DNA from: Candidatus Acidiferrum typicum
GTDB taxonomy: Bacteria; Acidobacteriota; Terriglobia; Acidiferrales; UBA7541
Assembly: GCA_025463055.1 (NCBI GenBank)
Contig: JAOAPV010000128.1
Span: forward strand, 1-61,333
Length of the DNA: 61,333 nucleotides
Direction of reading: 5' to 3'
Translations under genes and position numbers: made by a program
Shown here: positions 1-61,333 of the stretch, in pieces
How positions within the stretch are numbered: the stretch's first letter is position 1
Layout of the letters: the number at the start of each line of letters is the position of its first letter
Notes under the pieces: generated by a model
What the model saw: only the letters and a program-made list of their open reading frames with translations
What the model was told of the DNA's origin: nothing
The model's database searches: none

Positions 1-1696
1 CCTGCTGTGCGATCGCGAAGGTGGCACCAGTTCCTTCAGTGGGACACCCAACGGTGGGAGGCGGGGCCGCAGTGTATATTTTTCCGCTGACTGCCCCGAT
101 GTTGAGTGGAGTCTCTGTATAGGTACAGCCTGTCCCCGGGTCGTGGAAACCAGTCACAGCGGTAGAAACAGCGGTGGTTCCGATATTCCCGTTGTTAATC
201 GCACTATTGATACCCTGGTTGGTTATTCCGGCAGTACCGCCAAAAGCTCCAAATGTGGAGGCCGATCCGAGGTTAATTGGCGCTGGCCCTCCGGCAAACG
301 GTGGGCCTGTTGTAAAGGACCAGGGATTCGGTACCGCCCCAGCTACCAGCGCATTGCCAGACAGGTCTTTAGCACCGGTCGTAACTGTCGCGGTGTATTG
401 GGTGTTTGCTACTAGAGGGTTCGTCGGCGTAAACGTGGCAATGTCGCTCGCTGGAGCGTAGGTCACCGTTCCAGTGACGGGAGTCGCGCTTGGCCCTGTT
501 AGCGTAAAAGTCGCCGAGGTGAGGGTTGTCGGATCCATTGGTTGGCTGAATGTTGCATGGACAGCCGCGCTGAGTTGGACACCTGTCGCACCATTCACTG
601 GATTGGTGAGAGTTATCGTAGGCGCTGTCGTGTTTGCCGCTGTCCCGGTCGTAAAGGTCCAGGGATTCGGTACCGCACCTGCTACCAGGGCATTGCCTGT
701 CAAATCTTGAGCCCCATTGGTGACTGTGGCCGTATATGTGGTGCTGGGTGCTAGATTTGCTGTCGGGGTAAAGAGCGCAGTGTTGCTCCCCGCAGCGTAC
801 GTGACTGCGCCTGCAACAGCCGTCGCGCCGGGCCCGGTTACGGTAAACGTTGTGCCGCTAATCGTCGCAGCATTCATTGCCGTGCTGAATGTGGCTGACA
901 CTTTTTGGTTGATGGGCGCAGCCGTTGCGCCATTCGCGGGGATTGTGGAAAGGATCGTGGGTGCGCTTGCATTTGTGGTTACGCCGGTCGTAAAAGTCCA
1001 CACAAAGTTCGCTGCCAGTGCGTTCCCAAGTGCACTCGTCACTCCGGTGGTAATCGTGGATGTGTAGGCCGTGCTGGCGGTTAGATTGGCTGCCGGCGTG
1101 AAAATTGCGGTGTTGCTTCCCGCAACGTACGTGACCGTGCCTGCTACAGCCGTGCCGCCGGGCCCGGTTACCGTAAACGTCCCAGTCGTGATGGTTGCCG
1201 GATTCATCGGCTCGCTGAAAGTCGCCGAGATCTTTTGATTCAGCGGTACGCCGGTTGCACGGTTTGCCGGGATCGTAGCGGTCACTCTCGGAATGGTGCC
1301 GGTGGTAAACGTCCAGACGAAATTCGTTGCCAGTGCATTGCCCGCGGGATCTGTCGCGCCGGTTGTGATCGTGCCGGTATATGTGGTGCTGGCTAGCAGG
1401 CTGGCTGCCGGAGTAAAGGTGGCAGTTACGCCGGAGTAAGTGACCGCACCCATTACCGCCGCGCCCCCAGGCCCTGCCAGCGTATACGTAACGGTATTGA
1501 CGGTCGTCGGATTCATCCCGGTATTGAAGGTAGCGGTAACAATTTGGGCAAGGGGCGTGCCCGTCGCCAGATTCGTTGGGCTGGTCGAAATCACGAGGGG
1601 CGCTACGAACCCCGTCCGTTCTCGACCGCATCCGCTCAAAAGAGCCGCAAATAGGAACGCCAAGATCCAGATTTTGCCAATCTCAACTTTGCGCAT
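1..1696 (-). CDS. Ig-like repeat lipoprotein with DUF3494 ice-binding-like domain (3' end beyond window)
   Basis: Open on the minus strand from an ATG at 1696 to the window edge, so the C-terminus is missing. A GGGAGAAG Shine-Dalgarno precedes the ATG. The N-terminus is a lipoprotein signal ending LLSGCG, so the mature protein is probably lipid-anchored and exported. Four bacterial Ig-like (SbsA/Big_5 type) repeats of about 100 residues follow, each with the pattern P.NGATGV, ..VSATFS..M and NPWTFTTG. After the last repeat, at about position 290, the sequence INLGSASTFGAFGGTAGI then GNIGTTAVSTAVTGFHDPG matches the start of the DUF3494 family, which includes ice-binding proteins. In the family this fold binds ice or acts as an adhesin; which applies here cannot be told. 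The Ig part is certain, the DUF3494 part likely. Confidence 0.85.
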   Translation of the reverse strand, partial: MRKVEIGKIWILAFLFAALLSGCGRERTGFVAPLVISTSPTNLATGTPLAQIVTATFNTGMNPTTVNTVTYTLAGPGGAAVMGAVTYSGVTATFTPAASLLASTTYTGTITTGATDPAGNALATNFVWTFTTGTIPRVTATIPANRATGVPLNQKISATFSEPMNPATITTGTFTVTGPGGTAVAGTVTYVAGSNTAIFTPAANLTASTAYTSTITTGVTSALGNALAANFVWTFTTGVTTNASAPTILSTIPANGATAAPINQKVSATFSTAMNAATISGTTFTVTGPGATAVAGAVTYAAGSNTALFTPTANLAPSTTYTATVTNGAQDLTGNALVAGAVPNPWTFTTGTAANTTAPTITLTNPVNGATGVQLSAAVHATFSQPMDPTTLTSATFTLTGPSATPVTGTVTYAPASDIATFTPTNPLVANTQYTATVTTGAKDLSGNALVAGAVPNPWSFTTGPPFAGGPAPINLGSASTFGAFGGTAGITNQGINSAINNGNIGTTAVSTAVTGFHDPGTGCTYTETPLNIGAVSGKIYTAAPPPTVGCPTEGTGATFAIAQQ

Positions 1697-1813
1697 CAGC
1701 TTCTCCCATGACGCAGTTACAAGGCGTTGACACTTCCGACCCTCAAACGCAGACGACATGTTAAAGATACAAATGCCAGGGAATAGATATCTGCCCAATA
1801 ACAGACATAATTA

Positions 1814-1828
1814 GATATTTTTAATATC
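1814..1828. promoter_or_regulatory. Inverted repeat in the divergent promoter region
   Basis: GATATT and AATATC form perfect 6-bp arms separated by TTT. The repeat lies in the AT-rich stretch between the Ig-repeat lipoprotein (minus) and the Crp/Fnr regulator (plus). A second palindrome, AGATATCT, lies about 30 bp to the left. The position fits an operator, possibly for the adjacent regulator, but no binding evidence exists. Confidence 0.35.
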
Positions 1829-1907
1829 CAACTAAGCGTCGAGTTTGTGATAGTTACCAGTGAGGAGGTTTTGTAGGTTAGGACTTCGAAGAGCTCTCGA
1901 GACAAAC

Positions 1908-2579
1908 ATGAAGGCAAAGAAATCCATAAAATCGAAGTTGACCGATTCCTTCGACCCGCGCGTGTTTCTCGATACCGCAGGGGTAGCGAGAAAAATAGCG
2001 GAATTCCGCAGAGGCGAGTCGATCTACTCTCAGGGTGAGGCTGCTGATAGCGTCATGTACGTCCAAAAAGGCGGCGTTAAATTCACTGTGGTTAATGGGT
2101 CCGGAAAAGAAGCTGTGGTCGCGATGTTTGGTCAGAATGACTTTTTTGGCGAGGGATGCATGGCGGGCCAGTCGGTCCGCATGGGAACCGCCACAGCGAT
2201 TACTCCAAGTACTATTCTGGTGATCGACAAAAACGAACTCTTGCGGGTACTCCACGCAGAGCGTGAATTATCAGACTATTTCATCATCTACATGCTTTCG
2301 CATAACATCCGAGTCGAGGAGGATCTGATCGATCAACTCTTCAACTCGAGTGAAAAGCGCCTGGCGCGCGCGCTTCTGTTACTCGCCCGTTACGGAAAGC
2401 GAGAACACCCCGACCGAATCCTATCGAAGGTTTCCCAGGAAACGCTGGCGAAGATGATCGGAACTACCCGCTCACGCGTTAATTTCTTCATGAACAAATT
2501 CAGAAAACTGGGGTTCATCGAATATAACGGCAAAATCAAAATCAATAAGTCGCTATTAACAGTAGTCTTGCACGAGTAG
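1908..2579 (+). CDS. Crp/Fnr family transcriptional regulator
   Basis: A 223-residue protein with an N-terminal cyclic-nucleotide-binding-type beta-roll (about residues 25-110, with YSQGEAADSVMYVQKGGVK and FFGEGCMAG). A dimerisation helix and a C-terminal winged helix-turn-helix follow (about 150-205, SQETLAKMIGTTRSRVNFFM). No CxxC or cysteine cluster for an Fe-S centre is seen, so it is Crp-like rather than a classical oxygen-sensing Fnr. The ATG at 1908 is chosen because the next residues are a basic lead-in usual for this subgroup. An in-frame GTG at 1860 would add 16 residues, and AGGAGG at 1863-1868 lies just inside that version, so the start is uncertain. It is divergent from the Ig-repeat lipoprotein and may control it. 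Confidence 0.9.
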   Translation: MKAKKSIKSKLTDSFDPRVFLDTAGVARKIAEFRRGESIYSQGEAADSVMYVQKGGVKFTVVNGSGKEAVVAMFGQNDFFGEGCMAGQSVRMGTATAITPSTILVIDKNELLRVLHAERELSDYFIIYMLSHNIRVEEDLIDQLFNSSEKRLARALLLLARYGKREHPDRILSKVSQETLAKMIGTTRSRVNFFMNKFRKLGFIEYNGKIKINKSLLTVVLHE

Positions 2580-2696
2580 GCTCGGATTCATTAACCGACG
2601 GAAAGGAAAGCGGAGAAGGATTCGTGGACTATTAGCGCCTCCCAGGTGAAGCCGAGATTCGCTGTGGCGACAGACGGTTTTGCAATGAGGCGGATG

Positions 2697-4172
2697 TCAG
2701 TGCAAGACCAAAGTATTGATACGCTTGGGCACTTCTCCCGCCGGAATTACCGCTATGGATTTAAGCGTATTTGTATCGATCGCGGACACCGAGCGAGCAG
2801 CGGAATTGGTAACGTAAACTATTGTGCTGTCGGGTGTGAAGGTGATCCACTCCGGGACGGCTCCAGTGGGTGGGTGGCCAAACGGATGCACGAGCGGCAG
2901 CGTCGAGTGGCCGATTAATTTGAGATCGGGAAGTGAGTACTCAAAAACGGCGTTCGCGAACGTGCTGTTGACCCATAGGGATTTGCCATCCGGGGCAACG
3001 CCGATACCATGCGATGGAGTGCCGGTGCGTCCCTCGAGGATTCCAAAACCAGTGGGCTCGCCGGGCAGATTGATGCGAGCAGCTTCGGCGCGCTTGGCGA
3101 AGTCTACGATGGCAAATCCGTGAAAGCCGGAGAGCTGAACGAAAATACGGCGGGTTGATCCATCGGGATTCGTTTCGAAAGCCATGGGACGAACGCCGCG
3201 GTCGAATTCGACCTCCCAAGCGACTTGGTCTGTCGCGAGGTCGATGATTGTGGCCGATTTGGACTCGATCGAACCAACCACAGCGTACTTGCCGTCCGGG
3301 GTGACGTAGATATTGTGGACACTGCGATTGACGGGGATGGTCTTCACGCGGGTGAGGGAAGTTGTGTCGATGACGTCGACCGCACCGGGCAAGGTGCGAA
3401 TACCAACCAGGACGCGGCGGCCATCCTTTGTAATGGCGATGTTGTTGGGTCGGGCGCTGAGCTCTATTTTCTTTGTGACTTGTCCGCTCACACGATCCAC
3501 TACGTCGAGCACGCTTTCGGATTCGTTGCTTACATAGACGCGCGCGCCGTCGGGCGAAAACGTGATTCCGTGAGGCAGTTCTATACCTCGGATAACCTGC
3601 ACGACTTTGTTAGTTGCGGGGTCGACGACGTCGATCGTGTCCGCGGCACTGTTTGTAATATAGATCAGTGAGAGCCTAGTTGGTGCAGGCTGGGTATCCG
3701 CTCGCAGGCCGCGCACCCAATCGGCCAGGGTGAGCCAATCGGGATCGTTCTGCGACGAAAACTGCCAGCCCCCCGAATGGAATGGATCACCGCCAGCACT
3801 TGGTGCAAGAGGATGGAGCAATAGAGGACTGAAGCCCGGCTCACCTCGGACCACTAATTGCAACACGGTTTGGAAGTTCTGGCGGGATTGCTCTTCGGTC
3901 CAATCTGCCGCCCCGGGCGATAATTTTTGAAGACGGAAAATTCTGTTTGATTCCGAATGACAGCCATAGCAGCGGGCATGGCCAGGCCGCTCCTTCAAGA
4001 AAACAGGCTGGACACTTGATTTGAAGAGTTGAAAACTGAGAGCCTCAGCCTGGTGTGAAGTAGCTGTTTCGCTGCGTGCCGCCGGCAGCTCTTGCGCGGT
4101 CGCAAAGACGCTGCTGACAACAATTGCAAACACCAGAAACAATTGCACTCTAATTGCCGACCGTGCTCGCAC
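2697..4172 (-). CDS. Cytochrome c motif - YVTN beta-propeller fusion, secreted
   Basis: A 491-residue exported protein. A signal peptide covers about residues 1-28. A single c-type heme motif C-Y-G-C-H follows at residues 68-72, then a short segment resembling planctomycete/acidobacterial cytochrome domains (PLAPSAGGDPFHSGG). The rest is a seven-bladed YVTN/YncE-like propeller with repeats such as NSAADTIDVVDPATNKVV and VYVTNSAARSVSAIDTNT. The GTG at 4172 is chosen because it has AGGGG ten bases upstream and gives a signal peptide; a longer version would overlap the upstream propeller gene. It is the last gene of the minus-strand block, 28 bp after the previous stop. A periplasmic redox or ligand-binding role is inferred. 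Confidence 0.85.
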   Translation of the reverse strand: MRARSAIRVQLFLVFAIVVSSVFATAQELPAARSETATSHQAEALSFQLFKSSVQPVFLKERPGHARCYGCHSESNRIFRLQKLSPGAADWTEEQSRQNFQTVLQLVVRGEPGFSPLLLHPLAPSAGGDPFHSGGWQFSSQNDPDWLTLADWVRGLRADTQPAPTRLSLIYITNSAADTIDVVDPATNKVVQVIRGIELPHGITFSPDGARVYVSNESESVLDVVDRVSGQVTKKIELSARPNNIAITKDGRRVLVGIRTLPGAVDVIDTTSLTRVKTIPVNRSVHNIYVTPDGKYAVVGSIESKSATIIDLATDQVAWEVEFDRGVRPMAFETNPDGSTRRIFVQLSGFHGFAIVDFAKRAEAARINLPGEPTGFGILEGRTGTPSHGIGVAPDGKSLWVNSTFANAVFEYSLPDLKLIGHSTLPLVHPFGHPPTGAVPEWITFTPDSTIVYVTNSAARSVSAIDTNTLKSIAVIPAGEVPKRINTLVLH

Positions 4173-4200
4173 AGTAGTAGACCCCTGAGAATTAGCGCCT

Positions 4201-5250
4201 TCAGTGCCCGTAAACCAATAAGCGGAACGTGCCGGAAATAGGGGTAGGTTGTGCCTTCGGCTGGTCGGCTGTAGGAGCGGCGGCAGGGGTGAAATCGGCC
4301 GTGTCGATGAAGAGCTTGTGTGTTTTGGGATCAAGCGCCATGTTGCGCGCGCCAAATTCAGTGGTCACCGTCTCGACGACGCTAAACTTATCGGGGCTAT
4401 CTTCGTGGAAAATGTGCAAGATGCCTTCGCGCGTGGCCGTAAAAAGAAGACCAGTCTCGGGCTCGTAGATGTTCGTATCGACTCCGGAGCCGATTGGGAA
4501 TGTTTGAACGACCTTGCCAGTGTCTGCATCCATAATTGCGAGCACTTTGTTGCGGCCACCGATAAACAAACGCCTGTGCTGGACGTCCATGTCCATGGCA
4601 GTGGCTTCTTCCGCGGGTGCGATGGGCCAATGGGCCTTGACGGTATTTGTGCGAGAGTCAAGAGCGACGACTTCGTTTTTGTCCTCAATATTGTCGTAGA
4701 TCATTCCCTTGCCATCGGCTACGGCGTATTCCGGCCGGCCGCTCATGGGAATTGTGGCAACAACGGTGAGCGAGGAGGGATCGATGACGGAGGCGTCGTT
4801 GCTCTTTCCGTTCATGGTGAAAATATGTTTGGAGGCAGGATCGTAAATGATGCAGTCCGGGTTGCCGCCCGTCTTAATGTGATTTGTGACTTTTAGCGTC
4901 TTCAGATCGAAGACAAGGGCTTCGTCGGCGCCGCCATCACTGATGAAGCCGCGGCCAAGATCGCTGACCAAGGCGATGCCGTGAACTCTCTTTAGGTCCG
5001 GAATGCTGCCCACTACTGTGCCGTTATCGGCGTCGACGACCTTGATTTCTGTATTGTGCGAAATGTATAGGCGGTGCGTTCCAGGATCGAAGGTGATGTA
5101 GTCCCAATACTCCTTGCCACCCGGCGCAGCGCCGAGATCGTACTTCTTAAGCAAATGGTATCCGCCCTCGGGTGCACGAGCGAAGGCGAGGCCGCCAATC
5201 GCTAGAAGAACGCCACACGCGACGGTGCGATATAGACTGAAAGACTTCAC
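4201..5250 (-). CDS. YncE/YVTN-type beta-propeller protein, secreted
   Basis: A 349-residue protein with a signal peptide (cleavage near AFARAPEG) and a complete six- or seven-bladed propeller. Repeats include LYISHNTEIKVVDADNGTVV, HIFTMNGKSNDASVIDPSS and RLFIGGRNKVLAIMDADTGK. It belongs to the YncE-like family common next to TonB receptors in Acidobacteriota. It lies 64 bp downstream of the TonB receptor stop and just before the cytochrome c-propeller, so the three are probably co-transcribed. No catalytic residues can be identified; binding of a small ligand or partner protein in the periplasm is the likeliest role. Confidence 0.85.
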   Translation of the reverse strand: MKSFSLYRTVACGVLLAIGGLAFARAPEGGYHLLKKYDLGAAPGGKEYWDYITFDPGTHRLYISHNTEIKVVDADNGTVVGSIPDLKRVHGIALVSDLGRGFISDGGADEALVFDLKTLKVTNHIKTGGNPDCIIYDPASKHIFTMNGKSNDASVIDPSSLTVVATIPMSGRPEYAVADGKGMIYDNIEDKNEVVALDSRTNTVKAHWPIAPAEEATAMDMDVQHRRLFIGGRNKVLAIMDADTGKVVQTFPIGSGVDTNIYEPETGLLFTATREGILHIFHEDSPDKFSVVETVTTEFGARNMALDPKTHKLFIDTADFTPAAAPTADQPKAQPTPISGTFRLLVYGH

Positions 5251-5314
5251 CGAGAACCTCCCTTGGCCTCTACTCGGACTGCGAGATCAGCAGTCGGCTT
5301 CTGTGCGAATTCCA

Positions 5315-8300
5315 CTAAAAGATTATTTTTATCGCGAACTGGATCTGCCGCTCCGGGATCGTCGTTCGCAGTAGGGCACCGGCGGTCGAGCCGGCCAGAG
5401 ATGTTCCGTTCGCGGAAAAAATGTCGGTATTGCCGTCACCGGGGCCCGGAGGCGCAAAGTTCGCGTGATTGAGAATGTTGAACATTTCAGCCCGGAACTG
5501 GATGTTGAAATTTTCCGAGATTTTCCTGATGTGGTTGTTCTTGAATATAGAGAAATCGAGACTCATGATGCCCGGACCGGTCAGGCTGTTGCGGCCTGCG
5601 TTCCCACGAAGGTTAAAACATGACAGCGCTGGAAGACCTAGAGCCTGAAAGTCGTTGACGGGGTCTTGGATGTAAACTCCGAGGCTCGGTGGCCTCCGAT
5701 TGCAATTGGCGTCCCAGAATGCCCGATCTGGAGCGGTCGGAACGCCGAAGCACTGCGTCTTAACGTAGTTGTTGGGGTTGCCAGGATTCGTGGCTGTGCC
5801 ACAGCCGGCTCCTTGTAACCGGTTGGGATAGGCAAAATCGTCGCTGCTGTTGGAGTTGGAGGGGTCGCCACCAGTGCCCCATGTTGGGGTAAACGGTACA
5901 CCGTCGCTCGCGGTAAATATGGTTCCGAGTTCCCATCCGTCTGCGAGCCAGCGAGCCGGACCCGAGAAGGACTTCGGGGTAGGCACTTCCCACGTCCCGT
6001 TGATCACTATGGTGCGGCCTACGTTGTAATCCGAGAGGCCGCGTGTCAACTTCATATCAAACCAATCCAAGCTCGAAATGGAGTTTCCGAAGGCATCGCC
6101 CGCCAGGGTCGCGGAACTTGTGTCAACGCTCTTGCCCCAAGTGAAGGTGCCTTGCATTTGAAAGCCATGGCTCATGCGTTTGGCTAACTGCAGTTCGAGG
6201 GCATTGAAATACGAGCGCCCTTGATAAAACATTCCTCTAATTGAGCCAAAGTGAGTGTTAATGGGGTCCGAAGGCGCGCCATAGTTGGAGTTGGGGTCAG
6301 TTGGATCACCAGTGGGATCAAACGGCCAGACGTAACCGGCTGACGTCTTCGTCGGGATTACCAGATTGGCCTCATCCACTCGGAAGGGCTGATGAACGCC
6401 GCGCGAGCCCACATACGCAGCCATGGCCGCCAAGCTGGACGTAAGCTGGTACTGCACATTGAGGTTCCACTGTGTCACGTAGTTGCGCTTGGGATTGGGA
6501 TCTGTGTAGGTCGCTCGCAACTTGTTGGCCGGGAATGTAGACGGCAGCCCTGAGAAGAAGCTTATCGGCGTTGCGGGGGTATTCTTAAGCACCGTGTACT
6601 GAAAAAAAGGAGTTGCCTGGGTCACGAGAAGAATGAATTCATACGGCAGAGGTTCTACGTCAAACAAACCCGCGCCGCCGCGAACCGCCATTTTTCCGTT
6701 TCGGAATGGATCCCACGCAAAGCCTATGCGGGGTTCAAAGTTCTTCGTTGTCGGGTTACTGGCAAAAAAAGGTTCGCCAAGGTGAGGACTGCCGGAAGTG
6801 ATGTCCCTTAGATTGGAAAGCTTGCCGTGAATCTCGTTCGGCATGGTCGCCATTTCATATCGGAGGCCCAAGTTTAGTGTGAGATTGGGCTTCCAGCGCC
6901 AGTCGTCTTGCACGTAGGCGCCAAAGAGGGTCTGACGAAGATCGCGCGGGGTCAGAGAGCTGGCGATGCCGCCTTGAAACTTCGTCGGCTGGTTGATCAA
7001 AAAATTCTTCGGGCTGTCGAAAAACCAGATCCCGTTGGGATCGGTTAGTGCAGTAACTTGAAGGAACATGCGTTCAGCAGCCACTCCAAACTTGATGGTG
7101 TGCGTGCCACGGGTAAGAAACGCGTCGTCATAGCCCTGGAATGAATTCCAGCGGTACAGATAAGTTGGCAGTCCGCCAGCGCCTCCCGGAAGCGGACTGA
7201 GTCCATTGATATTCACGAAGCTGGCATTCCTGCCTGCAAAGGCGCCGAGCGCGGTATCCCCTGCCGCCGGATTGATAGCCTTGACGCTCGCGTCATTGTC
7301 GACGTTTTCGTGGTTGTAGCCAAAGCGGACCGCGTTCACGAAGCTGGGCGTGAAGCTATGCGTTTCCTCAACGGCCACGATCTGCCTCGAGGACAGAGTA
7401 TTAAGGCCAACGTTTCCAAACGAATCGGGCGAACTATATGGAGTGCGGTCGAAAAGGTACGTGCCGAACAAACTGTCTCTGTCGGAAAACTTATGGTCAA
7501 TTCGCGTGGTAACAAAGTTTTCGTTAATGACTTGCTGACCCGAAAAGGTAAATAGCGCACTATCTCCGTTGCCCTGAATAGGTCCGTTAGGCACCGGGTA
7601 CAGCGGAAAGTATTTCGCAACATTCAGGTCCACGCCATTAGCGTCTGTATTAGGCCCGGGTTGGAGCTGGTTTGTTGTGCAGGGGTTACTCGGGTCCGAG
7701 CCCGCGGGGTTAGAGCACATTAGTCCAGACCGAGCCGCTAACGAAGGCACAAAGTTGTGATTGGCGATGCCTTTCGACTGTCTGATGCCTTCGAAGTCAG
7801 CAAAGAAAAACGTGTGATTCTTTATGATCGGGCCGCCAATAGCGCCGCCAAATTGATTGCGCTTGAATGGCGCCTTCGGGACGCCTCCCGCATTTTCAAA
7901 GAAGTTCGCCGCGTCCAGGGCACTATTCCGAAGGAACTCGTAGGCGCTCCCGTGAAATGAGTTGGTTCCAGAGCGCGTGGTAGCGTTGACCACGCCTCCC
8001 GAAGTCTTTCCGTATTCCGCCGAGTAGTTACTCGTCAGAACGGAAAACTCTTGAATCGCATCGACGCCGAGATTCCCTCCCAGGACGCTACCAGGAGCGC
8101 CGTTGGCGTAGTCGTTTAGGCTGACACCATCGAGACGATAGTTATTCTGCTGCGGGCGAGCACCGGAAATGGTCAACTGTTGTCCAAAACCGCGATTTCC
8201 GCGATCCGCACCGGTGGCGAAGCTAGGCTGCGTCTGGATTGTCTCCACGCCAGGCTGCAAGGCGGCGAGGTCGGTCCAACTGCGACCGTTCAAGGGGAGC

Positions 8301-8761
8301 TCCCGAACCGTAGTGGCATTCACAGTTGCGCTGATTTCGGAAGACGTAACCTGAACAGCGGGAGCCTCAGTGGTTACCTCGACCGTGTGGGTTACCGTTC
8401 CCACTTGCAAAGTCAAATCGAACGTCTGCTGTGCACCGACATTCATGGTGATGCCGGATTTTGTTTCTTTGTTGAAACCCGCAGCGCTTATCGTGATCTG
8501 GTAGGTTCCGGGGATGAGGTTCACGGCGCTGTAGAAGCCATCGGTGTTGGTCGTAACGGTTCTGTCGACACCGGTGTCCACATTCTTAATCACAATCTGT
8601 GCCTGAGGGAGGGCTCTCCCAGACGGATCCGTGATTGTTCCGGAAAGGGTGCCTCCGGAAACCTGCCCGCGGAGTGCAGCAGGAAAGAGGATTGTCGCCA
8701 TCACAAAAATTGCTGCTATGTGAGCAAACAAAGGCATTTTGAAGCATCTTCGATAGGACAC
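5315..8761 (-). CDS. TonB-dependent receptor, Oar-like, with carboxypeptidase-regulatory N-terminal domain
   Basis: A 1148-residue outer-membrane protein. A signal peptide is followed by a carboxypeptidase-regulatory-like (CarboxypepD_reg) domain at about residues 33-120 (SGTITDPSGRALPQAQIVIK). Next come a plug domain (VRELPLNGRSWTDLAALQPG) and a long 22-strand-type barrel that ends in an aromatic residue (QFAIKIIF). Such proteins import large or scarce substrates across the outer membrane using TonB energy. The GTG start at 8761 is fixed by GGAGG seven bases upstream. It follows the histidine kinase gene by 52 bp and has its own promoter-like region: the conserved direct-repeat element, then TATAGT at 8806-8811. 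The substrate is not readable from sequence; the neighbours suggest a carboxylate or its metal complex. Confidence 0.93.
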   Translation of the reverse strand: MSYRRCFKMPLFAHIAAIFVMATILFPAALRGQVSGGTLSGTITDPSGRALPQAQIVIKNVDTGVDRTVTTNTDGFYSAVNLIPGTYQITISAAGFNKETKSGITMNVGAQQTFDLTLQVGTVTHTVEVTTEAPAVQVTSSEISATVNATTVRELPLNGRSWTDLAALQPGVETIQTQPSFATGADRGNRGFGQQLTISGARPQQNNYRLDGVSLNDYANGAPGSVLGGNLGVDAIQEFSVLTSNYSAEYGKTSGGVVNATTRSGTNSFHGSAYEFLRNSALDAANFFENAGGVPKAPFKRNQFGGAIGGPIIKNHTFFFADFEGIRQSKGIANHNFVPSLAARSGLMCSNPAGSDPSNPCTTNQLQPGPNTDANGVDLNVAKYFPLYPVPNGPIQGNGDSALFTFSGQQVINENFVTTRIDHKFSDRDSLFGTYLFDRTPYSSPDSFGNVGLNTLSSRQIVAVEETHSFTPSFVNAVRFGYNHENVDNDASVKAINPAAGDTALGAFAGRNASFVNINGLSPLPGGAGGLPTYLYRWNSFQGYDDAFLTRGTHTIKFGVAAERMFLQVTALTDPNGIWFFDSPKNFLINQPTKFQGGIASSLTPRDLRQTLFGAYVQDDWRWKPNLTLNLGLRYEMATMPNEIHGKLSNLRDITSGSPHLGEPFFASNPTTKNFEPRIGFAWDPFRNGKMAVRGGAGLFDVEPLPYEFILLVTQATPFFQYTVLKNTPATPISFFSGLPSTFPANKLRATYTDPNPKRNYVTQWNLNVQYQLTSSLAAMAAYVGSRGVHQPFRVDEANLVIPTKTSAGYVWPFDPTGDPTDPNSNYGAPSDPINTHFGSIRGMFYQGRSYFNALELQLAKRMSHGFQMQGTFTWGKSVDTSSATLAGDAFGNSISSLDWFDMKLTRGLSDYNVGRTIVINGTWEVPTPKSFSGPARWLADGWELGTIFTASDGVPFTPTWGTGGDPSNSNSSDDFAYPNRLQGAGCGTATNPGNPNNYVKTQCFGVPTAPDRAFWDANCNRRPPSLGVYIQDPVNDFQALGLPALSCFNLRGNAGRNSLTGPGIMSLDFSIFKNNHIRKISENFNIQFRAEMFNILNHANFAPPGPGDGNTDIFSANGTSLAGSTAGALLRTTIPERQIQFAIKIIF

Positions 8762-8812
8762 AGGATTACCTCCACGTTGAGGCGGAGGGTAGTGCAGATG
8801 AAAGGACTATAC

Positions 8813-8839
8813 CTTAATGGAGAATTAATTTCCGTTTAG
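8813..8839 (-). promoter_or_regulatory. Direct-repeat operator, copy 1, upstream of the TonB receptor
   Basis: Read toward the TonB receptor gene the element contains TAAACGGAAATTAA and TAA repeats spaced 11 bp apart, a spacing typical of OmpR/PhoB-type response regulator sites. By hand alignment it matches copy 2 (13440-13466) at 22 of 27 positions. A -10-like TATAGT (8806-8811) follows after one base, so the element would sit over the -35 region as for an activator. It overlaps the last codons of the histidine kinase gene. Confidence 0.6.
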
Positions 8840-10244
8840 GTGTGACTTCAGAGGCGGATTCGTAACCTTGAGTCAATGGCAAAACTACCGTAAACGTTGA
8901 TCCGACACCCGGAGTGCTCTCGCATTCGATAGAGCCGCCTTGGGCGCGCACGATCGCTTGCGCGATGGCCAAGCCTAGGCCGCCGCTCTGCGCCTCGCCG
9001 CTACTGGCGGGAGCGGCGCGATAGAACCTTTCAAAGATGAATGGCAAGTGCTCACTGGAGATTCCCACGCCCTGATCCGCGAAAGACGCGCGAACTTCGC
9101 CATCGCGATTGTGTAAAGTCACACAGACGCTTGTACCACTGGCAGAATATTTGATGGCATTATCCAGGAATATCAAGAAGAGCTGATGCAAGAAGGCTTC
9201 GTCTCCGACATACGGAATTTCCTGGTTCAAGTCACGGACGATACGGATATTTTTCGCGCGAGCTCGGAAGGTTACCAAGGCGCAAGCCTCCTCAAGCGTT
9301 TCATTGATATACAAGGGATCGCACACGAGGTGCAGCTGTCCCGCATCCGCCATTGAAAGGGTGAACAGACCTTCCACGATGCGCGTGAGCTTTTTGAATT
9401 CGTCGTCGAAGACACACAGGGTTTCGCGGTATTCCTCGACGGTGCGCGGCTTGGACAGCATCAATTCTGTTTCGCCGTGGAGAACCGAGAGAGGGGTCCG
9501 GAGTTCGTGTGACGCATCAGTCACGAACTGCCGCAACTGCCGAACGGCGCCGTCCACGCTTTCTAACAGGCGATTAAAAGTTTCCGCCAAGCGCCCCAGT
9601 TCGTCGTGGGGAGAGGAAATAGGCAGAGGACGCCAGAAACCCTCGCGATTCGTTACGCGATTGGCCATGAGCGCCGCATGTTCAGTAAGCGCGGTGATCG
9701 GAGCCAGGCTTCTGCCCACGTACACCGTGGAAATTAATGCCGTCGCCAGGAGGCTCACTAGAAACAGAAATATGGCTATGCCTCCAAAGCTGTCTACCAC
9801 GCGATTGGTACCAAACGTAGGAATGGCAACAGCCAGCACGAGAGATCTTGGTCCCTGCTGAAAGGGTATCAGCGCTAAGCGCACGGACTCGCCAGTACCA
9901 AGCGCCGCAAAGCCAAACGTTGGCTGCGAAATGGAAGTGCTGATTCCTTTCAAGTCTATCGGCGCTTCCAAGTTTCGCGATCGCTGCAGGACGCGACCGT
10001 CCCGGTCCAGCAGCTCAAAGAATTGTCCCGCGATATCCATCCGGTTTATGTCTTGCGAGCGGGGTTCTGCGACGAGGTCTGCGATGATCGGGCGCGTAGT
10101 CTCTTGCAGTTGACGATTGAGCTGAGTTGAAACTTCGTGCGCCAGGAGTGCCCAGAATCCGAGGTAAGAAGCCGCTAGGATCACGGCGACAACGGTGCAG
10201 AAGAGCACCATCATCCGGAAGCGGAGCGAGCGGTGTTTCATCAT
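8814..10244 (-). CDS. Sensor histidine kinase (HAMP, HisKA, HATPase)
   Basis: A 476-residue membrane kinase. Transmembrane helix 1 is at about 12-34, a periplasmic sensor at 35-150, and helix 2 at about 152-175. A HAMP region (to about 235), the HisKA box with FVTDASHELRTPLSVLHG (phospho-His at 246) and a C-terminal HATPase with DNAIKYSASG and GGLGLAIAQAIV complete it. It resembles heavy-metal/CusS-type kinases in architecture, but the periplasmic domain has no obvious metal motif. The start overlaps the response regulator stop by 4 bp (ATGA), so the two are translationally coupled. The TonB receptor follows directly, which suggests the pair senses the receptor's substrate. Confidence 0.92.
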   Translation of the reverse strand: MMKHRSLRFRMMVLFCTVVAVILAASYLGFWALLAHEVSTQLNRQLQETTRPIIADLVAEPRSQDINRMDIAGQFFELLDRDGRVLQRSRNLEAPIDLKGISTSISQPTFGFAALGTGESVRLALIPFQQGPRSLVLAVAIPTFGTNRVVDSFGGIAIFLFLVSLLATALISTVYVGRSLAPITALTEHAALMANRVTNREGFWRPLPISSPHDELGRLAETFNRLLESVDGAVRQLRQFVTDASHELRTPLSVLHGETELMLSKPRTVEEYRETLCVFDDEFKKLTRIVEGLFTLSMADAGQLHLVCDPLYINETLEEACALVTFRARAKNIRIVRDLNQEIPYVGDEAFLHQLFLIFLDNAIKYSASGTSVCVTLHNRDGEVRASFADQGVGISSEHLPFIFERFYRAAPASSGEAQSGGLGLAIAQAIVRAQGGSIECESTPGVGSTFTVVLPLTQGYESASEVTPKRKLILH

Positions 10245-10915
10245 TCGGGTAATCCCAGCCGGTAACCGACACCACGCACGGTGTGGATCAACTTCGCAGT
10301 GCGATCCTCGTCAATCTTCTGGCGCAAGCGGTTTATGTAGACTTCCACCAGATTGGTTTCGCTATCGAAATGGCAATCCCAGACATGTTCGATGATTTCA
10401 CTTCGGGTGACCAATTCCGGAGCATGAAGCAGAAACAATTCCAAAAGCGCAAATTCCTTCGCCGTTAGCGGAATTACTTCCGATCCCCGTGTGGCGCGAC
10501 GGCGATGCCGATCCAGCGACAGGTCGGCATAGCGGAGTTTGGCATTACCGCTGTGAAAACCGCGACGCACGAGGGCCCGTACCCGCGCGAGTAGCTCCGC
10601 TAGAGCAAAAGGCTTGGCGAGGTAGTCATCAGCCCCGGCGTCCAATCCGGCTACCCTTTGCTCGACTAAACCTCGCGCGGTCAGCATCAGGACGGGAGCT
10701 TCGACGCCTTGCTGCCGGAGTTCACGGCAGACTTCCAGGCCACTCATGCCGGGCAGCCGAACGTCTAAAAGAATAGCGTCGTATGTGACGTCTATCGCTT
10801 GTTCAAGCCCTTTCTCACCAGTTTCGGCAACGTCAACCGCGTAGGAATTTTCGCGCAAAGCTCGTGCGATGAAGCTAGCGACCTTCCGTTCGTCTTCGAT
10901 TAGTAGGATCCGCAT
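10241..10915 (-). CDS. OmpR/PhoB-family response regulator
   Basis: A 224-residue protein with a receiver domain (acidic pocket ED at 7-8, phospho-acceptor D51 in LLDVRLPGMSG, conserved K in DDYLAKPF). A winged-helix effector domain follows (LTAKEFALLELFLLHAP, then LVEVYINRLRQKID and HTVRGVGYRLG). It belongs to the CusR/CopR/TctD-like branch. It partners the kinase that overlaps its 3' end. Because OmpR-type regulators bind 11-bp-period direct repeats, it is the best candidate for the three repeat elements found at the TonB receptor, propeller and MmgE/PrpD promoters; this is inference. Confidence 0.93.
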   Translation of the reverse strand: MRILLIEDERKVASFIARALRENSYAVDVAETGEKGLEQAIDVTYDAILLDVRLPGMSGLEVCRELRQQGVEAPVLMLTARGLVEQRVAGLDAGADDYLAKPFALAELLARVRALVRRGFHSGNAKLRYADLSLDRHRRRATRGSEVIPLTAKEFALLELFLLHAPELVTRSEIIEHVWDCHFDSETNLVEVYINRLRQKIDEDRTAKLIHTVRGVGYRLGLPE

Positions 10916-10991
10916 GGCGAATAACTCACATCATTGCATACGGCGCGCGGGTGCGTGTGTGAAACCTCTGCTTGTAAGGAGCTTCGAAATC

Positions 10992-12299
10992 TTACTTCAA
11001 ATCGTTGCGAATGATCTGGCCGCCCTTCATTACAAATTTTACGCGCTCGAGTTCAGTTATGTCACTCAATGGGCTTCCTGCAACGGCAATGATGTCCGCG
11101 AACTTTCCCTTCTCGATTGAGCCGATACGGTCTTGCCATCCCATCATCTCTGCCGCCACGGTGGTCGCGGTTTGGATGGCCTGCGCCGTCGACATACCAT
11201 ATTTCACCAGGTAGGCAAATTCTCTCGCCTGCACCCCGTGAGGGAAGGGCCCGGCGCCGCTCCCGAAAGAAATTTTGACTCCTCGCGATATCGCCAAACG
11301 TCCGCTCTTTTCCCGCAATGCCGCAAGACTATACTTGGCGCCCGTCGCCTTGGCATCCCGGGCGGTGTAATCAGAAAGAGAATAGTGGTAGGCGGTTAGC
11401 TCGAGATAAATGCCTTTGCTTTTCATTTGATCTGCGGTGGCATCGTCCAGCTCAATGGCATGCTCGACAGTATCGACTCCGGCGTTGACGCAGTTGCGTA
11501 AGCCCTCGCCGCCGAACGCATGGCACGCAGTTTTTTTCTTGTGACGATGGGCTTCGTCAACAATGGCATCGACCTCTTCCTTGGTAAAGGTCGGATCACT
11601 CCGCAACTCGCCGTCGGATTCGAATTCGTAGTCAGCCGTCGAGTGGAACTTAATCCAGTCTGCGCCATAGTGAATCTGCTCGCGGACGGCTTGGCGCGCT
11701 GCCCAGGGGCTATCCACCGTCTGATAGTTCCTGGGCAGGCTCACCTCCGGCGAACCCAGCATTCCCTCCCCCGTGGCGACCAGACCCATGGTTGACACTT
11801 GCATCCGTGGCCCCTGAAAAAATCCGCGGTTAATAGCTTTCTTGATGTCCACGTCGGCGTAGCCGCCTCCGTGGCTCATCAAATCGCGTAGGGTCGTGAA
11901 TCCAGCCCGCAAATCCTTCTGTGCATTCGCAAGTGCGAGAAGCGTACGGTACTCGCGCGTGTCATTAATGGGGCTCGCGAACGGGGGACCGCCGGGCTTT
12001 ATGTCGTCGAGTCCGTATCCGAAGACGTGGGTGTGTCCGTCGATTAGCCCGGGCAACACTGTGCTCCCGCTGAGATCAATAACTTGCGCTCCCGGCGGAA
12101 CTTGTACGCGATCGGCTGGTCCAACGGCAGTGATTTTGTCCTCCTCGACTAGAATCACCTGGTTTTCCACGACTTTGCCGGACTTGCTATCAAACAACCG
12201 GCCCGCACGAATTACTGTGACCTGCGTTTGTGCGCGTACCGCTGTCGCGGCAAAGCACACCAAGGCACAAGCCACAAACCGGAACGCAAGGATTTTCAA
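10992..12299 (-). CDS. Amidohydrolase-superfamily protein with an apparently altered metal site, secreted
   Basis: A 435-residue protein with a signal peptide (about 1-23) and an amidohydrolase fold of the imidazolonepropionase/Xaa-Pro dipeptidase-like group (COG1228). Metal ligands are present: H89 and H91 (DGHTHVFG), K217 (DWIKFHS), H260 (TACHAFGGEG) and H280 (VDTVEHAIEL). The last conserved ligand, the Asp of the usual FGTDAG...PHG motif, is Gly348 here (FGSGAGPFPHG). A single base change (GAC to GGC) would explain this. The protein may be inactive or use another residue. It lies 76 bp upstream of the response regulator and 57 bp downstream of the propeller gene, so it is probably in the same operon. 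Confidence 0.88.
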   Translation of the reverse strand: MKILAFRFVACALVCFAATAVRAQTQVTVIRAGRLFDSKSGKVVENQVILVEEDKITAVGPADRVQVPPGAQVIDLSGSTVLPGLIDGHTHVFGYGLDDIKPGGPPFASPINDTREYRTLLALANAQKDLRAGFTTLRDLMSHGGGYADVDIKKAINRGFFQGPRMQVSTMGLVATGEGMLGSPEVSLPRNYQTVDSPWAARQAVREQIHYGADWIKFHSTADYEFESDGELRSDPTFTKEEVDAIVDEAHRHKKKTACHAFGGEGLRNCVNAGVDTVEHAIELDDATADQMKSKGIYLELTAYHYSLSDYTARDAKATGAKYSLAALREKSGRLAISRGVKISFGSGAGPFPHGVQAREFAYLVKYGMSTAQAIQTATTVAAEMMGWQDRIGSIEKGKFADIIAVAGSPLSDITELERVKFVMKGGQIIRNDLK

Positions 12300-12356
12300 A
12301 CGACCCTCCGATAAACAACTCGAGCGTTCAATTGCGGTAGACGTTTGTACTCCGTT

Positions 12357-13364
12357 TTATAAAACGTCAAAGACCAATATCTTCGCCGGATCTGTTCCGT
12401 GCTGTGGCACCGCAACGAAATACCGTTTCAACTCGGGCACCAGGCGAGCTGTCCTTGCCATAGGCCCGGTGGGGATTTGCGCCAAGAGCTTGTATTCATC
12501 GGGGCTAGACTGTTGGTAAACGTCCACATTGCCGTCGCTGGCGGTGTAAATGCGCTTACTCGCGGGATCGTAGACAGCGTCGTCAACGCCCTTGGTGATG
12601 GGCAAGGCGGCGATTTCTTTGCCTGTTTGCGTATCCATAACGACCATGGTCGCGGTGCGGCAGGCAATAAACAGCCGGTGGTTGGTTTCATCAAGGGCCA
12701 TAGCTACATTGGTCTTGCATTTTGTTACTGGCCAACTGGCAACGATGGCGCGCTTATCGCGGTCGACCACATCTACTTGGTTCTTAGCTTTGTTGTTGAC
12801 GTAAAGTCTTGGCGTGGCACTCTCGAGAGTCGTGGCCTCGAGCGTTTCTCCGTCGATCTTGATGTCAGCGACTTTCTTCCCCGCCGTGGTATCCACCACG
12901 GTCAGCATCGAGTAGGTTTGGTGGACGTCGCCACCGCCGTTGTCGATATACAGATATTTTGTCTTCGGGTCGTACCCAATCGAGTCCGCATCTTCCAAGA
13001 GTTTCACTGTCGAAAGCAACTTATACGTCTTACCATCGAAAATCTTGAGGTCGCCGGCTTCGCCATCCGTAACGTAAATTCGATCGAGATCCTCGCGATA
13101 CAGCACTGCGTGCGGTTTTTCGATTCCGCTGATGGTGTGAATCGGTTTGCCACTCTTTAATTCAAAGACACGAACTGACTTCGAGCCTTCCGGCGTGGCA
13201 AACAGCCGATCCCCCTTCAGGTCGACACCAAAATGATCAAACTGCCCCTTAGCGTCGGGCGGAAGCGTTATGGTCTGGGCAAGTTTGAGCGGGGCGTCCT
13301 GAGCTCTCGCTGGAATCACAATTAAAGCGAGAAAGGCCGCCAAAACGGAATATCGATTCTTCAT
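12357..13364 (-). CDS. YncE-like beta-propeller protein, secreted (paralogue of the divergent 13608 gene)
   Basis: A 335-residue exported propeller. The ATG at 13364 is chosen because AGGAGAG stands six bases upstream and it starts directly with a signal peptide ending IPARAQ; an upstream in-frame ATG would add 21 non-signal residues. Blades show repeated patterns such as GFDxF-type FDHFGVDLKGDRLF, DADSIGYDPKTKYLYI and NHRLFIACRTATMVVMDTQT. It is roughly half identical to the protein encoded divergently at 13608, so the pair arose by duplication. It heads the minus-strand block, with the conserved operator element 75 bp upstream. Probable periplasmic binding role; no enzyme motif is seen. Confidence 0.87.
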   Translation of the reverse strand: MKNRYSVLAAFLALIVIPARAQDAPLKLAQTITLPPDAKGQFDHFGVDLKGDRLFATPEGSKSVRVFELKSGKPIHTISGIEKPHAVLYREDLDRIYVTDGEAGDLKIFDGKTYKLLSTVKLLEDADSIGYDPKTKYLYIDNGGGDVHQTYSMLTVVDTTAGKKVADIKIDGETLEATTLESATPRLYVNNKAKNQVDVVDRDKRAIVASWPVTKCKTNVAMALDETNHRLFIACRTATMVVMDTQTGKEIAALPITKGVDDAVYDPASKRIYTASDGNVDVYQQSSPDEYKLLAQIPTGPMARTARLVPELKRYFVAVPQHGTDPAKILVFDVL

Positions 13365-13439
13365 TTGCTCTCCTGAGCGTTGATTGGGCTGAACTGCGAA
13401 ATCGCCCGGCAGAGCATAATTCATCAATCGCCTTGTTAG

Positions 13440-13466
13440 CTTAAATGAAGATTAATTTCTGTTTAG
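13440..13466 (-). promoter_or_regulatory. Direct-repeat operator, copy 2, between the divergent propeller genes
   Basis: Read toward the minus-strand propeller it contains TAAACAGAAATTAA followed by a third TAA, with an 11-bp period. It matches copy 1 at 22 of 27 and copy 3 at about 20 of 27 positions by eye. The position in the 243-bp divergent intergenic region would let one regulator act on both the minus-strand block and the plus-strand catabolic block. A clear -10 box next to it was not found. Confidence 0.55.
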
Positions 13467-13607
13467 TTCGGTAAGAGCGAGGGCTCGATTGAAGTAGATT
13501 GACCAACCGGCACGGGAATCGCGGCTTTCCTTTCATCGGACAAACTAGGCGTAGGGGAAGCCAGCGACGAACGATGGAACCTGTCTCTTAATGCGAGAGG
13601 AGCCCCT

Positions 13608-14627
13608 ATGAAGTCCACACGAGCCGCCATCATGGCGCTAATGGTTTTTCTCGGAGGCGTCGCTAAGGCAAAAGATAATCCGCCATTGAAACTTGCGGAT
13701 ACGATCTCGCTGCCCGGTCTTAAGGACGGCGACTTTGATCATTTCGCTCTTGATCTAGAAGGGCATCGTCTTTTCCTCACCGGGGAGGAGAACGACAAGG
13801 TCCTGGTTTTCGACACCTCCACGAACAAGCTTATTCACACGATTGAGGAATCGAAAGCGCCGCACGCCATTCTTTACCGCGGCGATCTTAAGAAGCTTTT
13901 CGTCGTCGAAGGGGATGCATCGGCGGTCAAGGTATACGACGGTGAGAGCTACAAGCCGATCGCTGAGATTAAGGTTTCCGTCGACGCGGATTCCATTGCT
14001 TACGATCCCGCTACGCAGTACCTGTACGTGGTGAATGGGGGCCGGGAAGCGCATACGCCCTATTCATTGATCAGCGTGATTGATACGAACAGCTCCAAGA
14101 AATTGCGCGACATCAAAATTCCTTCGAATCACGTCGAAGCGATTGTGCTGGAAAAATCCGGGCCGCGGATGTTCATGAACATTACCGGCAAAAATGCGGT
14201 GGGGGTCATGGACCGAAATAAATCGGTGCTCGAAGCCACTTGGCCCCTGCCGGCTGGCGACAAGCTGAATGTGGCGATGGCGTTGGATGAAGCGAATCAT
14301 CGCCTTTTCGTGGTCACCAGAACTCCCGGTAAGTTAATCGTGTTGAATTCAGATACGGGCAAAGTTGTGACTAGTGTTCCGGCAGTGGGCATGGTCGACG
14401 ACATGGCCTACGACGCCAAACAAAAGCGCATTTACGTGGCGGGGGACCAATTCGTGGATGTCTTCAACCAAAAAGACCCCGATCAATATGAGCGTGTGGC
14501 CAGAATCCCCGGCAGCTTCCGGGCTAAGACCGGCATTCTGGTCCCCGAACTGAACCGCTACTACCTGGCTGTGCCTCATCACGAGAGTCACGAAGCCGAA
14601 GTCAGAGTCTACGACGTGCAGCCCTGA
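13608..14627 (+). CDS. YncE-like beta-propeller protein, secreted
   Basis: A 339-residue protein with a short signal peptide (to about VAKAKD) and a full propeller. Its order and wording of blades matches the divergent neighbour at 12357-13364: FDHFALDLEGHRLF, APHAILYRGDLKKLFVV, DADSIAYDPATQYLYVVNGG, NVAMALDEANHRLFVV. A GAGAGGAG Shine-Dalgarno precedes the ATG, and its 5' bases can pair with TCTC just upstream in a small hairpin. It is the first gene of the plus-strand block, 61 bp ahead of the first MmgE/PrpD gene. Function unknown; probably a periplasmic ligand-binding or scaffold protein of the same pathway. Confidence 0.87.
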   Translation: MKSTRAAIMALMVFLGGVAKAKDNPPLKLADTISLPGLKDGDFDHFALDLEGHRLFLTGEENDKVLVFDTSTNKLIHTIEESKAPHAILYRGDLKKLFVVEGDASAVKVYDGESYKPIAEIKVSVDADSIAYDPATQYLYVVNGGREAHTPYSLISVIDTNSSKKLRDIKIPSNHVEAIVLEKSGPRMFMNITGKNAVGVMDRNKSVLEATWPLPAGDKLNVAMALDEANHRLFVVTRTPGKLIVLNSDTGKVVTSVPAVGMVDDMAYDAKQKRIYVAGDQFVDVFNQKDPDQYERVARIPGSFRAKTGILVPELNRYYLAVPHHESHEAEVRVYDVQP

Positions 14628-14688
14628 TAACGTCGAACTTGTGGCTTCAATTCGAGGTGGCTGGATCATCACATGGTCGGGTAAATAA

Positions 14689-16182
14689 ATGCTAAGGCGG
14701 GAGTTCGGCAAAGCCTCTCTGGGCATTATGGCTTCGAGGGCGCTTTCTGTTTCGGCAAAGAGAGCAGAATGGTCCGCCGGTGGCTTCCCCAAAACTCCCG
14801 GATTGACTGCCTACGTCGGCAAATTCGTCACGACGATGACGTACGAACAGATTCCTGAAGACGTAATCGAATTGGGAAAGAAATCGATCCTCGACGGTCT
14901 GGGATTGGCTTTGGCTGGCTCGCGCGCGGAGACCGGATCGATCTCGCGGAAATATGTCCAGCAAATTGGCGTATGCAATGGAAAAGCGACCATCATTGGT
15001 TCGGCACAAAGGACCTCGCCCCGTTTCGCCGCGCTCGTCAACGCCATTTCTATTCACGCCGACGATTTCGACGATACTCAGCTTGCCGCTGCAAAAGACA
15101 GGGTATACGGTCTGCTCATGCATCCTACGGTCCCCGTGCTGCCCTCGATTTTCGCTCTTGCGGAGCAACGAGCAGTAAGTGGCAAAGAATGGATGCTTGC
15201 TTATCATGTTGGTGCTGAAGTGGAATGCAAGATCGCGGAAGCCATTGCGCCTCGCCACTATCAAGATGGATTTCATACGACTGGCACTTGCGGGCCGTTC
15301 GGTTCGGCTGCTGCCTGCGCCAAGCTCCTCAAATTCGATCTATCAAGAACGCTGAACGCCTTCGGCCTGGCAGCCAGCCAATCTGGAGGCATGCGCGAAA
15401 ACTTCGGCACTATGACTAAACCCTTCCAGGCTGGGCACGCAGCAGAAAGCGGTCTGATTTCTGCCGAACTGGTTGCCCTAGGGTGGACTGCGGCGGAGCA
15501 AATCCTCGAAGCAGATAGAGGTTTCTTCCACGCGTCCGGCGGTTCATACGACCCATCTGCGATCATGGACCGCTTGGGAAATCCGTGGACCTTTGCCTCG
15601 CCCGGTGTGTCACTGAAGCCCTATCCTTCTGGGTCGCTGACGCATCCTGCGATGACCGAACTCGCACGCTTGATCGATGCTCACAAAATACAGGCGCCGC
15701 AGGTGGAAAAGGTCGATATTGGGGCAAATCACAATATGACCACCACGCTTCTCCACCATCAGCCCAAAACCGGACTCGAGGCAAAATTCAGCATGGAGTT
15801 CTGCATGGCAATTCTTCTGCTGGAGCACAAGGCGGGTTTGGGCCAATTTTCGGATAAGGTGGTTCGTCGTCCGGATGTACAGGAGATGATCCGCAAGATC
15901 AATTTTTACGTTGACCCTGAAGCCGAAAGCGCCGGCTACGACAAAATGACCTCGATCCTGAAAATCCATTTGACTGACGGCACCACGATCACGGGCCGGG
16001 CCGACTTCGGCAAAGGCAGTCCGGCAAACCCCATGAGCTTTGACGAGGCGGCAACAAAGTTCCGGGGATGCGCCGAATTCGCCGACTGGCCCAAGGCAAA
16101 GACGGAACAGATAATTGCGTTCACAAAATCGTTGGAGGCTGCTCCCGATATGTCCGCGCTCTCACCGCTGCTATCGGCGTAA
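14689..16182 (+). CDS. MmgE/PrpD family protein with Tat-like signal (copy 1)
   Basis: A 497-residue MmgE/PrpD protein; the family includes 2-methylcitrate dehydratase and cis-aconitate decarboxylase. The N-terminus MLRREFGKASLGIM has a twin-arginine pattern (RR-x-F-x-K) followed by a weakly hydrophobic stretch, so export is possible but unproven. The family's active-site region is visible as HADDFDD, with TGTCGPFGSAAAC and KPYPSGSLTHPAMT further on. It differs clearly from copies 2 and 3, which are closer to each other. It lies 19 bp before the dehydrogenase gene. The likely reaction is dehydration or decarboxylation of a hydroxy-tricarboxylate or related acid; the substrate is unknown. Confidence 0.88.
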   Translation: MLRREFGKASLGIMASRALSVSAKRAEWSAGGFPKTPGLTAYVGKFVTTMTYEQIPEDVIELGKKSILDGLGLALAGSRAETGSISRKYVQQIGVCNGKATIIGSAQRTSPRFAALVNAISIHADDFDDTQLAAAKDRVYGLLMHPTVPVLPSIFALAEQRAVSGKEWMLAYHVGAEVECKIAEAIAPRHYQDGFHTTGTCGPFGSAAACAKLLKFDLSRTLNAFGLAASQSGGMRENFGTMTKPFQAGHAAESGLISAELVALGWTAAEQILEADRGFFHASGGSYDPSAIMDRLGNPWTFASPGVSLKPYPSGSLTHPAMTELARLIDAHKIQAPQVEKVDIGANHNMTTTLLHHQPKTGLEAKFSMEFCMAILLLEHKAGLGQFSDKVVRRPDVQEMIRKINFYVDPEAESAGYDKMTSILKIHLTDGTTITGRADFGKGSPANPMSFDEAATKFRGCAEFADWPKAKTEQIIAFTKSLEAAPDMSALSPLLSA

Positions 16183-16201
16183 GCAACACGAATAGGGACT
16201 G

Positions 16202-17269
16202 ATGAAAACCTTCAAAATCGCAGTAATCGCCGGAGACGGCATCGGGAAAGAGGTCGTTCCCGAAGGCATTCGTGTTCTCGAAGCGGCAGGGCAGCGTTTC
16301 GGGTTTCGCTTGCAGTGCCAAGCGTTCGATTGGAGCTGCGAGACCTATGTACACACCGGCAAAATGATGCCGGATGACGGCCTAAGGCAAATGCGGCCTT
16401 TCGATGCAATTTTCCTCGGTGCTGTTGGCCACCCTAGCGTTCCGGATCATGTCTCGCTCTGGGGCCTTCTGATCCCCATACGGCGTGCTTTCCGGCAATA
16501 CGTCAATCTTCGTCCCGTGCGCCTTTTCGACGGAATTGAGTCGCCACTGAAGAAGTGGAAGCCTGGTCAGATCGATTTCACAATCGTTCGCGAGAACAAC
16601 GAGGGCGAATATTCGAACATTGGCGGACGTCTCTATGAAGGTACCGACGACGAAATGGCCGTGCAACAAACGGTATTCACACGACGCGGTGTGAATCGCG
16701 TCCTGCGTTTCGCCTTTGAATTGGCTGGCAAACGGAAGAAGCATCTGACCTCGGCCACGAAGTCTAACGGTATCATCCACACGATGCCGTTCTGGGACGA
16801 ATGCTTTCGTTCCATGGCCGCGGAGTTTCCGGACATTTGTACCGACCAGTTTCACATCGATATCTTGACCGCCCACTTTGTCCGCAACCCAGATTGGTTC
16901 GATGTCGTCGTCGGTTCAAATCTTTTCGGGGACATTTTGTCAGATCTTGGTCCCGCGGTGGTCGGCTCCATTGGGATCGCTCCCTCCGCCAATCTCAATC
17001 CCGAAGGGGAATTCCCCTCCATGTTTGAACCTGTTCACGGCTCTGCCCCGGATATAGCGGGAAAGGGAATTGCTAACCCCATTGGCCAGATTTGGTCCGG
17101 AGCAATGATGCTTCGGCACTTGGGCCTGCCGGAAGCAGCGGACGCCATTGAAAACGCAATCGCGGACGTCTTGGCGGAAAGAAATGTGCGGACTCCAGAC
17201 ATCGGAGGCAACTCCTCCACGAGGGAACTGGGTTCAGCAATTGCGTCGCGGGTGAGTCAGGAAAAATAG
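16202..17269 (+). CDS. Tartrate dehydrogenase / D-malate dehydrogenase family (decarboxylating)
   Basis: A 355-residue member of the isocitrate/isopropylmalate dehydrogenase superfamily. It is closest in motifs to tartrate dehydrogenase (TtuC) and D-malate dehydrogenase (DmlA). Diagnostic segments are SLWGLLIPIRRAFRQYVNLR, RENNEGEYSNIGGR, TSATKSNGI (catalytic Lys), DWFDVVVGSNLFGDILSDLG (metal Asp residues) and FEPVHGSAPDIAGKGIANP. The usual length is about 350-365 residues. These NAD- and divalent-metal-dependent enzymes oxidise tartrate or D-malate and can decarboxylate the product. It lies between an MmgE/PrpD gene and the carboxylate transporter, near the D-tartrate dehydratase, which favours a tartrate-type substrate. 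TtuC and DmlA cannot be told apart by reading alone. Confidence 0.9.
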   Translation: MKTFKIAVIAGDGIGKEVVPEGIRVLEAAGQRFGFRLQCQAFDWSCETYVHTGKMMPDDGLRQMRPFDAIFLGAVGHPSVPDHVSLWGLLIPIRRAFRQYVNLRPVRLFDGIESPLKKWKPGQIDFTIVRENNEGEYSNIGGRLYEGTDDEMAVQQTVFTRRGVNRVLRFAFELAGKRKKHLTSATKSNGIIHTMPFWDECFRSMAAEFPDICTDQFHIDILTAHFVRNPDWFDVVVGSNLFGDILSDLGPAVVGSIGIAPSANLNPEGEFPSMFEPVHGSAPDIAGKGIANPIGQIWSGAMMLRHLGLPEAADAIENAIADVLAERNVRTPDIGGNSSTRELGSAIASRVSQEK

Positions 17270-17351
17270 CCCCTTTTATCAATATTCGGCACGGCACGAG
17301 GCAGCGCACAATCCGTTATTACAGCGCGCTATAGGCAAATTTGACCTACGA

Positions 17352-18680
17352 ATGAAATCTGAAGCTCAGCTCGCTGACCGCAGTGCAAAGATTTGGTCGG
17401 TGGTGCGCGTCTCCAGCGGAAATTTTCTGGAGATGTATGACTTCATGGTCTTCGGCTACTACGCCTCTGCAATCGGCAGAGCCTTCTTCCCAAATGGCAA
17501 TCCGTTTGTATCGTTGATGTTGTCGTTGATGACGTTTGGGGCAGGATTTCTTATGCGGCCTCTCGGTGCCATCGTGCTCGGCGCCTACACCGACCGACAT
17601 GGACGCCGCGCGGGACTCCTTCTGACCCTCGGACTGATGTCCGTTGGGATCTTCTCCATAGCGTTCATGCCGGGGTACGCTACGATTGGCCTGCTGGCCC
17701 CATTGTTTGTCTTGGTCGGTAGACTGCTCCAAGGCTTCTCGGCGGGTATGGAGCTGGGCGGCGTTTCTGTTTATTTATCGGAGATCGCCACGCCGGGTCA
17801 CAAGGGCTTCTACGTTAGTTGGCAATCAGGAAGCCAGCAAGTGGCCGTAATGTTCGCAGCACTCGTCGGCGTCGTGCTGAGTTCCATTCTACCACCAGAA
17901 AAGATGACCGTGTGGGGATGGCGTGTGCCGCTGCTCCTCGGCTGCGTGATTATTCCCTTTCTATTCCGGCTTAGACGGTCCCTGCAAGAGACTGATAGCT
18001 TCGCCGCTCGCAAGCGTCGGCTGACCACATCCGAAATTCTCCGCTCGCTTTCCGCTAACTGGGCAATCGTCGTCGTCGGGACGATGATGGTGACGATGAC
18101 GACGGTGTCCTTCTACATGATCACGGCCTATACGCCTACCTTTGGCAATTCCGTGCTTCACCTCGCAAGTATTGACGGATTGATTGTCACGCTTTGCGTA
18201 GGAGCGTCAAACCTGTTCTGGCTTCCGGTTGCTGGCGCTATTTCCGATAGGACGGGGCGCCGTCCCTTGCTTCTAGTATTCACAATCCTCATGTTGATCA
18301 CCGCTTATCCGGCCATGTTGTGGCTAGTGCGCGAGCCTTCGTTCGCCAGATTGTTGGCCGTTGAACTATGGCTGTCATTCATTTTCGGCAGCTACAACGG
18401 TGCGATGGTGGTCTTTCTGACAGAAATCATGCCGATGGACGTAAGAACCTCCGGGTTCTCGCTAGCCTACAGTCTCGCAACGGCTATCTTCGGCGGTTTC
18501 ACACCGGCCATCAGCACTTACCTGATTCATCGCACAGGGAATCGCGCCGTTCCAGGACTATGGTTGTCTCTTGCGGCAGCGTTCGGATTTGTTGCGGCGC
18601 TCCTGGCCAAACCTCAACCTGGCTTAACTGAAGCGTTTGAAGGGCACGCGCTGGATTCGATCTCAATGCAAGCGAAATGA
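17352..18680 (+). CDS. MFS transporter, citrate/tricarballylate:proton symporter type (MHS family)
   Basis: A 442-residue protein with about 12 hydrophobic helices. It has the metabolite:proton symporter signature around GNFLEMYDFMVFGYYASAIG, the loop motif DRHGRRAGL between helices 2 and 3, and RLLQGFSAGMELGGVSVYLSE in helices 4-5. A second loop motif, SDRTGRRP, lies in the C-terminal half. It resembles CitA/TcuC citrate and tricarballylate permeases of the inner membrane. The neighbouring TarD and dehydrogenase genes point to a hydroxy-polycarboxylate such as tartrate, but the substrate is inference. It lies 82 bp after the dehydrogenase and 55 bp before MmgE/PrpD copy 2. Confidence 0.9.
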   Translation: MKSEAQLADRSAKIWSVVRVSSGNFLEMYDFMVFGYYASAIGRAFFPNGNPFVSLMLSLMTFGAGFLMRPLGAIVLGAYTDRHGRRAGLLLTLGLMSVGIFSIAFMPGYATIGLLAPLFVLVGRLLQGFSAGMELGGVSVYLSEIATPGHKGFYVSWQSGSQQVAVMFAALVGVVLSSILPPEKMTVWGWRVPLLLGCVIIPFLFRLRRSLQETDSFAARKRRLTTSEILRSLSANWAIVVVGTMMVTMTTVSFYMITAYTPTFGNSVLHLASIDGLIVTLCVGASNLFWLPVAGAISDRTGRRPLLLVFTILMLITAYPAMLWLVREPSFARLLAVELWLSFIFGSYNGAMVVFLTEIMPMDVRTSGFSLAYSLATAIFGGFTPAISTYLIHRTGNRAVPGLWLSLAAAFGFVAALLAKPQPGLTEAFEGHALDSISMQAK

Positions 18681-18735
18681 GCCAGAGACTCAATAGCTGC
18701 GAGTAGTTGGATCCGCTGCAGGGCCAAGGAGGACG

Positions 18736-20265
18736 ATGACGATGAAAGGTGCTTCGGGTGATGATGACAAAGATCTGATCGCGCGACCGTTTTTGACCCG
18801 GCGCGGCCTTTTCGAATTTGCCGGACTCGGCTTCGCGACCCTTGCTCTCCCGCCTCAGATGCTCCTCTCCGCCACATCGCCAGTTCGCTCCGGCTCACAA
18901 CAAAAGGTGAGCTCCATCATGCAGACGCTCAGCACATACATGAGTGAAGCTGCCGGACGTGCCCTCCCAGATGAAGTGGCTGAAAAGACGAAACAACACA
19001 TTCTCGATACCTTCGCCGCGATGCTTTCAGGTTCCGAACTGCCTCCGGGGCGCACGGCACTTCAGTTTGCTCGTTCCTACGGTGGCAAGGAAGTCGCCAC
19101 CGTAGTAGCGTCCAATTTCTTATGCGGTCCGATCGAGGCCGCGCTTACAAACGGCATGCTAGCCCATGCTGACGAGACCGATGATTCCCACGCTCCGTCG
19201 CAGTCTCATCCGGGGTGCGCAGTCATTCCAGCTGCTCTCGCATCCGGCGAACGGTTTGGGATTGGCGGATCGCATTTTCTGCGTGCCGTTGCTCTTGGTT
19301 ATGACATCGGGCCCCGCTTCACGGTTACCTTAGGCGGCCAGCGCTTTGAAGCCGAGAGCCACTGGAGCACGCACAGCATTTCTCCTCTCTTTGGCGCAGC
19401 CGCGGCCGCGAGTTGCGCAGCGAGCTTGAACGCTCAGCAGATGCAGTGGATGCTGGGCTATACCGCGCATCAATCCTCCGGCTTGGGAGCATGGAATCGC
19501 GACACCGAACATGTTCAGAAAGCCTTCCACTTCGGTGGCATGACGGCACGCAGCGGGGTTACCTCGGCACTGCTGGTTCAGGCGGGCTGGACCGGTGTCG
19601 ACGACATCCTCTCCGGGAAAGACAATTTCTTTGCTGCCTACAATCCGCATGCAGATCCGGCCGGTCTGATCGACAAGTTAGGCGAACGTTACGAGGTAGT
19701 TCGCACAAACATCAAGAAATGGCCTGTGGGATCGCCTATCCAAGCGGCGCTCGATGCAATGGAAATCTTGCGCAAGGAAAAGCCTTTTGAAGCCGCTCAC
19801 GTAAAGCAGGTATCGGTGCAGCTTGCCACGGATGAAGCGGCCATCGTGAACAACCGCGAAATCCCCGACATCTGCCTACAACACATGGTCGCTGTGATGC
19901 TGCTGGATAAAACGGTCACATTCATTTCCGCCCATGATAAAGAGCGATTAAAAGATCCCGCGACCCTCCGCGAGCGCGCGAAAGTACAGCTCATCCCCGA
20001 TCCGGAATTGGAGCGACTCATGCCTCTTCGCGTCGCCATCGTCAACATCACCTTGGACAATGGACGTCGCCTCACTCAGCGTGTCGACAATGTACGAGGC
20101 ACTCCTGAAAATCCCATGACCCGCGACGAAGTCGTCGCGAAGGCCAGAGACCTGATCGCCCCTATTCTCGGCACCGTCAACTGTTCAAGTTTGATCGAGA
20201 AAGTGTTCCACCTGGAAACGGTAAGCGATATTCGTGAGCTTCGACCACTGTTGCAGCGCAACTGA
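18736..20265 (+). CDS. MmgE/PrpD family protein with Tat signal (copy 2)
   Basis: A 509-residue MmgE/PrpD protein. It opens with a polar lead (about 22 residues), then a twin-arginine signal FLTRRGLFEFAGLGFATLAL. The family core starts near residue 60 (STYMSEAAGRALPDEVAEKT). Key segments are LAHADETDDSHAPSQSHPG (active-site His/Asp region) and KKWPVGSPIQAALDAM. It shares most of its wording with copy 3 at 21617, so the two are recent paralogues; copy 1 is more distant. A GGAGG motif stands 6 bases before the ATG. Export by Tat would place a normally cytoplasmic enzyme type in the periplasm. Confidence 0.88.
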   Translation: MTMKGASGDDDKDLIARPFLTRRGLFEFAGLGFATLALPPQMLLSATSPVRSGSQQKVSSIMQTLSTYMSEAAGRALPDEVAEKTKQHILDTFAAMLSGSELPPGRTALQFARSYGGKEVATVVASNFLCGPIEAALTNGMLAHADETDDSHAPSQSHPGCAVIPAALASGERFGIGGSHFLRAVALGYDIGPRFTVTLGGQRFEAESHWSTHSISPLFGAAAAASCAASLNAQQMQWMLGYTAHQSSGLGAWNRDTEHVQKAFHFGGMTARSGVTSALLVQAGWTGVDDILSGKDNFFAAYNPHADPAGLIDKLGERYEVVRTNIKKWPVGSPIQAALDAMEILRKEKPFEAAHVKQVSVQLATDEAAIVNNREIPDICLQHMVAVMLLDKTVTFISAHDKERLKDPATLRERAKVQLIPDPELERLMPLRVAIVNITLDNGRRLTQRVDNVRGTPENPMTRDEVVAKARDLIAPILGTVNCSSLIEKVFHLETVSDIRELRPLLQRN

Positions 20266-20296
20266 ACTCATTTCACGCGGTGCAGAAAGGCGTCTC

Positions 20297-21466
20297 TTGA
20301 GAATCGTCGACATTCGCGAGACCGTCGTACCAATCAAATCGCAGATTCGTAACGCCTTCATTGACTTCAGCCAGATGACCGTCAGTGTCCTAGGGCTGGT
20401 CACCGATGTGCTTCGCGACGGTAAGCCGGTCGTCGGTTTTGGTTTCAACTCCAACGGCCGCTATGCGCCAAGCGGACTCCTGCGCGATCGCTTTATTCCT
20501 CGTCTCAAAGCGGCGGACTCTCGCGCGCTGCTCAACGACGCCGGAGACAATCTCGATCCCGCCCGAGTCTGGGATGTTCTCATGCGCAATGAGAAACCTG
20601 GCGGTCACGGCGAACGCTCCGTCGCTGTCGGCGTTGTAGATATGGCGGTGTGGGACGCCGTTGCAAAGATCGCCGGAGTTCCGCTCTATCGGTTTCTCGC
20701 CGATCGCTATCGTGGTGGCGCCGTTAATGCGAAGGTCTTCGTTTACGCTGCCGGCGGCTATTACTATCCGGACAAAGATCTGACCGCTCTTCAGAAAGAA
20801 ATGTCAGGCTATCTTGATCTCGGTTATTCCGTAGTCAAGATGAAGATAGGCGGAGCCCCACTGGCCGAAGATCTGCGTCGCATCGAAGCGGTCCTCAAAA
20901 TCCTGAAGACCCCCGATCAACTCGCCGTAGACGCCAATGGCCGCTTCGACCTGGAGGTTGCGATTGCGTATGCCCGCGCTCTTGCCCCTTACAAGCTTCG
21001 CTGGTACGAAGAACCGGGCGACCCTCTAGACTACGATCTGCAAGCGAAGCTCGCTCCTCACTACCTAGGCCCTATGGCTACCGGCGAAAATCTTTTCTCG
21101 CTGCAAGACGCACGCAATCTCATCCGCTACGCAGGTCTGCGTTCCGACCGCGACGTGTTGCAATTCGACTGTGCACTGAGCTATGGCTTGGTCGAATATC
21201 TCCGTATCCTCGACATGCTGAAAGAACACGATTGGTCGCCCGCCCGTTGCATTCCTCACGGCGGACACCAAATGTCTTTGAACATCGCCGCAGGGTTGGG
21301 ACTGGGAGGCAACGAATCTTATCCGGGCATCTTCCAGCCGTTTGGCGGATTTGCCGACGGCATCCCTGTGGAAGACAGCTATGTTCGCTTGCCGGATATT
21401 CCGGGCATCGGCTTTGAAGCTAAAAATGAATTGTTCCGCGTAATGAAGGGGTTGATCGAGGGTTAG
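20297..21466 (+). CDS. tarD: D(-)-tartrate dehydratase (enolase superfamily)
   Basis: A 389-residue enolase-superfamily enzyme that closely follows the D-tartrate dehydratase of Bradyrhizobium. Shared segments are TDVLRDGKPVVGFGFNSNGR, NEKPGGHGERSVAVGVVDMA and FVYAAGGYYYPDKDL. The catalytic KxK pair is K181/K183 (VVKMKIGG). Metal ligands lie in AVDANGRF, WYEEPGDP and MATGEN. The acid/base His is H321 in IPHGGHQMSLNIAAG. The known reaction is D-tartrate to oxaloacetate plus water, in the cytoplasm. The TTG at 20297 is chosen because AAAGG is eight bases upstream and it gives the family's usual start (RIVDIRE); a longer version would overlap MmgE/PrpD copy 2. It gives the locus its most specific functional label. 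Confidence 0.93.
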   Translation: MRIVDIRETVVPIKSQIRNAFIDFSQMTVSVLGLVTDVLRDGKPVVGFGFNSNGRYAPSGLLRDRFIPRLKAADSRALLNDAGDNLDPARVWDVLMRNEKPGGHGERSVAVGVVDMAVWDAVAKIAGVPLYRFLADRYRGGAVNAKVFVYAAGGYYYPDKDLTALQKEMSGYLDLGYSVVKMKIGGAPLAEDLRRIEAVLKILKTPDQLAVDANGRFDLEVAIAYARALAPYKLRWYEEPGDPLDYDLQAKLAPHYLGPMATGENLFSLQDARNLIRYAGLRSDRDVLQFDCALSYGLVEYLRILDMLKEHDWSPARCIPHGGHQMSLNIAAGLGLGGNESYPGIFQPFGGFADGIPVEDSYVRLPDIPGIGFEAKNELFRVMKGLIEG

Positions 21467-21496
21467 TCTGCGTCCGCACATGACCACACCGTCGCC

Positions 21497-21523
21497 ATTA
21501 ACAGAAATTAAGACTGATTTCAG
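21497..21523 (+). promoter_or_regulatory. Direct-repeat operator, copy 3, upstream of MmgE/PrpD copy 3
   Basis: Reads TTAACAGAAATTAA toward the downstream gene and matches copy 2 at about 20 of 27 positions, with the same 11-bp spacing of TAA units. It is followed by GGTATCTC, which aligns with the GGTATAGT that follows copy 1, so a promoter here is plausible. Its position 15 bp before the ATG at 21539 but 93 bp before the ATG at 21617 supports the later start for the gene. Confidence 0.5.
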
Positions 21524-21616
21524 GTATCTCACTCCTTCATGGCATACCTTCCTTTCACTCGCGCGTTGTGCGGCGCCGCTGGACCAGTCAAATCAAGCAC
21601 CTCGGATACGACAAAC

Positions 21617-23155
21617 ATGAGCCATGCAGAAGACCATAGCTACAAAGCGAAAGATCGCCTACAACTGACTCGCAGGCGCTTGATCAAGCTCAGCGGCATC
21701 TCTACATTCCTCGCCGCTGTTCCGCCTGGTCTTGCCAAAGCTGCCTGGTTTCTAAATTCTGACGAGGCCCCGCAAGGCATCAGTCCCATCATGCAGCAGC
21801 TCAGCACGTACATGGCTTCGGCCAGCACCCGTGCGCTGCCGGATGACGTGACCGAAAAAACCAAGGAACACATTCTGGACACATTCGCAGCGATGATTTC
21901 CGGCTCCAGCTTGCCTCCTGGACGCGCTGCCATCGAGTTTGCCCGCGGCTATGGCGGCAAGGAGATTGCCACCGTTGTAGCGTCTAACATTGTGTGCGGC
22001 CCAATTGAGGCCGCATTCGCCAACGGCGTGCTCGCGCATTCGGATGAAACCGACGACTCGCATGGTCCTTCCCGCTCGCATCCTGGAGTTTCCGTTGTTC
22101 CGGCGGGTTTTGCCGCCGGCGAGCAGTTTGCGATCACCGGCGTGCACCTCATACGCGCGGTCGCTCTCGGATATGACCTGGGCTCGCGCATCACGATGAG
22201 CATGGGCGGACCCGCCTACCAGGCAGCAACTCACCGCAGTACGCACGGCACCGCCGCAGTTTTCGGAGCCGGGGCCGCAGCTGGTTGTGCCGCCAGTCTG
22301 AATCCGGAAAAGATGCGCTTGCTGCTCGACTACACGGCGCAGCAAACGTCAGGAATCGGCGCCTGGTCTCGCGATGCCGAACACATGGAGAAGGCATTCC
22401 TCTTTGCCGGAAAGCCCGCCGCTGGCGCAGTCTTGGCGGCTTCACTGATTCAGTCTGGCTGGAGCGGTGTGCAAGATGTCTTTTCTGGTCCGGATAACTT
22501 TTTTGAGGCTTTTGCCCCTCGGGAAAATGGCACCATCAAGGCCGATCCCACCGTCTTGGTGGACAGGCTCGGCGAGCGCTACGAGATCGCCCGAACCAAC
22601 ATAAAGAAATGGACCGTAGGCTCGCCAATTCAGGCGCCGCTCGACGCTCTCGCCGGTTTCTTCAAGCAGCGCTCGTTCTCCGCCGACGATGTAAGTAAAG
22701 TTGTCGTCCGGATCGCGAGCGACGAAGCAAACACCGTCAGCAATCGCGACATGCCCGACATCTGCCTGCAGCACATGGTTGCCATCATGCTCCTCGACAA
22801 GACGGTCACGTTCCGCTCGGTCCACGATCGAGCCCGGATGAAGGATCCCGCCGTACTTCGCCAGCGCGCCAAAGTAGAAGTCCTCGCCGATCCACGCATT
22901 GACGCGCGTCGCCCAAAACGCGAAGCCATAGTTGAATTGACTCTTGCCGATGGCACGCAACTTACTGAATGGGTTCGCGACGTTCGCGGCACTGCGGAAA
23001 ATCCTATGACTCGCGAAGAGGTTATGGACAAAGCTCGCGATCTCATCGCTCCTGTACTCGGAACCGAGGTGTGCTCAAAGCTCATCGGCAAGCTGATGGC
23101 CCTGGAAACTCTGCGCGATGTCCACGAGCTCCGGCCGGTCCTCCAAAGGAGTTGA
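21617..23155 (+). CDS. MmgE/PrpD family protein with Tat signal (copy 3)
   Basis: A 512-residue MmgE/PrpD protein with the Tat signal [20 protein letters not shown], then the family core ([20 protein letters not shown]). The active-site region [19 protein letters not shown] and [16 protein letters not shown] match copy 2. The ATG at 21617 is preferred over one at 21539 because the earlier one leaves no room for the promoter-like element at 21497-21523. Neither start has a strong Shine-Dalgarno. The stop is 8 bp before the DctA start, so the two are coupled. Together with copy 2 it flanks tarD, which suggests the paralogues act on pathway intermediates or stereoisomers; this is inference. Confidence 0.87.
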
Positions 23156-23163
23156 TCGAATCG

Positions 23164-24468
23164 ATGCTGGCCCCCCCCGTCACCGAATCTCCGACAACTT
23201 TGGAGCGCAAGAAGCCCTTCTATACCGGACTTTCCTTCCAAGTGCTGGCCGGCGTCGCCATTGCCATCATCCTTGGCTACGTCAGCCCAGCTACGGCCGT
23301 CGCCATGAAGCCGCTCGGCGATGCTTTCATCCGCTTAATTACCATGATCATCACGCTGGTGATCTTTTGCACCCTGGTCACCGGAATTGCCGGCATGGAA
23401 GACATGAAAAAAGTCGGCCGCGTCGGCGGGAAAGCTCTACTCTATTTCGAAGTAGTCTCGACAATCGCGCTGCTCATAGGACTCGCCGTCGGTAATGTTG
23501 TACATCCAGGCAGCGGTTTCAATGCCGATCCCGCTACGCTGGACGCTAGGGCTGTCGCGGAATATGCCGGCCAAGCCAAAGCCCAAAAAGTGACCGAATT
23601 TCTCGTCCACATCATTCCGACCACCGTTGTCGACGCGTTTACCAGGGGAGACATCCTGCAGGTCTTGTTCGTCTCTCTTCTGTTCGGTTTCGCGTTGTCG
23701 CTCGCGGGTCCGCGCTGCAAACCTCTCATCGACTTTTTGGAGGCCCTCACCCGCGCCGTGTTCGGTGTGGTGGCGATCTTAATGCGCTTCGCTCCCATCG
23801 GAGCCTTCGGAGCCATGGCGTTCACCGTTGGCAAGTACGGTCTGTCGTCCCTGGGTCCTCTCGTCAAATTGATGGTTACGCTCTACATCACATCGCTACT
23901 CTTCGTCATCGTCGTGCTCGGAGGAATCGCGCGCATCGCAGGATTCGGAATCTTCCGCTTCCTCTGGTATCTTCGCGAAGAAATTCTTCTTGTACTGGCC
24001 ACGAGCTCTTCGGAACCCGCCCTGCCCGCTCTAATGGCCAAACTCGAAAGGCTCGGTTGCTCCAAAGCCCTCGTCGGTCTGGTCGTCCCAACGGGTTACA
24101 CCTTCAACGCTGACGGCACGAGCCTCTACATGACTCTCGCCGCATTGTTTGTGGCCCAAGCTACCAACACCCATTTAACGCTTTTACAGCAATTCACAAT
24201 CCTAGGCGTCGCCCTGCTTACCTCGAAAGGCGCAAGCGGAGTGCAAGGAGCGGCCTTCATCGCGCTGGTAGCTACCATGATGGTCATCCCAACCATACCC
24301 GTCGCCGGAATGGCGCTGATTCTTGGCATTGACCGCTTTCTGAGCATGTGCCGCGCTGTCGTCAACATGACTGGCAACGCTGTTGCTACGCTGGTTGTGG
24401 CGCGTTGGGAAAACGAGCTGGATCGCGATAGTCTCAAACGCAATCTGGCGGATCAAGCGACAGGATGA
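23164..24468 (+). CDS. dctA: C4-dicarboxylate:cation symporter (DctA/DAACS family)
   Basis: A 434-residue inner-membrane symporter of the glutamate/dicarboxylate family. Typical segments are [40 protein letters not shown] (the serine-rich re-entrant loop), [20 protein letters not shown] and [28 protein letters not shown]. These transporters import succinate, fumarate, malate and related acids with protons or sodium. The ATG at 23164 has AAGGAG 12 bases upstream, a long spacing. A run of eight C (23171-23178) lies in codons 3-6 and could be a slippage site. It is the last gene of the plus-strand block. Confidence 0.92.
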
Positions 24469-24592
24469 CGCTACATCAAATTGCCCAGGAAAATAAGCTA
24501 CTTACTTCTTGACCGCTGCTGCAAAACTGATCCGTGGTCCGAATCCCACCCGCGCCTCCGAATCTAGCTTTGGTCCAACATTGCCGGAGTGT

Positions 24593-24898
24593 TTATTCCT
24601 TTGCTTTATTCACAGGACTTCGCTTGGAGTAGTTGCGGAGCTCCCCTAGTTTTTGTTTCGTGTATACGCCGCCGCCAATGAGCTCTGCCCCCTCACACGT
24701 GATTTCCGCCAGAACGGCTTCGCCACTCCGGTCGATAAACGTCACATCGTTTAACTCAATAATGCATCTGCGCGCGTCACCGTCGCGGCGCGTTTCTCTC
24801 CAAGTTGAAATCAGCTCGGCAGCCCACGGGCCGACCAGGCGACCCTCGAGAAACCATCTCTGCTCGTCAGGAAAATCGGTTATGGTGATCCTCAGCAC
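24593..24898 (-). CDS. STAS-domain protein (anti-sigma factor antagonist-like)
   Basis: A 101-residue single-domain protein. It has a beta start (LRITITDFPDEQRWFLEGRL), a helix with WAAEL, and the central STAS strand CIIELNDVTFIDRSGEAVLAE, where the Asp-Arg-Ser-Gly turn is the position phosphorylated in SpoIIAA-type antagonists (the Ser). The GTG start has GAGGGAG upstream. No anti-sigma kinase or phosphatase lies next to it, so its partner is unknown. It is separated by about 124 bp from dctA on the other strand; that gap shows no clear terminator. Confidence 0.8.
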   Translation of the reverse strand: MLRITITDFPDEQRWFLEGRLVGPWAAELISTWRETRRDGDARRCIIELNDVTFIDRSGEAVLAEITCEGAELIGGGVYTKQKLGELRNYSKRSPVNKAKE

Positions 24899-25107
24899 TG
24901 CTCTCCCTCTCCTGCCTGTTCACGCGCGCTAACAGATTCATTGACGCTTGAACCTTTTCACTCACTCGTGTGATGGAGCACGTCGCGTGCCACACTCAAC
25001 TGACGAGTCGAGTCGCGCAAATGCTTGAAGAAAGAAGAAATGCTGGAAGCGACAACGAGGAACGTGTGGGAATGTCGAAGTGCAACGCGTCGGCGTATCG
25101 ACCGCAG

Positions 25108-27219
25108 CTAGGGTCTTTGGTCACTTTGTCGCGGGTGGATTCCAAGCCTGCGCATTTTGTAGATCAGAGTGGTCCGAGGTATTCCCATCCGTGCGGCGGC
25201 ACCATTCGATCCGCCGAGCACCCAGTGGGCTTCGCGCAACACTTGCACGATATGCTCGCGCTGCGCATCATCCAATGAATTTGTCGTCCTCGCTGCGCTT
25301 GCCGTGGAAGCGGCCTGGGCAGGCGCGACTTTCAGTTCAGAGATGGGAGGTTGAAGCACAGTCCCTTTGGAGAGAATTACGGCACGCTCGATGAAATTTT
25401 GGAGTTCGCGAATGTTTCCCGGCCACTCATATTTCGTCAACGCATGCATGGCATCAGAGGGGATGGTTTCGATGGGCTTGTTCATTTGTTTCGCATACTT
25501 CTCAGCGAAGAAGCGCACCAAGTCAGGAATGTCCGCTCGCCGCTCGCGAAGTGGCGGCAGCATGACTGGAAATACATTTAGCCGATAAAACAGATCAGCG
25601 CGAAACTGCCCTTCTTGGACCATCTTCTCTAAGTTTCGGTGCGTCGCCGCGACGATCCGTACGTCCACCTTGATCGACCGGGTGCTCCCCAGCCTTTCGA
25701 ACTCCTGTTCTTGCAGCACACGCAGCAGCTTCGATTGAAGCTCCAGGGGGATATCCCCTATTTCATCGAGAAAAAGCGTGCCTCCATTCGCAAGCTCGAA
25801 ACGTCCGACTCTGCGTTCTATCGCGCCGGTAAATGCTCCTTTCTCATGCCCGAAAAGTTCGCTCTCCAGCAATCCCAGAGGAATCGCAGCGCAGTTCAGC
25901 TTCACAAATGTGTGATCTTTCCTCGGGCTCAGTTTATGGACGGCGCGAGCAATCATCTCCTTTCCGGTCCCGGTTTCGCCGTAAATCAGTACCGTGGAAC
26001 CAGTGGGTGCAACGGTTTCCACCTGTTTCAATGCTCGTTTGAGGGCGGCACTGGAGCCGACAACCTCCTGAAATCTGTGCTCAGAGCCGATTTCATCGAG
26101 AAGGTAAAGACGTTCCTCCGCAAGCTGCCGCCGCGATTCATTCACATTGCGATATTCAAGCGCATTTTCGAGCGCGATTGCGACTTGGTTTGCCACTTGC
26201 CCCAAAAAGCCGACGTCTTGAACACTGAAGGCATTCTCGCGGCGATCAAGAAGATGCAACACACCTAGTTTGCGGTCTCCACGAACGATCGGAAGAAAGC
26301 AGCCGGACTGGAATGCTTCATCGGCGTTCGTTTGTGAGGCGACTGGGGCGAGGTCGGATGGCGGACTGCCCCAGCAGAAGGGCTTCCCACTTTCGAAGGC
26401 GCGACCGGGGCTTGTGTCGGCGATCGGCAGCACCATTTCATTAACCATGAAGCCGCGTCCCTCGGGGAAGTCCAGCCCTTGGATCCGCAGCTCTGACTTT
26501 TCTTTTTCGGGCAATGACAAGCATACGGCGTCACATTGCATAGCACGGCGAACGCTCATGGGTATCGCTTCAAACAGCTGAGTTAGATCTAGATTCGAAA
26601 CCACCGCATTATTCAAGTCTAGTAGAAGCTTCAGCCGGTCACGTTCCTGCGAGAGTTCTCGGTGAAGCGCGAGAATGGATTCATAATTCAATGCATTCTC
26701 CACCGCTACAGCCACTTGCTTGGCAAGGAGCTGCAGGATGTCGAGATCCTCTTCCGTGTAGGCTTCCGCTCGGTTAGCGCCGAAATGCAAAGCGCCGAGG
26801 GGCCGCCACGCCGTAGTCAGCGGCACTAGACAACTCGATCGAACTCCGTGTTCTCGAATCAATTTGATAGCGGAGTTGAAGCGCGTCTCACGCTCCGTAT
26901 CGGAAATGATCAGTGGCTGCTGCGTTCGCCAGACGACCGCCGCTATGGATTCTTCCATCGAGAGTTCCATGCCCGGTTTGATGGGGGAGTCAGTGGAGCT
27001 ATCAAGCGCATGGACCCGCATTACGTTGCGTTCTGGGTCAAAAAGCGAGACGGCGAGAAAATCAAAATCAACAAGAGGTTGGAGACCTTTGACGAGAGCA
27101 TGAAAAAAATCAGCGAGCGTCGTGTGAGATCCAATAGCTCGCGAGACCTCTAGCAAAGTGCGGTATTCGCGCGCTTCGCTCTCGGTTAGCAGTTTGTCAC
27201 GCAGCTCTATCACATTCAT
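25108..27219 (-). CDS. Sigma-54-dependent activator with two GAF domains
   Basis: A 703-residue FhlA/NifA-like activator. Two GAF sensor domains (about residues 30-170 and 200-350) precede the AAA+ domain. The AAA+ domain has Walker A GETGTGKE, the sigma-54 contact loop GAFTGA (about 458-463) and Walker [12 protein letters not shown] Fis-type helix-turn-helix ends the protein ([21 protein letters not shown]). The ATG at 27219 is preferred because the longer version adds 54 residues unlike the family. The activator lies divergently from a small secreted-protein gene whose upstream region carries a -24/-12 promoter match, so that gene is a likely target. The ligand of the GAF domains is unknown. 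Confidence 0.93.
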
Positions 27220-27310
27220 TCTTGAGTATGACTCACCTATATTTAGATTCGAATCCGCAAATAATAGGTACGTCTGACGGCAAGCCCACCAACCGTTTGT
27301 TGAGTGCGAA

Positions 27311-27354
27311 AACTGTCGTGTACAGAAGGTTGGACTTCCGACGATTCGACAGTT
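27311..27354. promoter_or_regulatory. Inverted repeat, possible upstream activator site
   Basis: AACTGTCG at 27311-27318 and CGACAGTT at 27347-27354 are perfect 8-bp complements, 28 bp apart. Inside the left part CTGT-N5-ACAG forms a shorter dyad. The element sits about 90-130 bp upstream of the -24/-12 promoter, the usual place for a sigma-54 activator site. Binding by the adjacent activator is inferred. Confidence 0.4.
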
Positions 27355-27440
27355 GACACACAAAATCCGCTCGTGCCGCATGCGCTTGTTAACTTCCCAG
27401 AAACAAGAGGTTTACGCGACGCGCTTACGTGTTTCGGTTT

Positions 27441-27455
27441 TGGCCATTGCTGTGC
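27441..27455 (+). promoter_or_regulatory. Sigma-54 (-24/-12) promoter candidate
   Basis: TGGCCATTGCTGTGC keeps the invariant GG and GC exactly ten bases apart, and TGGC of the -24 box is perfect; the -12 box is GTGC rather than TTGC. The start of transcription would fall near 27467, with the Shine-Dalgarno AAGGAGG and ATG (27491) just downstream. The sigma-54 activator gene next door strengthens the call. Confidence 0.55.
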
Positions 27456-27490
27456 CTTTACACTCACCCGAAGTAAGGAGGAAAAAACAA

Positions 27491-27949
27491 ATGAAAACTA
27501 ACAAAGCTTACTTTCTTATTGGTTTGATCATTGCAACAGTTCTGTTTTTCGAGGTCGCTGCTCATGCTGACGAGTATGACTTGACTACCAAACTTACGTT
27601 TAGTCAGCCCGTCCAGATCCCAGGCCAGGTGCTCCCTGCCGGAACCTATCTATTCAAATTGGCCAACAACACCAGTGACCGGCACATCGTGCAGGTCTTC
27701 AATTCAGATGGAACGGCTTTGTATGCCACTCTCATGGCTATTTCCACACAACGTCGCGAGCCAAGCGGCAAGTCTGTCGTTACTTTTGCCGAACAGGGAG
27801 CTGGAAGACCGGAAGCTCTTCTGAAGTGGTTTTATCCCGGAGAGACAATTGGCAATGAGTTCGTTTATCCCACGCAAGAAGAGAAGCAACTAGCGCAAGA
27901 CAGGCAGCAGACTGTTTTCGCGAAGGACACTGCCGAGTCTGGCGACTAA
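27491..27949 (+). CDS. Small secreted protein, acidobacterial type, function unknown
   Basis: A 152-residue protein with a clear signal peptide (about residues 1-27, ending AAHADEYD). The mature part is beta-rich, with TFSQPVQIPGQVLPAGTYLFKLANN and a pattern of strands up to EQGAGRPEALLKWFYPGET. A polar, charged tail ends the protein. AAGGAGG ten bases upstream fixes the ATG. The family occurs repeatedly in Acidobacteriota genomes but I know no function. It is probably driven by the sigma-54 promoter at 27441-27455 and so may be an envelope or nutrient-response product. Confidence 0.75.
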   Translation: MKTNKAYFLIGLIIATVLFFEVAAHADEYDLTTKLTFSQPVQIPGQVLPAGTYLFKLANNTSDRHIVQVFNSDGTALYATLMAISTQRREPSGKSVVTFAEQGAGRPEALLKWFYPGETIGNEFVYPTQEEKQLAQDRQQTVFAKDTAESGD

Positions 27950-27976
27950 TAGCATTCCCAGCATGGTGTTGCATTT

Positions 27977-28008
27977 CCTTCACCCAGTCGTTTCGGACTG
28001 GGTGAAGG
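27977..28008 (+). terminator. Perfect 13-bp hairpin between two secreted-protein genes
   Basis: CCTTCACCCAGTC and GACTGGGTGAAGG are exact complements around the loop GTTTCG. It lies 28 bp after the stop of the small secreted protein. There is no T-tract after it on either strand, so it is either a factor-dependent or processing structure or an mRNA-stabilising hairpin rather than a classical intrinsic terminator. Confidence 0.5.
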
Positions 28009-28055
28009 GGCCGGTGAATGAGCGAACGAAGGATCGAAGGTAAGAGGAGGATGTT

Positions 28056-28586
28056 ATGAAAGTTCGGAGCCGATTAGCACTTTTGGTAGCAGCACTCGTA
28101 GTCACGTCCGCCACTGCGGGGGCGCACATCACCACGGATTATGATCGCAAGGTGGACTTCGCCCATTACAAGACGTATTCCTGGGGCAACGTCAAGACAC
28201 CCGATAGCCTGTGGGATGATCGCGTAAAACAAGCGGTAGACGGCCAACTCGCGGCCAAAGGTTGGACGCAAGTTCCCTCCGGCGGAGATGTAGTGGTGAC
28301 CGCGCGCGACGCAATCCACAACCAGGAGCAGTTGAACACTTTTTACGACAACTTTGGTGGAGGCCGGCGATTTGGGGGAGGGTTCGGAATGTCAACAACG
28401 AACGTTGACACCTATAAGGTCGGAACGCTCATCATCGACGTGATTGATGGCCAGACAAAAAATCTGATTTGGCGCGGCGCTGCCAGCGATACGCTTGCCA
28501 GCAAGCCCGATAAGAACATCAAAATCCTCGACAAGAACGTGCAGAAAATGTTTCAGCATTTTCCTCCGAGCCCCAGTCATACCTAA
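28056..28586 (+). CDS. DUF4136 domain protein, secreted
   Basis: A 176-residue protein with a signal peptide (about 1-23). The DUF4136 core follows: TDYDRKVDFAHYKTYSWG near the start and TLIIDVIDGQTKNLIWRGAA near the end. A Gly-rich linker (FGGGRRFGGGFG) lies in the middle. Proteins of this family are small envelope-associated, often lipid-anchored proteins of unknown role; this one has no lipobox cysteine. AGGAGG stands five bases before the ATG. It may be transcribed with the upstream secreted protein or separately, given the hairpin between them. Confidence 0.85.
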   Translation: MKVRSRLALLVAALVVTSATAGAHITTDYDRKVDFAHYKTYSWGNVKTPDSLWDDRVKQAVDGQLAAKGWTQVPSGGDVVVTARDAIHNQEQLNTFYDNFGGGRRFGGGFGMSTTNVDTYKVGTLIIDVIDGQTKNLIWRGAASDTLASKPDKNIKILDKNVQKMFQHFPPSPSHT

Positions 28587-28664
28587 GGCAACCTCACGCC
28601 GACAGTCCGCCTTCTAGAGACTGCCCGCTTAGATCAGTTTGCAAACGCCTGATTCAGATCGCAC

Positions 28665-29402
28665 TCACTTCGGGGCTTTGGGATTCGGCACGAATTGGTA
28701 TCCCAGGCCCCGAACCGTTATGAGATGGCGTGGCTTAGTGGGTTCGCGTTCGATGTATCGGCGAAGTCGCACGATGAAATTGTCGATGGCGCGCGTATCC
28801 GTATCTTCATGAAGGTTCCAGACATTTTGCAGGATGGATTTGCGAGAAACCGGCTTGCCACTGTTGCGTATCAAGTAGCGCAGAAGCTCCGCTTCCATCA
28901 ACGTCAGTTGAAACACTTGCCCTCCGCCGCGCAGTTGCAGGTTCCCGAAATCAACAGTTCGATCGTCGAACTGGAACACGTCCGTAGGCGCTGGCGCGGT
29001 CTCCACGTGTTCCGCACTCGAGGCGCGCAGCCAGTTTTTGCGGCGTAGCAGACTCTCGACCCGCGCTAACAAGATGGCGAGGTCAAATGGCTTTGGGAGA
29101 TAGTCGTCGGCACCGGACTCGAACCCTTGAAGGACATCCTCCGGCCGAGTGCGTGCGGTCAACATCAGCAAGGGTATGTAGTTTTGGGCCTCCCGCAATT
29201 CACGTGCGACGGTGAAGCCATCTTTCCCCGGGAGCATGACGTCGAGTATCAGGGCGTCGAAAGCTTCCTTCTTCTTCAGCAGCAGTGTTAGAGCTTCCTC
29301 GCCTTTGTCGGTGACGTGTACGGAATGGCCTTCCGCTTCCAGGTTAAAGCGGAGCCCTTGCGCAAGGTGTGTTTCGTCTTCGACCACCAAGACCCGGCTC
29401 AC
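28665..29402 (-). CDS. OmpR/PhoB-family response regulator
   Basis: A 245-residue regulator. The receiver has ED at 8-9, phospho-acceptor D54 (LILDVMLPGKDGF) and K in DDYLPKPFD. A linker of about 30 residues precedes the winged helix (LTLMEAELLRYLIRNSGKPV, then NFIVRLRRYIE and TVRGLGYQFVP). The GTG start overlaps the kinase stop (GTGA), so the kinase is translated first and the regulator is coupled to it. The regulon is unknown. Confidence 0.92.
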   Translation of the reverse strand: MSRVLVVEDETHLAQGLRFNLEAEGHSVHVTDKGEEALTLLLKKKEAFDALILDVMLPGKDGFTVARELREAQNYIPLLMLTARTRPEDVLQGFESGADDYLPKPFDLAILLARVESLLRRKNWLRASSAEHVETAPAPTDVFQFDDRTVDFGNLQLRGGGQVFQLTLMEAELLRYLIRNSGKPVSRKSILQNVWNLHEDTDTRAIDNFIVRLRRYIEREPTKPRHLITVRGLGYQFVPNPKAPK

Positions 29403-30304
29403 GCGCGATACACCCGCGGCAGGCGAATAGTAAATGTGCTGCCCAATCCTTCTCCCTGGCTTTCCGCATACGCATCGCCGCCGTAACGGCGCACTACAGA
29501 ACGTACGATAAAGAGCCCAAGGCCCGTGCCCTTCACCTTGCCAGTCGCAGAGCTCTCGATGCGATAAAAGCGATTAAAGATGCGCTTCAGTTCAACGTGA
29601 GGGATTCCGATTCCCTGATCGCGTACGCTGAAAAAGATGCTGTCGATGTTTGGCGTGCGCACATCAACCACAATGTTCTTGCTCTCTCCGGAGTACTTAA
29701 TGGCATTGTCGAGAAGATTGAAGACTGCGGTGCGCAATTCCTCGGGATTGCCCATCACCACCAGGTCCTCCGGCGGCTCGGCACCGAAGCGAAGCGCCTC
29801 TGGCTTGAGATTGTGACGCAGGCGGGCGAGTTCCAAGGCGTTGCGTGCGAGCTCGGCAAAGTCGACTTCTTGCCAATTCCGCCGCCGGCTGGCGTGGCGC
29901 GCCTCTCCAGCTTTCAGCACCTGCTCGACCGTGCCGAGGAGGCGATCCGCGTCTTCGAGCATGATGCGATAAAAGTCCCGCCGCTTCGCTTCGTCAAGCG
30001 GACGGCTCTGTAGGGTCTCGAGATACAAGCGTATCGACGTGATGGGTGTCTTCAGTTCGTGGGTCACTGCATTAAGGAAGCTGTCTTGTCGCTCATTTCG
30101 CCGTATCTCGCGCACGATGAATATTGTGTTTACCACGAGCCCGGCGATGATCACACCAAAGAAGATGATGCCTAAAACCAGCGGCACGACTTGCCGCCAG
30201 TGGAACACAATCCATGTAATGTTCAGGAAAATCGCAAGGGCAACAAGGATAGCGCCGAGCGTGATGAAAAACGCAATGGCTTTTGTGCGTCTGGTAATAC
30301 GCAT
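29399..30304 (-). CDS. Sensor histidine kinase with two transmembrane helices and almost no periplasmic domain
   Basis: A 301-residue kinase. Two helices (about 10-29 and 41-64) are separated by only about a dozen residues, so any stimulus is probably sensed in the membrane or by a partner. The HisKA box follows immediately (FLNAVTHELKTPITSIRLYL, phospho-His 82) with no HAMP, then HATPase motifs DNAIKYSGES, DQGIGIPH and GTGLGLFIV. It pairs with the OmpR-type regulator that overlaps its 3' end. The family resembles intramembrane-sensing kinases that watch envelope stress. Confidence 0.92.
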   Translation of the reverse strand: MRITRRTKAIAFFITLGAILVALAIFLNITWIVFHWRQVVPLVLGIIFFGVIIAGLVVNTIFIVREIRRNERQDSFLNAVTHELKTPITSIRLYLETLQSRPLDEAKRRDFYRIMLEDADRLLGTVEQVLKAGEARHASRRRNWQEVDFAELARNALELARLRHNLKPEALRFGAEPPEDLVVMGNPEELRTAVFNLLDNAIKYSGESKNIVVDVRTPNIDSIFFSVRDQGIGIPHVELKRIFNRFYRIESSATGKVKGTGLGLFIVRSVVRRYGGDAYAESQGEGLGSTFTIRLPRVYRA

Positions 30305-30364
30305 TGCCGCTAGTTTAATTCATTCGAAGGGAGCGCTGCACTATACGATGAGGAGGCTCTGGGC

Positions 30365-31306
30365 TCAATCTCCAGCTGAGCTGGGCACCAGGGTTTCTTC
30401 TTCAGTCACCACATCGGGCGCGATAAGCGGATCGGGCGCTAGGTTGGGCGACTCCACGGGCTTCGCCGGTCCGGAGGCTGAATGCGGCTTCGGCAGCTTG
30501 ATGTCCCATGCAAGGCCGAGTGCCTTTAGCGCCGCGATTCCGTACCAGTTCACGTCAATTTCATACCAGGTGAGCCCATGCTTAGCCGCTTGCGGCGCAG
30601 CGTGGTGATTGTTGTGCCAGCCTTCACCAAAGGTCAAAATCGCAACCCAGAAACTGTTGGTCGAAGTGTCCGAAGTGAGAAACCGGCGCGAACCCCACAT
30701 ATGCGTGGCGGAATTGACCAGCCAGGTGGCGTGCAGTCCGACAACCGTCCGCAAAAACACGCCCCACATAACGCTGGGCCAGCCGCCGAGCGCAAAAAGA
30801 ATAAGCCCGAGTCCCGCCAACGGAACCCAGTGGTACTTGCTGATCCACATATAAAACTTTTGCTTCCGCAGGTCCGGAACATAGGGCAGCAACTCAGCAG
30901 TATTCTGATGCATTGCTTGGCCGGTGATGATCCAGCCCATGTGCGCCCACAAGCCACCGTCATTGGGAGAATGGGGATCGCCCTCTTTGTCGGTGTTCTG
31001 ATGATGGATGCGGTGAGTTGCAACCCAGGCAATAGGGCCACCTTCGAGTGCCATCGTTCCGCAGATCGCCATCCAGTATTCCAGCCACCTCGGCGTCTTG
31101 TATCCGCGATGGGTCAGCAGCCGGTGATAAGCCATGCCGATTCCCATGCTTCCCGTTAGCCACCAAAGAAAAGCCGCGAGGGCCAGGTTTTTCCAGCTAA
31201 ACATGAAGAGGGCAGCGACTGCGCCCACGTGGAAAGCCAACATGAAAAACGTGGTAGTCCAATTCAGGGGTTGCTGAAATGTTCGGTCTGTTTTGAAGAT
31301 GCTCAT
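30365..31306 (-). CDS. Acyl-CoA/fatty-acid desaturase (stearoyl delta-9 type)
   Basis: A 313-residue membrane di-iron desaturase. The three histidine boxes are HRLLTHR, HRIHHQN and HNNHH, in the expected order and spacing. About four membrane helices are predicted. It inserts a double bond in saturated acyl chains and so adjusts membrane fluidity. The ATG at 31306 is preferred to a GTG six codons upstream. The C-terminal 45 residues are a Pro/Ser/Glu-rich tail unlike the catalytic part. No electron-donor gene is adjacent. Confidence 0.92.
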   Translation of the reverse strand: MSIFKTDRTFQQPLNWTTTFFMLAFHVGAVAALFMFSWKNLALAAFLWWLTGSMGIGMAYHRLLTHRGYKTPRWLEYWMAICGTMALEGGPIAWVATHRIHHQNTDKEGDPHSPNDGGLWAHMGWIITGQAMHQNTAELLPYVPDLRKQKFYMWISKYHWVPLAGLGLILFALGGWPSVMWGVFLRTVVGLHATWLVNSATHMWGSRRFLTSDTSTNSFWVAILTFGEGWHNNHHAAPQAAKHGLTWYEIDVNWYGIAALKALGLAWDIKLPKPHSASGPAKPVESPNLAPDPLIAPDVVTEEETLVPSSAGD

Positions 31307-31464
31307 GGGTCCCAGTGTCCTCACAACACGCTCATCTCATCTGCTATTACCGTAGCACGAGCATTCGCGGGCCTTTGTAATAGTTGTGTAATGGTTCCCC
31401 GAAATGAGCGCAGTTCGCCAAGAGGAAGGAAAATCGAATATATTCAATCGAAAGCAGCAGCGCC

Positions 31465-32631
31465 TTACTGCTTGTGGCGGACGCGAAAACGTTCGCGCAG
31501 CAGCGGAATCGCTCGCGCTACACTCTGGCCCGCTTCGGCCCAGCGCGGCATCGGACGTGGTTTTTCCGCGAGGAGATTAGCAACAGGAGCCAGCGCAGGA
31601 TGAGTCTCAGCCACCAACTTTACAAACGCCGTTAATGGTATCGCAAGCAGCAATCCGACCCCGCCCCAAACCCAGCTCCAAAACAACATGCCTACTGTCG
31701 CCGCCACCGGGCCGATGTTCACACGCGAACCGATGAATTTAGGTATCAGCAGGTTATTTGAAATCAAGTGCAATAAGCCGGCCGTGAGCGCGATTATTAC
31801 AAACGGTCCGGCACTGCTGAATTGGAGCGTCGCCGCGAGCAAGGGAACAGCGCTCGCTAATATAAAGCCCAGGAATGGTATCAAGTTGAGTAACCCGCTC
31901 GCGATTCCCAACGCCACGGCCCCTTGCATCCCAATCGCCAGCAATACTCCAACGGTAACGACCGCCATAATGGAGCCCACTACGAGGTTTCCGCCAGCAA
32001 ATCCACGAATCATTCCGGTAACCTGCTCCACAAATCCGGGTATGTTCGTAACGCGCCCGAACGTTGCGCAAAGCCACGAGTAAATGTGGTCCTTGCGCAC
32101 AAGCATAAAAAACATCAAGAACGGAACCACCGCGGCAATTACCATAGCGCCGGCGACCGAGCCAACGCCCCTGGCCAAGTAGGAAGGCCAACTAGGCGGC
32201 TCGCTAACCCTGATTTCGGGAACTTTCTTCCGCGCCGGCGCCGGGTTCAGGTCTTTGGCACTCTCTTGCATCCTCTCGAGTCTTTTTATGGCCGGATCGA
32301 TTGCCTTGCGGATCTTGCTGGTATATTGCGGTAGGGTATCGACGAAATCTGCCGCTTTGTTATAAAAGGCATAGACTGCTGCACTTACTAGAACCATTCC
32401 AAACACGATTATCAGAGCCGCCGAAGCCGAGCGGGGAAGATGCAGACGCTCCAGAAGTGCCACCAAGGGCTCGACGAGAATGGCCAGGAAACCGGCTAGC
32501 AGGAGCGTGATCCAAAATGAACTTGCGAAGTAGAAAAACGTGACCGCCAGAGCGATCACAACGACCCAGAGCAAGGCTGTAATCCGTCCGAGCAGGCGGT
32601 CGCGCGAGGCGTCAACTGTATGGTTGTTCAT
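31465..32631 (-). CDS. AI-2E family transporter (YdiK/PerM type)
   Basis: A 388-residue membrane protein of the AI-2E family. An N-terminal helix pair, a soluble loop of about 80 residues (about 90-170) and a C-terminal bundle of helices are visible. The family signature lies in GLLNLIPFLGFILASAVPLL and IPKFIGSRVNIGPVAATVGM. Members export autoinducer-2 or move ions such as sodium/protons; sequence alone does not decide. Its right neighbour starts on the other strand after a 386-bp gap. Confidence 0.88.
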   Translation of the reverse strand: MNNHTVDASRDRLLGRITALLWVVVIALAVTFFYFASSFWITLLLAGFLAILVEPLVALLERLHLPRSASAALIIVFGMVLVSAAVYAFYNKAADFVDTLPQYTSKIRKAIDPAIKRLERMQESAKDLNPAPARKKVPEIRVSEPPSWPSYLARGVGSVAGAMVIAAVVPFLMFFMLVRKDHIYSWLCATFGRVTNIPGFVEQVTGMIRGFAGGNLVVGSIMAVVTVGVLLAIGMQGAVALGIASGLLNLIPFLGFILASAVPLLAATLQFSSAGPFVIIALTAGLLHLISNNLLIPKFIGSRVNIGPVAATVGMLFWSWVWGGVGLLLAIPLTAFVKLVAETHPALAPVANLLAEKPRPMPRWAEAGQSVARAIPLLRERFRVRHKQ

Positions 32632-33017
32632 CGGAATTGTCGAAGGAGCGCCGGTGATGACGCAGCGGCATATCCGACTTAAAAGGGGAGATGACCAAGG
32701 TCAGCACCCAATAAAGTCAGGATTAGGTCAGTTCCAGCGGAGCAGATGAAGACACTGTCCTCTGTTCCATTGAATGCCGCAACACGAACGCTAACAATCC
32801 GTTCAATCGTGTAGCAGTAGCCCCAGAATCAATGTGTTCTTTCACTTCGATGGTCATTTGGAGCGACTCCATAGATGTACTAACAAGCTGTTAGGTCTCG
32901 CCTTATTCAAAATACAGGGAAAATGGTATGTCAATCTAAGGGGGGACCTAATATCAATTACTTGCAAGCTTTTCCGGGGTCCTAGGGCCTCGCGAATCTC
33001 CACATGAGGTAACTACC
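32632..33017. other. Intergenic region with a palindrome
   Basis: No coding frame is convincing here. CTAACA-AGC-TGTTAG at 32880-32894 is a perfect 6-bp-arm dyad that could be an operator for the regulator gene at 33018. The frame upstream of that gene is closed by TAA at 32949 and holds no ATG, GTG or TTG between that stop and 33018. Confidence 0.4.
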
Positions 33018-33665
33018 CTGCGTATCCTAGTTGCAGACGATCACGACATTATTCGACGCGGGCTCAAGCAATTATTGACCGCGCACCACGGCTGGGACGT
33101 TGTCGCCGAGGCTAAGACCGGACGCGAAGCCGTGACCTTGGCTGAGCAGCTCAAACCGGACGTCGTCGTAATGGACATTAGCATGCCCGAGCTAAACGGC
33201 TTGGAGGCTGCCCGTCGCATCCGCAAGAGCCTACCCAAGACGGAGATTGTCATTCTGACGTTGCACTTCTCCGACCAGCTCGTTCGCGACATTGTGGAAG
33301 CCGGCGTGCGCGCCTACATCATGAAATCGGATGCCGACCGAGACTTGGTCGCAGCTGTCGAGGCGCTTGGCAATCATCGCTCTTTTTTCACCTCGCGAGC
33401 CGCGGACATGTTGCTCGACGGGTTTTGCAAGCAAAATACGGTTCCAGACCACATGGCTATTCTGCGTAGCCGCCTCACTTCCCGTGAACGCGAAATCGTT
33501 CAATTACTTGCCGAAGGGAAGAGCAGCAAGGAAGTCGCAGTGGCTCTTGGCATCAGCGTAAAAACCGCGGAAACCCATCGCGCTAACATCATGCGTAAGC
33601 TCGAACTGCACTCAGTCAGTGAGCTGGTGAGGTACGCGGTAAGAAATCAGATCATCGAGGCCTGA
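33018..33665 (+). CDS. NarL/FixJ-type response regulator, apparent CTG start
   Basis: A 215-residue regulator. The receiver needs the residues read from 33018 on: RILVADDHDIIRRGLKQLL supplies the acidic pocket (D7, D8), then D53 (VVVMDISMPELNG) and K in AYIMKSDAD. The LuxR-type helix-turn-helix is at the C-terminus (LTSREREIVQLLAEGKSSKE, then VKTAETHRANIMRKL). The only start that keeps the receiver complete is CTG at 33018, with GAGGT seven bases upstream. The first TTG in frame (33075) would delete the acidic pocket. No kinase gene is adjacent, so the partner is encoded elsewhere. Confidence 0.88.
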   Translation: MRILVADDHDIIRRGLKQLLTAHHGWDVVAEAKTGREAVTLAEQLKPDVVVMDISMPELNGLEAARRIRKSLPKTEIVILTLHFSDQLVRDIVEAGVRAYIMKSDADRDLVAAVEALGNHRSFFTSRAADMLLDGFCKQNTVPDHMAILRSRLTSREREIVQLLAEGKSSKEVAVALGISVKTAETHRANIMRKLELHSVSELVRYAVRNQIIEA

Positions 33666-33762
33666 TGAATGGCGTAAGTGCGTTCGGTTATCTTCTTAAA
33701 CTAGCTCCGTCCAAAGGTTTAGATGTCACTCCCCCCTCCCATCAATCTTTAAGGGAGGGGCC

Positions 33763-34203
33763 ATGCCACGAGTGATTGTTGTAGACGATCACGCAGTGAT
33801 TCGTCGCGGCGTTCAGGGGATTCTTCACGCGTTTCCTGAGTGGGAGCTTTGCGGCGAGGCCGAGGATGGTCAGGAAGCCATTAGGCTCGCAGAAACTCTA
33901 AAGCCCGAAATTATCATCATGGATGTTTCCATGCCTGGGCTCAACGGTCTGGAAGCCACGCGCATTATCCGCAACATTCTCCCGAACACCAAGATTCTTC
34001 TGCTCACGTTGCATTCGTCCACAGAACTGGTGCGCAGCGCTTTCCGGGCAGGGGCCCGCGGCTACGTTTTGAAGTCGGATGCCGAGCACGAGCTGGTGCG
34101 GGCGCTGAACGTGTTAGCTGGCGATGGAACGTACGTGAGTCCGGGTATCGATCAGGACTTTGCCCAACGAGCCATCCTGGAAGAGTCGCATCCCGCGAAT
34201 TAG
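33763..34203 (+). CDS. Receiver-only response regulator (NarL-like, no DNA-binding domain)
   Basis: A 146-residue protein that is only a receiver: acidic pocket D8/D9, phospho-acceptor D54 (IIIMDVSMPGLNG) and K in GYVLKSDAE. It is clearly related to the receiver of the preceding gene, but after the last helix there are just about 25 residues and no helix-turn-helix. AGGGAGG precedes the ATG. It may act as a phosphate sink or by protein contact. It and the upstream regulator probably arose by duplication with loss of the effector domain. Confidence 0.85.
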   Translation: MPRVIVVDDHAVIRRGVQGILHAFPEWELCGEAEDGQEAIRLAETLKPEIIIMDVSMPGLNGLEATRIIRNILPNTKILLLTLHSSTELVRSAFRAGARGYVLKSDAEHELVRALNVLAGDGTYVSPGIDQDFAQRAILEESHPAN

Positions 34204-34312
34204 CGCTTGTCCACCGCAAGCCGCACTACCTTCTCTTGGTAACCCGCCCTACAGGCCATCCCCTATGGCTTGACACTTTTCCCAGCCACAATATTCCCTT
34301 AGGAGGACGCCG

Positions 34313-34582
34313 GTGAATAACGGACGAGGTACCATCACAGTTTTTATGGCCGGGCTCGGAATCGGCATTGGGATAGGTTTACTTTTTGCTCCAGTTTCGG
34401 GCGAGGACGCTCGCGAGTGGCTGGCGGAGAGCGCCGAAGACAGATTGAAGCGAATCCGTCGCAAAGGACGCCGTTGGGTGTATCAGGTTCAAGACGTCCT
34501 GGATAAGAGCGAGGATCGTGTCACAAAAGTCTTGCGCACCGGAAAGAATGCGCTTGATTCAGTAGCCGCTCGGCTCGATTGA
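34313..34582 (+). CDS. YtxH-domain protein
   Basis: An 89-residue protein. It has a short N-terminal membrane helix rich in glycine (VFMAGLGIGIGIGLLFAPVS) followed by SGEDAREWLAE and a basic helical tail, the pattern of YtxH/gas-vesicle-like general stress proteins. The GTG start has AGGAGG seven bases upstream. It is 33 bp ahead of the DUF6496 gene, so the two form a likely stress-related pair. Confidence 0.8.
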   Translation: MNNGRGTITVFMAGLGIGIGIGLLFAPVSGEDAREWLAESAEDRLKRIRRKGRRWVYQVQDVLDKSEDRVTKVLRTGKNALDSVAARLD

Positions 34583-34615
34583 TCGCCCGCATTTGGGGTT
34601 TGAAAGGAAATCTCG

Positions 34616-35083
34616 ATGCCAGAGAAAGAAGTAATCCAACGCGCACGGCGCGACGCGCAAGAGGGTAAAGCTCCCTCGACACAGGCGGGTGAGTTTGTCC
34701 GAGAGGAATTTGAGCACGTGCGCGAAGGCAAGCATGGCGCGCGCTCCCCTCAGCAAGCGATTGCGATTGGTTTATCGAAAGCCCGCCGCGCTGGAGTCAA
34801 GCTGCCGCCGCCGAAGCAGAGCCAGACCTCCCGTAAGACGCGTCGCCAAGCCGCCCGAGATTTGAGCGCAGGCCGCAGCAGTAAGACCAAGAATAAGTCT
34901 ATAAAGCGTTCCCGTGCCGTTTCCAACGCTTTGCGCCGGGAGAGCAGAAGCTCTGCATCTCATTCCGCCATCTCCAGGCAGGCTAAAAGAAGCGCGCGCA
35001 AACGCGGCTCGACAGGCCGTCGCAAAGCAGCCGCCAAAGCGGCCAGGAACCGCCAGCGGCGCCACTACTCTCGCGGACAATAA
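34616..35083 (+). CDS. DUF6496 protein with histone-like basic tail
   Basis: A 155-residue protein. The first 65 residues match DUF6496 (RARRDAQEGKAPSTQAGEFV and KHGARSPQQAIAIGLSKARR). The remaining 90 residues are almost only K, R, A and S (for example ARKRGSTGRRKAAAKAARNR), like bacterial histone H1-type proteins. It may bind DNA or RNA; this is inferred from composition. GAAAGGA precedes the ATG. It converges with the small proline-rich gene, with only 6 bp between the two stops. Confidence 0.78.
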   Translation: MPEKEVIQRARRDAQEGKAPSTQAGEFVREEFEHVREGKHGARSPQQAIAIGLSKARRAGVKLPPPKQSQTSRKTRRQAARDLSAGRSSKTKNKSIKRSRAVSNALRRESRSSASHSAISRQAKRSARKRGSTGRRKAAAKAARNRQRRHYSRGQ

Positions 35084-35089
35084 AAAAAC

Positions 35090-35293
35090 CTAGAGCTTGA
35101 GCGGCGGCGTACCTGGCATTGGAGGTAGATCTGGGTTCGGCGTCGGCGCGTTCGGGGACGTCGGATCGCGCGGCGGGATCTCCGGGCTCGGCGGCTGTGG
35201 GACTGGTTCCTCGGGCCTTGGAGGTTTTGGCGCGGGATCCGGAACTGGATCGGGAGTAGTTGGATTGGGGATAGTGCTGGAAATCAACATCAT
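35090..35293 (-). CDS. Small proline-rich protein
   Basis: A 67-residue protein of low complexity, mostly P, D, E, N and T (IPNPTTPDPVPDPAPKPPRP). It is made largely of PDP- and PxPP-type motifs and has no membrane segment. Similar short Asp-Pro-rich proteins are found in proteobacteria without known function. The ATG at 35293 has AGGT eight bases upstream. It may be a real gene, since codon phase gives an uninterrupted low-complexity pattern, but evidence is limited. Confidence 0.55.
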   Translation of the reverse strand: MMLISSTIPNPTTPDPVPDPAPKPPRPEEPVPQPPSPEIPPRDPTSPNAPTPNPDLPPMPGTPPLKL

Positions 35294-35583
35294 TATGTGA
35301 CCTGAACACGCGGCGGGATGCGCATGCCTTCCACCCAAAGAGTTTGCCCGTATTTCCGCAGCGCTGACATGGGGATGACCACGTAGAACGGAGAGAATTC
35401 TCGTTGAACTATCCTGCTCTTTCGTTCCCTTCGCAATGTCCTTACCTAACCCTCCCGCGAATTTTTAGGTACTACGCCTGATTGAGCCGTCGTCCATGCC
35501 CCGGCACAGTGTCTATGCGTCGGATCCATAGGCGATTCGTCGGCCCGCGTTGTTTCTACAGGCGGGATAAATAAAGGAGAGAC

Positions 35584-36126
35584 ATGAAAGCAAAAAGGAT
35601 GATTTTGTCAGTATTCCCGCTGCTTCTCGCTGGAATGCTGTCAGGATGTTCGAGCGATAAATCCCCCGACGTGACGGATAATATCCGCAAGTCTCTGGAC
35701 CAAGCCGGCTTTAAAGACGTGAGCGTCAGTGAAGACCGCGATAAAGGCGTGGTGACCCTGACGGGCAGTGTTCCCACGGAGAGCGACAAACAGCAGGCGG
35801 AATCCATCGCTAAATCGAATGCACCCAGCCTGGTCGTTGCGGATCAAATCTCGGTCCGCCCGCCGGGAAATGAGAGCGAAGCCAAGGCCGTCGATTCAGA
35901 CCTCGATAAGGCCATTGAAAAGAATCTGGACGCCACGCTGGTTAAGCACCGCCTGAAGAAAAATGTTAAGTACGACGTCAAGAATGGCGTCGTGACCCTA
36001 ACCGGCGACGTACCTTCGCAGGCAAAACGCGAGCAAGTAGAAAAACTCGCCGCCTCCGTACCGAACGTAAAGCAAGTGGTCAATGAAATCGAAGTGAAAG
36101 GCCAGAAAGCCACTTCGACGAGCTGA
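35584..36126 (+). CDS. Lipoprotein with two BON domains
   Basis: A 180-residue lipoprotein. The signal ends with LLLAGMLSGCSS, so Cys is probably lipidated. Two BON domains follow: the first with KDVSVSEDRDKGVVTLTGSV, the second with KNVKYDVKNGVVTLTGDVPS and KQVVNEIEV. BON proteins bind phospholipid membranes and are usually induced by osmotic or envelope stress (OsmY-like). AAAGGAG precedes the ATG. A good intrinsic terminator follows at 36155-36197, so it is probably a single-gene unit. Confidence 0.9.
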   Translation: MKAKRMILSVFPLLLAGMLSGCSSDKSPDVTDNIRKSLDQAGFKDVSVSEDRDKGVVTLTGSVPTESDKQQAESIAKSNAPSLVVADQISVRPPGNESEAKAVDSDLDKAIEKNLDATLVKHRLKKNVKYDVKNGVVTLTGDVPSQAKREQVEKLAASVPNVKQVVNEIEVKGQKATSTS

Positions 36127-36154
36127 TCGGGATCGCAACCCCTCTGAAGTGAGC

Positions 36155-36197
36155 AGCCAGTTTGGAGGTGAGAACTTCCAAGCTGGCTCTTGTTTTT
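36155..36197 (+). terminator. Rho-independent terminator of the BON gene
   Basis: AGCCAGTTTGGA (36155-36166) pairs with TCCAAGCTGGCT (36177-36188) with one T-G wobble, followed by TTGTTTTT. It begins 29 bp after the BON gene stop. Confidence 0.8.
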
Positions 36198-36327
36198 AGC
36201 ATGCGCATTTCTAATCAACAGCCGCAGGAGCTTCTAGTGAGGCAGCAGGCGCGGTGGTACGAGAACAAGGCCGGTGATACAAAGAAAATCAACAGATGCG
36301 AGAGACCTTTAAGGCGCGGCTCGCAAG

Positions 36328-36927
36328 TCATCCTTGCAAAGCGACTTGGTCCGGTTGCGTCAAGGCCACCAGCTGTTGGCGCAATCTCACCCGAGCACGG
36401 AACACTCGTGATTTAACTGTCGAAACGGTGATTCCAAGGGCCTCTGCCAACTCGCGGTTCGTCCATCCTTCCGCTTTCTGAAGTATGAACGTGTCTTGCA
36501 GCGACGGATTTAGGCCGCGAAACACCTTGCGCGTCAGTTCTTTGCTCATGTACTCGCGTTCAGGATCTTGCCGGGTGTCTTCAATCTCGGGGAAGGACCG
36601 GGGCTCGTCTTCTGAAGCGTTAGCGTCATGGTAATCGGAGATACGCTCCGAATTTCGCTTGCGCAGCTTCATCAGTGCCTCGTTGATGGTTATGCGGACC
36701 AGCCATGTCGAGAACTGGGAGTTTCCTTCAAACCGGCCGATGTTATGAAATGCCTTGACCAAAACGTTCTGCAGATTGTCTTCCGCATCCTCTCGGTTCC
36801 GCAGCATGTTAAGCGACAGTCCATAGATTTGGCCGGAGTGTCTCCGCACCAGTTCGGTGAAAGCTTCTTCGTTGCCCGCTTGCGCCTTGGCAACTAATGT
36901 ACGTTCGGGAATCGCTTGGGTTTCCAT
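36328..36927 (-). CDS. ECF-type RNA polymerase sigma factor
   Basis: A 199-residue sigma factor. Region 2 is seen as FTELVRRHSGQIYGLSLNML and NREDAEDNLQNVLVKAFHNI. The core-binding/-10 part continues with FSTWLVRITINEALMKLRKR. Region 4 follows (LQDTFILQKAEGWTNRELAE, then VSTVKSRVFRARVRLRQQL). A linker of about 35 acidic residues separates them. No anti-sigma gene lies on either side, so control is unclear. AGGAG precedes the ATG. Confidence 0.92.
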   Translation of the reverse strand: METQAIPERTLVAKAQAGNEEAFTELVRRHSGQIYGLSLNMLRNREDAEDNLQNVLVKAFHNIGRFEGNSQFSTWLVRITINEALMKLRKRNSERISDYHDANASEDEPRSFPEIEDTRQDPEREYMSKELTRKVFRGLNPSLQDTFILQKAEGWTNRELAEALGITVSTVKSRVFRARVRLRQQLVALTQPDQVALQG

Positions 36928-37440
36928 GCGGAAACGCTCCTTTGGATTCAGAATCGCTTGATTACGTGCCCGGGTCGTTGTTCTGCTTTTACAGCTAACG
37001 TGCGAGCACGACTTCAGAGGACATTGGCCGAGAGATGCATCGCTACTGAGGTATAAATCTGGACCGCCATTTCAACAATACAGCGGAGGCTGTAACGGAA
37101 AAGGCGATGAGCGTGTACCCGAGTTTTCTGAACTTGGGTGCTTTGGAGTTCGCGATCAGACCCAAACGGGGAAGGCATCGCAGGAACCTCCACGCGCTGT
37201 GTCTGTTTCACAATGAACCGAATGTCTGAAGCCGTTCGATATTGGAAATCTCTGGCGCGGAGTTCGTGGGCACTCGACCGTAAGACTTCTGCTTTCAATG
37301 ACTTAGATTCCAAGTTGCATCGCCGAGTGGCCTTGCACTTGCCACAGCTAGCTAGGCGAACTGTGTCCCGCGCATCTCATCGCGTTTTCCCTCCTCCACG
37401 TGCCGCAGGGTGCCGTCGCAAGGCGGTCGCGCATCGCGTC
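36928..37440. other. Long 5' region before the YfiR-like gene
   Basis: The frame of the YfiR-like gene stays open back to 37138 but the extra 101 codons are Arg/Ser-rich, unlike the domain, and start without a good Shine-Dalgarno. A 12-bp dyad CGTGC-GA-GCACG lies at 36999-37010. No other gene is supported; this stretch probably holds the promoters of the sigma factor (minus) and the Yfi-like operon (plus). Confidence 0.4.
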
Positions 37441-37992
37441 ATGCTAGTCGGGGCGGCCGCTTGCCTACTCGTTTGTGCGGCGCTACCCGTTTGCCCCCAG
37501 GAATCCAAGGCAGCGGAATACCGTAGCAAGGCGAACTTCTTGGCGACCTTACCTAGCTTCGTCGACTGGCCGGAGAGCGCGTTTACCTCGGTGCAATCTC
37601 CCTTTCATATTTGTGTACGCGGGGACTTCTCGTTCGGCACGTCACTCGCTGAATTGGCTCGCGGAGCATCGCCGCATGGCAGGCGCGTCGAGGTGCGCTG
37701 GGTGCGCAAGGACGAGGAACTGCGCAACTGCCACATCGTTTTCATTAGCCGCTCGGAGTCCAAACGCTGCGCGAAGCTTCTCCAATTGCTCGAAGGTTCT
37801 GGCGTGCTTACTGTCGGTGAAACCGAGAGTTTCTTGAGCGCCGGTGGGGCCATCAGCTTTTCCTTTGAGCATGAAACACTGCAGTTCGAGGTGAACCTCA
37901 TCGCCGCCGACGCCGCGCATTTAAAAATAAGCTCGCGCTTGTTGGCTCTAGCGCGGCACGTGCTGGGTAAGACCGAGGCCGCGAAGGGCTGA
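37441..37992 (+). CDS. YfiR-like periplasmic protein (DUF4154)
   Basis: A 183-residue protein. A signal peptide (LVGAAACLLVCAALPVCPQE) precedes the DUF4154/YfiR domain, recognisable from EYRSKANFLATLPSFVDWPE, CVRGDFSFG, CHIVFISRSESKR and VLTVGETESFLSAGGAISFS. In Pseudomonas YfiR sits in the periplasm and represses the diguanylate cyclase YfiN. Here the stop is one base before the ATG of a hybrid kinase with a periplasmic sensor domain, so the kinase is the likely partner. The start is uncertain: several upstream ATGs are in frame. Confidence 0.82.
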   Translation: MLVGAAACLLVCAALPVCPQESKAAEYRSKANFLATLPSFVDWPESAFTSVQSPFHICVRGDFSFGTSLAELARGASPHGRRVEVRWVRKDEELRNCHIVFISRSESKRCAKLLQLLEGSGVLTVGETESFLSAGGAISFSFEHETLQFEVNLIAADAAHLKISSRLLALARHVLGKTEAAKG

Positions 37993-37993
37993 C

Positions 37994-40900
37994 ATGACCT
38001 TCCAATTCCTCAACCAAATGTCGATTCGCCAAAGGCTTCTGCTCTTGACCATGCTGACCAGCGGAATTGGTGTGCTGCTGGGCTGCGCCGGTTACCTGAT
38101 TTATGAACTGCGCGAGGATCACCGGCAGAAAATAGAAGAACTTCAGTCTCTCGCCGATTTCGTAGGCATCAATGCCGTCGCCGCATTGGCCTTTGACGAC
38201 GCAGCCAGTGGAGCAAAGCTGCTCGAAGCCCTTCGTACGCGTCCCCACATTCGTATGGGCGTCCTATACCGATCCGATGGCGCCTTTTTCGCTTCCTACA
38301 TTCGCGCGGACCTAAACGGCAAAGTGAGAATTCCTCCAGCCCTGCTGGCAGGCATGACATGGGGACAAGATGGGCTGAGGCTCTCCTCTGCAGTTCTTCT
38401 TGACCAGAGGCAAATTGGTTCTCTCTACCTGAACAAAGACCTTACCGACGTTCATGACCGTCTACAGCACTCGCTACAGTTAATCGGTACTTTCGCCTGC
38501 GCCAACCTGCTCATCGTGTACTTCCTCACTGCAACCCTTCAGCGCTCTATCTCGGAGCCAATCATTAAATTGGCGGAGATTGCTCATGTGGTCGCCACGG
38601 AACAGAATTACTCGCTGCGTGCTCCACCCCTCGTTGGAAAGGAACTAAGCCAACTCAGCACCCACTTCAATCACATGCTCGACGAGATCGGTCGGCGCGA
38701 CGCAGCCCTCAGCGAGGCTCACAATACGCTCGAGATCCGGGTTGCCACGCGCACGAGCGAATTGGAGCATGAAGTCGAAGAGCGTCGCCGGGCCGAGGCA
38801 TCTCTTCTGGAGCGCACTAGCTTTCTCAACACACTCGTGACCAGCAGCCCCATTGCTTTGATGGTTGTTGGTCTGGACGGGCGTACTGAGCTAGCAAATC
38901 CCGCCTTCGAACGCCTCTTCCGTTATTCGCAAACGGAAACGATCGGACAGTCCGCGCGCGAGCTGGTTGCCGGCGGGGATCTTCGGAACGAGGCCGAGAG
39001 TAACATCTCCGAGCTCCTGGCCAAACACACGGTACACAAAACTGCGCAGCGCCGCCGTAAGGACGGCCAGTTGGTTGACGTCGAGATTCATGGCGTGCCA
39101 TTGCTCAAAGACGGCGATGTCTGCGGTTTCCTGGTGCTTTATCAGGACGTTACTGAGCGCCGCAAAGCGGAGCAGCAGCTTCGCGAGCAATCCACATATC
39201 TCCACACGTTGATCGAAGCCAATCCCATCGCCATCGTTGCCGAAAACCCGCAAAGCCAAATTGAGTTGAGCAACCGTGCATTCCGCGATCTGTTCGGTTA
39301 CGGGCACGACGAAATGATCGGTAAGTCTATCGACGACTTGATTGCGCCCGAGCATCTCCAAAATCAAGCGAGCTCTTTTTCTCGCCAGGTCAGGCTCGGA
39401 GAATCGTGCCATGCCATTGTGCAACGCCGGCACAGAGATGGTCACTTGATCGACGTCGAAGCCTTCGGTGTGCCCTTCCTGGTGGACGGCGTGTTGCGTG
39501 GCCAGTTTGGGCTCTATAGCGACATAAGTAAGCGTGTTAAGGCCGAAAAAGCTCTTAAAGAGAGTGAAGAGCTGTTCCGGACGCTCAGCGCCGCAGCGCC
39601 GATTGGCATTTTCATGGACGATGGCCATGGAAACTGCCTGTATGTGAACGAACAATGGATCGAAATGACCGGGATGTCTGCAGCGGAAGCCATGGGCAGA
39701 GGCTGGTTGGCCGTTACGCATCCCCAAGATCGAGACCGAGTGTTCGACGAATGGCTAGCTGCAACGCAGGCCCGGCGCCTTTTTGACTGTAACTATCGCT
39801 ACCTCAGTAAGGCAGGGAACACTGTTCGTGTGAACGTGATCGCGCAAGCTATTTCCTCCACTGGCGATGGCTCGCGCGGCTACATAGGGGTCGTGCAAGA
39901 CGTCACGGAAAGATATGAGGCTGCCGAGCGGCTCCGCGAAGCGAAGGACGCCGCGGAAGCGGCGAGCCGCACGAAGAGCGAATTCCTCGCTAACATGAGC
40001 CACGAGATTCGTACCCCCATGAACGGAATCATCGGAATGACCGAGCTCGCCCTGGACACAGAGCTTACCCCAGACCAACGCGACTACCTGGGTATGGTTA
40101 AGACTTCCGCGGACGCGTTGCTCGCAATCATCAACGACATTCTGGACTTCTCTAAAATCGAAGCCGGCCGCCTTGAGCTAGAGTGCGTGCCGTTTTCTCT
40201 GCTCGACTGTATTGAGGAGGCTCTTCACCCCTTAGCTGTGCGCGCACAGCAAAAGCGGCTCGAGTTAAGCTGGTCGATTGAAGGGGATATTCCCAATCTG
40301 GTCCTTGGTGACCCCACTCGGATTCGGCAAGTCCTAATCAATCTCGCGGGCAACGCGATCAAGTTCACCAGTGAAGGCCACATAATCGTCAAGGCGCAGC
40401 GCCTAGCTTCTGACAGCCCGAAAATTGCCATTCGGTTTTCCGTCTCGGACACCGGCATCGGCATCGCGCTCGATAAACACAAAAAAATCTTTGAGGCTTT
40501 TTCGCAGGCAGACACTTCCACCACTCGCGAATTTGGCGGTACCGGCTTAGGTCTCTCCATCTCCGCGCGCCTCGTGAAACTGATGGCTGGTGAAATGGGC
40601 TTGATCAGCACGCCTGGAAAGGGCAGCGAATTTTCCTTCAATGTAGAATTCGCGCCTGTTATTGGTGACCAAGGCGCGCCCAGGCAGCTACTCGATCCAG
40701 ACCTCACCGGAAAATCCGTACTGGTGGCCGACGATAACCCCGTTAATCGCGGGCTACTGGCCAAACTGCTTCCCAAATGGGGCATGTTGCCGGTGTTCGC
40801 CTCCGATGGGTTCGAAGCACTCGCAGCATTTGCTGACAGCTCCATCCAAGGTAAGCCATTCCCGCTAGTACTTCTGGATCGCAACATGCCAGGAATGGAC

Positions 40901-41902
40901 GGCTACGAGGTGGCCGAGAGGATTTTCCGTTCGTCGGTGGAGCGACCGCCAGCCATTGTGATCTTATCCTCGTCCGGAGTAGCCGACGCGGAGCGCCTCA
41001 AGGGCATCGGAATTTTTCGGCAGCTCGCGAAGCCCCTACGCCGCGCCGCACTTCTCGAGACCATCCGTCAGGCTATCGGCAGGAGCGCTCCGACACTCCA
41101 ACGCGGGACGCAGGCAGTATTGCGGCCCACTTCGAAAAAATTGTCGCTGCTTCTGGTGGAAGACAATGCCGTAAACCAGAAACTCGGCGTTCGCATGCTA
41201 GTGAAAATGGGCCACGACGTAACACTCGCCGTGAACGGCCAGATAGCTCTAGACACTCTGCGCTCCAGGCAATTCGATTTGATCCTGATGGACATTCAGA
41301 TGCCGGTGCTTAGCGGCATTGACACTACCCGCGCGATTCGCAAGGGGGAACAGGGCCGTCACCGCACACCCATCATCGCCATGACCGCGCATGCCATGGC
41401 CGGAGACGCAGAGCGGTTCCTGGCCGCCGGAATGGATGGCTATGTCTCCAAGCCCATTCAGGTGGATATTTTGCGCGCTGAAATTGACCGGCTTACGAAA
41501 TCGAAAATCACAAATGAAGGTGAGTGCATGACCATTGATACGAATTTTGCCGGAGCATCTAGGGTTAATCTTCCGGAGTTGCTGGCCCGCGTCGACAATG
41601 ATCGCGAACTATTGTGGGACCTGCTGTCGATTTTCAAAGAGGAGTTCCCGCGCTACGTTCAGTCTCTGGACAAAGCTGTGGTTGCCATGGACACTGCCGA
41701 GATAGCAAGCATCAGTCACACCCTCAAAGGCATGCTCTTGAATTTAGCTGTAGCAAAGGCCTCGGCCTCCGCGGCCCGCCTTGAGGATCTCGCACGGGCA
41801 GGCGACACCGCTTCATTGCGCGATGCTTTTGCTGCATTCGAACGAGATGTGCACGGGCTACTCCCGGAAATGGAAAGCTACATGGCTGAGGCTCGCCCGT
41901 GA
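37994..41902 (+). CDS. Hybrid sensor histidine kinase: periplasmic sensor, HAMP, three PAS, HisKA, HATPase, two REC, Hpt
   Basis: A 1302-residue membrane phosphorelay protein. Helices at about 15-37 and 162-183 flank a periplasmic domain resembling the CHASE8 sensor of YfiN ([20 protein letters not shown]). HAMP runs to about 240. Three PAS domains (about 275-390, 395-515, 520-645) are followed by HisKA with phospho-His 670 ([20 protein letters not shown]) and HATPase. Receiver 1 has D962 ([11 protein letters not shown]) and receiver 2 has D1100 ([13 protein letters not shown]). A C-terminal Hpt has H1242 (SHTLKGML). The Hpt-to-receiver route points to the REC-GGDEF protein encoded next, which overlaps by 4 bp. 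The YfiR-like protein upstream probably controls the periplasmic domain. Confidence 0.93.
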
Positions 41903-42864
41903 AAATATTAATTGCTGACGACGACGCACTGTCTCGCAGCCTGCTGGAGAAAACCCTGCTGCGCGCTGGCTACGAAGTAACCGCCGTTGCCGATGGGCGC
42001 CAAGCCGTCGAACATCTCGTCGGGCCTGACGCGCCGCGCCTCGCTCTGCTTGACTGGATGATGCCCGAATTCGATGGCCCCGCTGTTTGCCGCGAAATAC
42101 GCAAACGCCGCGAGCAAAGTTACGTTTACATGATCCTTCTCACCTCCCGGGAATCGAAGGAAGACGTGGTCGCCGGTTTGGAATCCGGAGCTGACGATTA
42201 CCTCGTTAAGCCTTTCATTGCCGATGAGCTGAAAGCGCGTTTGCGCACGGGCGAACGCATCTTGCACTTGGAAGACAGTCTCGTCGAGGCGCGAGAGCAG
42301 ATGCGTTTCAAAGCGACCCACGATGACTTGACCTCGCTCTGGAACCGCGGCGTAATCCTGGATCTCTTGGGACGAGAGCTTACTCGCTCGCAACGCGAAA
42401 ACGTCTGCACAACCATCATCCTCGGGGATCTCGACCATTTCAAAGACGTAAACGACACGTACGGCCACTTGGTGGGAGACCAGGTGCTGCGCGAAGTCGC
42501 TCGCCGCTTGCTTCTGTCCGTACGCTCTTACGATTTTGTGGGCCGCTACGGCGGCGAGGAATTTCTGACGGTGCTCAATAATTGCCGGCCGGATTCGGCG
42601 CTTGGCCGCGCAGAGCAGATTCGCAAGTGTATCTGCACGCGCCCGGTGCACACTGATGCCGGTCCTTTGGAGGTCACCATGAGTTTGGGAGTGCTTCTGA
42701 GTTGCGATTGGGGGCACCGGCCCGCCGAGGAGTTGATTAATGAGGTCGACGCGGCCCTTTATGCGGCCAAGACCGAAGGCCGAAATCGCGTCAAGCTAGC
42801 CAAGCCCGAAGAGCGCACCGAAGCAATCGTTGCCTCGCAAACGCCGGCCGAGCGTCTCCTCTAA
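41899..42864 (+). CDS. PleD/WspR-like diguanylate cyclase (REC-GGDEF)
   Basis: A 321-residue response regulator that makes cyclic di-GMP. The receiver has D52 (ALLDWMMPEFDG) and K in DDYLVKPF. The GGDEF domain has the active site GGEEF at about 218-222 and an inhibitory I-site RxxD (RSYD) five residues before it, so the enzyme is probably product-inhibited. The GTG start overlaps the kinase stop (GTGA). It is the natural output of the phosphorelay encoded just upstream. Confidence 0.94.
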   Translation: MKILIADDDALSRSLLEKTLLRAGYEVTAVADGRQAVEHLVGPDAPRLALLDWMMPEFDGPAVCREIRKRREQSYVYMILLTSRESKEDVVAGLESGADDYLVKPFIADELKARLRTGERILHLEDSLVEAREQMRFKATHDDLTSLWNRGVILDLLGRELTRSQRENVCTTIILGDLDHFKDVNDTYGHLVGDQVLREVARRLLLSVRSYDFVGRYGGEEFLTVLNNCRPDSALGRAEQIRKCICTRPVHTDAGPLEVTMSLGVLLSCDWGHRPAEELINEVDAALYAAKTEGRNRVKLAKPEERTEAIVASQTPAERLL

Positions 42865-42927
42865 TATTCTGATTCCAGCAGCCAGGAGGTTACGGCTTCC
42901 ACTGAATGGCGTTAGTTTTTCACGATT

Positions 42928-43383
42928 TTAACTCGCGTTCGGCTTCGCCATTATCTGCGCCATCATGTTGCGCATCGCCGCGCTTGATCCGGGTGCATGT
43001 TTCTCTCGCCACGTTTCGAGCCGCTTGTACGTATCTTCAATATTTGCAAACAGCCGTGGGTTCTTGAACGCCGCTCGCCAGACCGGCACGATGGTTCGCA
43101 TGCGATCCCACACTACCCAGATTTCTCCGTTGCTCTCAAAAAATAGCTCGTCATTGATCAGCCCGCGGTTCACAATGCCCGCCACCATGTCCCAATAGCT
43201 GATAACCATGCGAATGTAGGTGTTCTCTTCGCTCCCCTGTGGGTATTTCTCCATCATGTCTTCCGCGGACTTCGGGTGAAAGTTTTCTACGAACCATGCG
43301 CGTGCTTGCCGCAGCCGTGGCTCCCGCCTGATGTCATACAACCGCAACATCAGGTTAACTTCTTCATAGCTCACTTGCGCCAT
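42928..43383 (-). CDS. DUF4760-like protein
   Basis: A 151-residue, mostly helical soluble protein without a signal peptide. Segments such as YEEVNLMLRLYDIRREPRLR, YIRMVISYWDMVAGIVNRGL and WVVWDRMRTIVPVWRAAF resemble DUF4760 proteins, whose function is unknown. GGAGG precedes the ATG. It is 33 bp upstream of the reading frame of nothing on its own strand and converges on the diguanylate cyclase gene. Confidence 0.65.
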   Translation of the reverse strand: MAQVSYEEVNLMLRLYDIRREPRLRQARAWFVENFHPKSAEDMMEKYPQGSEENTYIRMVISYWDMVAGIVNRGLINDELFFESNGEIWVVWDRMRTIVPVWRAAFKNPRLFANIEDTYKRLETWREKHAPGSSAAMRNMMAQIMAKPNAS

Positions 43384-43416
43384 GTTGCCCTCCTCGCGTG
43401 CGTGTTGACTCCCCTC

Positions 43417-44256
43417 CTACGCGCCCGTCAGCCCGCCTAACTTGGCGTTCGCTACCGCAATGCCTTGGCGCTGAAGCTCCATCTGAATGCGTCTCCGCAA
43501 TTCGCGGCATACCTCATCCTGCCGCGTCGGCGCCGTGCGTACCTGCAAACGCAGCGTCGCCCCTGCCTGATCATATCCTTGCAAGCCTAGGACGCGCGGT
43601 CCATCCACCAGCGCCTGTGACCACGCTGCGTCACTACGCAGCTCCGCCGCTGCGGTCTCCAGTGCTTGCAATGTTCGTTCTAGCGGGACCCCCGCAGTCA
43701 CGCCGATATCAACAAATGCCTGCGACCAGTCGCGGCTCAGATTACTGACGATCCGCATTTCGCCATTCGAAAGCGAGACAAGTGCTCCGCGTGCGTCTCT
43801 CACCACTGTCCGTCGCAGTGTTAGCTGCTCCACGCGGCCGGTTGTGTCTCCCGCCTGTATGGTGTCCCCAGCCACAAACTGGTCTTCCAATACGATTTGA
43901 AAACCGGCGATGACATCGCGGACCGTATCCCGTGCGCCGATGCTGAAGCCTAATATCGCGACGCCCGTAATCACCACTCCGGGCAGTGCCGTGATGCCGA
44001 ATTCGGGAAGTGCTGTCAGCACCGCCGCAACCCAGATAATTTTGCTTCCCGCAGCGTAAGCCTTGTCCGCCAGCGCTCGTGTTTGCAGTTCCCGCTGTTG
44101 TGAAGCCTTTGTTTGAGTAGCGGCCGGCTGCACGAATTTGTTCGTTGTCCCCCGCAGCAACCGAATGCAAATCAGCGCTAAGACAACAATGCCGGCAAGA
44201 TGCAGTATGTTGGCTATCGTGAAACCGAAGAAATGGGTGAGGGGGCTGGACATCAT
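43417..44256 (-). CDS. Mechanosensitive ion channel, MscS family
   Basis: A 279-residue protein with an N-terminal helix (FGFTIANILHLAGIVVLALI), a second helix pair around 75-100 (ITALPGVVITGVAILGFSIG), then the MscS beta-domain and C-terminal part. The pore-lining TM3 equivalent contains GARDTVRDVIAGFQIVLEDQ and the beta-domain has GDTTGRVEQLTLRRTVVRDA and SLSNGEMRIVSNLSRDW. Such channels release osmolytes on hypo-osmotic shock. It is divergent from the small coiled protein at 44335, with 78 bp between them. Confidence 0.9.
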   Translation of the reverse strand: MMSSPLTHFFGFTIANILHLAGIVVLALICIRLLRGTTNKFVQPAATQTKASQQRELQTRALADKAYAAGSKIIWVAAVLTALPEFGITALPGVVITGVAILGFSIGARDTVRDVIAGFQIVLEDQFVAGDTIQAGDTTGRVEQLTLRRTVVRDARGALVSLSNGEMRIVSNLSRDWSQAFVDIGVTAGVPLERTLQALETAAAELRSDAAWSQALVDGPRVLGLQGYDQAGATLRLQVRTAPTRQDEVCRELRRRIQMELQRQGIAVANAKLGGLTGA

Positions 44257-44334
44257 GTTCTATGGGAGGGAAAGTATATCACTCAGGGTTGCACGGCAAG
44301 CGCGCCGGAGCGACACCGTCGCCGGGGAGGAAAT

Positions 44335-44694
44335 ATGCAATCGTCAAGACGTGGTTTGCTTCTGATGTCCTTGGCTGTCGTGCCTGGAATCCTTGTCCGC
44401 TTCCAAGACCCTGCGCAAGACACTTCACGCGGCAAGCGCCGCCCTGATGGCTCCGAGGACGCTTCGAATGGTCTGAACTCAGCGACCTTACCCGGCGCCA
44501 GCAGCAAGGCCATGCTGGAAGAGCGTCAGAAAAATATAAAAAAGGATGTAGAGAAGCTCTACGACCTCGCAACCCAGTTAAAAACGGAGGTCGAAAAAAC
44601 CGATTCCACTACGGTGCTTTCCTTGGCCATGCTGAAAAAAGCCGAAGAGATCGAAAAGCTAGCCAAACAAATTAAGGACCGTGCTAAAGGCTAA
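44335..44694 (+). CDS. Small exported helical protein, function unknown
   Basis: A 119-residue protein. The N-terminus (SRRGLLLMSLAVVPGILVRF) is a short hydrophobic signal with two arginines, possibly Tat- or Sec-type. The C-terminal 70 residues are charged and heptad-like (RQKNIKKDVEKLYDLATQLK, KKAEEIEKLAKQIKDRAKG), suggesting a coiled coil. The ATG has GGGGAGG four bases upstream. The same type of short protein recurs in Acidobacteriota; its role is unknown. The gene starts 78 bp after the divergent MscS gene. Confidence 0.7.
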   Translation: MQSSRRGLLLMSLAVVPGILVRFQDPAQDTSRGKRRPDGSEDASNGLNSATLPGASSKAMLEERQKNIKKDVEKLYDLATQLKTEVEKTDSTTVLSLAMLKKAEEIEKLAKQIKDRAKG

Positions 44695-44785
44695 CGCGCC
44701 GCCCTAGCGCCCATGCCCAATCAGCGATAGAATCACAGCAGGGAAGTGAACCGTAGTTCTTTCGCTTTCTTTACCACGCAACCGC

Positions 44786-44862
44786 GCGCCTGTAGCTCAG
44801 ATGGATAGAGCATTAGCCTCCGGAGCTAAGGGTCGGGGGTTCGAACCCCTCCAGGCGCGCCA
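44786..44862 (+). tRNA. tRNA-Arg (CCG anticodon)
   Basis: A 77-base cloverleaf. The acceptor GCGCCTG pairs fully with CAGGCGC. The D arm has GCTC/GAGC. The anticodon stem TTAGC/GCTAA holds the loop CTCCGGA with anticodon CCG. The T arm has TTCGAAC, the discriminator is G and CCA is encoded. It decodes CGG. Reading this stretch as protein on the opposite strand gives the well-known false peptide WRGSNPRP. Confidence 0.97.
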
Positions 44863-44969
44863 CTTCATACTGAGACACTGGTACCCGTAGGCTGGTTTAC
44901 CTGAGCCTCGAACGGTCGGAGTCCGCGACAGCCCTGCGGCTTTTCGCCTAACCAAACACCACACCGAAT

Positions 44970-47900
44970 CTATTTCGCGCTCGCCGCAGGCGCCACGGAC
45001 GGCACATTCGATTTCCGCATGGACTCGTTGAGCGCAGTCAAGTCTTTCGACAGAACGTCCCGCCAATTTGCGAGCTGCGTCTCGAGCTGCCTATCCAACT
45101 CAGTAAACACAGCAAGCTCAGATTCTGTTGGAGCGGTATCCGCGCTGTCCGCAACGCCAGTGAGGTAGCCCAACTTGCTGTTGAGCTTTGTCGGGTAGTT
45201 GGCCTCGTCCTCCTGCGCTGTCGCATTTACCTGAATTAGGTCTTCTTCAATCGCAGTTACCTTTTTCCGAAGGTCTGTGGCACTGCTTACAACGGCCTTG
45301 GTTTCCTCCGCGGGGCCGAGCCGCTTCTCAAGCGATTGCAACTGGGTGCGCAGGTCGCGAATTCCGAGGATGGCTTTGTTCATTTCGTCCTCGCGATCTC
45401 GCAGTTTCACTAGCAGATCAAATTGTGCGCGTAAATCCTCGGCGGAAGTTTTGACGCGAGGATCCATCTTGATCTCGATGGGAGCCGTGTACGATTTTCC
45501 GGCCACAATCAGGCGCACTTGGAAAGCGCCCGGAAGAGCCAAGGGTCCAGCGGGCTGGCCATTGTCGTAGATAGCGGCAGGAATCTTGATTGGCGGTTCA
45601 TAGCGAAGGTCCCAAACAAAACGATTAAGTCCGGCTTCCGCGGGAATGTGTTCGGCTTCTGGATCGTTGTCGAACTCTTCCTTATCCTCCGTTTGTTTTT
45701 TCACTTCGCTGGTAAATTTGCGAATCGTCTTGCCTTTCGCATCCAAGAACTCCAGCTTGGCCGGTTCCTTGGGCGCTTCCTTCAGCCAGTAATAGATGTA
45801 GCCTCCCTCCAGCGGATTCTCGCCGATGGGATACCTCCGGGGGTCCCTGTGACCGATGCGTGCTCGCGTCGCAGTGCCCGGAGCAAACAGATGCGCGGCC
45901 TCTGCACCAATGCCGGGAGTGACCTGGCGAAGCGGCGCGATGCTGTCCAGCACCCAAAACGAACGGCCGTGCGTGGCGACCACGAGATCATCGTTATGAA
46001 TGATGAGGTCGTGAATGGGAGTAGTAGGCAGATTGAGTTGAAGAGGCTGCCATTGCCCGCCGTCGTTAAACGAAATCCAGACGCCGGTTTCCGTGCCGGC
46101 ATACAGCAAGCCTTTCTTTGCGGGATCTTCGCGTACCGCGTGAACGTACGAATTGTCGGGCAGCCCGCCGGTGATCTTGCTCCACGTCTTCCCATAATCA
46201 GAGGTCTTGAAGAGATACGGACGAAAGTCGTCCAGCTTGTGCGCGTCCACTGCTGCATAAGCCGTGCCCGCATCAAAGGGTGATGCTTCAATCAGACTGA
46301 TCGCGGACCACTCCGGAATTTGTTTAGGCGTGACATTGGACCAGTTCTTGCCGCCGTCGCGCGTAACCTGGATGAGTCCGTCGTCGGTTCCCGCCCACAG
46401 TACATCTGCCTGTTTCGGAGATTCGGCCAGCGTAAACACCACGTCATAATATTCCACGCTGTACTGATCCTTCGTAATCGGGCCTCCGGAATCCTGCTGC
46501 TTCGATTTGTCGTTCCGCGTCAGGTCCGGGCTGATTTCCTTCCAGCTATGCCCCGCATCCGCGGAGCGGAAAACGACCTGCGACGTGTGATAGATCACGT
46601 CCGGATTGTGTGATGAGATCACGATCGGCATCGTCCAGGTATACCGGTATTTCTGCGTAACCGCCGCATGGCCGCTGATGTCCTCGGGCCATTGCTGGAT
46701 GCTCTGCGCCTGACCGGTGCGGCGATCAAACCGCGTGAAAAAAGGTCCTTCGTCGTCGGCATAGACAATGTTGGAATCGCGAGGATCAGGCACGATGTAC
46801 CCGCTCTCGCCTCCGCCCACAGGCGTCCAATCGCCGTGATCAATGTAGCCGTGATCGGTGCGTGTGGCGATGCCCACCGACGTGTTGTCCTGTTGCGATC
46901 CGTACACGCGATACAAGAAATCATTGTCCGCTGCAACGTGGTAGAACTGGGCCGTAGGCTGGTTATTCTGCGTGGTCCAATTCTTCCCGCCGTCCACGGT
47001 GACCGTCGCGCCACCATCATTGCCGTTAATCATGCGCGAAGGATTGTTAGGATCAACCCACAGCGCATGGTGATCGCCATGTGGAGCCGGCAAACGCTGG
47101 AAGCTTTTCCCTCCGTCAGTCGAGCGGTAGAGTCCCGTGTTCGCGATATAAACGGTGTTCGCGCTTTTTGGATCAGCCCAGACATGCGTGAAATACCAGG
47201 CACGCTGCCGGAAGCGATGGTCTTCATTGATCAACCCCCAGTGTTCGCCGCCATCATCCGAACGGTACAGCCCACCTTTTTTCGCTTCGATCAGAGCGTA
47301 GACCACGTTCGAATCAGCGCCGGAAACAGATACACCGATGCGGCCGAGCGGCCCCTCCGGCATGCCGTTCCCCTCAATTCGCTTCCAAGTCGTGCCGTCG
47401 TCCGACGAGCGATACAGCCCGTCCTTCGCGCCGCCACTGTTCAGAGTCCAAGGCGTGCGCCAGCCTTCCCACATCGCCGCAAGCAGCACGTGCGGATTCT
47501 TCGGATCAAACACGATCTCGATGGCGCCCGTGCGGTCATCCGCATACAACACTTTCTCCCAGCTCTTGCCACCGTCCCGTGTCCGAAACACGCCGCGCTC
47601 CGTGTTAGGCCCATAAGCGTGGCCCAGAGCGGCGACGTAAACGATGTCCGGATTTGTAGGGTGAATGATCAGCGCGCCAATGTGCCGGGTGTCGCGCAAT
47701 CCAACATTCGTCCACGTCTTTCCAGCATCGGTCGACTTGTAAACGCCATCGCCATGCGAAATATTCCCGCGAATGCAAGCTTCCCCGCTGCCTGCGTAGA
47801 TCACATTGGGATCAGAATCGGAAACCGCGATTGCCCCGATCGACGACACACCCTGCTTCTCGAAAAGTGGATCCCAAGTGTTGCCTCCGTCCGAGGTTCT

Positions 47901-48113
47901 CCAAACTCCGCCACCCACCGCGCCGAAATAATAGGTATTCGGCTGAGACGGCACTCCAGCCACCGTAATAGCCCGCCCTCCGCGAAATGGACCAATCAAA
48001 CGCCATTTCATCCCGCCATACGTCTTCGGATCAACCTGCTGCGCATTGACCACCGCCGCAAAGACCATAGAAATGGCAAACACCCACGCAAGACTCTGAC
48101 GAATTCTCTTCAC
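44970..48113 (-). CDS. Large secreted BNR/sortilin-type beta-propeller protein
   Basis: A 1047-residue exported protein. After a signal peptide (to about VVNAQQ) come about 15 BNR/VPS10-type repeats with the Asp-box pattern S-x-D-x-G-x-x-W, such as RTSDGGNTWDPL, KSTDAGKTWTNV, RTRDGGKSWEKV and RSADAGHSWKEI. These form one or two large propellers. The last 250 residues hold a beta-sandwich (RFVWDLRYEPPIKIPAAIYD) and a helical tail. The GTG at 48113 has GGGAGG before it; an upstream in-frame GTG at 48152 adds 13 residues. The family is often labelled glycosyl hydrolase, but no catalytic residues are evident. Confidence 0.88.
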   Translation of the reverse strand: MKRIRQSLAWVFAISMVFAAVVNAQQVDPKTYGGMKWRLIGPFRGGRAITVAGVPSQPNTYYFGAVGGGVWRTSDGGNTWDPLFEKQGVSSIGAIAVSDSDPNVIYAGSGEACIRGNISHGDGVYKSTDAGKTWTNVGLRDTRHIGALIIHPTNPDIVYVAALGHAYGPNTERGVFRTRDGGKSWEKVLYADDRTGAIEIVFDPKNPHVLLAAMWEGWRTPWTLNSGGAKDGLYRSSDDGTTWKRIEGNGMPEGPLGRIGVSVSGADSNVVYALIEAKKGGLYRSDDGGEHWGLINEDHRFRQRAWYFTHVWADPKSANTVYIANTGLYRSTDGGKSFQRLPAPHGDHHALWVDPNNPSRMINGNDGGATVTVDGGKNWTTQNNQPTAQFYHVAADNDFLYRVYGSQQDNTSVGIATRTDHGYIDHGDWTPVGGGESGYIVPDPRDSNIVYADDEGPFFTRFDRRTGQAQSIQQWPEDISGHAAVTQKYRYTWTMPIVISSHNPDVIYHTSQVVFRSADAGHSWKEISPDLTRNDKSKQQDSGGPITKDQYSVEYYDVVFTLAESPKQADVLWAGTDDGLIQVTRDGGKNWSNVTPKQIPEWSAISLIEASPFDAGTAYAAVDAHKLDDFRPYLFKTSDYGKTWSKITGGLPDNSYVHAVREDPAKKGLLYAGTETGVWISFNDGGQWQPLQLNLPTTPIHDLIIHNDDLVVATHGRSFWVLDSIAPLRQVTPGIGAEAAHLFAPGTATRARIGHRDPRRYPIGENPLEGGYIYYWLKEAPKEPAKLEFLDAKGKTIRKFTSEVKKQTEDKEEFDNDPEAEHIPAEAGLNRFVWDLRYEPPIKIPAAIYDNGQPAGPLALPGAFQVRLIVAGKSYTAPIEIKMDPRVKTSAEDLRAQFDLLVKLRDREDEMNKAILGIRDLRTQLQSLEKRLGPAEETKAVVSSATDLRKKVTAIEEDLIQVNATAQEDEANYPTKLNSKLGYLTGVADSADTAPTESELAVFTELDRQLETQLANWRDVLSKDLTALNESMRKSNVPSVAPAASAK

Positions 48114-48273
48114 AACGCCTCCCGACCCCGCGAAAGCGTTGCATCCTATCACTTGTTAGTGTCCCGGGAAACGAATCCGATGTCGGCTACTGTCCTAACT
48201 GGAAATCCTCTCCTTGAGTGGCACAGCCGCTAATCCGAACAGCGAATTTCATAAATTCGATTGCGCTTTTTAC

Positions 48274-48302
48274 TTGACAAAAGGTTACTGCCAGCGTATA
48301 GT
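48274..48302 (+). promoter_or_regulatory. Consensus sigma-70 promoter with palindrome over the -10 box
   Basis: TTGACA (48274-48279) and TATAGT (48297-48302) are 17 bp apart, a near-perfect housekeeping promoter. CCAGCG (48291-48296) and CGCTGG (48306-48311) form an inverted repeat that encloses the -10 box, a good place for a repressor. Transcription would begin near 48309. Confidence 0.65.
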
Positions 48303-48308
48303 AAGCGC

Positions 48309-48354
48309 TGGGTAATACTTCGTCCCGTAACGCCAGCAACCTGCTGGCGTTTTT
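48309..48354 (+). ncRNA. Candidate short transcript ending in an intrinsic terminator
   Basis: From the predicted start near 48309 only about 20 bases precede a perfect terminator: AACGCCAGCA and TGCTGGCGTT around ACC, then TTTTT up to 48354. No open reading frame fits. The product would be an RNA of about 46 bases, or an attenuator for the decayed region downstream. Existence of the RNA is inferred only from the promoter-terminator pair. Confidence 0.4.
48329..48354 (+). terminator. Intrinsic terminator close to the promoter
   Basis: Perfect 10-bp stem (48329-48338 with 48342-48351), 3-base loop and a T-run. The outer T bases of the stem double as the start of the U-tract. Confidence 0.75.
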
Positions 48355-48597
48355 GCTTTCGCCCCTTTTGGGAACGCCATTCTCCTGGATGTTCGCGCTG
48401 GCGGCCACACCGTTCTTATGCGTCCGCAAGTCCTTCAGAATCAACACTTGTAAAAGTGTATGAAAACAAGCCACTTTAACTACCTTTAGAATGAACACTT
48501 ATAAAAAAGGGGGGGGGAGGGGGGCCTAGTCCGGGGCCGATAGGATTCCGGATATATTCCGCATATATAAGGTAGCCTCTGGAGGCAGTTCTTCCAG

Positions 48598-48634
48598 CGG
48601 AATTCGTAGGGCTCGCCCGTTCGCGCGAATTCCG
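48598..48634. repeat. Inverted repeat with nested hairpin
   Basis: CGGAATTCG (48598-48606) and CGAATTCCG (48626-48634) are exact complements. The 19-base loop contains GGGC-TC-GCCC. It lies in the gene-poor stretch and could be a small REP-like element or a processed RNA structure. Confidence 0.4.
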
Positions 48635-48810
48635 GCGGCAACGTCACGAAGGGTTTCCATGCGTACAGCTTCTGCAAAGTGCTAAGTGATTCTGCGTATG
48701 GCCTTGCGGCTAGCAACCTTTATGCTCGGAACCGCCGCAGCAACAAGCGGTTCCTAAACGCATCGTTGCGTTCGTCGCCTGGTATCTCGCCCTCCGACAC
48801 ACGGCACCGC

Positions 48811-48978
48811 GGTCCTGCAGTCGTCCAAGCGGTAGTACACCCCAACGAACCGCCCTTGCCCGCAAAAATCACCACGGAGCAAGCCATAAAATTCGGCGAG
48901 TCCCTAATCCGAGGCGAAAAATACCGCTGGGACATCACCAAGAACGTAATAAAAGACAAAGTCTGCGAGGTCGTCTGA
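48811..48978 (+). pseudogene. C-terminal remnant of a thiamine-diphosphate enzyme (pyruvate oxidase/dehydrogenase type)
   Basis: The last 55 codons before the TGA at 48976-48978 read GPAVVQAVVHPNEPPLPAKI, then TTEQAIKFGESLIRGE, then a tail ending IKDKVCEVV. This pattern (EPPLPxK, QAxKFxESLxRGE, DKVxEVV) is the C-terminal end of TPP-dependent pyruvate dehydrogenase/oxidase-like proteins. Everything upstream in the same frame, back to an ATG at 48679, is unrelated low-quality sequence. Such enzymes are about 550-600 residues long, so some 90 percent of the gene is gone. A small new reading frame that kept the tail is possible but unlikely. Confidence 0.55.
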
Positions 48979-49284
48979 GATTTTTGCCAAGTGCCCTCGC
49001 CTCTCCGTGGGCAATGTTCGACACCTCCAGACCAGACGATTCGTCATCGCTCGATGGGCAAACGACCACTCTTCGACGGGCAGCGGGCCGACTCTAGCGA
49101 AATATTTTTGAGTTTTTGAGAGAGCCCCCGCCATTTCAGGATATCTGGAATGTGCTTCTCAGCTATGGCGAGGAAAAGGAGGGATTTAATTCTAATTATC
49201 TTGAGGAAGGTATGGGGAAAAATTTAATCACTTCGGGCCCTTCAGAATTCCACAAACAACTTCACGAAACCACACTGCCCTAAC
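48979..49284. other. Gene-free stretch
   Basis: I see no convincing gene, RNA or repeat here. Frames open on the minus strand (48904-49134) have no recognisable domain and overlap the remnant gene. Confidence 0.4.
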
Positions 49285-49614
49285 CTAAGCAGGGTTCAAG
49301 GGCTTTACTTCAACGGCAAACCCATACCCTTCTTCGCCACGCTGGTTGCCTTCGCTCCGGACAACTGTGCCATGCATCAGCATAGAAGTGGGAAACGGAT
49401 GATTCTTCTGAACGGGCGGTAAGAACACCGTAAGCTGGACAGTAGTTCCTGGCTGGGGGTGCTCCCTCGAACGCACAAAAGCTCCAAGTTCACTAATGTT
49501 CAGTGTACGTCCCTCTGTTTCGTGTTGAACGCCAGTTTGATCCACCCACCTAAAAGTGACCCGAGCTTCTACGGGGAACCGCATAGCCCGCCTGGTTTCT
49601 CTGGAGGATGCCAC
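49285..49614 (-). CDS. PilZ-domain protein
   Basis: A 109-residue single-domain protein. The arginine-rich start (SSRETRRAMRFPVEARVTFR) and the NISELGAFV segment match the RxxxR and (D/N)xSxxG motifs that bind cyclic di-GMP. A last strand reads GYGFAVEVKP. It could answer to the diguanylate cyclase encoded about 7 kb away. The start is a GTG. It stands alone, bordered by gene-poor DNA on both sides. Confidence 0.85.
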   Translation of the reverse strand: MASSRETRRAMRFPVEARVTFRWVDQTGVQHETEGRTLNISELGAFVRSREHPQPGTTVQLTVFLPPVQKNHPFPTSMLMHGTVVRSEGNQRGEEGYGFAVEVKPLNPA

Positions 49615-49968
49615 ATTCGCTCGGAAATCTGCCCGCTTTGTGAAATTTCAAAGTCGAGCTAAACGCACATCAATATCGCTGAGCAAACCATCTTTCGGGC
49701 CATACGCCCTCCACGTATTGCTGTCGTGATTTTTGGCGCGTGAGAATTCGTGGCTAGCAAGGGCAGCAAGAATTCGCATTGGAAAATTCGAGCGTGTGTT
49801 CCTGTAGATAACTAGACCAGGGATAGTAGGCCGAACTACCGAGTCCCGTACGCGCAACTGTACTCATTTCATCGCGCAGCTGTACTCATTTCATCCCTGT
49901 GACCAGTAGGCTTCTCCGCTCCTTCAAGTTAGCCTCCGTCGTTAACAACTCAAACGCATGGAGGGGCA
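49615..49968. other. Intergenic region with a 22-bp tandem repeat
   Basis: No gene is supported. At 49851-49872 and 49873-49894 the unit CGCGCA-A/G-CTGTACTCATT (22 bp including TCAT at its end) occurs twice head-to-tail with one mismatch. Such repeats can mark the end of an IS21-type element, but no transposase is near. Confidence 0.45.
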
Positions 49969-52900
49969 GTGCAAAAAGGCCAATCAAGCTACTCATTTTA
50001 TTTCCATCAGATAGTCACCGACGGTGCAGAAACTTGGGCAGCAGCATTGATGAGATACGGGAGAGCTTTAGCGCTGCACTGCTGGATGTGGATTTTATTA
50101 TTGTGTACCTTAGGCTCCGCTCAGGTATGCGGTCAAACGAATGGTCCTGTCGGCTACTGGTCGTTCGACTCTACGAGTGTGGTGGGCACGCATGTCGTGG
50201 ATCAGTCGGGCAACGCTCTGAATGGAACGCTATCAGGAACTGCGGCGCCGGCGTCAGGAATAGTCAACCAGGGCCTCAATTTTGGCGGCAATGGTGTAAT
50301 TCAGTTCTCCACCGATTCTCTTACGGACTTAACCAACAGTATGACCCTGGCGTTATGGGTCAAGACCCAGAACAATACGCGAAGCGAAGCACTCATATCG
50401 CGTTACAACGCGGCTGCAGCTGAAACAGGTTACCTGCTACGGACCGACCCGGCCGGCCACGTCGAGCTCGTAATCGGCGGAAACAACACCACAACCGGTC
50501 ACGGCATCGCGCTAACCAACACAGGTGCAGTGGTGAATGACGGACAATGGCACCACATCGCGGCGGTGATTACGTTGGGTCAGGGCGTCACCTTTTATAT
50601 CGACGGCAATTTGAGTTCCACACAAGCTCTGAATTTAACTCCGGCTAAGTCGGGAACGAGCCTGCAGATTGGTCTTAATCCATGGACTGCCTACGGCACG
50701 TACTTTACTGGTAGTCTAGATGAAGTGCGGATTTATAATCGAGTTGTCTCCGCGGCTGAAATTACGGCGCTGTTTGCGGCGAGCCAAATTGCGACAGTTG
50801 CCTCGCCAGTAATTACGCCGGCAGGAGGTACGTTCACAGACTCCGTTTCTGTGTCTCTGGCAAGCTCAACTCCGAACAGTTCGATCTATTTCACAACCGA
50901 CGGCAGCAATCCGACGACAGCTTCAACGAAGTATTCAGCTCCAATAACCTTGACCAAGAGTGTGATGGTCAAGGCCAAAGCAGTTTCAAACGGATTGAAT
51001 GATAGCGCTGTTTCCTCCGCCGCTTTCACCATTTCCAGCTCGACTACGCCTCCGCCTCCAAGTGGTGGTGGCCTGGTTGGCGATTGGACCCTTGATACTG
51101 CCAACGTGAGAAACGGATCGGTCCTGGATTCATCCGGAAACAATCTGAACGGGACAATTGCGGGCGGAGTGACGTCGGGAACGGGAATAATCAATCAGGG
51201 ATTGTTTTTTGACGGCGCTAGCGGATACGTACGCTTCCCGCTAGACACGCTGACAGAGCTAAACAGCGATCTCTCATTAGCCCTGTGGGTGAACACCTCC
51301 AACAAGACTAGGACGGAAGCTCTCATTTCTCGGTATGCAGCAGGAGGCACTGAGCATGGATACCTCCTGCGTACGGATTCTTCCGGCCACATTCAACTTA
51401 CGATCGGAGGAACTAACAACGCGACTGGACGAGCGGTGACGCTGGCGGACACGGGCAAACCCGTTAATGACGGTAAGTGGCACCACGTTGCGGCAGTCAT
51501 CACATTGGGCAAGGGCGTCAGCTTCTTTGTCGACGGTCAGCTCAGTTCAACCCAAGCGGTGAATATAGTTCCCGGTGTATCAGGCTCGCCACTTCAGTTT
51601 GGACTGAACCCATGGACTGGATATGGCACCTTTTTCACTGGTGATTTGGACGACGTGCGGATCTACAACCGCGCTCTTCAATCCGCGGAAGTCGCGGCGC
51701 TGGCGAATGGTGGTGGCGTTCCGACTCCACCGCCAGGAACGCCATCGCTATCAGCAAGTCCACTGAGTTTGTCTTTCAGCGGCACTTCTGGATCCAGCAA
51801 CCCTGCCGCTCAATCGGTTTCTGTCTCCTTCACTGGCACGGGCGGCTGGACGGCAACTGCAAATCAAGGCTGGATTACGCTGACGACAACGGCGGCTGCG
51901 GTTTCGGTCGGCGCGAACATCAACGGGTTGACGGCGGGAACTTATAGCGGCACGGTAACGATCGGAGCACCCGGCGTAACTTCGCAAGTTGTGCGTGTTT
52001 CACTGACAGTTTCAACTACTACACCGGTGCCTCCACCAGTGGGAACCGGGACTCCACACTACGTTTCCCCCAACGGCTTGTCATCCGGCGACGGCAGCAT
52101 TGGTAATCCATGGGACCTCGCTACGGCGCTTGCGGGGCCTGCAGCCGCAAAGCCCGGAGATACCATTTGGCTTCGCGGAGGACTCTATGGCGGCGCAAAC
52201 GGAACTCCGGGAACATCCTATACAGCGAGGATTGCTGGAACTGCTTCTCAGCCGATCGTTATTCGCCAATACCCGGGAGAGCGGGCGACGGTGAACGGGA
52301 ACATCTCCGTTTACGGACCATATGTTTATTTCTGGGGATTTGAAATAACCAGCTTGAATCCGGTTCGCTCGGCCGGGGCCATACGCTATGAGTGCATGGA
52401 TACCTATCCAGGTTCGACCGGCGTAAAAATTATCAACATGGTTTTGCATGATTGCTTGGAAGGAATCGGCTTCTGGGTCGACGCTCAGAATTCAGAGGCT
52501 AACGGAAACTTGATCTACTATAGCGGCGAGCAGGGCGCGACGCGCGGGCTCGGCCATGGAATATATGCCCAAAATAATACCGGCACTAAACTCTTAAAAG
52601 ACAACATTGTTTTCGATAGTTTCGACATCAACATGCAGTTCTATGGTTCCGGGGCTGCATTCGTCAGGAACTTCAAATTGGACGGGAACGTTTCGTTCGG
52701 CGCTGGAAATCCTGCCGGAAGCTATGTCGATGACATAATCTTTGCGGTTGGTAGTGGGCTCGACAACATCTCCGTTCAGAACACCTACACATACAAGGAT
52801 CCTAGTCTCAACTTAGGATACTCGCGCCTGGGATGGCAGTTTGGAGGAGTAAACGGCAGTCTCACGCAGAGCGGCAACTACTGGATTGGTGGAAACCGCG

Positions 52901-53445
52901 CTCTGGAGTTGTGGGGCTGGACCAGCCTAACCGCAACGAACAACACCTACTACTCCACCCAAGGCGATGAAATCATCATGAATACGCTTGGACAGCCGAC
53001 ATCCGGATACTCCTTTTCAAATAACACGTACTACGGATCGGGATTGTTCAACTACAACAATTCATTGATGGGCTTTGGTAACTGGCAAACGGCAACCGGC
53101 CTAGACAAGACCTCGCGATTGATTTCGACGAAGCCCACAGGTGTGTGGTCGTTTGTCCGTCCTAACGCCTATGAATCCGGACGTGCCAACATCGTGATCT
53201 ACAATTGGGACCTCAAGCCTTCGGTGGCTGTGGATGTCAGTGGCGTCCTTAAGGCGGGCGATAACTATATCGTTCGGGACGCTCAAAACTTCTACGGCCC
53301 GGCTGTGCTAAGCGGGACTTACTCCGGAGGGTCCATCAATGTCCCAATGACGGGCCTTACGATAGCGCCGACTGTAGGTTCATTCCCTGTTGCACCAAAA
53401 CATACGGCGCCTCAGTTCGGGGTCTTTATTTTGCTCAAGCAATAG
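49969..53445 (+). CDS. Secreted multidomain protein: two LamG, chitobiase-C-like, BACON and right-handed beta-helix
   Basis: A 1158-residue exported protein. A membrane/signal helix lies at about 34-55. Domains in order: LamG-like jelly roll (about 60-272), chitobiase C-terminal-like (277-357, FTTDGSNPTTASTKYSAPIT), a second LamG (367-582), BACON (592-684), and a pectate-lyase-like right-handed beta-helix (696-1045, YVSPNGLSSGDGSIGNPWDL). A C-terminal beta domain ends it. The two LamG copies are nearly parallel in wording (RTEALISRY, KWHHVAAVITLGKGV), so they are a duplication. The GTG at 49969 has GGAGG four bases upstream; an ATG at 50050 also fits. Probable polysaccharide binding or cleavage. 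Confidence 0.88.
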   Translation: MQKGQSSYSFYFHQIVTDGAETWAAALMRYGRALALHCWMWILLLCTLGSAQVCGQTNGPVGYWSFDSTSVVGTHVVDQSGNALNGTLSGTAAPASGIVNQGLNFGGNGVIQFSTDSLTDLTNSMTLALWVKTQNNTRSEALISRYNAAAAETGYLLRTDPAGHVELVIGGNNTTTGHGIALTNTGAVVNDGQWHHIAAVITLGQGVTFYIDGNLSSTQALNLTPAKSGTSLQIGLNPWTAYGTYFTGSLDEVRIYNRVVSAAEITALFAASQIATVASPVITPAGGTFTDSVSVSLASSTPNSSIYFTTDGSNPTTASTKYSAPITLTKSVMVKAKAVSNGLNDSAVSSAAFTISSSTTPPPPSGGGLVGDWTLDTANVRNGSVLDSSGNNLNGTIAGGVTSGTGIINQGLFFDGASGYVRFPLDTLTELNSDLSLALWVNTSNKTRTEALISRYAAGGTEHGYLLRTDSSGHIQLTIGGTNNATGRAVTLADTGKPVNDGKWHHVAAVITLGKGVSFFVDGQLSSTQAVNIVPGVSGSPLQFGLNPWTGYGTFFTGDLDDVRIYNRALQSAEVAALANGGGVPTPPPGTPSLSASPLSLSFSGTSGSSNPAAQSVSVSFTGTGGWTATANQGWITLTTTAAAVSVGANINGLTAGTYSGTVTIGAPGVTSQVVRVSLTVSTTTPVPPPVGTGTPHYVSPNGLSSGDGSIGNPWDLATALAGPAAAKPGDTIWLRGGLYGGANGTPGTSYTARIAGTASQPIVIRQYPGERATVNGNISVYGPYVYFWGFEITSLNPVRSAGAIRYECMDTYPGSTGVKIINMVLHDCLEGIGFWVDAQNSEANGNLIYYSGEQGATRGLGHGIYAQNNTGTKLLKDNIVFDSFDINMQFYGSGAAFVRNFKLDGNVSFGAGNPAGSYVDDIIFAVGSGLDNISVQNTYTYKDPSLNLGYSRLGWQFGGVNGSLTQSGNYWIGGNRALELWGWTSLTATNNTYYSTQGDEIIMNTLGQPTSGYSFSNNTYYGSGLFNYNNSLMGFGNWQTATGLDKTSRLISTKPTGVWSFVRPNAYESGRANIVIYNWDLKPSVAVDVSGVLKAGDNYIVRDAQNFYGPAVLSGTYSGGSINVPMTGLTIAPTVGSFPVAPKHTAPQFGVFILLKQ

Positions 53446-53494
53446 GGCCCTAGTAGACCATCTCTGTCGCTAACACGATGGGGCTGTGACCAAG

Positions 53495-54520
53495 CTAACG
53501 ACCGGAAGCCGCCTGTATAACATGCAGGCGGCTTCGGCCGCTTCTGATCACCCTATTTAGCAAAGCCAGGAGAAATCCGCATCCGTAAGAGATGTGATAC
53601 GTCGCGAACACAAACGGCATGAAAGGGATCAGGCGTTTGCGCTTCCCCCGGCAAACCTGAATGCTGGCACCCAGACTTGCTGTCGCGTATGCGCCCATCG
53701 TCGCGATCAGAAACAGGAAGGCTAGCTTGCTAAACAGGGATCCTAGGATCAGGAAAATTGTGCTGGCGACAAAAATGGGCGGGATAAGATGACGCAGCGA
53801 AGCGGGTCTTCCATGTTTTTCGATTACTCGCAGTTTCCAATAGCCGAACTGGAAGTATTGATTGAACAGCGCTCGTAAAGAGGTCCTCGGCTCGTACCAA
53901 CAGCGAATGCGTGGCGACTGAAATACTTGGCCGCCCAGCCGTAATAACCGAAGATTGAATTCGTCATCTTGATTGCGAATCAACTCCTCATCAAAAAGGC
54001 CTACTCTGTTAAAAATTTCCTTCCGCCAGCATCCGAAAGTAACCGTGTCCACCGGGCCTTCGTAGCCAACATTGTGAAAGCGAGCTCCGCCGCAGGAGAA
54101 TGAGCTGTTAAATGCAGCACTGATTGCCTCCTGCCGGTATCCGTGTGCGCGAGTCTGCGCCGGCCCGCCCACATTGTCGGCGCCGGTTTCTAGCATTACT
54201 GCGAGACACTGTTCCACGTAATCCTGAGCATAATGAGCGTGTACGTCCATGCGAATTATTATGTCGCCGGACGCACGACCAATGGCCCGATTTAATGCGG
54301 TAGAAGCGACACGCTCTGGGTTCTCAATCACCCGAATCCATTGATGCCGCGCAGCATACTGCTGCAGCACCTCCTTTGTACCGTCGCTGCTGAGTCCATC
54401 TGCGACTAGGACTTCGAGCTCCGTATCGACAGGAAGCTTCTGACTCAGCACTGAGGCAAGAAACGCTTCGACGTGTGCCTTTTCGTTCCGGCACGGGACG
54501 ATAATGGAAACGCGACGCAA
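53495..54520 (-). CDS. Family 2 glycosyltransferase, ExoA-like
   Basis: A 341-residue protein with an N-terminal GT-A domain. Motifs: VSIIVPCRNEKAHVEAFLAS, DGLSSDGTKEVL and the metal site region IIRMDVHAHY, then RNQDDEFNLRLLRLGG. Two or three helices near the C-terminus (FLILGSLFSKLAFLFLIATM) suggest membrane anchoring. It adds sugars to a lipid-linked or growing glycan. The start is a TTG one base after the ligase stop, so the gene is coupled to it. Confidence 0.9.
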   Translation of the reverse strand: MRRVSIIVPCRNEKAHVEAFLASVLSQKLPVDTELEVLVADGLSSDGTKEVLQQYAARHQWIRVIENPERVASTALNRAIGRASGDIIIRMDVHAHYAQDYVEQCLAVMLETGADNVGGPAQTRAHGYRQEAISAAFNSSFSCGGARFHNVGYEGPVDTVTFGCWRKEIFNRVGLFDEELIRNQDDEFNLRLLRLGGQVFQSPRIRCWYEPRTSLRALFNQYFQFGYWKLRVIEKHGRPASLRHLIPPIFVASTIFLILGSLFSKLAFLFLIATMGAYATASLGASIQVCRGKRKRLIPFMPFVFATYHISYGCGFLLALLNRVIRSGRSRLHVIQAASGR

Positions 54521-54521
54521 G

Positions 54522-55904
54522 TTATGCCTGCGGACGTACAGCTGTTTGTGAAGCTACCTTGCTGACTACAAATCGGCGTTTGCCGGAAGGCGCAGTGGGT
54601 ATGTGGTCTGTGGTCTCTACTGTAATGTCGATGTCTGTTGCGCCGTATTTTTGTAGCGTGGAGATGAGCCGGCGTTTGACAGTATTGTCCACCGCACTCG
54701 GTTTTGACGGCACTACGCGCACGACCATCGATCCGATCTCTTCCTGCACCACCTGAAAACAATTTATCTCGCGAAAACGCTCTATAAGGCCGGTGAAGAA
54801 ATGCACGATAAGCCGATTCCCCGATGGAGTGACGACTATGTCCGTGTCACGACCCTGAACGGAGGCGAGAAGCTCAAACCCACGTCCGCACGAGCACTGC
54901 TCGCCGCCCCCGCTGATTCCTACGTCGCCAATTCGATAGCGAATGAGCGGCATCGGGCCGGGATGCAGACGAGTAACCACGATATTTCCGAGCTGACCGT
55001 CCGGAACAGCGTTGCCCTCGTCGTCCAGAAATTCAACGATTACATCCAGTGAGTGCAGGTGGTAGTTGGAATTGACTCCACATTGAGCAGCGATTTGAAA
55101 TCCCTCACCGCACCCATACGTGTCGCGCACTCGTGTTCCGAAAGCATTCTCAATAGTCGACCGGTAATGCTGGTAAAGGTTATCGCCCCACGTAACCAAA
55201 GTCTTCAGGGGCCTGTTCCACCCCTTTTGAACAGCGCGTCTCGCCAGGAAATATAGACTGCCGGGATAGCCCCAAAGATGCCGGATATTTTTGCTTTCCA
55301 AAGCATCGAGGGCCGCATCGAGACTCGTGTCATCAAGCTCGTAGGCTGAGACATAGTGGCAGCACAGCAACCAATCTTTTAACTGGCGGTCCCAGCTCCG
55401 TGCTGGCGTGATACCCGTCTGCATATGCGGCTCTCCGACTTGCCATCCCGCCCACTCCAGGGCGAGCATGAACGACGCACGATATTGTCCGGCCGTCTCA
55501 GCATCTTCAGTCACCCAAAAATTATTACCAGTCGATCCCGAGGACGACACCTCGTAAGTCTTTAACCCCGTATCACGCGTCGTTTGTTGTGGGTACTGTG
55601 CTCTGAGCATGTTCTTCGTCACGATCGGAAGTCGCCGAAGGTCGAGCGGCGACTTAATGTCACCGACCTTGAGATGGCGTTCATCAAACAGTGACCGGTA
55701 GAAAGGAACTTCGCGGTGAGCAGCATCAATGAGCATTTGCAAGGAACGATTGCGCCATCGCTCTACCTCTTCGCGGCGCCACCACTGCGCGCGTTCGAGA
55801 AAAGACAACCTACGCACCATTCCCTGCCGGCAAATGAGATCGCCTGCCCTCAAAAACGCATTCCTCAGGACCCACGAGCGAGAGGAGTTCCACGTTGAGA
55901 TCAT
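54522..55904 (-). CDS. CapK/PaaK-like adenylate-forming ligase
   Basis: A 460-residue protein of the phenylacetate-CoA ligase/CapK group. It has the AMP-binding loop SSGSTGNNFWV, then TWGDNLYQHYRSTIENAFG, TYGCGEGFQIAAQCG and IRYRIGDVGISGGGEQCSCG. CapK-type members are found in capsule and exopolysaccharide loci and probably activate an acyl group for glycan decoration; the substrate is unknown. The gene start overlaps the stop of the glycosyltransferase upstream (TAATG). CoA need not be the acceptor. Confidence 0.88.
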   Translation of the reverse strand: MISTWNSSRSWVLRNAFLRAGDLICRQGMVRRLSFLERAQWWRREEVERWRNRSLQMLIDAAHREVPFYRSLFDERHLKVGDIKSPLDLRRLPIVTKNMLRAQYPQQTTRDTGLKTYEVSSSGSTGNNFWVTEDAETAGQYRASFMLALEWAGWQVGEPHMQTGITPARSWDRQLKDWLLCCHYVSAYELDDTSLDAALDALESKNIRHLWGYPGSLYFLARRAVQKGWNRPLKTLVTWGDNLYQHYRSTIENAFGTRVRDTYGCGEGFQIAAQCGVNSNYHLHSLDVIVEFLDDEGNAVPDGQLGNIVVTRLHPGPMPLIRYRIGDVGISGGGEQCSCGRGFELLASVQGRDTDIVVTPSGNRLIVHFFTGLIERFREINCFQVVQEEIGSMVVRVVPSKPSAVDNTVKRRLISTLQKYGATDIDITVETTDHIPTAPSGKRRFVVSKVASQTAVRPQA

Positions 55905-57034
55905 TAGTGAGACGCTCCTTGACTCAACACTTCCATGTAAACATTCTGAATGTTATGGACCATAGCAACAGCGGAATGTCTCTCTTTGACGGTGGCCAAA
56001 GCCTGCGCTCTCAATGCATCGCAAAGTTCACCGCTGTTGATTAGCCGGCGCAGCTGATAGGCGTACGCCTCGATGTCACCTACCGGAACTAGTAATCCTG
56101 TTTTTTCGTGCTCAATGAGTTCGCACGGACCGTCGACCGCGGAGGAAATTACGGGCAAACCGACTGACATGGCCTCGACCAAGACCCATCCGAAGGCCTC
56201 TTTTTCCGAGCAAAGTAGCAATGCCGAGGCGTTTCGCATCAGATCGAGGACATCGGATCGAGGGCCGAGAAACAGGACCCTTTCTGAGAGGCCCAGCTCA
56301 TTGGAGAGTTCGCGCAGCTCGGTCACGTACTGCTCGTCGAAAGTATTGCCAATCAGCACGAGCTTGAGAGCGGGGAACTCGGATTTGAGGAGAGCGAGAG
56401 CTCGGATTGCGTCCTGATGGCGCTTACGACGCTCAAACTGGCCAACGAAGAGAATATAAGGATATTCGCGAGGTTCAGTTTGACCCCCGTTCTCCGTGTG
56501 GTCGATGTCGAGCCCCAGGTAGATCTGACGAATAGTCGAAGGGCTTACGCCTTCCGCGAGCAAAAACTCCGAAACTGTACGAGAAATCGTAATAATCCGG
56601 TGAGCGCAAATCGTCTTGATCTTCAACAGCGACGTGTGGCCATTTTCATTGAGATTGCGCTGGCTGTACACGAAGTGGCGCGATCGCAAGCGTGCTAACA
56701 CGGCCTCAAACGGAGACGATGTGAAGTCCATCGAATGCTGGATATCAAATGGACCATAGCGGTCGATTGTCTTTTGTTCGCGCAAGCTGACCATAAAATG
56801 CTTGAGGGTTCGTCCGGTCGGGCGAAACGGCGCGATGAAGCAACGAATTCCCAGCTTTTCAAAAAGGGGCGCGGCCTCCGAAAATCCCTGCCCCCGCAAC
56901 GCGCAGATTGTGAGCTGGAATTGGTCACTCGGAAGGTGCTTGGCGATGGCCATCGTTTCGCGATACGGGCTGGCCGTCCGATTTAGATGCGGAACTGTCA
57001 GGAGGACTCGAATGGGTCTTGAATATCCTGGCAT
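55904..57034 (-). CDS. Family 4 glycosyltransferase
   Basis: A 376-residue GT-B enzyme. The C-terminal donor-binding half shows ILFVGQFERRKRHQDAIRAL, then FLGPRSDVLDLMRNAS, and the E-x7-E type motif SEKEAFGWVLVEAMSVGLP. It has no membrane helix. Its start overlaps the stop of the next upstream glycosyltransferase (TAATG). Acts on nucleotide-sugar donors during surface glycan assembly; acceptor unknown. Confidence 0.9.
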   Translation of the reverse strand: MPGYSRPIRVLLTVPHLNRTASPYRETMAIAKHLPSDQFQLTICALRGQGFSEAAPLFEKLGIRCFIAPFRPTGRTLKHFMVSLREQKTIDRYGPFDIQHSMDFTSSPFEAVLARLRSRHFVYSQRNLNENGHTSLLKIKTICAHRIITISRTVSEFLLAEGVSPSTIRQIYLGLDIDHTENGGQTEPREYPYILFVGQFERRKRHQDAIRALALLKSEFPALKLVLIGNTFDEQYVTELRELSNELGLSERVLFLGPRSDVLDLMRNASALLLCSEKEAFGWVLVEAMSVGLPVISSAVDGPCELIEHEKTGLLVPVGDIEAYAYQLRRLINSGELCDALRAQALATVKERHSAVAMVHNIQNVYMEVLSQGASH

Positions 57035-58200
57035 TACGCAGCCGCAGCCTGCTCGAGAGGTTTGCTGATGCCGCAGAGTTGAAGGTAATAGCTCTCAAGT
57101 TCATGCCACGCAGAACTGATATTAAATGCGCTCGATTCCATTGTGCGGAGTGCGGCATCCTTCTGTTCCGGCGTGGATTCGGCGATTGCACTAGCTATTG
57201 TCTTAGCCCATTTCTCGGGGCCCTGGTTTAGTGACATCCGCCGAATGAGGAACGGGCACACGTCGGTTTCGGGGGCGATGACGTCAGATGAGACGCACGG
57301 AAGTCCAGCCGCCTGGGCCTCGATCAGCACAAGCGGAAGACCTTCAAAATGCGATGGGAAGAGGAAACAATCCATGGCGAGCATCAGAGCGGGGACATCA
57401 TCCCGCGCGCCCGCGAAGTGAAAGCGATCGCCAAAAGGTGAAGCACTTGCGCGATTTCTAATTTCTGCCAAGAGTGGACCATCTCCGAGCAACAGGAAGT
57501 GGGAGCGAGGTTCCAGGCGGGCATATTGAATTGCAACGTCGATGAAAAATGAATGGTTCTTCTGCTCAACGAATCGGCCGGCGTGTCCAACTAGTATTGA
57601 CTGCCGTGGAATACCAAGTGCGGCACGGATGTGGTCGCGATTCGGTTTGGCACTAAACGGCGAGAGATCAATTCCACACAACAGCACGCGCCGATTTGAG
57701 CCTTGCTCCCAATCTGGCCCAAACAGTGCGCAGCCGGCGGATGCACTGCACGCTAAAGCCCCGGTTGCGAAGGAGCCTATTAGCAGTCGAGAAATACGAT
57801 TTCTTTCATTGGCAATAACCGAGCTTTCCGATTGCTTTCCGGAAATCGCGAAATGACTGTGAACAATACGGACCTTTACCCCGCTTAGCGCCCCAACAAG
57901 CGCAACGATTCCGTTCAGTTGATGGAGATGACTGTGAATAATGTCGTAGGGCCCGTGCGTGCGAAGAAGTCTCGCGAGGTTGTATGCGTATCTCGCCGGC
58001 TGGGAATGCGCCAGGCAGAGATGAATCCGCCCGCCTAAGTCTCGTATTTCGTTTTCCCATGGAGAGGATGACCGGTTCGATACGACAAAATCGAAGTGAA
58101 ATCGCCTGCGATCGGCTTCGCGAATCAAGCTCATCAGCCAAGTCTCAATCCCACCTCGTTTCATAGAACCGGCCACGTGAAGCACTCGAATCGGACGCAT
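57034..58200 (-). CDS. Family 4 glycosyltransferase
   Basis: A 388-residue GT-B enzyme. The N-terminal half starts RPIRVLHVAGSMKRGGIETW, typical of GT4 enzymes that act in exopolysaccharide or O-antigen loci. The C-terminal half has ILVGHAGRFVEQKNHSFFID and SHFEGLPLVLIEAQAAGLP. No signal or membrane helix is seen. It lies 26 bp after the previous glycosyltransferase stop. Confidence 0.9.
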   Translation of the reverse strand: MRPIRVLHVAGSMKRGGIETWLMSLIREADRRRFHFDFVVSNRSSSPWENEIRDLGGRIHLCLAHSQPARYAYNLARLLRTHGPYDIIHSHLHQLNGIVALVGALSGVKVRIVHSHFAISGKQSESSVIANERNRISRLLIGSFATGALACSASAGCALFGPDWEQGSNRRVLLCGIDLSPFSAKPNRDHIRAALGIPRQSILVGHAGRFVEQKNHSFFIDVAIQYARLEPRSHFLLLGDGPLLAEIRNRASASPFGDRFHFAGARDDVPALMLAMDCFLFPSHFEGLPLVLIEAQAAGLPCVSSDVIAPETDVCPFLIRRMSLNQGPEKWAKTIASAIAESTPEQKDAALRTMESSAFNISSAWHELESYYLQLCGISKPLEQAAAA

Positions 58201-58226
58201 AGGGTTTGTCTATATCCGCGTGCCTA

Positions 58227-59327
58227 TCAAGGGGCGGACTGTGGACTCGTACGTGGGGAAGTTGGAAACAGACGCCAGATACTTCGCTGACGCTTACTTC
58301 GCGCGACTGACGTTAGCAGGTCTTGCCACTGCGGAAGCACGACAGACCAGTCGAAGTTCTTCAGTTTTCTCGATGCGGTAGTCCGGATTTTTGTGGCAAG
58401 TTGCTGGTCTCGCAGAAGCGATCGCACCGCAGCGGCCATAGCAGCGTCGTCGCCTTCCGGAACAAGGAGAGCCTCTTGCCCAGATTTAAGCAAATATGGG
58501 ATTCCTCCCACATCTGTGCTAACAACACACAAACCAGCAGCCATTGCCTCCAGCACGCTCACAGGCGTGTTATCTATCCTGCTGGTGTTCAGAAAAATAT
58601 CCGCACCCTTAAGCACGTGAGGAACTTGATCTTTCGGCAACAATGAATGCATCTCCAGATGCGTTTCGACGCCGTATCTCTTGGCTTCTGCCAATGTTTT
58701 GGCACGACTCGAATCACCCTTGTCAGGCCCGATCATCATCAAATGGATGGGCGGAAATTCATCCTTGAGCCGACATAGAACGCGGGGCGCCATCATGGGG
58801 TTGTATACGTCGTGAAAAGCGCGAAGCCATGCCAGCCGTGGTCGCATGTGATGCTCGGTGCGCTCGTATGCAGCAATATCTAACGCGTTCGGGATCAAAG
58901 TTAAGTCGCTGCGATACGCGCGCATTTTGTCGAGCAAATACATCGAAGGCACAGTTACAGCCGCCGCACTTTGGAGGAGCCGGCGAACGCGGCGATTATT
59001 TTCACGAGCGAATTCCGGCAAACCGCCGCCGTGTAACGTGAGAATGTAAGGGCAGCGGATCACGGTTAATAAATTGCAGACTGCTTCCGCCCAGATGAAC
59101 GACGCGCCGCTGAAGACAGCCACCTGAGCAACATCGTAAGAAAATCTATATCTCCATGTTGTATAGAGCATCTCCGTCAGGCGCGAAATGCGGCGCTTCC
59201 GTCCAGATGTGGTTATGACAACATGTCCAGCTCGGTGCAGTCTGCCTGAGAGCTCCTCGCACACTTGCGTAGTGCCGCCCTCTCGGGTGAGGAAATTGCC
59301 CACGACCAAGATTGAGGGAAACTTCAT
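58227..59327 (-). CDS. Family 4 glycosyltransferase
   Basis: A 366-residue GT-B enzyme that appears to be the first gene of the glycan operon. Recognisable segments are ILVVGNFLTREGGTTQVCEE at the start, NPMMAPRVLCRLKDEFPPIH and the donor motif RIDNTPVSVLEAMAAGLCVV. It has a short C-terminal basic tail. The gene order is three GT4 enzymes, ligase, GT2, with no polymerase or flippase in the window. Confidence 0.9.
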   Translation of the reverse strand: MKFPSILVVGNFLTREGGTTQVCEELSGRLHRAGHVVITTSGRKRRISRLTEMLYTTWRYRFSYDVAQVAVFSGASFIWAEAVCNLLTVIRCPYILTLHGGGLPEFARENNRRVRRLLQSAAAVTVPSMYLLDKMRAYRSDLTLIPNALDIAAYERTEHHMRPRLAWLRAFHDVYNPMMAPRVLCRLKDEFPPIHLMMIGPDKGDSSRAKTLAEAKRYGVETHLEMHSLLPKDQVPHVLKGADIFLNTSRIDNTPVSVLEAMAAGLCVVSTDVGGIPYLLKSGQEALLVPEGDDAAMAAAVRSLLRDQQLATKIRTTASRKLKNFDWSVVLPQWQDLLTSVARSKRQRSIWRLFPTSPRTSPQSAP

Positions 59328-59389
59328 TATCGTGTTGTCGAAACCTTCAGAGTGAACTCAGCGCACTATGATTGGGCTCAACCTAGTGC

Positions 59390-61333
59390 TTATTGAAAGA
59401 GTGTCGCCGATTGCAGCAAGACGCTGCAGTGCACACCCGAAGTGTCAGAACAACGCGGACCGCTCACGCTATTAAATGTGAAAGTGACGGTCAGAGTTTG
59501 TCCCGCAGACGCTGCCTTATAGGCTAGCGTGTAAGCCCCCGGGATTTCGCCGCTGCTGCTCAGGGATGTATCGATGTAATCTGGCGAACTGCCGTCGCTA
59601 AGGTGAGCTTGCACTTTGCCCTGGGTGTTAAAAATACCGACATATAGAATCAAGACTCGAGCGGTAGTATCGGCGGGGATGGTCACCTGGAATCCAGTGT
59701 TGAGGCCCATGATGTATACGGCGCTTGTCGTCCCTGGAGAAGCGGTATCTGGTGTGCCGTCCGTCCAACTATCCGATAGAGACGCACTGCCTTGAGCCAC
59801 TTGGCCCAATTGCCCGCCGACTACTGAATAGTTGCTGATTTGCTGAACCACGCCAGCTTTGTGGTCGAAACTCGCTGACGAAGTCAGTCCCCAATGCGCC
59901 CAATCGGCGGTACCTTGTGCGGTAAGGTTGACAGCCGCTGACGGCGAAGAGGACGAGCCAGCTAAGTAGGGGCGCGAGGTACTGAACACGTTGAGCATTA
60001 GTGAAATGGAATGATTCGCACCTATTTCCTGAGCTGTCACGGTCAGCGGATACTGGCCCGCGGGAGTTGAGGGCTGCGTACTTATCATCAACGTCGGCAT
60101 GCCAGATGACGTTACCGCCGTGGGACTGAAGAGTGCCGTGGCGCCGGCCGGAAGCCCACTGACACTCATACTGAGCGCTTGCCCGAAGCCGCTGCCGGGA
60201 GAAATGGTTAGATTGTAGGTTGTGCTGGCACCAGGAGTAATACCCTGAACCATCGGTTTCGCTGTCATGCTGAAGTCGCCAGAAGGAGTGATAGTCGATA
60301 ACGTGGCCGACATGAGTGAGACCGACGAGTTGTACGCAACCACCTGTTGGGCAGTCCAGGAAATGGTTAGAGTTTGCCCCGCCGATGCGGCGCTATACAC
60401 GAACGTATAGGCGGCGGAAAGCACACTGCTGTTCTGAAGAGATTGATCGACGTAATCAGGCGCGCTGTTGTCGCTCATGTGGGCGACCATCTTGGCACGC
60501 GTGTTGTTCATTCCCACATAGACAGTTAGCAGGCGCGGGGTAGTATCAGCTACGGCCGTAATCTGAAAACCTTTATTCAGCCCTGCGATGTACACGCTGG
60601 TTTGAGTGGACGTAGCACTGCTCGTGGGAGTGCCATCTGACCAGGAGAAAGCTACGGGGCTATACGGAGACGTCGCAACGGATCCAGCCTCGCCATTAAG
60701 TATGGTGTAGTTGCTAATTTCGGGATTGACCCCGCTTTTATGATCGAAGCTGGCATTGGAAGTGAGCCCCCAATGTGCCCAATCGGAAGTACCTAACGTC
60801 GTGAGATTTTGGACTGTCGTAGGTATGAAGAAAGAGCCGCTCAAACCCGCCGACGCACTCCCACCGCCGCCTGCGCCGCCGCTTACGACCAACGTCACGT
60901 CCGCCGTCCGGTTGATGTTGCCGCTGTTGGCAGTAACGGTCAGCGGATAGTTCGCAGGTGTTGTATTCGCTCCGACTGAAATATTGAGTGTCGAAGACCG
61001 CGTAGTGTTGTCCACGGTTGCGGGTGCGAAGGTCCCGGTCGCACCCGATGGTAAACCGGTCACACCCAAAGTTACGGTTCCAGTAAAGCCATTCAAGGGA
61101 GTCATCGTGGCGGTATAGGTGGTGCTCGCCCCAGGATTCACCGTTTGCGAAGAAGGAGTGACGATCAGGGTGAAGTCTGGAGGTGCCTGGGAAACGGGAA
61201 CGATCTGGATAGCATTCACCGGAGCGCGCGGATAGCCATCGGAGGTTTGTCCCGGCGTGGCCGTCAGGGTGAAGCCGCTGCTCACTGGCACATTGCTGAA
61301 CAGAATATAGTTGCCGTTGGAATTGTTGGCTTG
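59390..61333 (-). CDS. Ig-repeat secreted protein with two copies of an unnamed 155-residue module (5' end beyond window)
   Basis: The frame is open to the right edge, so the N-terminus is missing; the visible part is at least 645 residues. Two modules of about 155 residues, at about 60830-60310 and 59960-59395, share TADWAHWGLTSSASFDHK-type openings, VYIxGLNxGFQ in the middle and AYTxxYxAASAGQTLT near the end. Each is preceded by an Ig-like repeat of the PGASTTYxxT / GLPxGATxxFSP kind. The mature protein is probably exported and Thr/Ser-rich. I do not recognise a named domain for the repeated module. Upstream neighbours are unknown; the glycan operon lies downstream on the same strand. Confidence 0.8.
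   Translation of the reverse strand, partial: QANNSNGNYILFSNVPVSSGFTLTATPGQTSDGYPRAPVNAIQIVPVSQAPPDFTLIVTPSSQTVNPGASTTYTATMTPLNGFTGTVTLGVTGLPSGATGTFAPATVDNTTRSSTLNISVGANTTPANYPLTVTANSGNINRTADVTLVVSGGAGGGGSASAGLSGSFFIPTTVQNLTTLGTSDWAHWGLTSNASFDHKSGVNPEISNYTILNGEAGSVATSPYSPVAFSWSDGTPTSSATSTQTSVYIAGLNKGFQITAVADTTPRLLTVYVGMNNTRAKMVAHMSDNSAPDYVDQSLQNSSVLSAAYTFVYSAASAGQTLTISWTAQQVVAYNSSVSLMSATLSTITPSGDFSMTAKPMVQGITPGASTTYNLTISPGSGFGQALSMSVSGLPAGATALFSPTAVTSSGMPTLMISTQPSTPAGQYPLTVTAQEIGANHSISLMLNVFSTSRPYLAGSSSSPSAAVNLTAQGTADWAHWGLTSSASFDHKAGVVQQISNYSVVGGQLGQVAQGSASLSDSWTDGTPDTASPGTTSAVYIMGLNTGFQVTIPADTTARVLILYVGIFNTQGKVQAHLSDGSSPDYIDTSLSSSGEIPGAYTLAYKAASAGQTLTVTFTFNSVSGPRCSDTSGVHCSVLLQSATLFQ

Follow-up and report, generated by a model that had tools for sequence, protein, structure and literature searches.

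Three MmgE/PrpD proteins with conserved Tat-type signals are encoded beside predicted tartrate enzymes in Candidatus Acidiferrum typicum

Results

The 61,333-nucleotide stretch of Candidatus Acidiferrum typicum DNA analysed here (the window) encodes three MmgE/PrpD proteins, M1, M2 and M3, each of which starts with a Tat-type signal and all of which lie in one operon-like run on the forward strand. M1 (14689-16182, 497 aa) is followed by a tartrate dehydrogenase gene, TTC (16202-17269), a TcuC-like tricarballylate/proton symporter of the MFS type (17352-18680), M2 (18736-20265, 509 aa), TarD, an enolase-superfamily orthologue of D-tartrate dehydratase (20297-21466, with the start set at the TTG at 20297), M3 (21539-23155, 538 aa) and the C4-dicarboxylate transporter DctA (23164-24468). 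The earlier note on this DNA had correctly placed the three MmgE/PrpD reading frames. Our leading reading, which we put forward tentatively, is that they are Tat-exported enzymes of 1,4-dicarboxylates, M1 and M3 probably being epimerases of tartrate isomers and M2 a variant.

The neighbouring genes were assigned by profile and sequence searches. TTC is a predicted tartrate dehydrogenase by TIGR02089 (559.9 bits, cut-off 470.4); it also passes NF002898 for 3-isopropylmalate dehydrogenase (405.1 bits, cut-off 393), and D-malate may be an alternative substrate. The symporter scores 701.5 bits against NF011656 (cut-off 445), and DctA 629 bits against NF002461 (cut-off 513) in a scan that used the longer reading frame 22969-24468. 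TarD, whose activity is predicted from sequence, matches Bradyrhizobium Bll6730 (2dw7) along its full length (residues 1-388, E 9.4e-181). The first gene of the run encodes an exported-type beta-propeller (13608-14627, forward strand; signal assigned by eye, TIGR02276 repeat above cut-off), the synteny of which is kept in relatives. On the reverse strand follow a divergent paralogue (12357-13427), recognised from its translation and grouping with the other propeller, an amidohydrolase with a signal-like N-terminus by eye (10992-12299; PF01979, 136 bits) and conserved synteny in several related loci, a two-component pair (8814-10915) read by eye from the translations of a histidine kinase (8814-10244) and a response regulator (10241-10915), and a TonB-dependent Oar-type outer-membrane receptor (5315-8761; PF25183 598 bits, PF13620 and PF07715 above cut-off). 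The earlier description of the MmgE/PrpD genes as lying next to this receptor is thus loose for the window, where some 6 kb and the two-component pair, amidohydrolase and two beta-propellers separate it from M1, but right for several relatives, in some of which the receptor is much closer. A promoter and terminator scan of 13300-25000 gave no signal exceeding shuffled sequences, and Rfam and tRNA scans found a single tRNA-Arg.

All three proteins contain PF03972 and PF19305 above the Pfam gathering score (210 and 110 bits in M1), and a PF03972 search of the whole genome at E 0.001 returned these three as its sole matches. M2 and M3 are, as previously proposed, close paralogues on either side of TarD (58% identity); M1 is remote from them, with 25% identity to M2 and a place on a separate tree branch. 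In a sequence search, M1 matched iminodisuccinate (IDS) epimerase of Agrobacterium (2hp3; E 5.8e-55). Structure prediction, which had been suggested earlier as a check, was carried out on M2: the AF2 model (mean pLDDT 88.1) has the MmgE/PrpD fold, being predicted well folded from about residue 58, with low confidence for residues 1-57. Its best structural match is again IDS epimerase (2hp0, 2hp3; Z 49.2, rmsd 2.1, 436 residues), an enzyme that differs from M2 in sequence (22% identity) and in acting on a chelator, and whose solved chain aligns with M2 only downstream of the signal, over residues 57-506. Cis-aconitate decarboxylases follow at Z of about 45; B. subtilis IRG1 (7bra) and the mammalian enzyme (6r6u) share the fold, and 7bra also core residues, but their solved chains likewise match only the post-signal part and their chemistry is decarboxylation, an activity doubted for the B. 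subtilis protein in PMC12290011.

The 2-methylcitrate dehydratases PrpD/MmgE (1szq, 5mux, 6s62) have the same fold and the same Pfam domains, and match the model at Z 35-40. These enzymes are part of a cytoplasmic cycle. It is conceivable, though very improbable, that M1, M2 and M3 are ordinary members of this group with mis-called start codons, and their weak matches to PrpD equivalog profiles fit that account. However, the best scores against the NCBIfam PrpD equivalog are 41.7, 32.3 and 31.9 bits with a cut-off of 950, every equivalog score falls short of its cut-off by over 550 bits, and profile scans of the cluster found no methylcitrate-cycle gene among the genes scanned; we therefore rejected this identity. 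The starts themselves argue against mis-calling too: in M1 the twin arginines are residues 3-4, and close orthologues have, by eye, a Met right before the same motif.

The signals are seen directly in the translations. M1 begins with LRREFGK (14692-14712), M2 carries TRRGLFE (18796-18816) and M3 TRRRLIK (21668-21688), each followed by a hydrophobic stretch, bearing out what the earlier note had noticed. M3 probably starts at its second Met (21617), giving 512 aa; by eye, a Met at this position is also found in several orthologues. A strict Tat test was passed by 93 of 100 distinct M2/M3-type rows, counted after removal of edge, duplicate and short reading frames, and by seven of eight close M1 rows. 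The residue before the arginines is Thr or Ser in most rows, and the RR motif is conserved across phyla although the residues preceding it differ between rows. We rejected a chance origin of the signals, as none of 48 neighbouring TTC, TarD, DctA and TcuC proteins passed the strict test and three a looser one. The M2/M3-type signal is a conserved trait. The genome encodes TatC (220.5 bits, G000:C12), adjoined by a reading frame that by eye resembles TatA/B. With the RR motif conserved, TatC present and the M2 model of low confidence ahead of its fold, export of M1, M2 and M3 by the Tat system is well supported at the level of sequence, and we infer that the signals are cleaved.

Beyond these clades the signal is less common. 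Among 51 MmgE/PrpD places in 199 Acidobacteriota genomes, 12 passed the Tat test, including the three of the window and one (L135) that is probably spurious; 39 failed, a few of them truncated. In four proteobacterial genomes chosen for holding an M2 relative, examination of 30 of the 35 MmgE/PrpD places gave 12 that passed the looser test. The finding that the earlier note would have taken as refuting its reading, homologues widely lacking the signal, thus applies outside the relevant clades but not within them. In a quick tree with long branches, its rows being partly hand-picked (the Acidobacteriota MmgE/PrpD sample, 25 hand-picked loci, IDS epimerase and 7bra, without the truncated or broken L133, L142 and L154), Tat rows fall on separate branches. 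Starred branches force at least three changes of state and parsimony six (95 rows), with states set by eye for L135 (no signal) and L150 (signal). As M1 and M2/M3 lie on separate branches, the signal probably had more than one origin; a common one for all three copies is disfavoured by the same tree.

The signals might instead be vestigial or mere membrane anchors, with the enzymes working in the cytoplasm alongside TarD and TTC, both of which are signal-free. The hydrophobic region of M1 is indeed short and contains an Arg, and two M2 relatives among the 100 M2/M3-type rows (L070, L072) have no trace of a signal; this enzyme type may therefore function in its absence. Nevertheless, an RR motif kept across phyla behind differing residues, and on separate branches, is not what drift would maintain, and we regard a vestigial signal as improbable.

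The catalytic residues are intact in all three groups (short and duplicate reading frames excluded). The His and two Lys corresponding to H99, K198 and K266 of IDS epimerase are kept in all close rows of M1 (8/8), M2 (82/82) and M3 (15/15), and all eight M1 rows keep the full set of seven IDS-epimerase active-site positions. At the tested Tyr column, the correspondence of which to IDS Tyr145 hinges in M2 and M3 on where a gap is placed, Tyr is present in every close M1 and M3 row (8/8 and 15/15). The 82 close M2 rows have Phe in 57, Tyr in 13 and another residue or a gap in 12; M2 of the window has Phe (Phe204). Four residues further along, another His (M2 H213) is more often conserved than the one that aligns. 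In the window, and in every one of the 11 further loci that have close M2 and M3 copies, Phe in M2 is paired with Tyr in M3, which lends support to the earlier idea of distinct roles for the two paralogues. L081, which combines M2 with a distant M3-like gene (43%) and shows a gap at this column, lies outside the 11.

The gene order recurs in related loci. M1-TTC-M2-TarD-M3-DctA is found in L004, L008, L011, L016 and L069, and M2-TarD-M3 in five more (L006, L007, L009, L021, L027). As maps built from long reading frames chose false ones in G+C-rich loci and missed TarD in L159 and L160, gene presence and absence were taken from tblastn. Among 79 loci with an M2 relative, many on short contigs, TarD is near 16 and TarD or TTC near 22; tartrate is therefore not a safe assumption for the clade as a whole. 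In Bradyrhizobium, four of seven loci have TarD no more than about 1.5 kb away from a Tat-tagged M2 relative. A Tat-tagged MmgE/PrpD gene is near TarD in L075, L079, L080 and L082, the TarD of L082 being very close in sequence to Bll6730; within these four loci there was no match to M1, M3 or TTC. Unlike in the window, TarD and the MmgE/PrpD gene are on opposite strands there. TarD was matched in four of 297 Acidobacteriota genomes, that of the window among them. Around TarD in the other three (L159, L160 and L161), tblastn with M1, M2 and M3 (16-17 kb, E 1e-5) found no match, which speaks against TarD and MmgE/PrpD genes being tightly linked throughout the phylum. In L161 a DctA homologue adjoins TarD. 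In L162, Tat-tagged MmgE/PrpD genes surround a Tat-tagged bicupin of the oxalate-decarboxylase family, with DctA and a TonB receptor beside them; the tags of the bicupin and of a hydrolase at this locus were assigned by eye.

Discussion

Conserved export signals on three enzymes encoded among tartrate genes suggest that this soil bacterium carries out part of its organic-acid chemistry outside the inner membrane. The Tat system would carry the folded proteins into the periplasm, where their substrates would be four-carbon dicarboxylates, most likely tartrate stereoisomers. With a presumed His/Tyr pair resembling the one in the family's epimerases, M1 and M3 could invert the carbon next to a carboxylate via an enolate; M2, with Phe at the Tyr column, might perform a one-base step or accept a single isomer. 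DctA or the TcuC-like symporter would import the products for consumption by the cytoplasmic TarD and tartrate dehydrogenase. We infer substrate, reaction and direction from residues and gene context. Against tartrate epimerases, the TcuC-like symporter hints at tricarboxylates, and if the importers take all isomers, the need for an epimerase in the periplasm is not obvious.

A related enzyme offers a comparison by description. In PMC12290011, an MmgE/PrpD isomerase of (S)- and (R)-methylsuccinate serves a CoA transferase that prefers the (R)-form, much as the proposed epimerases would serve stereoselective enzymes downstream; its docked residues include Glu91, and Glu occupies the position of IDS-epimerase Asp88 in M2 and M3. 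This isomerase, however, belongs to an itaconate cluster, and the main text of that study mentions neither a signal peptide nor the periplasm nor tartrate. The same source gives a 1,4-dicarboxylate backbone as common to all known substrates of the family.

Alternatively, the exported enzymes could dehydrate or decarboxylate tricarboxylates or other acids of the soil, such as citrate, aconitate or methylcitrate-like compounds, instead of epimerising tartrate; we consider this unlikely, though the likeliest rival. The TcuC-like symporter lies within the run, aconitate or methylcitrate are substrates of several family members (PMC12290011), the L162 genes surround a bicupin of the oxalate-decarboxylase family, and 57 of the 79 M2 relatives are away from TarD or TTC. 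Against it, the genes of the window and of relatives have TarD and TTC at their flanks, the PrpD equivalog models stay far under cut-off, and M1 and, if the column is equivalent, M3 retain the epimerase Tyr.

Returning to tartrate epimerases, a broader version, which we offer as speculation, is that MmgE/PrpD enzymes repeatedly moved across the inner membrane, that stereoisomers, here those of tartrate, are sorted at a periplasmic stage ahead of their import, and that the three differing active sites form a set. In the same speculative vein, this exported set would work between the TonB receptor and the dicarboxylate importers, and in a sister cluster such members are paired with an exported oxalate-decarboxylase-like enzyme.

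To our knowledge, characterised members of the family, including the itaconate-making enzyme of macrophages, are regarded as cytoplasmic or mitochondrial. Searches of the openly licensed literature turned up no exported MmgE/PrpD enzyme, in agreement with the earlier view of this arrangement as new. According to PMC12290011, most family members have no known function; the conserved operon with TarD and TTC names candidate substrates and so gives a handle on function. A widely distributed, export-tagged group whose active sites are intact would extend the MmgE/PrpD family to a further cell compartment. It also has a bearing on the use of organic acids from plants and microbes by soil Acidobacteriota.

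The gene run in the window

The window corresponds to contig 13 in a genome of 5.33 Mb assembled into 146 contigs. Its three MmgE/PrpD genes, M1 (14689-16182), M2 (18736-20265) and M3 (21539-23155), belong to a run of eight plus-strand genes separated by short gaps (13608-24468), which encode a beta-propeller, M1, tartrate dehydrogenase (TTC), a TcuC-like symporter, M2, D-tartrate dehydratase (TarD), M3 and the C4-dicarboxylate transporter DctA. On the 5' side the minus strand carries another propeller gene, an amidohydrolase gene, genes for a two-component pair (assigned by eye) and one for an Oar-type TonB receptor. Pfam profiles found both MmgE/PrpD domains in all three proteins, and a profile search of the genome matched PF03972 to these three only. 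Directly downstream of DctA, a minus-strand gene (25108-27381), by eye of the GAF/sigma-54-activator type, is a possible regulator of the run.

Export signals and their distribution

The Tat-type motifs described in the earlier note are indeed present at all three N-termini: M1 begins with MLRREFGK, while TRRGLFE in M2 and TRRRLIK in M3 stand about 20 residues in (for M3, from the likely start at 21617). In most homologue rows the twin Arg is preceded by Thr or Ser, as also in the Tat consensus. A strict test (RRx[FLIVM], then a 13-residue stretch with mean hydropathy of at least 1.0) was passed by 93 of 100 distinct M2/M3-type proteins from loci L001-L105, by 7/8 close M1 rows and by 3/17 distant M1-type rows, counts that do not represent independent events because the rows are kin. 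The organisms comprise Acidobacteriota, Bradyrhizobium, Paraburkholderia, other Proteobacteria and Verrucomicrobia/Opitutaceae, with many metagenome-assembled genomes. Of the seven M2/M3-type failures, three read RRxA, in one RRKF precedes a weak stretch, one has RK, and L070 and L072 are without a signal. None of 48 control proteins (TTC, TarD, DctA, TcuC) passed the strict test, and three passed a looser one. TatC was found in the window's genome, and the N-terminal sequences make it very probable that M1, M2 and M3 are exported by Tat. In an M2-like gene (L103/L142, G028:C37 near 23888) a TGA soon follows the signal motif TRRRMLE, reflecting either a broken gene or a sequencing error.

The earlier note had counted a wide lack of the signal among homologues against its proposal, and this applies to one set and not the other: most M2/M3-type proteins pass, whereas 39 of the 51 Acidobacteriota PF03972 places (in 40 of 199 genomes, the window's included) fail. 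Only 12 pass, under the strict or looser rule alike, and most Acidobacteriota members therefore show no such signal. The 12 are the window's three, L135, whose pass is probably spurious, and eight more; L150 falls just short, and its signal looks real. On a quick tree of 95 partly hand-picked rows, the Tat label requires six changes, at least three of them forced by starred branches; M1, M2/M3 and a third group (L110, L041, L125, L127) are placed apart from one another. The closest relatives of the M1 clade, L130 and L141, lack the signal; the deep order is unsure because of long branches. The Bradyrhizobium barranii genome carries, in addition to its TarD-adjacent M2 relative (L075), two adjacent Tat-motif MmgE/PrpD genes (L168, L185; G297:C1:2264804-2266980).

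Titles and abstract openings in the openly licensed literature, partly the best 15 of 1,749, yielded no description of exported MmgE/PrpD enzymes or of a tartrate-active member; a passage of PMC10924467 mentions an MmgE/PrpD gene merely as a neighbour.

Fold and active site

Structure prediction, run on M2, returned an MmgE/PrpD-family fold (AlphaFold2, mean pLDDT 88.1; residues 1-57 mostly below 50). Its best match, by Foldseek (E 6.7e-26) and VIA-align alike, is iminodisuccinate (IDS) epimerase (Z 49.2, rmsd 2.1, 436 residues), followed by IRG1/CAD (Z ~45) and PrpD/MmgE (Z 35-40).

Active-site positions were mapped from the IDS-epimerase residues named in PMC12290011 and PMC7347537. Equivalents of His99, Lys198 and Lys266 are present in every close row. 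M1 keeps Asp at the Asp88 position, which is Glu in M2/M3; this Glu was set beside Glu91, one of the docked residues of methylsuccinate isomerase in PMC12290011. In M1 (14689-16182) the loop preceding the catalytic His carries an insertion of eight residues, placed between the positions of Asp88 and His99. The M1 orthologues shown share this insertion, and the displayed M2, M3, IDS epimerase and IRG1 rows do not have it.

At the Tyr145 column, M1 (8/8) and M3 (15/15) have Tyr, and the 82 close M2 rows hold Phe (57), Tyr (13) or other/gap (12). M2 Phe goes with M3 Tyr in the window and in 11/11 outside loci having close copies of both; among M2/M3 proteins the Phe/Tyr contrast is firm. The match of this M2/M3 column to IDS Tyr145 is not firm: the alignment has a two-residue insertion after it, and another His (M2 H213), conserved in at least 90% of 40 rows, is better kept than the one that aligns (His in 56/82).

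Gene neighbourhoods in relatives

The order M1-TTC-M2-TarD-M3-DctA is shared by L004, L008, L011, L016 and L069. All six genes occur in L027 in a different arrangement, TarD is missing from L046, and M2-TarD-M3 is present in L006, L007, L009 and L021. In L004, a metagenome-assembled genome, the M1 orthologue is divided over two frames (5155-5977). Of seven Bradyrhizobium loci, four (L075, L079, L080, L082; not L067, L076, L077) have TarD on the opposite strand within about 1.5 kb of a Tat-motif M2 relative, and TarD of L082 is very close to Bll6730 (2dw7; E 4.1e-259).

The TonB-receptor neighbourhood put forward in the earlier note holds in part: a receptor homologue occurs in many of the tartrate-cluster loci and adjoins an M2 relative without TarD in L043 and L166, but the window's own receptor lies about 6 kb from M1, with several other genes between them.

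Further associations were seen. In L162 (G163:C2:827000-846000), a TonB receptor, DctA, an alpha/beta hydrolase, an M1-like protein, a bicupin and an M2 relative follow in succession (1876-12242); the last four bear Tat motifs (two by eye), and the bicupin belongs to the oxalate-decarboxylase family (TIGR03404, 477.7 vs 254.2 bits). NHL-type beta-propeller genes, assigned from one profile-scanned gene (L036), recur by M2 relatives outside tartrate clusters (L017, L030, L036, L052, L058, L060, L071), while the tartrate cluster is accompanied by other beta-propellers. A family of ~400 residues, ammonium-transporter-like by eye and mostly from Betaproteobacteria, lies near M2 relatives in L024, L054, L055, L059, L060, L061, L063 and L065.

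TarD is encoded in 16/79 M2-relative loci, and TarD or TTC in 22/79, many contigs being short. Four of 297 Acidobacteriota genomes, the window's counted, have TarD, and in the other three tblastn found no MmgE/PrpD in the surrounding 16-17 kb. Together, these results argue against a strict tartrate link.

Possible substrate and reaction

According to PMC12290011, substrates of known family members share a 1,4-dicarboxylate backbone, an enolate route is the authors' proposal for the family chemistry, and methylsuccinate isomerase turns over an isomer poorly used by its partner enzyme. The same backbone is present in tartrate. In the Bll6730 literature, D-tartrate is the substrate of TarD; tartrate dehydrogenase handles other tartrate isomers. 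Given this backbone, the isomerase precedent and the isomer preferences of TarD and TTC, the simplest guess is that M1 and M3 are putative tartrate isomerases; a role as tartrate epimerases is a tentative reading to which we give somewhat less than an even chance.
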